The position numbers and the translations under genes were made by a program. From a virus: 32,467 nt of DNA. The stretch covers positions 1-32,467 of the IMG/VR virus record IMGVR_UViG_3300033388_003383. One strand, 5' to 3'. Position 1 is the first letter of the stretch. Every line of letters begins with the position of its first letter. The notes beneath the pieces are model-generated. The model had not been told where the DNA came from, searched no databases, and was given only the letters and a program-made list of their open reading frames with translations. Below, one piece after another: positions 1 to 32,467 of the stretch.

Positions 1-32
1 GCCTCTAGCGCAATACCAGCAAACGTGCTCAT
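1..32 (-). CDS. Start of a further gene, 5' fragment only
   Basis: ATG at 32 is preceded by AAAAAAGGAGGTTTCG, a near-perfect ribosome binding site at good spacing, and reads MSTFAGIALE before the window ends. It is in a different frame from the open frame 1-675, which also continues to the edge, so either the two genes overlap or one frame is not used. Too short to identify. Confidence 0.4.
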   Translation of the reverse strand, partial: MSTFAGIALE

Positions 33-675
33 CGAAACCTCCTTTTTTAAGAGAGGGCTGCCCAGACCCTCGAAATTTAACTATCACGTTGAGCGATAAG
101 GAGGAGGAATCGCCCGCGATAGTATGGACAACTGACGGGTGCGCAGAGCAGATATGAAGCTTGACGGGATTCGAACCCGCGCATTTCCCCTTATCGGGTG
201 GCCTATTTCCTCCGGCTACAAGCCTCTTCTTACGAAGATCAGTTATTATTACGTACGATCTGGGCAAATATTGACGAACTGTCTCCGCTCCTTTAGTGGT
301 ATATAGGGTACCAAGGACTTTGGTGATAAACCAAAACTCACCAAGGCAATTCTCGCCTAAAAATAGCGTAACACCTTCCTTTGCGTCTTTGCGACATATA
401 AGCCAGATCGGTTCTTTCGGTTTGGTCAGAACCAGGTTTTTTATGGAGTCCTCGTCTGTCTCGACTTTTCCATAGTTTTCTGGATCGGATGCGAGGGGCA
501 CCAAATCCAGACTTTCTGGGTGGCGAACACCCCAACAAGCATTGTCGTCCGAATCCTTAACGGCCCATAACCAAGCACCAGTCAAAAGATCCTTTTTCAT
601 CCTTATCAATCCGAAGGTTTTTCCCGCGAACCGCTCGTCTCCAACATTTTTATTAAACGTAATTCTTTGACCCAT
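1..675 (-). CDS. Partial hypothetical protein, runs off left edge
   Basis: An open frame of 225 codons starts at ATG 675 and reaches the window edge without a stop. A strong ribosome binding site (AAAAGGAGATTTGAAA) sits just upstream. The protein begins MGQRITFNKNVGDERF. Residues 1 to about 150 look like a normal soluble protein with many Trp and charged residues. I do not recognise a family. The part after about residue 150 is less protein-like: it crosses a tRNA-like sequence (156-225, read as AGSNPV) and then a second strong ribosome binding site with an ATG at 32 in another frame. The real gene may therefore end earlier through an undetected frame change, or simply overlap its neighbour. 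The first 150 codons are fairly secure; the 3' part is uncertain. Confidence 0.6.
   Translation of the reverse strand, partial: MGQRITFNKNVGDERFAGKTFGLIRMKKDLLTGAWLWAVKDSDDNACWGVRHPESLDLVPLASDPENYGKVETDEDSIKNLVLTKPKEPIWLICRKDAKEGVTLFLGENCLGEFWFITKVLGTLYTTKGAETVRQYLPRSYVIITDLRKKRLVAGGNRPPDKGKCAGSNPVKLHICSAHPSVVHTIAGDSSSLSLNVIVKFRGSGQPSLKKGGFDEHVCWYCARG
156..225 (-). tRNA. tRNA-like sequence, probably degenerate
   Basis: On the minus strand a 7-bp acceptor-like stem (AGGCTTG with CAAGCTT), a D-arm-like stem (GCC/GGC) and a good T-arm (GCGGG-TTCGAAT-CCCGT) are in the right order. The middle is too short: only 20 bases lie between the D and T arms, and the best anticodon helix is CCC-GATAA-GGG with a 5-base loop instead of 7. 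One missing base would give an Ile(GAT)-like loop. CCA is not encoded. It lies inside the open frame 1-675. It could be a decayed tRNA, an attachment-site remnant derived from a tRNA 3' half, or chance. Confidence 0.3.
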
Positions 676-997
676 TTTCAAATCTCCTTTTTCTACCCAA
701 TAACCTCAACATTTCCGACAAGACTCTAACAAGTCGACCCGTCTGACTACTATCAGATTATTATGTGGATCATAATCGGTATCCCCTGATCTGTTATAAT
801 GGGGTTGTGGCGCTTGTCCGCCGGTGGTTGGCCACACCACCCCGATCTGCTTGTTCTATTGAGTTTTAGAAATGCCGAGGTTATTAGGTAGAAACATCAT
901 AAAAAATATAAACAGTAGCATTAGGGACAGGGCGCCGCATGGCAGGTTATTTGGCCGCCTGGCGATATCCTTACTAATACTACTGCTTATACCGGGA

Positions 998-1021
998 TCA
1001 AGTTTCCTTGATCTGTTTCAT
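998..1021 (-). other. Seven-codon mini-ORF overlapping a GNRA hairpin
   Basis: AAAGGAAGGTTGAT precedes ATG 1021, which reads MKQIKET and stops at TGA. Codons 4-8 fall in a perfect hairpin, GATCAAG-GAAA-CTTGATC on the minus strand (996-1013), whose GAAA loop is a GNRA tetraloop. There is no U tract, so it is not an obvious terminator. It may be a leader peptide, or the 5' end of a small gene broken by a frameshift: the +1 frame stays open to 856 and encodes a hydrophobic stretch. Confidence 0.3.
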
Positions 1022-1070
1022 ATCAACCTTCCTTTCTATAGTAAGTAAGATGATACGATGAATAGAACAT

Positions 1071-1088
1071 ACCGGAGCCCATCCCGGT
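1071..1088 (-). terminator. Hairpin, possible weak terminator
   Basis: On the minus strand ACCGG and CCGGT pair around an 8-base loop, followed by ATGTTCTATTC. The U content is modest, so termination is uncertain. Its 3' flank resembles that of the hairpin at 1279-1298. Confidence 0.35.
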
Positions 1089-1202
1089 CAATTTAGTGTC
1101 CTGTGCCGTTTTAAAAGGAGGTAAGACGATTTAAACGGTCATGATGACAACAAGGCATACACATATATCACGGACGGATTGCTTTGCCCGCCCGCTTCAA
1201 AA

Positions 1203-1211
1203 CTACTTCAT
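1203..1211 (-). other. Two-codon minigene ATG-AAG-TAG
   Basis: A ribosome binding site-like AAAGGACG lies upstream of ATG 1211, which is followed by AAG and TAG. A 7-bp hairpin with a 10-base loop (CGGGCGG with CCGTCCG, one G-U pair) follows about 15 bases downstream. It may be a decayed gene start. Two-codon minigenes with strong ribosome binding sites are known from the lambda bar loci, but function here is inference only. Confidence 0.25.
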
Positions 1212-1278
1212 ATCGCACGTCCTTTACACTCAGATATATGGAGTGGTTCGCTATACTTCGATATGATGAATAGAATAT

Positions 1279-1298
1279 GCCGGTTACGGTGATCCGGC
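1279..1298 (-). terminator. Terminator-like hairpin after 1382-1789
   Basis: GCCGG(A) and (A)CCGGC pair on the minus strand, followed by ATATTCTATTC. The hairpin is almost identical to that at 2155-2174 (GCCGGATCACCGTAACCGGC against GCCGGATCATCGTAACCGGC), so the two are copies of one element. It would end the transcript of the membrane protein gene 1382-1789. Confidence 0.5.
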
Positions 1299-1381
1299 GA
1301 TAGTTTGTGACGGGGCCCAATAGAGCGGCGGTTTCCCCGTCTCACCATTTGCTCCTAACGTCTATCCGATTTAGGCCGTCT

Positions 1382-1789
1382 TTACTCGACCATTCCCCTT
1401 TTTGCAACCTCGATCCGCGCTATACCAAGATAACGCCGAGCAATGTCTCTATCGCTCTTTTTCTCCCCCTCAGAGAGTTGTGCGTAGGGGGTTATCATTT
1501 GACGCTTCCAACGCGTAACTGATTTCGCATCAATAATAAATCTTCCCTCTCCTTTTAAGCCGGCTAAATATGGCTGTCCTTGTGTGAATAGATATTCCAT
1601 CCACATACACCAAACCTGGTGTACTTCGTCGGACATGAGTTCCAGTTTGGGATCTCCATCCGCGAAGAAGATTTTAATCCTAGGCGCGGTTGTTTCTGTC
1701 GTCTTTTTTTCCGGAAACAGCAACATTAATATATAGACTAACAAAGCCAAGGCGAACACCATAATCCCGCAGGTTAATATTTCACTCAT
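1382..1789 (-). CDS. Small membrane-anchored hypothetical protein
   Basis: 135 residues from ATG 1789, with AAAAGGAGATTTTAAA upstream. Residues about 5-26 form one strongly hydrophobic helix (ILTCGIMVFALALLVYILML), which suggests an N-terminal anchor without an obvious cleavage site. The remaining 110 residues are mixed polar, with Trp-rich patches (VWCMWMEYLF) and a basic C-terminus. It lies 35 bases after 1825-2130 with no terminator between them, so the two are probably co-transcribed. A hairpin follows at 1279-1298. I do not recognise the family. Confidence 0.75.
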   Translation of the reverse strand: MSEILTCGIMVFALALLVYILMLLFPEKKTTETTAPRIKIFFADGDPKLELMSDEVHQVWCMWMEYLFTQGQPYLAGLKGEGRFIIDAKSVTRWKRQMITPYAQLSEGEKKSDRDIARRYLGIARIEVAKRGMVE

Positions 1790-1824
1790 TTTAAAATCTC
1801 CTTTTTATGTATCATAGATGTTTA

Positions 1825-2130
1825 TTAAAAGGTTTCAACGTGTGCCTCATATGCCTCTGTACGTTTACTTGCAAAATCACGAAGCATCGGTCCGGAATTC
1901 GCACTCAAAACCGCAGATGGCGGGAATAAAGCATCCCCTAAACAGACAACAAACTTAGCAGACGTACCAATTTCCATATCATAAAACGTAAAAACCGATA
2001 TGCCTAGATCAAACAGAACCGTTCCTAAAAGATTTAGTCCATGCTCGTGACCCAGTTCTATGGTTTTTCTAAATATAAACCAAGCACGATCATTTGGATC
2101 TTCACTTGGCCATTTATCTTTTTGTGGCAC
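1825..2130 (-). CDS. Hypothetical protein, GTG start
   Basis: 101 residues starting at GTG 2130 (reads MPQKDKWPSEDP), with TTAAGGAGGTTTGAA directly upstream, so the GTG start is well supported. Residues about 30-52 are moderately hydrophobic (LNLLGTVLFDLGISVFTFY) but interrupted by acidic residues. No motif is recognised. A terminator hairpin (2155-2174) lies just upstream, so it probably has its own promoter or is reached by readthrough. Confidence 0.7.
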   Translation of the reverse strand: MPQKDKWPSEDPNDRAWFIFRKTIELGHEHGLNLLGTVLFDLGISVFTFYDMEIGTSAKFVVCLGDALFPPSAVLSANSGPMLRDFASKRTEAYEAHVETF

Positions 2131-2154
2131 TTCAAACCTCCTTAAAATATAAAA

Positions 2155-2174
2155 GCCGGTTACGATGATCCGGC
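2155..2174 (-). terminator. Rho-independent terminator after 2267-2680
   Basis: GCCGG and CCGGC form a stem on the minus strand and are followed by CTTTTATATTTT. It separates gene 2267-2680 from 1825-2130. It is a near copy of the hairpin at 1279-1298 but has a better U tract. Confidence 0.65.
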
Positions 2175-2266
2175 GACAGTATCCAGAAACGAATTACCAA
2201 GGGGTGCGATTAGTGCTAATTCGTCGTCATCACCCGCCATTCCCCAGTGCTGTCCGATTTAGAAAC

Positions 2267-2680
2267 CTACTCCTTTTGGAGATCTTTTATTTTCTCTGTT
2301 AGGAGAACGGATGCCTCTGCTATAGCGTCCTGAAATTGTTCGGAAGTGTAGCTTTCAACTCGAATAGGGTCGAGAAGATACTCAACTCGATCATAAACTG
2401 GGTCTCGTTTCTGAGCTTCTTTAACGGCCTTAATGATCGCCCCGAAAATAAGACCCGCACCAAATAACATCATTGCCGGCCACGCTCTCAAGATTAACAA
2501 GTCGACCTTGTTGGTCGGGGGGATTTTGTCATAGAAGAAAGTTAGCGAACCAGCTTCCTTAGGAATACCGGTTAGGGCAAGGTATTCGGTCATATAGATT
2601 CGAGCCAGATCGTCTGGGAGCTTACAACTCGCAAGGCTCATATAAAGCTCTTTAACGCGCTCTTCCTTATTAATTTTCAC
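2267..2680 (-). CDS. Hypothetical single-pass membrane protein
   Basis: 137 residues from ATG 2680; the ribosome binding site AAAAGGAGAT is rather far upstream (about 12 bases). The first 60 residues are polar. Residues about 63-87 are hydrophobic (ILRAWPAMMLFGAGLIFGAI), giving one probable membrane helix, and the C-terminal 50 residues are helical and charged. It overlaps the end of 2670-2870 by 11 bases. No family recognised. Confidence 0.75.
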   Translation of the reverse strand: MKINKEERVKELYMSLASCKLPDDLARIYMTEYLALTGIPKEAGSLTFFYDKIPPTNKVDLLILRAWPAMMLFGAGLIFGAIIKAVKEAQKRDPVYDRVEYLLDPIRVESYTSEQFQDAIAEASVLLTEKIKDLQKE

Positions 2681-2870
2681 AATTATCTCCTTTTTCTGAA
2701 CAAATAATAAGAGGTTTATTGAAAACCTGCTCCTTTATAAAACGAATTGTTCTATGAGCATAAGAAAAATGACAGGTCCATTTGGAACGTATTCCTGTTT
2801 TATAAAAAGTGAGGAAGGACGCCTGTGTCCAACCACGCGCCTTTAACCTTCTAGTCATCTCGCTAAACAT
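2670..2870 (-). CDS. Hypothetical small basic protein
   Basis: 66 residues from ATG 2870 with AAGGAGGAAAA upstream. Basic, with no clear membrane segment and no recognised motif. Its last dozen residues (LIICSEKGDNCEN) are encoded by DNA that is also the leader of the next gene: an 18-bp direct repeat (2694-2711 and 2883-2900) occurs before this gene and before 2267-2680. The C-terminus thus appears to be a translated copy of an untranslated leader, which suggests insertion of this gene by leader-to-leader duplication. It may be a recent or decaying gene. Confidence 0.55.
   Translation of the reverse strand: MFSEMTRRLKARGWTQASFLTFYKTGIRSKWTCHFSYAHRTIRFIKEQVFNKPLIICSEKGDNCEN
2694..2711 (-). 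repeat. 18-bp direct repeat, copy 1 (copy 2 at 2883-2900)
   Basis: CTTATTATTTGTTCAGAA on the minus strand occurs exactly here and at 2883-2900. Each copy sits directly upstream of a GGAG ribosome binding site, one for 2267-2680 and the other for 2670-2870. It marks a duplicated gene leader. Confidence 0.8.
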
Positions 2871-2896
2871 TTTTCCTCCTTCTTCTGAACAAATAA

Positions 2897-2920
2897 TAAG
2901 CCCCTTGTTACGGGGGCTTA
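2897..2920 (-). terminator. Terminator of cassette 9
   Basis: TAAGCCCC and GGGGCTTA form a perfect 8-bp stem with an 8-base loop, followed on the minus strand by TTATTTG. It ends the transcript of 2939-3298. Confidence 0.75.
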
Positions 2921-2938
2921 GGGGGGGGTCCGATCCTT

Positions 2939-3298
2939 TTAGGAATCGGAGGCATCCTCGTCTTCGTCATCGAGGTCGAGTTCTACCTTGTCTTCATCTT
3001 CGTCTTCGTCATCTTCCTCCTCGGTGTCCGAGGTGAGCGCAACGACGATTGCGGTTCCAACGGCGCCAACGAAAGCGACTCCGGTAACTCTCCAGAAGAA
3101 ATCGCGGTTGTCGCGTCCACGAAGGTATTCGTGGTAGGCGTTTTTCGCGGCATCATCAAGTTTCTTATACTCGGATTCTTTTTCGCTGGGCTCGAGGCTC
3201 AGCAAGCGGGTGTTAATCGCTTCACCCACGGGGGCGGTGGGGAATGGATTTCGAAAAGTAGGACGGGAAGGTAATCGTTCTCTAATGCTTTCAAACAT
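2939..3298 (-). CDS. Membrane protein with very acidic C-terminal tail
   Basis: 119 residues from ATG 3298 (ribosome binding site AAAAAGGAGACAG). An N-terminal polar half contains a helical segment (LEPSEKESEYKKLDDAAKNA) that loosely resembles the PGT-E-Y/F-A-L motif of the paralogues at 4731-4976 and 5080-5355. One membrane helix spans about 68-90 (FFWRVTGVAFVGAVGTAIVV). The last 30 residues are almost all Asp and Glu, ending DEDASDS. It is the last and largest member of the cassette array, with the shared promoter at 3331-3359 and a terminator at 2897-2920. Function unknown. Confidence 0.8.
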   Translation of the reverse strand: MFESIRERLPSRPTFRNPFPTAPVGEAINTRLLSLEPSEKESEYKKLDDAAKNAYHEYLRGRDNRDFFWRVTGVAFVGAVGTAIVVALTSDTEEEDDEDEDEDKVELDLDDEDEDASDS

Positions 3299-3330
3299 TG
3301 GTCTGTCTCCTTTTTGGGTCTATAGGTTTC

Positions 3331-3359
3331 GGTTTCTATTATAGCCCCTGTGATTTTCG
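3331..3359 (-). promoter_or_regulatory. Array promoter element, copy for 2939-3298
   Basis: Minus strand: TTTTCACAGGGG? variant reading AATCACAGGGGC, then TATAAT, then AGAAACC. The element ends 32 bases before ATG 3298. TATAAT is intact; the base before it is C. Confidence 0.7.
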
Positions 3360-3402
3360 TTGAATCCTCTAATTTTTGACTGCTCTCTTCTTTTAGGAAA
3401 AT

Positions 3403-3425
3403 ATAAACCCCGTGAGGGGGTCTAT
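3403..3425 (-). terminator. Terminator of cassette 8
   Basis: ATAGACCCC and GGGGTTTAT pair (one G-U) around a 5-base loop on the minus strand, followed by ATTTTCC. It overlaps the TAG stop of 3422-3541. Confidence 0.75.
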
Positions 3426-3541
3426 ATTACAGATTCTTCTAAATTGAGCTGTTTTATTATGTCATCAAATCGATTTGCTTCCTTGCGCATCGCCCAGGCT
3501 ATGGACGGTACTACGATGGCTAAAGCGATAAGACTTAACAT
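3422..3541 (-). CDS. 39-residue membrane miniprotein
   Basis: ATG 3541 starts a 39-residue protein beginning MLSLIALAIVVPSIAWAM, ending in TAG. The N-terminal 18 residues form a hydrophobic anchor and the rest is an amphipathic charged tail (RKEANRFDDIIKQLNLEE). A longer reading from an upstream ATG would run through the promoter element, so the short start with AAAAAGGAGAC upstream is preferred. It has its own promoter (3571-3599) and terminator (3403-3425). Function unknown. Confidence 0.7.
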   Translation of the reverse strand: MLSLIALAIVVPSIAWAMRKEANRFDDIIKQLNLEESVI

Positions 3542-3570
3542 TTTGTTTTTTGTCTCCTTTTTAGGGTTTC

Positions 3571-3599
3571 GGTTTCTATTATAACCCCTGTGAAATCTG
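3571..3599 (-). promoter_or_regulatory. Array promoter element, copy for 3422-3541
   Basis: Minus strand TTTCACAGGGGT, TATAAT, AGAAACC; ends 29 bases before ATG 3541. The base before TATAAT is T, unlike most copies. Confidence 0.7.
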
Positions 3600-3619
3600 T
3601 GGTTTTTGAGGAGACAATT

Positions 3620-3646
3620 ATAAACGCCCGTGTTAGGGGCGTCTAT
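3620..3646 (-). terminator. Terminator of cassette 7
   Basis: ATAGACGCCC and GGGCGTTTAT give a 10-bp stem (one G-U) with a 7-base loop on the minus strand. The following AATTGTC is weak in U. It lies 34 bases after the stop of 3680-3805. Confidence 0.65.
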
Positions 3647-3679
3647 ATAGGGGTCCAAAATCCCTTTTCAATGGACAAA

Positions 3680-3805
3680 CTAGATTTTCTTCAGAAGCTG
3701 CCATTGTACCGCGGCGACGATAGCGATTACTGGTAGGGGTATTCCCACCACGAACATCACTAGTGCTACAATAACAACGAATCTCTTCTTTTTGTTTTTA
3801 ATCAT
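3680..3805 (-). CDS. 41-residue membrane miniprotein
   Basis: ATG 3805 with AAAAGGAGACAATCGA upstream encodes 41 residues ending at TAG. A Lys/Arg-rich N-terminus (MIKNKKKR) is followed by a long hydrophobic segment (FVVIVALVMFVVGIPLPVIA) and a short basic end (LLKKI), predicting one membrane helix with the N-terminus inside. Promoter 3830-3858, terminator 3620-3646. Function unknown. Confidence 0.7.
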   Translation of the reverse strand: MIKNKKKRFVVIVALVMFVVGIPLPVIAIVAAVQWQLLKKI

Positions 3806-3829
3806 TCGATTGTCTCCTTTTCGGGTTTC

Positions 3830-3858
3830 GGTTTCTATTATACCCCCTGTGATTTTCG
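3830..3858 (-). promoter_or_regulatory. Array promoter element nested in 3838-4023
   Basis: Minus strand AATCACAGGGGG, TATAAT, AGAAACC; ends 24 bases before ATG 3805. This copy overlaps the last codons of gene 3838-4023, whose TAA stop is part of the TATAAT box. Confidence 0.7.
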
Positions 3859-4023
3859 CGATTTCTTAACCGCTTTCTCACACAGTTTCGTATTCAAACA
3901 CCTAAGAGGCGACCCGTGGTGAATGACGCCATTGATATTTAGTATTGTATTTGGAAACGATCTTCCGCATCTATAGCATTTATGATCTATCCAAATGGAT
4001 AATTTGTTAAGCCCCTTGTTCAT
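3838..4023 (-). CDS. Small protein with zinc-ribbon-like cysteines
   Basis: 61 residues from ATG 4023 (GGGAGGCAGT upstream). CYRCG near residue 16 and a later Cys pair spaced six apart (CLNTKLC) make a plausible zinc-binding site, so it could bind nucleic acid or protein; this is inference. It is the only array member without a membrane segment and the only one lacking its own promoter element: it starts directly after the terminator of 4074-4229, so expression probably depends on readthrough. Its final residues (KSQGV) are encoded by the promoter of the next cassette, which suggests its own stop and terminator were lost. Confidence 0.65.
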   Translation of the reverse strand: MNKGLNKLSIWIDHKCYRCGRSFPNTILNINGVIHHGSPLRCLNTKLCEKAVKKSRKSQGV

Positions 4024-4043
4024 ACTGCCTCCCGGGTCAAAAT

Positions 4044-4067
4044 ATAAAACCCCGTGAAGGGTCTTAT
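4044..4067 (-). terminator. Terminator of cassette 6
   Basis: ATAAGACCC and GGGTTTTAT pair on the minus strand (one G-U) with a 6-base loop, followed by ATTTTGA. It lies just after the TAG stop of 4074-4229. Confidence 0.7.
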
Positions 4068-4073
4068 ATAGGT

Positions 4074-4229
4074 CTATATGTTACTAATTAAGCTGATTAT
4101 CTGGACCAGGATTAGCATTAGAATTCCCAGCGCTACGAGGAATGTCGTTACCAATACGCCGAATGTTACTACGGCCGTAATGGTAAGCATTGTGTATAGT
4201 GCTGAGATTCTGCTTTTAATCTTTTCCAT
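4074..4229 (-). CDS. 51-residue hydrophobic membrane miniprotein
   Basis: ATG 4229, preceded by TAAAGGAGATTTGAC, encodes MEKIKSRISALYTML followed by an almost continuous hydrophobic stretch to the end (LTITAVVTFGVLVTTF, then LGILMLILVQIISL) and a TAG stop. It probably has one long or two short membrane helices. Its leader is nearly identical to those at 4547 and 5355, so the cassettes share ancestry. Promoter 4256-4284, terminator 4044-4067. Confidence 0.7.
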   Translation of the reverse strand: MEKIKSRISALYTMLTITAVVTFGVLVTTFLVALGILMLILVQIISLISNI

Positions 4230-4255
4230 GTCAAATCTCCTTTAAAGTAAGGTTA

Positions 4256-4284
4256 GGTTTCTATTATAGCCCCTGTGAAACCCG
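4256..4284 (-). promoter_or_regulatory. Array promoter element, copy for 4074-4229
   Basis: Minus strand TTTCACAGGGGC, TATAAT, AGAAACC; ends 26 bases before ATG 4229. Confidence 0.7.
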
Positions 4285-4292
4285 TTGAAAAA

Positions 4293-4316
4293 ATAAAGCC
4301 CCAAGGGGGGCCTTAT
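4293..4316 (-). terminator. Terminator of cassette 5
   Basis: On the minus strand AAG, a bulged G, and CCCC pair with GGGG and CUU around a CCTT loop, followed by TATTTTTTC, a good U tract. Confidence 0.75.
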
Positions 4317-4326
4317 ATAGGTCTGA

Positions 4327-4434
4327 CTAGGCGAATAGCCAGCATCCGAATAATATTACTACAATGGCCCCGCCAACCACCATATAGGCGGTTATGCGGA
4401 GTAGTTCTAATGCGATTTTTTCGAATTGCTTCAT
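4327..4434 (-). CDS. 35-residue membrane miniprotein
   Basis: ATG 4434 with AACTAAGGAGAAATGAA upstream encodes 35 residues ending at TAG: a charged start (MKQFEKIALELLR) and a single hydrophobic helix (MVVGGAIVVILFGCWLF). An overlapping ATG at 4439 stops at once, so 4434 is the start. The leader matches that of 5475-5732. Promoter 4453-4481, terminator 4293-4316. Function unknown. Confidence 0.7.
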   Translation of the reverse strand: MKQFEKIALELLRITAYMVVGGAIVVILFGCWLFA

Positions 4435-4452
4435 TTCATTTCTCCTTAGTTA

Positions 4453-4481
4453 GGTTTCTATTATACCCCCTGTGAAACCTG
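4453..4481 (-). promoter_or_regulatory. Array promoter element, copy for 4327-4434
   Basis: Minus strand TTTCACAGGGGG, TATAAT, AGAAACC; ends only 18 bases before ATG 4434. This spacing equals that of the copy at 5751-5779, whose leader is also the same. Confidence 0.7.
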
Positions 4482-4498
4482 CGGAAAATGAAAAATAT

Positions 4499-4520
4499 AA
4501 AGCCCCGGTGAGGGGGCTTA
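4499..4520 (-). terminator. Terminator of the empty cassette
   Basis: AAGCCCC and GGGGCTT pair on the minus strand with a 6-base loop, followed by TATATTTTTC. It has the same form as the other array terminators although no gene precedes it. Confidence 0.7.
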
Positions 4521-4541
4521 TTTGTCGACCGGAACACTCAA

Positions 4542-4547
4542 TTACAT
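4542..4547 (-). other. Empty cassette: start codon followed by stop
   Basis: Downstream of promoter 4574-4602 and of ribosome binding site TAAAGGAGATTTGAC, the ATG at 4547 is followed immediately by TAA. Only about 20 further bases separate this from the terminator at 4499-4520. The leader is the same as at 4229 and 5355, where real genes follow. It looks like a cassette that has lost its coding sequence, or a unit producing a short untranslated RNA. A chance GTCGAC lies in the remnant. Confidence 0.6.
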
Positions 4548-4573
4548 GTCAAATCTCCTTTAATGTGGGTTTC

Positions 4574-4602
4574 GGTTTCTATTATACCCCCTGTGAAATC
4601 CG
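4574..4602 (-). promoter_or_regulatory. Array promoter element, empty cassette
   Basis: Minus strand TTTCACAGGGGG, TATAAT, AGAAACC; ends 26 bases before ATG 4547. Upstream, between this and the terminator at 4648-4671, lies an A/T homopolymer-rich spacer of about 45 bases. Confidence 0.7.
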
Positions 4603-4647
4603 TGTTTTTTTTCGATTTTTTTTTGCGGAGAAAATTTTGGGAAAAAT

Positions 4648-4671
4648 ATAGAGCCCGGTTGGGGGCCCTAT
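4648..4671 (-). terminator. Terminator of cassette 3
   Basis: ATAGGGCCC and GGGCTCTAT pair (one G-U that exists only on the minus strand RNA) with a 6-base loop, followed by ATTTTTCCC. Confidence 0.75.
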
Positions 4672-4730
4672 ACTTTGATTCCACCTCCTTATTTAATTAG
4701 AGGATTGAAGATATATCGCCTTGGTTGTGC

Positions 4731-4976
4731 TCAGTCGTTCTTGGTTTTACGCATCAATATAGCGGTAACCACGGTTCCGGCGACTCCGATAAGCGCTGGA
4801 TTCTTGAGGAACCAGTCGAATCTTCCAGAGAAATCTGGTCTTTTGTAGATTTCTGCTTGAAGAATGACTATGCTCATCATTTCATCCAACGCCCTATCGA
4901 ATTCATCGGTGCCGGGTTCCACTTTTTCAATGTGCTCCACGACTCGATCAAACGCTTTCCAGGTTTGTTTTATCAT
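4731..4976 (-). CDS. Single-pass membrane protein, PGT-motif paralogue 1
   Basis: 81 residues from ATG 4976 (GTAAAGGAGAAACAGA upstream). An N-terminal helical half contains VEPGTDEFDRALDEM, followed by a loop and one membrane helix at about 59-76 (NPALIGVAGTVVTAILM), ending RKTKND. It matches 5080-5355 in motif, order and size, so the two are paralogues. Similar helical PGT/VGT-E-Y-A-L plus C-terminal membrane-helix proteins occur in phages of Gram-positive bacteria, from memory and without known function. Promoter 5008-5036, terminator 4648-4671. Confidence 0.8.
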   Translation of the reverse strand: MIKQTWKAFDRVVEHIEKVEPGTDEFDRALDEMMSIVILQAEIYKRPDFSGRFDWFLKNPALIGVAGTVVTAILMRKTKND

Positions 4977-5007
4977 TCTGTTTCTCCTTTACTAAATTAG
5001 GGTGAAT

Positions 5008-5036
5008 GGTTTCTATTATACTCCCTGTGATTTTCG
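5008..5036 (-). promoter_or_regulatory. Array promoter element, copy for 4731-4976
   Basis: Minus strand AATCACAGGGAG, TATAAT, AGAAACC; ends 31 bases before ATG 4976. It has the only A within the G run. Confidence 0.7.
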
Positions 5037-5045
5037 TGAAAAAAT

Positions 5046-5068
5046 ATAAGGCCCTGTGGGGACCCTAT
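5046..5068 (-). terminator. Terminator of cassette 2
   Basis: ATAGGGTCC and GGGCCTTAT pair with two G-U pairs on the minus strand and a 5-base loop, followed by ATTTTTTC. The same stem sequence recurs at 5815-5839. Confidence 0.75.
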
Positions 5069-5079
5069 ACTTTGAAATC

Positions 5080-5355
5080 TCAACTCCTTCGTATAAACGA
5101 TCTTACCGAAGATGTTATTATATCCGTTTTCTCAAACTGGAGCATTGCCACGCTGACTATGAGCGTCACGATTCCATTTACTACTGGAGCATTGCCCGCT
5201 ATTCGAGTAAGGCGAGAAGGGGGTTCTAGTTCCTTTTTCATCGCCTCAATCTTTATAAGCGTATTATATGCTTCCAGCGCGTCTTTGTACTCGCGCGTTC
5301 CGGGTCGTTGGGATGCTAAGTAGTTTATAGCGTCCGGTATAATATTTTCTTCCAT
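5080..5355 (-). CDS. Single-pass membrane protein, PGT-motif paralogue 2
   Basis: 91 residues from ATG 5355 with ATAAGGAGATTTGAC upstream. Residues 10-45 are helical and contain RPGTREYKDALEAYNTL, the counterpart of EPGTDEFDRALDEM in 4731-4976. A Pro/Arg loop follows and then one membrane helix at about 55-74 (APVVNGIVTLIVSVAML). The C-terminus is basic (FIRRS). Own promoter (5385-5413) and terminator (5046-5068). Membrane location is predicted; role unknown. Confidence 0.8.
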   Translation of the reverse strand: MEENIIPDAINYLASQRPGTREYKDALEAYNTLIKIEAMKKELEPPSRLTRIAGNAPVVNGIVTLIVSVAMLQFEKTDIITSSVRSFIRRS

Positions 5356-5384
5356 GTCAAATCTCCTTATATGATGTGGGTTTC

Positions 5385-5413
5385 GGTTTCTATTATACCC
5401 CCTGTGAAAACCG
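5385..5413 (-). promoter_or_regulatory. Array promoter element, copy for 5080-5355
   Basis: Minus strand TTTCACAGGGGG, TATAAT, AGAAACC; ends 29 bases before ATG 5355. Confidence 0.7.
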
Positions 5414-5422
5414 TTAAAAAAT

Positions 5423-5444
5423 ATAAACCCCGTGTGGGGTCTAT
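5423..5444 (-). terminator. Terminator of cassette 1
   Basis: ATAGACCCC and GGGGTTTAT pair around a 4-base ACAC loop on the minus strand, followed by ATTTTTTAA, a strong U tract. Confidence 0.8.
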
Positions 5445-5474
5445 ACTAATTCCTCCTATTTGAAATTCTGATGG

Positions 5475-5732
5475 TTATTTTTTCCATTTCGTCTTTATCA
5501 TATGCCACACAAACTTTATAGTATAGTATGGTGCGGTGAATAGCGATAAGAAAGAGCACAGGATTATCCAGGCTACGATATGTCTGTTCGTTTTAGAGAC
5601 TCTTTTTGTTAAGTCATCTAGATCGATCATCATTGTTCCTAGAAAAGCCTCTCTCTTCGCATGGTCTGTTTCGACCGCATAACAGTACTGCAATTGTGCG
5701 TAGTTAAGTAAAAGGTGGATGGTTTTAAACAT
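5475..5732 (-). CDS. Single-pass membrane protein, cassette 1
   Basis: 85 residues from ATG 5732, preceded by AACTAAGGAGAAATGAA. The N-terminal 48 residues are polar and probably helical, followed by a hydrophobic stretch at about 48-75 (HIVAWIILCSFLSLFTAPYY) and a basic tail (MIKTKWKK). This is the first and rightmost unit of the array, with promoter 5751-5779 and terminator 5423-5444. No family recognised. Confidence 0.8.
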   Translation of the reverse strand: MFKTIHLLLNYAQLQYCYAVETDHAKREAFLGTMMIDLDDLTKRVSKTNRHIVAWIILCSFLSLFTAPYYTIKFVWHMIKTKWKK

Positions 5733-5750
5733 TTCATTTCTCCTTAGTTA

Positions 5751-5779
5751 GGTTTCTATTATACCCCCTGTGAAACCTG
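5751..5779 (-). promoter_or_regulatory. Array promoter element, copy for 5475-5732
   Basis: Minus strand TTTCACAGGGGG, TATAAT, AGAAACC; ends 18 bases before ATG 5732. The upstream 30 bases to the previous terminator are A-rich on the minus strand. Confidence 0.7.
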
Positions 5780-5814
5780 CGTTTTTTCAGAAATTTTTTT
5801 CGCGGGGGAAAAAT

Positions 5815-5839
5815 ATAAGGCCCTGTGAAAGGACCCTAT
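5815..5839 (-). terminator. Terminator closing the tail operon
   Basis: ATAGGGTCC and GGGCCTTAT pair with two G-U pairs on the minus strand and a 7-base loop, then ATTTTTCC. It follows the stop of 5845-6105 by six bases and separates the late tail genes from the cassette array. Confidence 0.75.
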
Positions 5840-5844
5840 ATCTT

Positions 5845-6105
5845 TTATTCATCGGATTCGTCTTTCTCTTCTTCGCGCTTTTCCAAAAGCAACTCATATT
5901 TTTCGCACTTCCTCTCAAGAGCTCGGATTCGCTTATCAGAGGCCGTCAGGCGTTTTTCTAGCCTATCAACAAGACCGGCATATACTGATTCGTTATCCTT
6001 ATTCGCTGCCGCTCTGTTATTTAAATATGCCAGAACCGCAGCAAAAGCCACTTGTATGAAGCCTATTATCCCCACAACCAAAAGTATTAGATTTTTTTCA
6101 TCCAT
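5845..6105 (-). CDS. Membrane-anchored coiled-coil protein, possible lysis accessory
   Basis: 86 residues from ATG 6105. One N-terminal membrane helix at about 6-28 (LILLVVGIIGFIQVAFAAVL) is followed by a heptad-like charged segment from about 43 to the end (LVDRLEKRLTASDKRIRALE), finishing EEEKDESDE. The layout resembles small phage holin-like or XhlA-type accessory proteins, although XhlA has its membrane helix at the C-terminus. The start overlaps the end of 6087-6431 by 19 bases, so translation is probably coupled. Function is inference. Confidence 0.75.
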   Translation of the reverse strand: MDEKNLILLVVGIIGFIQVAFAAVLAYLNNRAAANKDNESVYAGLVDRLEKRLTASDKRIRALERKCEKYELLLEKREEEKDESDE

Positions 6106-6431
6106 TTCGCCCTCTTTATTACTGGGATCAGCGTCGCTACCTCAAATATAGCCTCTGATAACATTAAGAACAAGAGCGCCAGTCTGGCCGCTGCTCGCCA
6201 TGTTTGAACATCCTTTAGGGGTATAATCCTTCCGAAAAGAAGAAAAACAAAACCGAAAGCCAACCAATTGACAATTCTAACAGCAATTCCCTCCTTCCCC
6301 ACCGGGCGCTTTGCCCCCCCATTTATAATGAATAGGTCTATTGCGTATAAACCCACTAATATAAACGCAAAGATAGCAATTCCGATGCTTGTTTGATCAC
6401 TCAGAATATATTCTATGTATTTATCGTGCAT
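6087..6431 (-). CDS. Three-helix integral membrane protein
   Basis: 114 residues from ATG 6431 with a weak upstream AAGGAATG. Hydrophobic segments lie at about 13-37 (TSIGIAIFAFILVGLYAIDL), 53-70 (NWLAFGFVFLLFGRII) and 81-104, giving three probable membrane helices. It sits directly after the Gp37-like tail gene and overlaps 5845-6105. A holin or membrane-anchored exclusion role is possible from position but not shown by sequence. Confidence 0.75.
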   Translation of the reverse strand: MHDKYIEYILSDQTSIGIAIFAFILVGLYAIDLFIINGGAKRPVGKEGIAVRIVNWLAFGFVFLLFGRIIPLKDVQTWRAAARLALLFLMLSEAIFEVATLIPVIKRAKWMKKI

Positions 6432-6444
6432 ATTATATCATTCC

Positions 6445-8331
6445 TTATACTAGGAAATTGAACGCCATGTACACTTTTTCACCTTCGGTAGTATATGAGC
6501 GAACTATCTCAACTACTCGAGCCTTCACATCCTGTCCGTGCATAACGCACTGCACCAGGTCCCCCATAAAAAAGTCCACACCATAGATAAAAATTCCTCG
6601 AGTTTCAAAGTCTCCTTCGAGGAGGCCGACTGGCGGACTTTCTCTTATTACTTCTGCGCCTCTGGTTTGAATAATAGCCAATATCTGCGCGGCGGTTAGA
6701 TCGTCAATATCGTCATCGTCAATATCTTTATCTATCGTGGTATCCAAACGACCCTCAAACCTGTCTAATCCGACAGGTTCTGACCCCTCTATCCACACGT
6801 AATTCTTTTGTGTAACGGGCGCCTCGTCGGGATCGCCAGGAATTATCTCAGTGACCACAAGTGTCACGTTCCTTTTGTCCTCTTCCGACGAATAAAACGA
6901 ACTTGTCAAAACGTATGAGCTTTTCAGAACATTGTCATACACGTCTGAAAATATAACTAAATCATTCTCTGACTGTCCTGAAGAACGATCAACTCCTCCG
7001 TAAGTATAGAAATATAACTCGGAATCAGAAGAAGCCAAGTCTTTAACTACAATCTTGAATCCCAAATCGGCCGTTTTACAAAGAAGTTCGATAATTTCAT
7101 AAACGTTTTCCGAATCAAATTGTTCGCTAATTGGTTCCGATGATAGCATAGCCGGAGGCCACACAGCAGGGTCCGCAGTATCAAAAAGAGCTATCTCTCT
7201 ATTTGTATCAGTCGGAGATCTTATGTTGTCATGAACAAGAATATAAGCCAATAACTCTGCTGACCCATCGTAAGTGACTAGCGAGTTTAATATTCGCCTC
7301 TCTAATATACTTTCTGCCGACCGTCCACGAATCAATAGACTAGCCTTATCGGTCGAGATTTCTGGTTTCTTTTCTTCCACAACCATAAGTTTATCGGAAG
7401 TATTAATATATAGAAAATTACCAAAATCTAATAGAAAACTATCCTCATAATCTATAGGCAATTCTAATTCGAAGTCGCCAAGCGTATTGTATCGTTCCGC
7501 CCAATTTAAAGAATAATAGTCTTCTATTAAACCGATCTCTTCAAGGTCGCTATTAAAAACATGCACTAGGGGTATTGCTACTTCTGTATTGATAGCGATT
7601 GTTGGCGGCGGACTTAGGCTTATATCTTCATATCGACGACCCCAACCATAATTATAAAGCCAAGCGCGTTCTTCGCTGGTTAATAGGCGCTGATTGTAGA
7701 AAAAGAGCTCGTCTACCAGACCATCATGCCACGTGGTTTGGTCTTCATTTGTACCGACGTAAAAGTCGGTTGTTCCGATGCGTATACCATCGCTTGGGCC
7801 GGCTGCGGTATCAAAAACATCATTAACACCCACCCCGACCGTATTAGAAACCGGATCAAAGTAACAAACCAAAAAATACCAATTTCCGTTAGTTAAAGCA
7901 CCGAAAGTATCCGCCGTAACATAATAAGTAGTTGTATCTGCGGCATTTCTCACCGAAAAAACTATCTTAGAGTTAGCGCCGTTTAAATAACATTGGTATT
8001 CTCTACCTCCCGCCGTCGTCTCCCATTTGCCGAATATTACAGAAAGGACTGTAACAGCATGGGGTTTTATCCACATTCCCCAAGTCATTGGCTCATCAGC
8101 TACCGCACGAAGTTGGAAAAGATCCGCGTGTGATAGAGATTCGCTGTTTGAGCCAACGAAATCCGCGCAACCACCAGAAAATATAGATCTAGTTTCTCCG
8201 TGTGCCCAACCAACCCCATTGTTGTCAGTTAATTTTAAAACCCCAACCCCATCGACCTCGTCATAACGAAATCCAGAAACTTCGTCTAGTCTCCAATAAG
8301 CTTTCAGGTTTGTTATTCCTGGATTTGACAT
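6445..8331 (-). CDS. Gp37-like tail protein with N-terminal LamG-like domain
   Basis: 628 residues from ATG 8331 (CCAAGGAGTTTAAT upstream). Residues 1-235 form a LamG/concanavalin-like jelly roll: AYWRLDEVSG at the start, MTWGMWIKP in the middle, and the typical closing DGLVDELFFYNQRLLTSEE. From about 245 the protein matches, from memory, the siphovirus ReqiPepy6 Gp37-like family of baseplate or tail-tip proteins: YYSLNWAERYNTLGDFELEL, then LLIRGRSAESILERRIL, ending in a beta-rich region (FFMGDLVQCVMHGQDVKARV). It lies right after the distal tail gene, as expected for a tail-tip or tail-associated protein. The LamG domain likely binds host surface sugar. Confidence 0.85.
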   Translation of the reverse strand: MSNPGITNLKAYWRLDEVSGFRYDEVDGVGVLKLTDNNGVGWAHGETRSIFSGGCADFVGSNSESLSHADLFQLRAVADEPMTWGMWIKPHAVTVLSVIFGKWETTAGGREYQCYLNGANSKIVFSVRNAADTTTYYVTADTFGALTNGNWYFLVCYFDPVSNTVGVGVNDVFDTAAGPSDGIRIGTTDFYVGTNEDQTTWHDGLVDELFFYNQRLLTSEERAWLYNYGWGRRYEDISLSPPPTIAINTEVAIPLVHVFNSDLEEIGLIEDYYSLNWAERYNTLGDFELELPIDYEDSFLLDFGNFLYINTSDKLMVVEEKKPEISTDKASLLIRGRSAESILERRILNSLVTYDGSAELLAYILVHDNIRSPTDTNREIALFDTADPAVWPPAMLSSEPISEQFDSENVYEIIELLCKTADLGFKIVVKDLASSDSELYFYTYGGVDRSSGQSENDLVIFSDVYDNVLKSSYVLTSSFYSSEEDKRNVTLVVTEIIPGDPDEAPVTQKNYVWIEGSEPVGLDRFEGRLDTTIDKDIDDDDIDDLTAAQILAIIQTRGAEVIRESPPVGLLEGDFETRGIFIYGVDFFMGDLVQCVMHGQDVKARVVEIVRSYTTEGEKVYMAFNFLV

Positions 8332-8332
8332 A

Positions 8333-9798
8333 TTAAACTCCTTGGAATTTGGGACGGAAAACGAGTTCAGTATTTACTTTGGTTCCGATCATTTCCAGAT
8401 ACGTCCTACCATAATCAGTAGGAAGCCCGCGGTTGTAAACAAAGTCTCTTTCGTCTGAGGTAAGCATTCTATCATAGAATATAAGTGCCTGCAGTTTTCC
8501 ATCAAAGTATTGGGAGGACCCCGATCTTCCACCAATCGTAAGCACAGAACTATAAGTATCTAGATAGCCGGTAACGCTTGTCGCATAACTATCCGCTCCA
8601 TCGTTCAATCGTGCCCCTATTCTGTCTGCTGCGCTATCCCACCAAAAATGTACATGTGCCCAGGTATCTGTTGGGAAGGATGGAATTGTTACATTAAACC
8701 AAGAACCCGGGTAGCCCGGAGCGAGCTGAAGCCCGAATCTAAGATCTCCTGTGCCGTTGTAGACCTCCCATCCGTATTTAGTATCGGTCGAACGTATTAT
8801 ATCCGAACTAGAAACCACAGTTTTTTGATTAATCCAAAAAGACATGGCAAAGTCTCCAAGAGGATTAAAGTCGGCGTCAGGAGTACCATTACTAAAATAG
8901 GCGGGTCTAGATGGGTCCCATTCTCTTGCGTGTTCGTATAAGTTCGGTGGACCGGGCCCGTGAAGTATTTGGTTTATCCCGGCAGCCGTAATCAGTTCCT
9001 TACTAGCATGAAGGCCCACAGTGTTTGCTAAATCGTTATCTTCGTTAAGCGCAAAATATTCAACTATAGCATCATCCGGACTGTCTGGATCGGTAGTACC
9101 ATCAAAAGTCACCTTAATGACATTATCTCCAGGAAGAAGTTCTATCCAATCCTCAGAAATACCAACGGAACCGAGTATGTCGTCTTGAGTTTCGCCATCG
9201 CCGGCTTCCAAGATAATACTCTTCAAATTTACACGAGTATCAATATAGATCTTCCAACCCGGCTCAACGTCAGGGACAATCGCTGTAAGATCTATTGTCA
9301 TGCTTTGAGTATCCCTGTCGTTGGTTATAACTATTTCCGTTCCATTTCCGCTTCCAAGGGTGAGGGTCATTTGAACCCCGGTGCGAAAGTCTCCTCCATA
9401 AACTACGGTTTCTTCCACTTCAGAAAGGAATTCCTCCTCCTCCTCTAACAAGTCTAGAAACCACGGGTCAGGGCAAAAAAGCCCAATAACGGCGTTCTCC
9501 ACCTTAGCAAATTGATTCACTTCATTCGATTCAACGATAGCCGGTATATAGACATCCTTTGTGCCAGTGGTTATCCCTAGAATAATGGTTTCCTTTACTG
9601 GGAAGTAGTCATATCCGTCCTTACGAAGCTCGCTCGAATACCGTCATAACTAGGTCCCGCTGCGCCACTAACCGTAGCATTAGGAGGGCCCAGTCCTGTC
9701 ATGTTAAAAACGAGGAGCCCGTGTGTTCTTTCCGAGCTCCTCAAATTTAACTCGAGAGTGTCTTCGTTAGGGTTTGTAACCCATAACGTTTCTATCAT
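8333..9798 (-). pseudogene. Distal tail protein (Dit-like) with LamG domain, frame broken
   Basis: The gene starts at ATG 9798 (overlapping the tape measure stop as ATGA) with MIETLWVTNP and MTGLGPPNATV, typical of Dit-like N-termini, but stops at TAA 9595-9597. The same family continues in the -1 frame, open from 9643: DGYDYFPVKETIILG, then VESNEVNQFAKVENAV and CPDPWFLD. The two frames overlap by 48 bases and about 20-25 residues of the usual fold appear to be missing, so a short deletion with frame change is likely. An ATG at 9520 would make only the C-terminal part. The C-terminal 210 residues are a LamG-like domain (closing DGKLQALIFYDRMLTSDE), as in 6445-8331. A sequencing or assembly error is possible. 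Confidence 0.75.
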
Positions 9799-12700
9799 TT
9801 CTCTAATACCTTCCTTGACAATGTTGCTATTTGTGTTCTGGTTTGTCTATAGATCGCGGCCCTATCTAAAGTCTTTGGTGAATAATTATATTGATTATAA
9901 ACAACACCATCTTTACCCGAGCCATCCTCCGAGGTATCGTTGTCCAAACTATCCGTTTGTTTTCCGATATTAGTTAAGCTCGCGGGAATGGTAATATTCC
10001 CAAAGGCGCTCTGAATTAATCCCGCGCCTGCAGTAACATCCTTAAGGTCCACAACTGGGGCTATGAGTGGCTTAAACTCGATGGCCTCGTTGAGCTCGTC
10101 CGATAATAGAGAAACAAACGGTTCGAATTGTTGTTTCCCTTTTCTTATAAACTCTCCGAGAACGTTCTTAGTAGTGATAACACCGTGTCTAAGAGCGTTT
10201 ACTAAACCCGCAATAAGATTCTCACCAACTCGATAAGTCCATTTGGATGGCGAGTCCTCCTCAAAACCATCTTCCATTTCATCCTTAGCGCCGCTAACGA
10301 GATCCCAAATGGCGCCCCAAACTCTACCTACGCCTTCGACAATACCATTAACCAAACCAGTAATTATATTTGCTGCTATACTAAACCCGATTTCTACCGT
10401 TCTCTCTATGTTTTCTTCGCTGAAAACCTCTTCCTCGATGGTTTCAAGAAAAGTGAAGTACAACTCAACTGCCGAGATTATAACGTCTGGTAATCCGTCG
10501 GTTATCCCTTCGATGAAGTTTTCGATAATAGCGAGACCCGTAGTAACGACTTCTTGAATATTATCCTCAACACCGCGTAAGAACTCCATCAGAAGGTCCC
10601 AACCAGCGTCTGTAATTTCTTCATAAAGCTCAACAAGCTTCTCAAGTAAAATAGTAACAACATCAACAACCATTGTGCCAACCAGCTCTGTTATTTCTGG
10701 AGCTAGTTCGGTGATTCCCTCAATGGCCGTTAGAATAAGTGTTTTGAAGGCTTCTTTAAGTTCCGGAGCCCTCTCTGCTAATTCGACAAAGAAAGTTGTA
10801 ATTGTTTCAACAAACGCTATAGCCATCGCCGGTAGAATCTCGAAAACGACCGCACCAACAATCTTAATAGCCTCGCCGATAAGAATAGCGCTTCCCGCAA
10901 GGAGAACCAGGCCAGTTGCGGCCAACCATATGCCAACACCAAACAAAGCGGCACCCAAACCAATAAGCGCTAGAGCAATACCGAACGCCATTAGAACCCC
11001 CACTACTGGAGCCAACAAATAGCCCGCTACAATGAATATAAGTAGTACCGCAGCTATTCCGATGATGGCTGTTATTAATTCCTCCATTGGGATCGACCCA
11101 ATGAGTTTCAAAGCAAGGCCCATTATAACAAGGGCTGCTGCCATAACTATCATTGCGAGAGCCCCGGGCAGGGCGTTCTTCATAAGAAATCCGGCTATCG
11201 CAAGTAACACTATTACCGCAGTAATGGCGATTAAACCAATAATAAGTTCATCGAGTTGCATAGAACCGAATGCTTCTACTGCCTTGAACATAACAAGAAG
11301 CGCAAACCCCATGACTAACATTGCCAACGCGGCCTCTAAGATTTGTTTTGTTTTTATCCCTTGGGAGAACACCACCATACCTAATAGAAGTGCTCCTACG
11401 GCAATGAGTCCTTGCTGTAAGACGGCCGGATCTAGAATTCCGAATTTTAGAACAGCTTCCCATAATTTTTCCATTGACTTTGCTACGGCGAGCATAGCTA
11501 AGGCAGCTTTAAGACTACTATTCTTTTCGCCACCGCCTCTAGATAAACCAATCATAGCAAGGGTTAATATACCCAATGCCCAAGCAACTCCCTGTAGGCC
11601 CGCTGCCAGAATATCTGGATCGGTTGCTCCAAAGAGTTTTATAACCCCCCACAACGCTACGAGGGCTATTGCCATACCCTGCATAACTGCTATGGTTTTT
11701 AAAGTCCCAGCACCACCAACTTTCATCCCTTTAACCGCTACAACTAAGGCAGTTAAGGAAATCACTATAGCCTTTAATCCGGTATCTATTTCCTCGGGAT
11801 CAGCTCCTGATATAATTCTTAAAGCAACGGCCATAAGAGCGACAGCAGCGGCTAAACCGATTATAGCGATCGAGGCCTTTATTGCATCTTGTGGTCTTAT
11901 GTGTTTCAAAGCACCGGAAGCTCCGAATAACGTAGCAATCATAACCGCTATTGTTCCGGTGGCCTGTTGGAGCTTTGAACTATCTATTAATGTGAGCAAG
12001 AACACGGAGCCCGCAAAGATGGCAATTGCTGTTGCTATCTTTTGTAGTGTATCTGCGCGTATATTGTTCTGGAAAGATCCCAGAGTTCCTTCTAGTCGAT
12101 CGAATGTGTCTATGAAGACCTCTCCGAAATCAGAATCATCGATAATACCAGATATCCAATCCCCACTTGCAATCTTTCGTATAGACAGAACAAATCCGGC
12201 CAATAGTCCAGTGTTAATTATATCAAATAGGTGGGAATAATCGATCTTATCGGCATTTTTAGCGAGATAGTCGAAAACATCCGTTATACCATCAAGCATT
12301 CCGCCGGCTACTTCTTTTGCCTTTTCTGCGACATCGTCAAGAGTTTTTCCAAGCCACACACCAAATTTCGATTCTTTTAAAGTGTCTATCCAATTAAAAC
12401 CTTCTTTAGCATCGGCTCCAAACTGCTTTATCCGACGACCATCAAAAGTATTAACTAACCCGAGAAAAGACTCAACAACGTCAGAATTACGCAATTCCTC
12501 CCAGAATTCCTTAATTTTCACAATCGTCTCATCTATAAAAGTACCAAAATCTCCAAGAGCCTTAATACCACCATCGCGAATCTCGCTGAAGAATGACCCT
12601 ATCTCAACAGCTAAATCTTTGAAATATTGGGCTGTGGCTTTCCAATCTATGCTCTTAAACCAAGAGACAATATCCTGAACAATTTTGAGTTTAACTATCT

Positions 12701-14435
12701 CTAAATATAGAGTCTTTGCTCCAATTGCTAGAAGATAGAACGGCGCTATAACGGCTTTTAGGACTACCAAAAGTCCATCCCAAAGTTTAATAAAATCTGC
12801 GCGTTCTAGATCTTTAAACCACTGAATAACGTCTTGAACGACGTCTAGATTAAAGAATTGTTGAATCAGTTCACTAACCCTATCTCTGAGATTTCTTATA
12901 TGACTAACAATTGTCTCTGCTACGGCTGTGAAAATATTCATTCTGACAGCCCACTCTCTCCAAGCCACGATAGAGTCGGCCACCGTAGCTAGAAGAGACC
13001 AGATACCGCCCTCTACTAATTGTACCCCTCCAAAAAGCAAGGATATTACCCTTGCTCCGGCGCGAATAATTCTAACGAATATATCAACTACAGCAGCAAC
13101 ACCGCGAACAATGCTTTTAAATTTGTCGAGATTTTTAGTTCCTATTCTAAACCCGGCAGCAAATCCCGCGAATCTTTGAGTAAGTTGTATTAGGTCTATA
13201 ACTTCTAGCGGTGCGAAAATATCAGCGACAGCCTCTTTAAAGGCCTTAAAAATATTAACACCACCTTCTAAAAGATCAAAGAGACCCTTTATGGCCATGT
13301 TTCGCCCGCCGCTTTCCGACCAGCCTTGTATAAGAGCGTTTCGTGCGTTAGCGTCTTCCTCGATTAATCCACCGAGAACATCGGCTACACCACCCCACAA
13401 CTCTTTGGCCTGTTCGAAATCTCCAAACACCCAGCGCCAGGTTTGGGCCCATCCACTTTGGAGGGCCTCTTTCATAGTGTCAACCAACTGAGTTACCGTC
13501 TTAATCTTTGTTGCGGCATCCAGGGCGGTTTCTGCTTGTGCTTGAATACCAGCTATTTGCTCCTCATTATACCCCATTCTTTCTAATTCGGCGTCGGTTA
13601 AGTCGCCCGTTAGTTTGTTTAGGGTTTCAAGTAGAAATTCGGAACTAATCCACCCGCTCGATAGAGATTCTCTAAAGCTTCCAGCATCAGCGATCATATC
13701 GTCAATCGCAACTCCGTGAACCCTAGCTGTATCCATAAGAGCATCTTGGAATACCTGGCCGCCCATACCGGCATTCACCACACTATTCCAGTCCTGCAAT
13801 TTAAGAGAACCAGTAGATATAGCCTGACTTAACTGATACATGGCTGTTGACGCTTGTTGTGAGGTCGAGCCCGAGAGCGCGGCAAGGTTTGAAATACCCT
13901 TAATAGCCGCGACACTCGTATCTAACTCCACACCAGCAGCTGTGAATTTGCCGATATTTTGTGTCATCTGAGTAAAATTGTAAATGGTTAAATCGGCGTA
14001 ACGATTCAATTCATCAAGCGCCCCATTTACGTCACTTAATGTCGATCCGGCTTTTTGTGTATTAGCCAGAATCGTCTGGACGGAATTAAGTTGTGTCTCA
14101 TATTCTTCTAGGCCCGTAGCAATTGGATCGAAAAGAACAACCTTAGCTAACGATTTTGCCCCACTTATAACGCCCTCTGTAATTTTTGCCATTACTACGC
14201 CAGCGGCGACGCCTATTAGGCTTAGTTTGCTGTTTATGGAGGCTAAACTATCCTCCATCATACTGAAATCAAGCCTTGACATATCGCTCAAGTCATCTAG
14301 CGTTTCTTGCGCCCTGGTAAAATCAAATTGTTTCTTGAAGGATGATAGTTGGTCCGTAGATTGAATAACGCCATCCCTAAACTTCCTGGCGTCGAACTCT
14401 AGTTGGACAATATTTTTTTCAATTGTGGTGCTCAT
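9795..14435 (-). CDS. Tail tape measure protein
   Basis: 1546 residues from ATG 14435 with GGAGGAGGCCCTTCC upstream. Residues about 100-290 match the conserved tape measure N-terminal domain (LNSVQTILANTQKAGSTLSD, later STAMYQLSQAISTGSLKLQD and WNSVVNAGMGG). Helical, Trp-rich segments follow to about 780. Residues about 800-1210 are extremely hydrophobic, with many membrane-like helices (LITAIIGIAAVLLIFIVAGY), typical of the part thought to enter the host membrane. The C-terminal region is coiled and acidic. At roughly 0.15 nm per residue a tail near 230 nm is predicted. Starts and stops overlap the neighbours as ATGA. Confidence 0.95.
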   Translation of the reverse strand: MSTTIEKNIVQLEFDARKFRDGVIQSTDQLSSFKKQFDFTRAQETLDDLSDMSRLDFSMMEDSLASINSKLSLIGVAAGVVMAKITEGVISGAKSLAKVVLFDPIATGLEEYETQLNSVQTILANTQKAGSTLSDVNGALDELNRYADLTIYNFTQMTQNIGKFTAAGVELDTSVAAIKGISNLAALSGSTSQQASTAMYQLSQAISTGSLKLQDWNSVVNAGMGGQVFQDALMDTARVHGVAIDDMIADAGSFRESLSSGWISSEFLLETLNKLTGDLTDAELERMGYNEEQIAGIQAQAETALDAATKIKTVTQLVDTMKEALQSGWAQTWRWVFGDFEQAKELWGGVADVLGGLIEEDANARNALIQGWSESGGRNMAIKGLFDLLEGGVNIFKAFKEAVADIFAPLEVIDLIQLTQRFAGFAAGFRIGTKNLDKFKSIVRGVAAVVDIFVRIIRAGARVISLLFGGVQLVEGGIWSLLATVADSIVAWREWAVRMNIFTAVAETIVSHIRNLRDRVSELIQQFFNLDVVQDVIQWFKDLERADFIKLWDGLLVVLKAVIAPFYLLAIGAKTLYLEIVKLKIVQDIVSWFKSIDWKATAQYFKDLAVEIGSFFSEIRDGGIKALGDFGTFIDETIVKIKEFWEELRNSDVVESFLGLVNTFDGRRIKQFGADAKEGFNWIDTLKESKFGVWLGKTLDDVAEKAKEVAGGMLDGITDVFDYLAKNADKIDYSHLFDIINTGLLAGFVLSIRKIASGDWISGIIDDSDFGEVFIDTFDRLEGTLGSFQNNIRADTLQKIATAIAIFAGSVFLLTLIDSSKLQQATGTIAVMIATLFGASGALKHIRPQDAIKASIAIIGLAAAVALMAVALRIISGADPEEIDTGLKAIVISLTALVVAVKGMKVGGAGTLKTIAVMQGMAIALVALWGVIKLFGATDPDILAAGLQGVAWALGILTLAMIGLSRGGGEKNSSLKAALAMLAVAKSMEKLWEAVLKFGILDPAVLQQGLIAVGALLLGMVVFSQGIKTKQILEAALAMLVMGFALLVMFKAVEAFGSMQLDELIIGLIAITAVIVLLAIAGFLMKNALPGALAMIVMAAALVIMGLALKLIGSIPMEELITAIIGIAAVLLIFIVAGYLLAPVVGVLMAFGIALALIGLGAALFGVGIWLAATGLVLLAGSAILIGEAIKIVGAVVFEILPAMAIAFVETITTFFVELAERAPELKEAFKTLILTAIEGITELAPEITELVGTMVVDVVTILLEKLVELYEEITDAGWDLLMEFLRGVEDNIQEVVTTGLAIIENFIEGITDGLPDVIISAVELYFTFLETIEEEVFSEENIERTVEIGFSIAANIITGLVNGIVEGVGRVWGAIWDLVSGAKDEMEDGFEEDSPSKWTYRVGENLIAGLVNALRHGVITTKNVLGEFIRKGKQQFEPFVSLLSDELNEAIEFKPLIAPVVDLKDVTAGAGLIQSAFGNITIPASLTNIGKQTDSLDNDTSEDGSGKDGVVYNQYNYSPKTLDRAAIYRQTRTQIATLSRKVLEK

Positions 14436-14803
14436 GGAAGGGCCTCCTCCACTAATTCATCATGAAGGGCCTCGTATATCGGTCTTAATGCGGGATTTAT
14501 TATGTCCCGACCGGATACGAATGTGCCGCCTCTTGTTCCGTGACCATACTGCAGAAGAAGAACCAGGGGGGCCGATCCGACCATCTGGTTATTCTTCCAA
14601 ATTAATTGATAGTAATTCTTACTACCTCTAACCTCATAGGACCATCCAGTGGCAGTTTCACCACTATCTACTGGAGTAGCTGCTGCTAGGGCGGAAACTC
14701 CCAGTGCCCCATACTTTTCTAGTATGGGCTTTGGATCATATTCTTCTATTAGTTCGAGAAACTTAAATGTTTTCTTAAAGTCCGGGATCTTTACTTTTAT
14801 CAT
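14432..14803 (-). CDS. HK97 gp10-like neck or tail-completion protein
   Basis: 123 residues from ATG 14803. ALAAATPVDSGETATGWSYE followed by LLQYGHGTRGGTFVSGRDII and NPALRPI is the signature of the HK97 gp10-like family, which acts at the head-tail joint or in tail completion. Here the gene lies between the tail chaperone-like gene and the tape measure rather than with the head-closure genes. Both ends overlap neighbours by four bases (ATGA), so translation is coupled. Confidence 0.8.
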   Translation of the reverse strand: MIKVKIPDFKKTFKFLELIEEYDPKPILEKYGALGVSALAAATPVDSGETATGWSYEVRGSKNYYQLIWKNNQMVGSAPLVLLLQYGHGTRGGTFVSGRDIINPALRPIYEALHDELVEEALP

Positions 14804-15348
14804 CCACCACCCCTCGCTTTATTCATTAGATATTGGTGTCTAGCGGCAGCCTTGGGTGTCATCTTATTTTTACCTGCGGCTTCTCTCTCTTTGAGGTTAC
14901 AAATGTTCACAAGAGTTAATAATCGATTAATGTGCCATTTCTCATACTCACTGGGAATATTGAATCGGACCATCCAATAGTAAATTAACTCTGTAGTTAC
15001 AATCGATGATGTCCCCCTACGCTCGTTCAGGTTATAAATAGTCGTTGCGGTACTCGGGTGAGCTATATAATCTCGTATTTCCTTACCGCAATCTCGATAT
15101 AGGGTCTCTGGGAACCAGGGTTCGGAACGACCAATGATCATACATGATATGTACGACAGCTCTTGGTCGTGCGTTTCTATACCTTTTGTTTTTTTTCTTA
15201 TTGGGAGAAAGGGTTTTTCCCAAATTGACTCCCATTTTGACATAGAGATGAGAGAATGCTCTAACTGAACTTTCGCAGGTTTTGACTTAAAGAAGGTGTT
15301 CTTATCTGGGTCGTAAAACTATTGTTCTGCTAGATTTAGTGTAAGCAT
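14800..15348 (-). CDS. Tail-chaperone-like protein with in-frame amber at codon 10
   Basis: The well-placed start is ATG 15348, with TGGAGATAGAGA upstream, reading MLTLNLAEQ and then TAG (15319-15321). The same frame continues without further stops: FYDPDKNTFF, then VQLEHSLISMSKWESIWEKP, and ends at TGA 14800. From memory, phage proteins at this position share the LEHSL-S-SKWE-KPF signature and extend upstream of it, so the sequence before the internal ATG 15243 is coding. ATG 15243 has no ribosome binding site. The full product would be 182 residues, or 147 from the internal ATG. The start region is paired in a long stem (15245-15358). Amber readthrough, reinitiation or a true lesion are all possible. 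Confidence 0.7.
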
Positions 15349-15358
15349 TCTCTATCTC
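15245..15358 (-). promoter_or_regulatory. Large mRNA stem covering the start of 14800-15348
   Basis: Arms at 15344-15358 (GAGATAGAGAATGCT) and 15245-15260 (AGCATTCTCTCATCTC) pair over 15 bp with a single bulged C; the loop is 83 bases. The 5' arm contains the ribosome binding site and ATG of 15348, and the 3' arm ends two bases before the internal ATG 15243. The stem could throttle translation of this gene relative to the chaperone upstream. Confidence 0.6.
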
Positions 15359-15382
15359 CATTGCTGTACACATTCAATGGAC

Positions 15383-15766
15383 CTAAACCTTCCGGTTAGG
15401 ATCAATGAATGTCTTAGTTAATACTCCATTGAAGAACTCAGAGGCCGTATCGGGGGAAGTGGCCAGTTGAGCGAATAGAGCACTATATGCCGCGGATGCT
15501 AGGAAGTCGTCTATGACCTCCTGGTTCTTGACAAAACGACTACCATCGGGACTCTTGGTACCGACAGACATCTGAATGAGCCTCTCGAATAATTTAAGCA
15601 TCTCTTCCGAGGTAGTGTTTTCATCGAAGTTCTCTACGTACTCACCCAAACCGGGGTCGAACTCGGCATCTAGCCGCGTCACTTCTACCTCGGTAAGATT
15701 GAAGTACCAAGTCTCTTCGTTGGGTTTACCGTCAAAACCGTTGAACTTAATTGTTTTCTTTAACAC
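15383..15766 (-). CDS. Tail assembly chaperone (gpG-like)
   Basis: 127 residues from GTG 15766, with AAAAGGAGATTTGAAAC upstream, ending at TAG. MLKKTIKFNGFDGKPNEETW and YFNLTEVEVTRLDAEF match the N-terminus of the common siphovirus tail assembly chaperone family, and its position between tail tube and tape measure fits. Such genes often make a second product by programmed -1 frameshift. Here the -1 frame opens only at the last few codons, has no slippery heptamer, and closes after about 20 codons, so the usual fusion is not supported. Confidence 0.85.
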   Translation of the reverse strand: MLKKTIKFNGFDGKPNEETWYFNLTEVEVTRLDAEFDPGLGEYVENFDENTTSEEMLKLFERLIQMSVGTKSPDGSRFVKNQEVIDDFLASAAYSALFAQLATSPDTASEFFNGVLTKTFIDPNRKV

Positions 15767-15790
15767 GTTTCAAATCTCCTTTTAAAATTA

Positions 15791-16450
15791 TTAAGTCAGT
15801 AGAGCGACAAGGACGTCTGGCAGCGGCAGATAAGCAACGGGAGTTGGATCTGTGCCATAGAGAGCCGTTTCGATAGCTATCAGGTTGCCCGATGTCAGAA
15901 CACTCTCCTCGAGGGTGATCTTCGAAACGGGAGCCCCACCCGCATACACCGCCGGAGTCGACTTAGCTTCAAAGCTAAATGTCGCAGCTTCAGGCGAATC
16001 GTTGATGGTTGCGTGCGCGACTTCGGAAGGCTGCGCAATCAGACCATAGATTATATGAAGCTTGTAGTTAGCTTGCTGTCCGGAAGCATCGCTACCCGCA
16101 TATGAACGATATGCAAGACCAAACGGAACCCGGCTTTGTTGGCCAAAGATTACGCCAGGATCTGTGCCGTCGTGGGTCATTCCTAAACAAGCTAGGAACG
16201 CCGTTGGGAACGTGTATGCTTCAATTGAGCAGTCAAAGGTTTCGACCGAGACCAACTGCGAATATTTCGCGTTATTGGCCCACAGATCGGTAATTTCGGC
16301 GCCCGAGGGTTTCTCGGTAACGTTGATCAGGCCTTCCCAGGCAATCCCCAATGGATATGCTCCTGCGTCCTGAACAAAAAGAACGCCTTTGTCGAGGCCG
16401 GATTCGAACAACTTATCCGCGGCCGCGTTCCAAGTTAATAGATGTGCCAT
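15791..16450 (-). CDS. Major tail tube protein
   Basis: 219 residues from ATG 16450 (CATAGGAGTAAATAACAA upstream). GLDKGVLFVQDAGAYPLGIA and WEGLINVTEKPSGAE, followed by IEAYTFPTAFLACLG and YKLHIIYGL, are typical of the tail tube protein of long-tailed siphoviruses. It is followed by the chaperone gene and preceded by a tail terminator, as in related operons. It polymerises into the tail tube around the tape measure. Confidence 0.9.
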   Translation of the reverse strand: MAHLLTWNAAADKLFESGLDKGVLFVQDAGAYPLGIAWEGLINVTEKPSGAEITDLWANNAKYSQLVSVETFDCSIEAYTFPTAFLACLGMTHDGTDPGVIFGQQSRVPFGLAYRSYAGSDASGQQANYKLHIIYGLIAQPSEVAHATINDSPEAATFSFEAKSTPAVYAGGAPVSKITLEESVLTSGNLIAIETALYGTDPTPVAYLPLPDVLVALLT

Positions 16451-16463
16451 TTGTTATTTACTC

Positions 16464-16799
16464 CTATGTTGTGTGAACTGATACGATAAAGACGTCATGG
16501 GCGAGATCGTTAGTCGTGAAACTATTATTTCTAACAACAACAACGCCTTGCGACACCAGTGAATACATCGATCTTGTGTTGGCGTAGCCAGGAACAGGTT
16601 CGATAAAGGTCACTTGGAACTGTGTTCCGACGGTATATGGGGCATTGTTGGCGTAGCTCGCTTCTTCTTTCTTAGGTTCATATAGTATACACGGATATTT
16701 GAGTTTGAGGTTTCCTGAGGGTCTAAATATCACAGATAAGTCTGGAAACGCAGCCTCAAGAGCTGTCTGTAAAACTAGACGTACTTCTTCTTTATCCAT
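16464..16799 (-). CDS. Tail terminator / tail-completion protein
   Basis: The chosen start is ATG 16799 (MDKEEVRLVLQTAL), which overlaps the stop of 16792-17100 by eight bases; a longer reading from 16856 would run far into that gene. 111 residues. YPCILYEPKKEEASYANNAP and YTVGTQFQVTFI match, from memory, tail terminator proteins that cap the tail tube and join it to the head. The stop TAG is followed one codon later by TAA. Confidence 0.75.
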   Translation of the reverse strand: MDKEEVRLVLQTALEAAFPDLSVIFRPSGNLKLKYPCILYEPKKEEASYANNAPYTVGTQFQVTFIEPVPGYANTRSMYSLVSQGVVVVRNNSFTTNDLAHDVFIVSVHTT

Positions 16800-17100
16800 T
16801 GTATGAACCCCCCAGGGTAAATTGAACACGGGGCGGCATATATTCAATGTCAACAACCGACCATCGTCGATCCTTCCACCAAATATATACCACCTCGTTT
16901 ATATCTACGGTCGAGCTTTCGGGAGGGATTATACTCAGGATATGTCTTGCGCGGGCATCTCGAGACTTCATGTTGGGCCATCGTGCACCATCGCGACGAA
17001 TCGTACCAACAACTTCTATCTCCTGAAACTGTTCTTCAAAAATCCCAGGAGAGGTCTCTTCGGGCCCACGAGCGATCCCGATTTTACCCGAAAATCTCAT
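16792..17100 (-). CDS. Head closure protein
   Basis: 102 residues from ATG 17100, only two bases after the capsid stop and without its own clear ribosome binding site, so translation is probably coupled to the capsid. The C-terminal WKDRRWSVVDIEYMPPRVQF and TLGGSYNG are typical of small head-closure proteins that sit below the connector. It is beta-rich and basic. Confidence 0.75.
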   Translation of the reverse strand: MRFSGKIGIARGPEETSPGIFEEQFQEIEVVGTIRRDGARWPNMKSRDARARHILSIIPPESSTVDINEVVYIWWKDRRWSVVDIEYMPPRVQFTLGGSYNG

Positions 17101-17102
17101 CG

Positions 17103-18266
17103 TTATGCCGTCTTGGCCGTAACTAGCCGAATAGCGATGGCGCTCTTCGGATTAACCAATGCGCCCGAAACTCGCGTCTCGTACAAGTACTCGAGCTTAT
17201 TGAGATTAAGATCGAAGTCGTCAAAGAAGGACGTCTGGCCTCCGTTATCTGCACCAATGACGTAGTCCTTAAGATTCAGAATTACGCCCATCGTGGCTAC
17301 ATCGTAAGTGCCTGCTGCGATGGCTTCTCCGAGCTGATTAACACCTGTCGGATCTACAATGCTATCTTCTAGACCAGCCATAACAGGAATCTCGACGATC
17401 TTGCTAACGCGCATGGCGGCTGCCAGAGACTCCAAAGTATCATGGATTCGACGAGTGGTCGTATCGCGAACCAGCAACATCTTGCTGATCAGTGCTGGTT
17501 GGCAGAACAGCGTCGGACCGCCAGCGCCACGGTAATAACTCAGTGAAGCGGATATCATATCGACCATAGCCAGAATTTCGGCATCGTCAAATGCGGACCA
17601 GTCTTGTTCACCAGCAGGAACACTGTAGGTAACTTTTTGAGTATAAACATCGTCGTCGTTGTAAACAGGTCGCACGTTTGCCTTCAGGATTGCGTCATCA
17701 CCAGTATCATTGCGGCCGTCACTAATCAAAATCGCACGCGCCAACTCTTCTTCGAGCATCATACGCATTTCGGCCTTCAGCCAAACTATGACGTTGAAGT
17801 CGGTAATATCGAGAACATCGTCCCGATCCAACTTCTGCAGTTTGTAAATGGTCTGGGGAACCGTGGTTCTTTTCAGTACCGCGATGACCTCTTCCACCTT
17901 TGTATTTCCCGCCACAAAGCCCTTTGCCCGGGCGTCTGCTCCAGAAATATTTGCGTACCAACTCTTAATACGGCTGAATGGGCGGGGTCGAACGCCGTTC
18001 AACACGATTCGGACCCAACTCATATCGCGATCGGCGAAGAATTGAGGACCTCCTGGCTGAACAGCTCGGGCATCAGGGAACATGTAGTCGACATCAGTGA
18101 TACTGTGTCGAATTACATCATCGCCAACTTCTTTCTCGCTAAATACTTCGCGCAAAGAATGTGCGCGATGAGCCTTAGCCGACTGTAGAATATTCATTAC
18201 ATTTTCGTGAGCTACCGGATCTCTTTCCTGGCCGGTGTTCTCGAAAGGATTATAGTTTTTTGGCAT
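17103..18266 (-). CDS. Major capsid protein (nested start)
   Basis: ATG 18266, codon 317 of the fusion and in the same frame, has CACAAGGAGACACAGAA directly upstream, a ribosome binding site as good as any in the window. The product is 387 residues, beginning MPKNYNPFENTGQERDP. An N-terminal helical segment, the PGGPQFFADRDMSWVRIVL region and the closing LNKLEYLYETRVSGALVNP are typical of HK97-fold capsid proteins. Nested initiation would let the capsid outnumber the protease-scaffold part, as lambda does with Nu3 inside C, although there it is the scaffold that is nested. Confidence 0.8.
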   Translation of the reverse strand: MPKNYNPFENTGQERDPVAHENVMNILQSAKAHRAHSLREVFSEKEVGDDVIRHSITDVDYMFPDARAVQPGGPQFFADRDMSWVRIVLNGVRPRPFSRIKSWYANISGADARAKGFVAGNTKVEEVIAVLKRTTVPQTIYKLQKLDRDDVLDITDFNVIVWLKAEMRMMLEEELARAILISDGRNDTGDDAILKANVRPVYNDDDVYTQKVTYSVPAGEQDWSAFDDAEILAMVDMISASLSYYRGAGGPTLFCQPALISKMLLVRDTTTRRIHDTLESLAAAMRVSKIVEIPVMAGLEDSIVDPTGVNQLGEAIAAGTYDVATMGVILNLKDYVIGADNGGQTSFFDDFDLNLNKLEYLYETRVSGALVNPKSAIAIRLVTAKTA

Positions 18267-19214
18267 TTCTGTGTCTCCTTGTGAGATAGATTCTTCTGGT
18301 TCTTCCGACTCATCGCCATCTTCCGACTCATCGTCGTCTTCAGCCAATGTTCCGGCCAGATATTCAACAACATCTTTTTGTTTTTCAGTGAGCGTATCAA
18401 ATATCGCTCCCAGATCCTTGCCGTCTCCGCCGTCTTCACCCTCTGAATTGGGGGGTATCTCTCCATTCAAAGCACTGTGTAAAACAACGTCAACCGCCTC
18501 TCTCTGTTCCTCGGTTAAGGTAGCGAGAACGTCCGATATGGTTTCGTCCTCATGGGAGAGGGTCTCCTCTTCATCAGACTCGGCCTCTTCTTCGTCCTCA
18601 GAAACCTCCTCTTCAGCAGCATCGCCGCTTTCGAGCTCTTCTTCGAGCTCTTCTTCGCCCTCTTCTACCTTTTCCTCATCTTCGTCTTCCAGATCGATTT
18701 CAATAGGAATTCCGGAATGAATAATTAGCCCATCATGGACAAACGAATCCGGATCTAGGGGATCTTCTGAATGGCGAATAACTTCGTCAATTCTTGCGCC
18801 TGGGTTCTGACCATGAGGCACAAGGCTAACTTCTCTAATCACGCCGCCAGTAACTGAGCGCAGAGCAACAACGCCCGGGGCAAGCTCGAACCTTCCGACT
18901 TCTTCTACAATTTCATTTGCCCATATAGACAAACCTTCAATTGTTCCATCGTGTACAAGTTCTTTCGCCTGACGGCCTTCCTTTGTATTTGAAAACTTGG
19001 CATTACCTCTTACTCCGAGGGGTGACCCTTCGTTACGAGTTAGATCAATCTGACCCAAGATATTCGTGATGTCGCCATGTCTATGACGCCATACGATAGG
19101 CACTGTTTCGCCCTCTTGATGGCCAAAAGCATTATCTCTAATAACTCGTCCGTCGTCACACAGCACCTCATAGGCTGTGGCAATGCCAGAAAAATCATAC
19201 TTTTTCTTTGGCAT
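17103..19214 (-). CDS. Prohead protease-scaffold-major capsid fusion
   Basis: 703 residues from ATG 19214 (GAAAAGGAGTAATATACC upstream). Residues 1-150 are an HK97-type prohead protease: IVWRHRHGDIT supplies the candidate His (44 or 46) and DGTIEGLSIWANE the candidate Ser 96, followed by VIREVSLVPHGQNPGA. Residues about 170-316 are extremely acidic and helical, resembling a scaffold or delta domain. Residues 317-703 are an HK97-fold capsid protein. An internal in-frame ATG with a strong ribosome binding site begins the capsid part (17103-18266), so both a long fusion and a separate capsid may be made. Self-cleavage is expected during maturation. Confidence 0.9.
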   Translation of the reverse strand: MPKKKYDFSGIATAYEVLCDDGRVIRDNAFGHQEGETVPIVWRHRHGDITNILGQIDLTRNEGSPLGVRGNAKFSNTKEGRQAKELVHDGTIEGLSIWANEIVEEVGRFELAPGVVALRSVTGGVIREVSLVPHGQNPGARIDEVIRHSEDPLDPDSFVHDGLIIHSGIPIEIDLEDEDEEKVEEGEEELEEELESGDAAEEEVSEDEEEAESDEEETLSHEDETISDVLATLTEEQREAVDVVLHSALNGEIPPNSEGEDGGDGKDLGAIFDTLTEKQKDVVEYLAGTLAEDDDESEDGDESEEPEESISQGDTEMPKNYNPFENTGQERDPVAHENVMNILQSAKAHRAHSLREVFSEKEVGDDVIRHSITDVDYMFPDARAVQPGGPQFFADRDMSWVRIVLNGVRPRPFSRIKSWYANISGADARAKGFVAGNTKVEEVIAVLKRTTVPQTIYKLQKLDRDDVLDITDFNVIVWLKAEMRMMLEEELARAILISDGRNDTGDDAILKANVRPVYNDDDVYTQKVTYSVPAGEQDWSAFDDAEILAMVDMISASLSYYRGAGGPTLFCQPALISKMLLVRDTTTRRIHDTLESLAAAMRVSKIVEIPVMAGLEDSIVDPTGVNQLGEAIAAGTYDVATMGVILNLKDYVIGADNGGQTSFFDDFDLNLNKLEYLYETRVSGALVNPKSAIAIRLVTAKTA

Positions 19215-19222
19215 TTGGTATA

Positions 19223-20461
19223 TTACTCCTTTTCATTGGGGTCGACTTGTTGTCCTGGTTCTTCGCCAGGCAAGACCTGGTCTGACTTATTAAGATTCTT
19301 GTTTCTCAATTCATCCGCATTTGGATCAGAGCTAGCCACTAGCCCGATTTCTGCCCTAACTTCATTAGAACTCATTATCTCGTTACGAGTGAGTTTGTCA
19401 GCAGCATCGGCTATTTGACTAAGCGGTGCCATTTTGAATAAATCTTGAATCGGCTTTATGGTGTTCCCTCGTCTAATAGATGCTCTACTAAAGAATGATA
19501 CAGCCATACCCTCGGCCAACGCTCTTAGTATTGGATAGACTGTCTTGTTGTTATATGCAAGCATTTCTTCTTGCGACGCCGTTCCCATAAAGACAGCCGG
19601 GGTTAAACCCAACTGACTATGAAGATTCTGCGTCAGACCCTCTACCGTTTGCACTAAGGAATTAGGTACCGGTCGGTTTAGCTGTGTAATCTTCTCAGTA
19701 GACTCTATATAAGCAACACCATACTTCCTCTCGTATAGCTGATCCTCAAACTCTTTTAATCTACGCCTAGCCTCCGCCTTCTTTCGGGTTGTGCTAGCTG
19801 TGTAGTTCATTTGAAGGATCAGGTCCAATTGCGCACTATACAGTCGACCATCGGCAATGTCTAGCAGTGCTAGCTTATCAATTAAACGCTTCATTGTTGA
19901 ATTGGGCTCATTCATAACCGCATATAGCGGATTATAGATAATTGCCACATAAGACTTCGGAACAATAATAGACGTTCTTTTTCCGGCTAACTCATTATAG
20001 ACCTCTACCTTTACGCTGTAATTGAACCACTCAGACACAGTCCCGACGCGCATAGAAAGTATGTCATACTTCCCGGTGCTTGGATGATTGCTCGTTTCCG
20101 TTGGAAACAAAACACACGATCCATAATCAAGCAGGGTCATCACAGCATCCTGGACGAAAGCTGTTCCTGTTTGATCAACATTGGCTGCTAAAGAAAGCCT
20201 GTCGTTGAGTTCGCTTTGTTTGATCGAGAGAAACTTTCCTCGCTGATCAACCTCAGCATGTCTGAGTGGTACATTCGCTGCATCTATGGCTATCCGTGTT
20301 TGTATTGGTGCCAACACACTCGATGTCGAGTCATATGACACCCGATAACTACTTGATGCTATTGGAGCGTAACTAGTGACCATATCGTCGTTCGTTATGC
20401 GAAATGGTGTGCCGCGAAGAACCTTGTATGCCGATCGTACTCTGTCAAATAAACTTGGCAT
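19223..20461 (-). CDS. Portal protein
   Basis: 412 residues from ATG 20461 (CAAGGAGGACATAA upstream). MPSLFDRVRSAYKVLRGTPF, AIDAANVPLRHAEVD, a long helical middle with RKKAEARRRLKEFEDQLYER, and the C-terminal LTRNEIMSSNEVRAEIGL with SDPNADELRN are typical of HK97-type portals. It forms the dodecameric ring for DNA entry. Protease-capsid fusion and head closure follow at once in the same operon. Confidence 0.85.
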   Translation of the reverse strand: MPSLFDRVRSAYKVLRGTPFRITNDDMVTSYAPIASSSYRVSYDSTSSVLAPIQTRIAIDAANVPLRHAEVDQRGKFLSIKQSELNDRLSLAANVDQTGTAFVQDAVMTLLDYGSCVLFPTETSNHPSTGKYDILSMRVGTVSEWFNYSVKVEVYNELAGKRTSIIVPKSYVAIIYNPLYAVMNEPNSTMKRLIDKLALLDIADGRLYSAQLDLILQMNYTASTTRKKAEARRRLKEFEDQLYERKYGVAYIESTEKITQLNRPVPNSLVQTVEGLTQNLHSQLGLTPAVFMGTASQEEMLAYNNKTVYPILRALAEGMAVSFFSRASIRRGNTIKPIQDLFKMAPLSQIADAADKLTRNEIMSSNEVRAEIGLVASSDPNADELRNKNLNKSDQVLPGEEPGQQVDPNEKE

Positions 20462-20479
20462 TTATGTCCTCCTTGCCGG

Positions 20480-20830
20480 TTAGGGCTTACCCTTCAGGTT
20501 ATCTATCTGAAAAGAAACCTCTTTGATTACCGTCAAGTCGTTGCCAAGAACACCGTCATATGTTCCCTCAACGAGAACATACCTTTTGGCAGAGCTTCCG
20601 GTCAACGCCAGATCATCGCCTTTCAAAACGATTGTGATCGATTCTGCGGCGGGTATAGAGATCTCCGTTTTCCCATTAACTGGTTGCCCATTCGAGTCAT
20701 TTAAGCTCCAAAGAGGATCGGCCTTTGGGGTAAACGGAATATCTCCTTCTGGTGTCTTTTCAACAAAGTCGCACCTAATGCCAAACGTACCCCCTTCGGG
20801 GGCTCTCTCATCGAGGTGTGTCTTAGGCAT
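20480..20830 (-). CDS. Small beta-rich structural protein
   Basis: 116 residues from ATG 20830 with GAAGGGAGACACCG upstream. Predicted all-beta, Ig-like: DPLWSLNDSNGQPVN, then RYVLVEGTYDGVLGNDLTVI and EVSFQIDNL at the end. Proteins with this layout occur beside phage fibre and head genes. It sits between the 121-residue protein and the portal. It could be a head decoration or fibre accessory; exact role unknown. Confidence 0.65.
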   Translation of the reverse strand: MPKTHLDERAPEGGTFGIRCDFVEKTPEGDIPFTPKADPLWSLNDSNGQPVNGKTEISIPAAESITIVLKGDDLALTGSSAKRYVLVEGTYDGVLGNDLTVIKEVSFQIDNLKGKP

Positions 20831-20848
20831 CGGTGTCTCCCTTCATTA

Positions 20849-21214
20849 TTATACTGCGTCAGGAACGCCAAAGGTAAACTGAGTGAGCGTAAAGGTGTTG
20901 CCGTTCGTAACCGTTTGGGGCGAGGCCAGTTGGCCCGCAGCCAAGAGTTCCGATCCATCCACCAAAGCCCAAGAATCGGCATCACCGTCTGCTGTGACGT
21001 CCCCGTCGGTAATTGCTGAGACAATACATTCGCGACCGCCTCCACCGCGATCGCTTGGTTCGGCGACAGATGGGGTGGGCTTGTCTCCTAGATCATAGGT
21101 CACTGTCGCTTCGGTATAATTAACTGGTTCGGTACTGCAAATATGCAATACTGTGGCACTGTCCTGAACATAGTTCAAGAGAGCGTCCAATGCTGTATCT
21201 GGTAAATATGGCAT
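20849..21214 (-). CDS. Phage structural protein of unknown role
   Basis: 121 residues from ATG 21214 (ATAACGGAGGTTTAGAC upstream). LDALLNYVQDSATVLHICST, then TVSAITD-like VSAITDGDVTADGDADSWAL and NTFTLTQFTFGVPDA, make a beta-rich protein seen repeatedly in phage genomes near fibre and tail genes, from memory. Between the fibre gene and a second small beta protein, it may be a fibre-associated or decoration protein. Confidence 0.7.
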   Translation of the reverse strand: MPYLPDTALDALLNYVQDSATVLHICSTEPVNYTEATVTYDLGDKPTPSVAEPSDRGGGGRECIVSAITDGDVTADGDADSWALVDGSELLAAGQLASPQTVTNGNTFTLTQFTFGVPDAV

Positions 21215-21227
21215 GTCTAAACCTCCG

Positions 21228-24200
21228 TTATGTTATTACACTAATTTCAATGTCTGGATATACGGCACTAACCTCTGCCGTAGGATATACGGCATTAACA
21301 TTCGCCGTAGGATATACTGCACTAAATAAGATGTCTGTCGGATACGTAATTATATGTGTACCCGCTGTCGGAACTCCCAGAACAGGTTCTGTTAATATCC
21401 CTTGTGGGGTTATAATATGTGTTTGGCCGAATGTCGGAACATCAAGAACCGGCGAAACCAAAATATCTGTACTATCTAGGGCATGACTTTGTCCAATTTC
21501 GGGAGTATCTATTTGGGGCGTAGTTAATACCCCATTAGCATTTAGTACATGAATACTACCTATTTCGGGCGTATCAATAACCGGTGTCGTTGATATTTCG
21601 CTTGTCGTTAACGCATGTATCTGTCCTAACGTAGGCGTATCAATAACCGGAGTAGCCGTAATTTCAGTAGCATCTAAATCGTGGACAATTTCTAATGTCG
21701 GCGTATCTACTGTTGGGGTCGTAAATATGCCTGTGGCCGACAGTACGTGTGTCTGACCAAGCCCCGGGGTATCCAATATTGGAGTAGTTGTAATACCCAG
21801 GGCGTCTAATCCGTCTACTCCTTCCGTACTTAAAATCGGGGTCCCCAACACAGGGGTTGTAGTAATCCCCGACGCCGATAAAATATGTTCTTGTCCTAAA
21901 CTTGGTGTGTCTAAGACTGGATTGGATGTAATTCCCGTTGCTGTTAAGTCGTGTTCTTGTCCTAAACTTGGTGTGTCTAAGACTGAATTGGATGTAATCC
22001 CCGTTGCTGTTAAGTCGTGTTCTTGTCCTAAACTTGGTGTGTCTAAGACTGGGGTAGTTGTAATACCCAGGGCATCTAATGCGTCCTCTCCTTCCGTACT
22101 TAAAATCGGGGTCCCCAACACGGGGTTTGCAGTAATCCCTGTGGCCGCCAGGTCGTGTTCTTGTCCTAAACTTGGTGTGTCTAAGACTGGAGTAGTTGTA
22201 ATCCCCGTTGCTGTTAGGTCGTGTTCTTGTCCTAAACTTGGTGTGTCTAAGACTGGGTTGGATGTAATCCCCGTTGCCGTTAAGTCATGTTCTTGTCCTA
22301 AACTTGGTGTGTCTAAGACCGGATTAACAGTAATACTATCCGCTGTGAGAACATGGGATTCAGAAAGACTCGGTGTATCCAGTACCGGATTAACCGTAAT
22401 CCCCGTTGCCGTTAAGTCGTGTTCTTGTCCTAACGCGGGGGTATCTAAGACCGGATTAACAGTAATCCCTGTTACTGTTAAGTCATGTTCTTGTCCTGGC
22501 GTCGGCGTTCCTACCACTGGGGTAGTTGTGATGCTGTTAGCTATGAGCGCATCGGGTACATCAAGAGTGGTGTAATCAATATCCAAAGATATGTTGTCGT
22601 CATGAACGGATACCGCAGCAGTTGCACTATTACCAGTAAGAATATCATTATGTAAGCGTATTAGAATCTGAGTATCACTAGCCTCGTATGTGGCCGCAAT
22701 AGCTTGATAGGACTGATTGCCTATTGACGTCCAACTTCCTTCTACGCCACTGGCCGATCTTCCTGCCCATAAAGTAGCTATAACGGTTGTTCCTGTGGAA
22801 TCATATATATCATATGGACCAATAAAGGTCGTATTACCTACATTCCATTCTGAACATCGATTATCCGCGCCCTCTATTCTTACCTGTGTTATAATATCTC
22901 CAGGAGTTATGCCCAGATCCTCCCAAGTTCCAGACCACTCCCAATACGATGCCGCCTCACTTTTCCTTTCAGTAATTCGTGTTTTCAACGAACCAAGAGG
23001 ATTACCGTATCCTGAATCATAAGACAGAACCACATCCGAGTTTTCCGGATATCCCACAAACCCTTCGGCTGTGGTTAGGAATGGGAATGTTACATTAAGA
23101 GAACCTGAAACCGGCACTACGATTGTCGGCGTGTCTAGTACCGGATTAGCAGTAATTCCAGTAGCGCCTAGGGCGTGTTCTTGGCCCATAGACGGCGCGT
23201 CTAGTACCGGATTAGTAGTAATTCCAATGGCATCTAGAACATGTACCTGGCCTAAGGCCGGCGTGTCTAGTACGGGGTTAGTAGTAATTCCGGTAGCATC
23301 TAGGACGTGTGTTTCTGCTAAAATCGGCGTATCTAGTACTGGTGTAGTTATTATATCTACACAAATAAGATCCACTATCTGACTAACAACCGGCGTATCT
23401 AGTACCGGGTTAACAGTAATATCGACAGTACCTAAGACATGTGTCTGGCCTACGGCCGGCGTGTCTAGTGCCGGATTAGTAGTAATTCCAGTAGCGTCTA
23501 GAGCATGTGCCTGGCCTACGGATGGTGTGTCTAGTGCCGGATTAGTAATAATTCCAGTAGCGTCTAGAGCATATACCTGGGTTAAAGCCGGCGTGTCTAG
23601 TGCCGGATTAGAAGTAATTCCAGTGGCGTCTAAGGCGTGTTCTTGGCCTATCGCAGGCGTATCAACAACCGGATTGGTAGTAATATCAACCGCATCTAAA
23701 GCGTGTTCTTGGCCTATTGCAGACGCATCAACAACCGGATTGGTAGTAATACTATTTGCCGTAAGGACGTGTGTTTCTGTTAAAGTCGGCGTATCAACAA
23801 CCGGATTGGAAGTAATTCCTGTAGCCGTAAGATCGTGTTCTTGACCTACAGACGGCGTGTCTAATAACGGATTAGTAGTAATTCCGGTGGCGTCTAAAGC
23901 GTGTTCTTGGCCTACAGACGGCGTGTCTAATAACGGATTAGTAGTAATTCCGGCGGCGTCTAAAGCGTGTTCTTGGCCTATCGCAGGCGTATCAACAACC
24001 GGGTTTGCAGTAATCCCTGTGGCCGCCAGGTCGTGTTCTTGTCCTAAAGCCGGAGTATCTACCACTGGACTAGAAGTAATGCTGTTCGCATCTAAAGAGT
24101 GTATTTCTGTTAAAGTCGGCGTATCAACAACCGGATTGGAAGTAATTCCTGTGGCCGTAAGGTCGTGTGGTCCTGTTAAAGTCGGCGTATCAACAACCGG

Positions 24201-24953
24201 GTTTGCAGTAATCCCTGTGGCCGCCAGGTCGTGTTCTTGTCCCAACGATGGCGTATCAACGGCCGGTGTGGTGGATATGCCTGTGGCGGATAAGTCGTGA
24301 ATATGTCCTGCCGTAGGTGTGCCCACAACGGGTATGGCGGATATGCCTGTGGCTGTAAGATCAACAATTTCGGAAATGGTCGGAGTTCCCACCACAGGCG
24401 ACGTAGTAATCCCTGTCGCGGTAAGATCGTGTTCTTGTCCGATGGCGGGTGTTCCCACCGCGGGAGTGGTAGATATGGAATTTGCATCTAGGTCGTCTCC
24501 GGGCGCGTCCGGCACTTGAAAGTCAATCCAACCTATTCGTATGTGCTCAAGAGACCCAACATTATCTATATCTACCCACATTCTCAAATCGGTATAATCT
24601 GTAATACTATCGGCTTCTTGCGCCGTCAACGTGTAAGTGTGCGTACTATAGGCGGTTCTCAAAACACCTACTTTAGACATCCACTTTACAATTAGTGTGG
24701 TCCCTTGGTAAAGATAGGCATCCATCTTTTCGGCGCCACCGTTCCAATTCATGGACCGGGCACTTAGACGACACGTATGACTAATAGAAGAAACTGGATC
24801 TGTTAAACTGCCTAATTGAAGCTTAGCTATGGTGTCTTCGACACCGCCCTCAATATAACTATTATTATCATGATCGTCCAGTTTTTGCCATAGGGGGGTC
24901 GCAACCCACCCACCAGTTTCTATGTCTGCAATTGGTTGGACTAATTGAGTCAT
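21228..24953 (-). CDS. Repetitive tail fibre-like protein
   Basis: 1241 residues from ATG 24953. Residues 1-154 form a beta-rich N-terminal domain. Residues 155-616 are 21 repeats and 803-1201 are 18 repeats of about 22 residues, consensus LTATGIT-NPVLDTPSLGQE followed by HD. A separate beta domain of 186 residues (617-802; IVQVRIEGADN-like ITQVRIEGADNRCSEW, SWTSIGNQSYQAIAATYE) lies between the two blocks. The C-terminal 40 residues have three short AVYPTA-type repeats. Such repeats probably form a long fibrous shaft. The gene is located between lysis and head genes rather than after the tail tip. Receptor binding is inferred. Confidence 0.8.
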   Translation of the reverse strand: MTQLVQPIADIETGGWVATPLWQKLDDHDNNSYIEGGVEDTIAKLQLGSLTDPVSSISHTCRLSARSMNWNGGAEKMDAYLYQGTTLIVKWMSKVGVLRTAYSTHTYTLTAQEADSITDYTDLRMWVDIDNVGSLEHIRIGWIDFQVPDAPGDDLDANSISTTPAVGTPAIGQEHDLTATGITTSPVVGTPTISEIVDLTATGISAIPVVGTPTAGHIHDLSATGISTTPAVDTPSLGQEHDLAATGITANPVVDTPTLTGPHDLTATGITSNPVVDTPTLTEIHSLDANSITSSPVVDTPALGQEHDLAATGITANPVVDTPAIGQEHALDAAGITTNPLLDTPSVGQEHALDATGITTNPLLDTPSVGQEHDLTATGITSNPVVDTPTLTETHVLTANSITTNPVVDASAIGQEHALDAVDITTNPVVDTPAIGQEHALDATGITSNPALDTPALTQVYALDATGIITNPALDTPSVGQAHALDATGITTNPALDTPAVGQTHVLGTVDITVNPVLDTPVVSQIVDLICVDIITTPVLDTPILAETHVLDATGITTNPVLDTPALGQVHVLDAIGITTNPVLDAPSMGQEHALGATGITANPVLDTPTIVVPVSGSLNVTFPFLTTAEGFVGYPENSDVVLSYDSGYGNPLGSLKTRITERKSEAASYWEWSGTWEDLGITPGDIITQVRIEGADNRCSEWNVGNTTFIGPYDIYDSTGTTVIATLWAGRSASGVEGSWTSIGNQSYQAIAATYEASDTQILIRLHNDILTGNSATAAVSVHDDNISLDIDYTTLDVPDALIANSITTTPVVGTPTPGQEHDLTVTGITVNPVLDTPALGQEHDLTATGITVNPVLDTPSLSESHVLTADSITVNPVLDTPSLGQEHDLTATGITSNPVLDTPSLGQEHDLTATGITTTPVLDTPSLGQEHDLAATGITANPVLGTPILSTEGEDALDALGITTTPVLDTPSLGQEHDLTATGITSNSVLDTPSLGQEHDLTATGITSNPVLDTPSLGQEHILSASGITTTPVLGTPILSTEGVDGLDALGITTTPILDTPGLGQTHVLSATGIFTTPTVDTPTLEIVHDLDATEITATPVIDTPTLGQIHALTTSEISTTPVIDTPEIGSIHVLNANGVLTTPQIDTPEIGQSHALDSTDILVSPVLDVPTFGQTHIITPQGILTEPVLGVPTAGTHIITYPTDILFSAVYPTANVNAVYPTAEVSAVYPDIEISVIT
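21351..22547 (-). repeat. Fibre repeat block 2: 18 units
   Basis: Eighteen units: 15 of 66 bp, two of 72 bp (LSTEGEDA and LSTEGVDG variants) and a final one of 63 bp. The 72-bp variants head two copies of a larger unit of about 270 bp (from about 21785 and 22055), so this block has a higher-order repeat. Units near 21900-22060 are nearly identical. Confidence 0.9.
23106..24491 (-). repeat. Fibre repeat block 1: 21 x 66 bp
   Basis: Twenty-one uninterrupted in-frame 66-bp units. Neighbouring units at about 23857-23975 are almost identical, and a segment of more than 40 bases near 24001-24047 recurs at 24197-24240 and again in block 2 near 22122-22170, which indicates recent duplication and exchange between blocks. 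Confidence 0.9.
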
Positions 24954-25015
24954 TTGTTGTTTGCCTACCTGTTATTTATCTACCAAGGCTCCCCCCCATT
25001 ACGAGAGCGTGTTTT

Positions 25016-25258
25016 TTACCAGGGATATGTCCAAACACACCAACCATAATGATCTCCATGATTAATGTGGGCGAGCGCCGCCTGCGGAGATAATACAAGA
25101 ACCTTTTGATGAGTATAGTCTTGATTGTGCTGCAATCCGGGATTATGACAAACAACCTTCCAATCGTCGGGCTGGGCCGCTTGTAGCGGCAAAACAAGAG
25201 CCAACAGGATAAGCATTATGACAAACAACAACAAAACACGAGTCTTAATTTTCTTCAT
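25016..25258 (-). CDS. Small secreted protein with CHxPG and HxxHGD motifs
   Basis: 80 residues from ATG 25258 (AATAAGGAGATTTTGAA upstream). A signal peptide is clear: MKKIKTR, a hydrophobic core (VLLLFVIMLILLALVLPL) and a likely cleavage after QA or QAA near residue 28. The mature part is about 52 residues with VCHNPG at 36-41, AHINHGDHYG at 63-72 and Cys 74. This Cys-His-x-Pro-Gly ... His-x-x-His-Gly-Asp pattern recurs in many bacterial secreted proteins, from memory, without known function; metal binding or a disulphide between Cys 37 and Cys 74 is plausible. Beside the holin it could assist lysis. Confidence 0.8.
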   Translation of the reverse strand: MKKIKTRVLLLFVIMLILLALVLPLQAAQPDDWKVVCHNPGLQHNQDYTHQKVLVLSPQAALAHINHGDHYGWCVWTYPW

Positions 25259-25270
25259 TTCAAAATCTCC

Positions 25271-25564
25271 TTATTTCTGATTTTTAATTCGACTATATTC
25301 CGCCTGTGAAGCAAGCAATACAAGAGTAAGTAACTCCACAAGTCGGGCTGTCGTAACGGGTTCGGGCGAAACCGCTCCTGTGGCTACAAGGCCAACAAAA
25401 GCAACAACAACCGACATTGCGAGCGTTAATAACTGAACCTTCCGTCCAGACCACCCTAAAAAGTTTTTTATCCTGTTAATTAACGGGACAGTTGACATAC
25501 CGCCGATTAAGACCAATACCGCAGCGGCGAAACCAATAAAAGCATCATAAATTTCCAAAGACAT
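25271..25564 (-). CDS. Putative holin
   Basis: 97 residues from ATG 25564 (GTAAAGGAGAATAAGA upstream). Hydrophobic segments at about 8-28 (AFIGFAAAVLVLIGGM), 43-64 (VQLLTLAMSVVVAFVGLVAT) and 73-88 predict three membrane helices, with a basic loop (RIKNFLGWSGRK) and basic tail. Size, topology and position directly after the glycosidase fit a holin that would release it to the cell wall. No sequence family can be named with certainty. Confidence 0.7.
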   Translation of the reverse strand: MSLEIYDAFIGFAAAVLVLIGGMSTVPLINRIKNFLGWSGRKVQLLTLAMSVVVAFVGLVATGAVSPEPVTTARLVELLTLVLLASQAEYSRIKNQK

Positions 25565-25607
25565 TCTTATTCTCCTTTACAACAAATAATCATTTAGTTT
25601 TGTCCGC

Positions 25608-27458
25608 TTAGCGAACACCCTCAAAGTAATATATCGGCTCGCCTGGTTCCCAAACATAAATCCGTCGTGGAACAGAACGGGTTAGTGACTCAGCAGCCAT
25701 AAAAACTTTACCATCGATTGTTATCTCGTCTGTAACCTTTTGTAAATTCAAACCCGCCTTATTATCGAGGTTCATTTGCATTTGCATGGCGGCTTTGTGG
25801 TTAAGTTGAATTCCGCCGTTACCGGATTCTTGCATCTCGACCGTTAACTCCCAAGCAAGCTTTTGTATTTCCTCGATTGGGGGCGGAGGAGGGGTTACTG
25901 GGGGCGGAGGAGGCGGTTTCAATTTAGGAACCTCTTCGTCCAAAACAGAACAGGTCCACTCTATCTTATTCGGTTGTTCGTTTGTGGGAACAAACTCTGT
26001 AATGGCACTCGCATCTCCGTCTTTGTTTTCCCAAGCAACGAGGCCTATATACTTGGCATACCAATAATATTCTTCTGGAACACCGTCTATAAGCCAAACC
26101 AACTTGACCACGGGAGTATCGAGTAGATCGATGAATGTTTCATCATAACCAAGCATCTTGATTTCGCTAGAAAAACCGTAGGTCGGGAGAGCCCTCCGAC
26201 ATTGGTCAAAGTAATAAACGTCGACCATTTCGTTTCGCATATGTGTTTGTCCTGGTGCCATAAACCTTGGCAACCAGGCATCCCCTTTTACGATATAGAA
26301 CTCTTGCTCGTTTCGACTAGTGTCTGCCTGGAGATAAATCCAAAAATCACCTATATAACGACGTTCCCAATTATTGTTCTTAACAACGTATTTATGATTA
26401 GGGGAACCCGTTGGACTAACAGAAAGATGCGTTCTTTCTGGACCCTGCCCCCAGTTATTACTAAGAGTATAGATTCTACCGTGCTCATCCCCCTCTGGTG
26501 GGGAGAAATAATCTTTCAAATCAATCATTGCGCCAATGGGCGGTGGCGGAGGCTTAACAGGAGGGGGCGGAGGCTCAACAGGGCCCGGCTCATAACCATA
26601 GGCTAATGATTCTATTGTAACCGGATGGATTAATTTTTGTGCTTGATCAGCAATTTCGCCGAAGCCGTAGCCCAAATACCAAATCATCGCGCCCCGGAGC
26701 TCTGGATACTTATCATATAAGATAGCTGCGTCCCACATCTGTTCTATAGCATCCACAGGCTTAGGAACATCCTGATACTCCCACCCAAACTCAGTAATAA
26801 ACATTTGTGGTGTTCGAATTCCTAGTTCGGCGCAGGCATCGATAACAAATTCAAATCGACCGACCAAATATCCCCAACCATTCTTCAAATCTTGTGAGAG
26901 GCTATACTCATGAAGAGCTAATCCGGCCATATCATAGTTATCAGAGCAATATTCTAAATATGCCGCTTGACCGGGCGTTGTCCAATCGTTGTATTCTGGC
27001 TCGCCAGAAGCCCAGCCATAGGCTAAAATCTTAAAACCGTAAGGGTTGGCTTCCTTGGCAACGTTCAGAGCCCACCAACCAAGCCAATCTGCTCTATTCT
27101 TATCGACCTCGTTGCCTGCTACTATCCAAACACGAACTCTGTCGTCGCTTTCAAGAAACTCGGGTGGCAAATGCGCCCATACTGTCCCCCACCAAATATG
27201 TGCGGCTTCTTCTGGTGAGAGATCGTACAATGGAACATCGGGATTAAATCCGGGTATAGCCGAGTTAAATCTAAAGACAATTGTGTGGGGGACGCCGCTA
27301 TTTCTAGCTATTTCACTAAGCTCGTGACATACTCCATAGTTGTCTACCGAAATTACAGTCGCCGGAATGCCTTCTGCATCAAGTTGTAACCAATGATCGC
27401 CTATGCCATCACGATTACCCCCGGGACTGGTATGAAATCCAATTTTATAGTGTGTCAT
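25608..27458 (-). CDS. Glycoside hydrolase-like protein, candidate endolysin
   Basis: The start is ATG 27458 (AAAAAGGAGATTTTT upstream), giving 616 residues; a longer reading to 27599 lies inside the neighbour. Residues 1-285 look like a clan GH-A TIM barrel: VWIVAGNEVDKNRADWLGWW with the candidate acid/base Glu 117, and MFITEFGWEY with the candidate nucleophile Glu 223, then GAMIWYLGYGFGEIADQAQK. Two proline-rich linkers (about 295-307 and 515-528) separate a middle beta-rich domain (WIYLQADTSRNEQEFYIV) and a C-terminal domain. No signal peptide. It sits before the holin, so an endolysin or wall/capsule-degrading role is likely. From memory the barrel resembles Chloroflexota proteins. Confidence 0.75.
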   Translation of the reverse strand: MTHYKIGFHTSPGGNRDGIGDHWLQLDAEGIPATVISVDNYGVCHELSEIARNSGVPHTIVFRFNSAIPGFNPDVPLYDLSPEEAAHIWWGTVWAHLPPEFLESDDRVRVWIVAGNEVDKNRADWLGWWALNVAKEANPYGFKILAYGWASGEPEYNDWTTPGQAAYLEYCSDNYDMAGLALHEYSLSQDLKNGWGYLVGRFEFVIDACAELGIRTPQMFITEFGWEYQDVPKPVDAIEQMWDAAILYDKYPELRGAMIWYLGYGFGEIADQAQKLIHPVTIESLAYGYEPGPVEPPPPPVKPPPPPIGAMIDLKDYFSPPEGDEHGRIYTLSNNWGQGPERTHLSVSPTGSPNHKYVVKNNNWERRYIGDFWIYLQADTSRNEQEFYIVKGDAWLPRFMAPGQTHMRNEMVDVYYFDQCRRALPTYGFSSEIKMLGYDETFIDLLDTPVVKLVWLIDGVPEEYYWYAKYIGLVAWENKDGDASAITEFVPTNEQPNKIEWTCSVLDEEVPKLKPPPPPPVTPPPPPIEEIQKLAWELTVEMQESGNGGIQLNHKAAMQMQMNLDNKAGLNLQKVTDEITIDGKVFMAAESLTRSVPRRIYVWEPGEPIYYFEGVR

Positions 27459-27471
27459 AAAAATCTCCTTT

Positions 27472-28866
27472 TTAACTAAGTTCCGATACAAATACAGGAA
27501 ATGAGCCCGCGGGGCCATTTTCCTTATTATAATATAGGACGTCGGCCGCTCTATGGGTGCCAACGAAAAGATGTAATGAATGATAATTATCCATATCACA
27601 AAGGCCGGATATGGTTCGAATCACCGTATTTCTTATTGTATCGACGGCATATAGGGCGCCTCGTTGGTGATGTAAATGTCCCGTCAACCATTCTGTCCAC
27701 TCTATTTCTGGCCACATATAACGAGCCTCAATAGGAAATAGCCCTGCTAATTCCTGGGGCTTCTTACTACCATCGTGAGTCATGCCTATTCCGACTCTGC
27801 CCCACTGATGATACTGCCTTTCAAGTTTCGTTGGTTTAACTTTTACATGTGGGTGTTTAGAAAAGAAAGCCTCTAAATATTTACCGAGCCAGTAGGTTTG
27901 CAATCGGTCATGATTTCCTTCTACTGGATATATAACCACGGGGGCAACTGTCGCAAAAGCTTCTGTAGCCCTAGCAGTTGCTTCGCACGCGGCGTCAATC
28001 GCATTCCGAGCATCTTCGGACGACTCAACCCATGTCCCTTTCGACGTTTTATCGAAAAGATTATCGACGTGTAGTATGTCTTGTCCGACGGGAAATAAAA
28101 TTTGGTCCACGGGCTTCGGGCCCAATTTTAACTGTGCGGCTATAGTTTCGGCAATTCTAATAAAATCTGTTTTGGCCTGGTCTAGAGAATATGACACGCT
28201 TCTATGGAATCGTTTTCCAAAATGCGCATCATATAGATTTGGAACAGCCAAATTTCCGTCCATAACTGGGTTATAGCGGAATCCATCTGGATCATAAACA
28301 GGGGCATGTATCTTGACCCGCTCGATGAGATCCTTTAGGGCTTCTTCATACGGCTCTTCTTCTCTGGGTTCTAGAAAAGCTTTGACTTGCCAAAAGTCGG
28401 TTAGTTGCCACTCGCCGGTATCCTCAACAAAGCCGTCCATGACTCCATCGTTCCAGGTTAAATCAACAACCTTCCTCTTTCTTCCTCCCTCCCAAACATT
28501 TATAATGTGTCTTGCGACTTTCCACTTAGTTAAATCCGTGTTACTGGCAGAAAGAAGTTCATCCAAGGACTTAATTCTATCTGATTCGCTGTAAATCTCC
28601 GCTTTAAAGCCTTTTTCGGTGAATTTAAGCTTGTGTTTTCGACCACCCCTCCGGGCCAATCCGTATAAATCCCGCTGTTTTTTAGTCGTCTCCAATTTGG
28701 ATAATCGGAGTTTCTTACGGTGTCTATATTCGCGGCTCTTTACCGTTGACCAGGGCTCTCTATAGTGGATTCCTATCTCCTTCCAGGTAAGCTCTGGTTG
28801 AGACTTTCTGAAGTTATGGATATCTTCGCCACTGGGTGGTTTTGCTGGTTTATCCGAGTTGGGCAT
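27472..28866 (-). CDS. Metallophosphoesterase with HTH-like N-terminus
   Basis: 464 residues from ATG 28866 (ACTATAGGAGACATTT upstream). Residues 20-55 look like a helix-turn-helix (LTWKEIGIHYREPWSTVKSR). From 205 the calcineurin-like phosphoesterase motifs appear in order: LYDAHFGK (Asp 213, His 215), PVGQDILHVDN (262-269, GQD in place of GD-N), EGNHD (316-320), GMTHDG (His 364) and TGHLHH (395-400). It would bind two metal ions and cleave phosphodiesters, perhaps nucleic acid. Such enzymes occur in phages as isolated genes. Here it directly follows the terminase, hinting at a DNA-processing role. Confidence 0.85.
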   Translation of the reverse strand: MPNSDKPAKPPSGEDIHNFRKSQPELTWKEIGIHYREPWSTVKSREYRHRKKLRLSKLETTKKQRDLYGLARRGGRKHKLKFTEKGFKAEIYSESDRIKSLDELLSASNTDLTKWKVARHIINVWEGGRKRKVVDLTWNDGVMDGFVEDTGEWQLTDFWQVKAFLEPREEEPYEEALKDLIERVKIHAPVYDPDGFRYNPVMDGNLAVPNLYDAHFGKRFHRSVSYSLDQAKTDFIRIAETIAAQLKLGPKPVDQILFPVGQDILHVDNLFDKTSKGTWVESSEDARNAIDAACEATARATEAFATVAPVVIYPVEGNHDRLQTYWLGKYLEAFFSKHPHVKVKPTKLERQYHQWGRVGIGMTHDGSKKPQELAGLFPIEARYMWPEIEWTEWLTGHLHHQRGALYAVDTIRNTVIRTISGLCDMDNYHSLHLFVGTHRAADVLYYNKENGPAGSFPVFVSELS

Positions 28867-28891
28867 AAATGTCTCCTATAGTTAATTGAAT

Positions 28892-30634
28892 TTATCGAAA
28901 CATTTCAATGTTACGACTATAAGCTACATAGGCATCCATTAAGGCCGATACCGGATCAATTTTGTATTCGTACCGGCGTTTCATAAGCTTGCGATTTCCA
29001 TTTGTGTCCTCAATAACCATGGCGTTGCCCATAGAGTAGCTAATCATCTGTTCGTCAAATAGAAACAAACGATCTTCGGATAGTTTTTTAATCTCGCCGA
29101 GAGGAACCGATTCGGTTCTAACTCCCTGTCTGACGATTTCTATACCAAAAGGTCCATTGTGTTGTTTCCAACGATTGACAAACGTTTCAGCATTATACGG
29201 GTCGTAACCCATAGTAAGTACTTCGTATTTTCGTCTATCTATTTCTTCCTCCAACACGTCAAAAACTTCGGACGTGTCTAATATACTTCCTTCTAATACT
29301 ATGAGAGATCCTTCTCCCACAAATTCGTCGTATTTAAATCTTGCTACGGCGGGCAATAATTTATGGGTCCTTTCAGTAATAAAACTTATAGACCTTACTC
29401 CAAATTCACCAGTTCGAATAGGGAACAAAAACGTGAAGCTACAAAAATCATCACCCTGAGATAGATCGGCACCCATAGAACATTCCATATGTGCAAACGA
29501 TCCGACTCGTTGATGTGGTAAGGTTTCATCATACGTAAAGAAATAAGTATACCCCTCCATCGGTAAACCAAACCTTTTGGCCAGAATATCGTTCCTAGTA
29601 CTAGGGGCATTCTCAGCTCTTAGTACATCCTTTTGATAGGCCTCATAAGAAACAGTTATTCCTATGTTCGGTTGAGCTTTTACCCACATGTCGGGATTTC
29701 CAACTTCGTCTACGGTATCTAATTTATAGTGCCATATACTTGTGTGGGGGTCGACGTACTCGCCGTTAAGAATCTTTCGTAACTCAAGTTTAACTTCGTC
29801 TCCGGCTCCATTTCGAACAGTACCCTCAGAACTAACGGCTATAATAAGATAGTCGTCTAATTTGGAGGCCCCTTGTTCAACCGCCCCAACAACATCCTCA
29901 CGAATATCGCCAGACAACCACTCGTCCAGAGTAGAAACCTTGGGTCTTAGTCCCTGTAACTTATCAATTGTCATGGGGCGAATTTCCAATAAAGATCCTG
30001 TTATAAAAGATTCTATGCCGCGTTTCGTTGCCGCCAACATAGATTTATAGTTGGACTTATTCACCTCCAAACCTTTAATCTCTGCTGTCAGAAACTTAAA
30101 TAGCGGCCCTTGGTGTCTTGTCATGGCAGTTCTTATTGGGCCCAAAACTTCTTCTGCCTGCTTCATTGTTGGTGCGGTAGCGATTTGGTGGGTTGTTTCG
30201 CCATCAACCACTAGGTAGTATGCTTGAATGAATGCCGCGTACATACTCTTTGCGGCACCCCTAGCAACGATTAAATATTGTTTATTTATTAGTCTTTTTA
30301 AATAAGGAACTTCTTCGAAGTTTTTTGTTGTCGGGTTATAAATCGGCCTTTCTGACCAATAATACCATCCAAACAACTGCTCTGACCACAATTTGAAGGA
30401 ATTCAGCATCCTAAAAGAAGAGCCGTCCGTTTTGGTCAGTTCCTTCTCACAAAAAGCTATGAAAGCCTCTACTGGACGCGGATTGTAATAATACTTTGGA
30501 TCTGCGATAAGGCGATCTATTCTATTCATCTCTAACGAAATCTCGAGACAAATCGGTTGATTGCCGGCGAGCACTTCATTACGAAATTCCTCATAATATC
30601 GTGGAGTTGCTGTGTTAGATGGGTAAATAGGCAT
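28892..30634 (-). CDS. Terminase large subunit
   Basis: 580 residues from ATG 30634. The ATPase half has a variant Walker A, LIVARGAAKSMY (124-130 core), with adenine-binding region QLFGWYYWSE before it, and Walker B VSTLDEW (233-239). The nuclease half has MGADLSQGDDFCSF (Asp 390, Asp 396) and MGYDPYNAE (Asp 478), consistent with the RNase H-like fold. It packages DNA into the prohead. The start lies eight bases after the stop of 30642-31247 with no clear ribosome binding site, so coupling is likely. Confidence 0.95.
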   Translation of the reverse strand: MPIYPSNTATPRYYEEFRNEVLAGNQPICLEISLEMNRIDRLIADPKYYYNPRPVEAFIAFCEKELTKTDGSSFRMLNSFKLWSEQLFGWYYWSERPIYNPTTKNFEEVPYLKRLINKQYLIVARGAAKSMYAAFIQAYYLVVDGETTHQIATAPTMKQAEEVLGPIRTAMTRHQGPLFKFLTAEIKGLEVNKSNYKSMLAATKRGIESFITGSLLEIRPMTIDKLQGLRPKVSTLDEWLSGDIREDVVGAVEQGASKLDDYLIIAVSSEGTVRNGAGDEVKLELRKILNGEYVDPHTSIWHYKLDTVDEVGNPDMWVKAQPNIGITVSYEAYQKDVLRAENAPSTRNDILAKRFGLPMEGYTYFFTYDETLPHQRVGSFAHMECSMGADLSQGDDFCSFTFLFPIRTGEFGVRSISFITERTHKLLPAVARFKYDEFVGEGSLIVLEGSILDTSEVFDVLEEEIDRRKYEVLTMGYDPYNAETFVNRWKQHNGPFGIEIVRQGVRTESVPLGEIKKLSEDRLFLFDEQMISYSMGNAMVIEDTNGNRKLMKRRYEYKIDPVSALMDAYVAYSRNIEMFR

Positions 30635-30641
30635 AATTACA

Positions 30642-31247
30642 CTACGGTGTTGCCGGGGTTCTGCGTTTCTTTGCGGCCTTAATAGCTTTGTCTACAACCG
30701 TCTTTAAAATTAAGTCCGACTGAGTCTGGGCGACTTTACGAGCAGAATTTTTGGCGATCTTGGCCATCTCCGCTTTACCGCGTTGCATCCTCGTTTTGGT
30801 TGACGCGTTCGCTTCTTGATTGAGTTTCACGTACTGCTTTTCTAAATTCAGCCGTTTAACCCTGCTCTTAAGTTCTTCGTCGCTCAATTTCTTGGCACGC
30901 TTCTTAAGTTTTCCTTTACTAGTTCCTAATTGTTTCTTAGATCGCCGAATACCCCACTTCATACCCTTACGGCCGTAATGCGAAAGAACTTCGGCTTCTT
31001 CAAAATATCGATCGGCCAGACCATGACAAGCCTTAGCTTCCCGATAAAGTTGCATGCCGCGCTTATGGCTGTGAGTAATGGCGGCCCGACTGTCTAGCAT
31101 GTTGGCTCGATCGCGATACCTTCTTCCCTGACTTTGTAATTTCTGAGCTTCTGGACCTACCGGTTCGGGTTGGTGAGGTTCTTCAATAATAGAAAATGAA
31201 CCTAAACCCCCTTTGGCGATCGCTTGGGCTACTTTGTCGTTAAACAT
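30642..31247 (-). CDS. Structural-operon protein with HYGRKGMKWG motif
   Basis: 201 residues from ATG 31247, whose start overlaps the previous stop (TAATG). LSHYGRKGMKWGIRRSKK near residues 88-105 is a well-known short motif of phage head-operon proteins of unknown function. The part before it is polar and helical, and the rest is very basic and Lys/Arg-rich (GKLKKRAKKLSDEELKSRV), which could bind DNA or the capsid interior. It lies between the head-tail connector and the terminase and ends at TAG. Confidence 0.8.
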   Translation of the reverse strand: MFNDKVAQAIAKGGLGSFSIIEEPHQPEPVGPEAQKLQSQGRRYRDRANMLDSRAAITHSHKRGMQLYREAKACHGLADRYFEEAEVLSHYGRKGMKWGIRRSKKQLGTSKGKLKKRAKKLSDEELKSRVKRLNLEKQYVKLNQEANASTKTRMQRGKAEMAKIAKNSARKVAQTQSDLILKTVVDKAIKAAKKRRTPATP

Positions 31248-31582
31248 TATGCTGCTGCCTCCTCATCTAATTCATGTACAATTCGAGATTCAAGGGCCGT
31301 GATGCCCTCAGACAAAGTCTTCTGAATTGTTTCACTGGCTGTGGGGTCAAATATAGATTTAACTTTTAACACCATATAGTGTTTAGCGAATTCCCCTACA
31401 ACGTCACTATTAAATACGGGCCAGCTTGTCATTTCGTCGATGTTAATATCTAATTCCGTAACCCCAAGTTGAACGAGTATTGACTTGGCGGAGTTGATAT
31501 TAACGTAAAGTTCGCCATCGAAACCCAGGTTGTTCGGTTCAATGGCAAGGGCCTTCTTAACATCTTCAATAATTAGTGCCAT
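31247..31582 (-). CDS. gp6-like head-tail connector protein
   Basis: 111 residues from ATG 31582 (CCAGGAGACACAGATTT upstream). INSAKSILVQLGVTELD and FAKHYMVLKVKSIFDPTASE followed by LESRIVHELDEE match, from memory, the small helical gp6-like connector family (usual form Y-LKVRLLFDPP-S with a C-terminal ELE-R). It would sit between portal and tail. It overlaps the HNH gene by ten bases and the next gene by one. Confidence 0.75.
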   Translation of the reverse strand: MALIIEDVKKALAIEPNNLGFDGELYVNINSAKSILVQLGVTELDINIDEMTSWPVFNSDVVGEFAKHYMVLKVKSIFDPTASETIQKTLSEGITALESRIVHELDEEAAA

Positions 31583-31977
31583 AAATCTGTGTCTCCTGGT
31601 TTTCTTTCAATAATCATAGGCAAGGGTGGGGCGGTATTATAATGAATACGGTTATGTGTCCACTCTGATACAGTGACCAAGAATTCCGGATTTATCGTCC
31701 TTTCAGAAAGTTGAAGTAGGTCTTTTGGTTTAAGCGGATTCATATGATGAACTATGACCCTACCAACAATCTCTCTTCCCGGAACAGCAAGATCAAATCC
31801 TAAATCTCTAAGAATCACCCCACGTCTAATCTCCTTCCATAACGGAGAGTTGTAGAAAGCCTGGTTAAGTTCCCTCAAACTTTCAAATGTCATTTGGGAA
31901 GATTTTGCGTCTAACATAAGATAGGTAATTCGTTCTTCATATGTCGAACACTTCATCATCTCGCTAATCGTTAGCAT
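31573..31977 (-). CDS. HNH endonuclease
   Basis: The start chosen is ATG 31977 (AGAGGAAGAGTTTT upstream; 134 residues, MLTISEMMKCSTYEE); an earlier ATG at 32073 lies well inside the previous gene. SPLWKEIRRGVILRD, then GRVIVHHMNPLKPKDLL and LVTVSEWTHNRIHY supply the His-His, Asn and Asn-x-x-His of the HNH fold; zinc-binding cysteines are absent. HNH enzymes next to terminase assist DNA packaging in many phages. Overlaps the upstream gene by 14 bases. Confidence 0.85.
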   Translation of the reverse strand: MLTISEMMKCSTYEERITYLMLDAKSSQMTFESLRELNQAFYNSPLWKEIRRGVILRDLGFDLAVPGREIVGRVIVHHMNPLKPKDLLQLSERTINPEFLVTVSEWTHNRIHYNTAPPLPMIIERKPGDTDLWH

Positions 31978-32287
31978 AAAACTCTTCCTCTGGACGACCT
32001 TGATACGACGTGAGGGCTTCCATAACTTGAATAAATAATTGATTAATTTCGGCCCCTTGTCTTTCCGTTGCAATTCTTTCCTGTAGGAGCTGATTCTTTA
32101 GCTCTGCTTCTTGTAGTGCCAACTCGGCCTTTCTAGATCCAAGAGTTAAAAAATGCGTCGCGAGTTGAGAAGAAGCCGTTCCGCCACGAAACTGATCTTC
32201 TGCATGATCATATGCCATAGAGATAAGTTTGTTTTCCCGCTCCTCGTCACTTAACGCGGGGTTTGTATTTTTATTATTCATAGTCAA
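31964..32287 (-). CDS. Small helical protein, possible terminase small subunit
   Basis: 107 residues from ATG 32287 with AACAAAGGGGTTGACT upstream. AYDHAEDQFRGGTASSQLAT, then HFLTLGSRKAELALQEAEL and a Gln/Glu-rich coiled coil, is a pattern seen at the first position of head operons, from memory. It may be a small terminase or an accessory protein; no HTH can be defined. First gene of the operon, ends at TAG. Confidence 0.65.
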   Translation of the reverse strand: MTMNNKNTNPALSDEERENKLISMAYDHAEDQFRGGTASSQLATHFLTLGSRKAELALQEAELKNQLLQERIATERQGAEINQLFIQVMEALTSYQGRPEEEFYAND

Positions 32288-32467
32288 CCCCTTTGTTAAA
32301 ATTGAAATATCTTTTACTGAACATCCTGGGACATTCTATAAACTTTGAAGGAGATTTGAAACGCTTAGTAGGGGGCATCCGCGTTCCATAACCAAAACTA
32401 GTTGATTACTTAAAACAAAGAATATAAAATGCCCCAGGATATTCAGCCATATTTTTTTTAGGATTTT
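32288..32467 (-). promoter_or_regulatory. Leader of the late operon
   Basis: No gene on either strand. On the minus strand a 19-bp inverted repeat (32317-32446) dominates. A ribosome binding site-like AAGGAGATTTGAAACG appears on the plus strand near 32348 without a usable start, the same string (minus a start codon) that precedes GTG 15766 on the minus strand. A run of eight T on the plus strand lies near 32453. No confident sigma70 promoter could be placed. Confidence 0.4.
32317..32446 (-). repeat. 19-bp inverted repeat in operon leader
   Basis: Arms 32428-32446 and 32317-32335 pair over 19 bp enclosing 92 bases. The two non-identical positions would be C-A and A-C on plus-strand RNA but G-U pairs on minus-strand RNA, so the structure is intact only in the transcript of the structural operon. 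Confidence 0.65.

Follow-up and report, generated by a model that had tools for sequence, protein, structure and literature searches.

The window, a 32,467-nucleotide fragment of a viral genome, carries a small-gene array built around nine copies of a 29-bp element. These are probably phage-specific promoters of a single class, and the enzyme that reads them is most likely the single-chain RNA polymerase (RNAP; PHROG 4291) of the phage itself. Arrays of small membrane genes downstream of tail genes have already been described in Arthrobacter phage clusters AM/AU (PMC5513430) and in the Rhodococcus phages Pepy6/Poco6 (1706-like phages; PMC5759034). The earlier note had taken the whole design to be undescribed; this does not hold for the array of small genes, which was known before, but the promoter class appears to be new, as no description of it was found in a literature search and the word 'promoter' is absent from the AM/AU paper (PMC5513430).

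The element TCACAGGGRNTATAATAGAAA is present in the window as nine perfect copies, which start exactly where the earlier note had placed them. A search with TTTCTATTATANYCCCTGTGA allowing up to three mismatches returned nine matches, each with 0 mismatches, against a chance expectation of 0.00 (100 shuffles). All nine copies carry TATAAT on the minus strand, which also encodes every small ORF of the array. When scored with a motif made from 78 elements of other phages only, leaving out the window, these copies are exactly the top nine (13.4–22.3; the next scores 8.1), and element 9 fits the elements of other phages best. The exact window element had no match elsewhere in the viral and genome collections searched. 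The nine copies are as follows.

5751..5779, minus strand: candidate promoter element 1, TATAAT invariant, motif score 15.4
5385..5413, minus strand: candidate promoter element 2, motif score 13.4
5008..5036, minus strand: candidate promoter element 3, motif score 17.0
4574..4602, minus strand: candidate promoter element 4, of the unit without an ORF, motif score 15.4
4453..4481, minus strand: candidate promoter element 5, motif score 15.4
4256..4284, minus strand: candidate promoter element 6, motif score 19.1
3830..3858, minus strand: candidate promoter element 7, full TCGC box, motif score 18.6
3571..3599, minus strand: candidate promoter element 8, motif score 16.7
3331..3359, minus strand: candidate promoter element 9, motif score 22.3

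The array lies directly downstream of the tail genes and its small genes are mostly of the membrane type. In each unit an ATG follows TATAAT after 25–39 nt, with a purine-rich ribosome site in between. Eight units encode proteins, as first proposed, and all eight cargo ORFs (35–119 aa) contain a hydrophobic stretch (best 19-residue Kyte–Doolittle mean 1.58–2.96); the ninth unit, at 4574, is empty, its ribosome site and ATG being followed immediately by TAA. The layout, judged by sequence only, is of the moron type, with a promoter and a terminator for each small gene. The G-U pairs of the hairpins had been proposed to form only on the minus-strand RNA, and for most hairpins the minus-strand fold is indeed deeper than that of the plus strand (−17.9 versus −12.5, −16.2 versus −7.9, −16.8 versus −12.8 and −13.8 versus −10.7 kcal/mol), but not for stretches 4731-4597, 3680-3594 and 2939-2871. 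The ORFs and hairpins are listed below.

5815..5841, minus strand: hairpin at the end of the tail operon, upstream of element 1, from the fold
5475..5732, minus strand: cargo ORF, 85 aa, one hydrophobic segment
5420..5447, minus strand: terminator-like hairpin with U-rich tail, from the fold of 5475-5408
5080..5355, minus strand: cargo ORF, 91 aa, hydrophobic segment near the C-terminus
5041..5073, minus strand: terminator-like hairpin, −16.2 (minus) versus −7.9 (plus) kcal/mol
4731..4976, minus strand: cargo ORF, 81 aa; its C-terminal hydrophobic segment bears a weak resemblance to that of the 119-aa ORF
4646..4674, minus strand: terminator-like hairpin, from the fold
4499..4519, minus strand: terminator-like hairpin of the empty unit, from the fold
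4327..4434, minus strand: cargo ORF, 35 aa, TM-like
4292..4316, minus strand: terminator-like hairpin, from the fold
4074..4229, minus strand: cargo ORF, 51 aa, TM-like
4043..4068, minus strand: terminator-like hairpin, from the fold
3838..4023, minus strand: Cys-rich ORF, 61 aa, no element of its own
3680..3805, minus strand: cargo ORF, 41 aa, TM-like
3620..3648, minus strand: terminator-like hairpin, from the fold
3422..3541, minus strand: cargo ORF, 39 aa, hydrophobic N-terminus
3402..3427, minus strand: terminator-like hairpin, from the fold
2939..3298, minus strand: cargo ORF, 119 aa, one TM segment and an acidic tail
2897..2920, minus strand: terminator-like hairpin closing the array, from the fold

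The stop codon of the Cys-rich ORF at 3838-4023 falls within the element at 3830. No Pfam family was assigned to the window cargo, all matches being below the cut-offs, and no clear homologue of the cargo was found among the relatives compared; a search with the tail protein adjoining the array also gave no relatives.

The window copies belong to a wider class. From 138 elements its consensus is TCGC-N7-ACA-N5-TATAAT-GAGA with rigid spacing, and the information peaks at TCGCA (−31 to −27), ACA (−20 to −18), TATAAT and GAGA. The elements occur in 5–14 copies per genome, on a single strand and downstream of tail genes, in phages of Arthrobacter, Gordonia, Rhodococcus, Streptomyces, Curtobacterium, Microbacterium and Lactococcus (1706 and P118) and in environmental relatives. 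The window itself encodes a terminase, a capsid–protease fusion and a tape measure protein homologous to those of the 1706/Pepy6/AM-AU lineage; Staphylococcus phage PVL (L152), a terminase relative with toxin genes, was excluded from the comparisons. The search of related phages called for earlier thus shows that the class and the array design recur (13 loci were counted), so that the elements are not absent from related phages.

Of 119 elements examined for what follows them, 99 precede an ORF with a ribosome site (median 75 aa, 27 nt after TATAAT), and 54 of these 99 ORFs are TM-like, compared with 57/321 (18%) in the background. The view of the cargo as membrane genes describes most of the window cargo, but relatives also carry tRNAs and compact structured RNAs. 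A comparison of cargo between related phages, also proposed earlier, found it not conserved. Together with the emptied unit, this agrees with the initial picture of modular mini transcription units that have a common promoter and terminators and mostly encode small membrane proteins. Pairing of the nucleotides just after TATAAT with the 3′ end of the transcript was considered separately as proof that these nucleotides are transcribed; the pairing probability was 0.52 versus 0.28 for shuffled sequences, but a composition-matched helix-start test was not in favour, and the idea was therefore not used.

The distribution of the element follows that of an RNAP. The DNA pattern on its own selected 35 viral contigs with a length of 40 kb or more; 33 of these encode the single-chain DFDGD RNAP of PHROG 4291, in contrast to 0/6 control contigs obtained with the reversed pattern. 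Five RNAP-less control phages contain 0, 0, 0, 0 and 1 elements, whereas the RNAP-positive annotated phages scanned contain 7–14; some RNAP-positive contigs, either fragments or diverged, have no element. The elements of a genome lie on one strand, which is that of the RNAP in the cases compared. No RNAP was found in the 32-kb window. In relatives its gene lies upstream of the terminase gene at a distance of a few kb, a placement that would put the gene of the window's phage just beyond the right end of the fragment. The co-occurrence is confined to one lineage with a common terminase and tape measure, so another lineage-specific factor might be the reader. Two contigs (G070 and G075) have the RNAP and the element and no matching terminase or tape measure, but were not counted as independent evidence because they are possibly fragments.

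The active-site motif DFDGD of the RNAP is invariant, the protein matches PHROG 8308, the family of YonO, over this motif (E = 2e-5), and its ends are sigma70-r4/HTH-like. A direct profile comparison with YonO was not significant, and a sequence search of solved structures gave HTH-type or chance matches only. The single-sequence AlphaFold model was useless and the aligned model mediocre (pLDDT 63.6); a fold search with this low-confidence model placed RNAP beta-prime chains at the top, at a non-significant E of about 0.14. The family comprises about 250 phage records; among its members are Mudcat gp94 and 1706 orf75, the latter being entered as a structural protein in its deposited record.

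How far could the host enzyme account for these promoters? By sigmaA/sigma70 criteria, the −10 hexamer is present in all nine window copies, and the motif combines a −10 that is perfect for sigmaA with a GAGA discriminator. Host RNAP–sigmaA might accordingly read TATAAT after recruitment by a phage activator bound to the TCGC and ACA boxes between −30 and −18, following the logic of MotA-like middle promoters. The two boxes lie where an activator substituting for a −35 box would be expected, and genes for several small HTH or DNA-binding proteins are present in these phages. We nevertheless consider this rather unlikely. Two tRNA genes, both in one contig (L140), begin 3 and 4 nt past the hexamer, which speaks against a sigmaA start at about +7. 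The ACA-N5-TATAAT core is preserved both in phages of Lactococcus (TTTTACATACCCTATAATGA) and in actinophages, so the element does not look host-tuned, and a dedicated RNAP accompanies nearly all element-bearing contigs.

Lambdoid morons are small genes inserted close to structural genes; each has a promoter and a terminator to itself, and their host sigma70 promoters are unrelated to each other. The earlier note had suggested such independent expression, which would need ordinary sigmaA promoters and no phage factor; the optimal TATAAT and the terminator-like hairpin of each unit agree with it. It is nonetheless improbable: a −35 TTGACA at 16–18 bp spacing is not enriched (11 of 138 elements versus 13 and 14 in controls), a TG extended −10 occurs in only 4/138, the outer boxes are rigid and conserved, and the class keeps to a single orientation and a single lineage. 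Unlike morons, all window units have one common phage-specific promoter; since this promoter has neither −35 nor extended −10 and accompanies a phage-encoded RNAP, the units appear to depend on phage machinery. Least credible of all is that the repeats are operators, stoperator-like sites or recombination sites for cargo shuffling, with TATAAT incidental. They are repeated, intergenic and in one orientation, near-identical leaders could recombine, and one unit is empty, but their position upstream of ribosome sites and tRNAs is fixed, they contain no palindrome, and the strongest conservation falls on the melting-type hexamer and the ACA box.

Under the preferred reading, that of promoters served by the phage RNAP, we infer that this enzyme is encoded by the window's phage and reads the element, and likewise where the transcripts start. 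Each promoter would start a short transcript for one cargo and the unit's own hairpin would end it, the cargoes being tiny membrane proteins here and also tRNAs and folded RNAs in relatives. With one promoter and one hairpin per cargo, separate cargoes could be switched on together, and units could be duplicated, emptied and refilled. More tentatively, the hexamer may nearly abut the start site and the reader may be an uncharacterised, possibly virion-carried DFDGD/HTH single-chain RNAP, which would drive an open-ended series of cassettes for tiny membrane proteins, for tRNAs and for closed multi-arm RNAs across a large lineage with Actinomycetota and Bacillota hosts. An early role of the cargoes in remodelling the envelope of the infected host is a guess, and the functions suggested in the earlier note, superinfection exclusion or envelope takeover, are likewise speculative.

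Several known systems resemble parts of this arrangement. The AM/AU and Pepy6/Poco6 arrays have the same location and cargo type, and the promoter class is present in their genomes too, but neither the exact element of the window nor its cargo proteins turned up in relatives. For the virion and non-virion two-barrel RNAPs of Thermus phage P23-45, a lineage-restricted motif lies upstream of phage genes, being found in relatives with the RNAP and missing from those without (PMC10770324). The likeness is a lineage-restricted motif that tracks RNAP presence; the RNAP family and the motif differ, and here the RNAP is a protein separate from the tape measure and the element a candidate promoter predicted from sequence. 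SPbeta YonO, whose promoter sequence was unknown in 2017 (PMC5467207), is distantly related to PHROG 4291 over the DxDGD region but transcribes one late operon, unlike the separate units here; a scan of SPbeta at 50–90 kb gave no element match at the threshold used. The SAS/ESAS of cluster K mycobacteriophages are short asymmetric repeats, mostly in one orientation, that immediately precede small non-structural genes (PMC3203893). However, SAS (GGGATAGGAGCCC) lie 3–7 bp from start codons, have no TATAAT and no per-unit terminators noted, and GGGATAGGAGCCC at 3–7 bp before the start codon is absent from the window leaders.

The element offers one concrete, testable candidate promoter sequence for RNAPs of the YonO class and PHROG 4291, whose promoter was previously unknown as far as the literature searched shows, in a family that includes easily grown phages of Arthrobacter, Gordonia, Streptomyces and Lactococcus. 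It provides a route to the small genes and RNAs of these phages and possibly a new orthogonal polymerase–promoter pair, and an array of tiny membrane genes that had lacked an explanation would become a co-regulated set with measurable timing.

The promoter-like element, which carries TATAAT and has nine copies in the window between 3331 and 5779, was claimed in the earlier note as a ninefold repeat; all nine copies match perfectly, with zero mismatches each, where zero copies would be expected by chance. Each unit of the window runs from the element through a leader of 25–39 nt with a ribosome site and one ORF to a hairpin with a U-rich tail. The cargo ORFs (35–119 aa) each contain a hydrophobic segment, and the unit at 4574 is empty, reading ATG-TAA with no ORF behind a leader nearly the same as in the full units. 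The hairpins had been said to favour the minus-strand RNA; most do fold more deeply there, but not all. The array comes after the minor tail protein, and the listed genes of this linear fragment, a complete IMG/VR record of 32,467 bases, lie on the minus strand.

Annotated genes of the window
28892–30634, minus strand, terminase
19223–20461, minus strand, portal
17103–19214, minus strand, capsid-protease fusion
9795–14435, minus strand, tape measure
6445–8331, minus strand, minor tail protein

A 1241-aa ORF at 21228–24953 (minus), with many repeats of the type ATGITxNPVLDTPxLGQEHDL, is probably a tail-fibre-like protein. A weak tRNA match at 156–225 (minus; 27.5 bits against a gathering threshold of 29, none by ARAGORN, no element ahead) is a candidate degenerate or odd tRNA.

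The search of viral contigs proposed earlier gave a divided answer: the exact 22-mer of the window element was absent from all other viral and genome contigs searched, but the tape-measure relatives carry a variant element at the same place. The variant is present in Arthrobacter phages Mudcat and Gordon, Curtobacterium Pippin15, Streptomyces ClubPenguin, Rhodococcus Poco6, Gordonia Chikenjars, Microbacterium Count, and Lactococcus P118 and 1706. A weight matrix built without the window elements ranked exactly those nine at the top (13.4–22.3; next score 8.1). Across 138 elements, TCGCA, ACA, TATAAT and GAGA are conserved at fixed spacing; a −35 is missing and an extended −10 scarcely occurs. 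Every genome scanned with the long matrix has all its hits on a single strand. Paenibacillus phage Toothless has one strong match (L156:37427, minus) upstream of hicA of a hicAB pair; its annotation contains no such RNAP, and the match is either a coincidence or a borrowed unit.

In the annotated relatives the last protein, of ~890 aa, has an invariant DFDGD and HTH or sigma-region-4-like ends; it belongs to PHROG 4291 (labelled 'RNA-dependent RNA polymerase') and matches PHROG 8308, the family of YonO (E 2e-5). This proposed reader of the element was found in 250 phage records, nearly the same set as the tape measure. In a less biased test, contigs were chosen by DNA pattern alone, with the reversed pattern as control (at least 120 stretches versus 16); the polymerase was present in 33 of 35 pattern-selected contigs of at least 40 kb versus 0 of 6 control contigs, which were generally shorter (hypergeometric p ~6e-6). 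Five polymerase-free phages gave 0, 0, 0, 0 and 1 element hits. Since nearly all element bearers also share a terminase and tape measure, co-occurrence alone cannot single out the polymerase. The structural model of the polymerase is weak. The same co-occurrence logic was applied to motif and polymerase in the P23-45 study (PMC10770324), where it was backed by mapped start sites.

Six of seven actinophages have a diverged element ahead of the nuclease-exonuclease-polymerase operon. At the five places listed below it comes with a short hairpin leader, which may point to autoregulation or a small RNA.

Diverged element with short hairpin leader, upstream of the VRR-Nuc/exonuclease/RNAP operon (phage genomes or contigs)
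L108:36508
L110:36188
L111:45805
L114:45984
L150:45887

The polymerase was not found in the 32,467-base window. This is expected, because the window ends 1.8 kb upstream of its terminase and the polymerase ends ~3 kb upstream of the terminase in contig G018 and ~4 kb upstream, across the genome ends, in Mudcat. Its homologue in 1706, orf75 (by position and a note in the Poco6 record), has a database entry as a structural protein, a hint that it is carried in the virion. At its N-terminus the polymerase reads HYG(T/I)LRKSGRYPWGSG, similar to the HYGRKGMKWG motif of the window protein at 30642–31247 (minus), upstream of the terminase; such a motif might act as a tag for incorporation into the virion.

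In 13 genomes or loci, 99 of 119 elements are followed by an ORF with a ribosome site (median 75 aa, median 27 nt past TATAAT), and 54 of these 99 are TM-like versus 57 of 321 small ORFs elsewhere. The ORF-less units of relatives hold tRNA genes or compact RNAs; for the latter, two examples are listed.

Contents of ORF-less units
L111:14637–14709 (Poco6), tRNA gene
L149:25500–25566 (1706), tRNA gene
L113:20998–21053 (Chikenjars), tRNA gene
L140 (contig), two tRNA genes
L099:15008–15150 (contig or genome), compact RNA, fold z −6.4
L099:14772–14860, compact RNA, fold z −4.3

SigmaA starts transcription ~7 nt downstream of the hexamer. The L140 tRNA genes, two on a single contig, begin at the third and fourth nucleotide past it, so a sigmaA start would cost their acceptor stems the 5′ side. 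At L099:14772–15150, three consecutive ORF-less units each contain 2–3 tandem copies of their own ~28–32 nt motif, folding into two or three arms with a closing terminal stem; these RNAs could possibly be sponges or scaffolds. Two ORF-less units of P118 (L112:23641–23731 and L112:28167–28257), 96% identical, are a candidate duplicated small RNA.

A full-text search returned no phage paper on the actinophage form of the element, although subscription papers, such as the original Pepy6 paper, may describe it. Small-gene arrays of this kind had been described in Arthrobacter clusters AM/AU by Klyczek et al. (2017; PMC5513430). No window cargo is shared with the relatives compared, which would fit rapid turnover, though it does not show the mechanism. 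The element itself represents a predicted promoter class common to the whole lineage.
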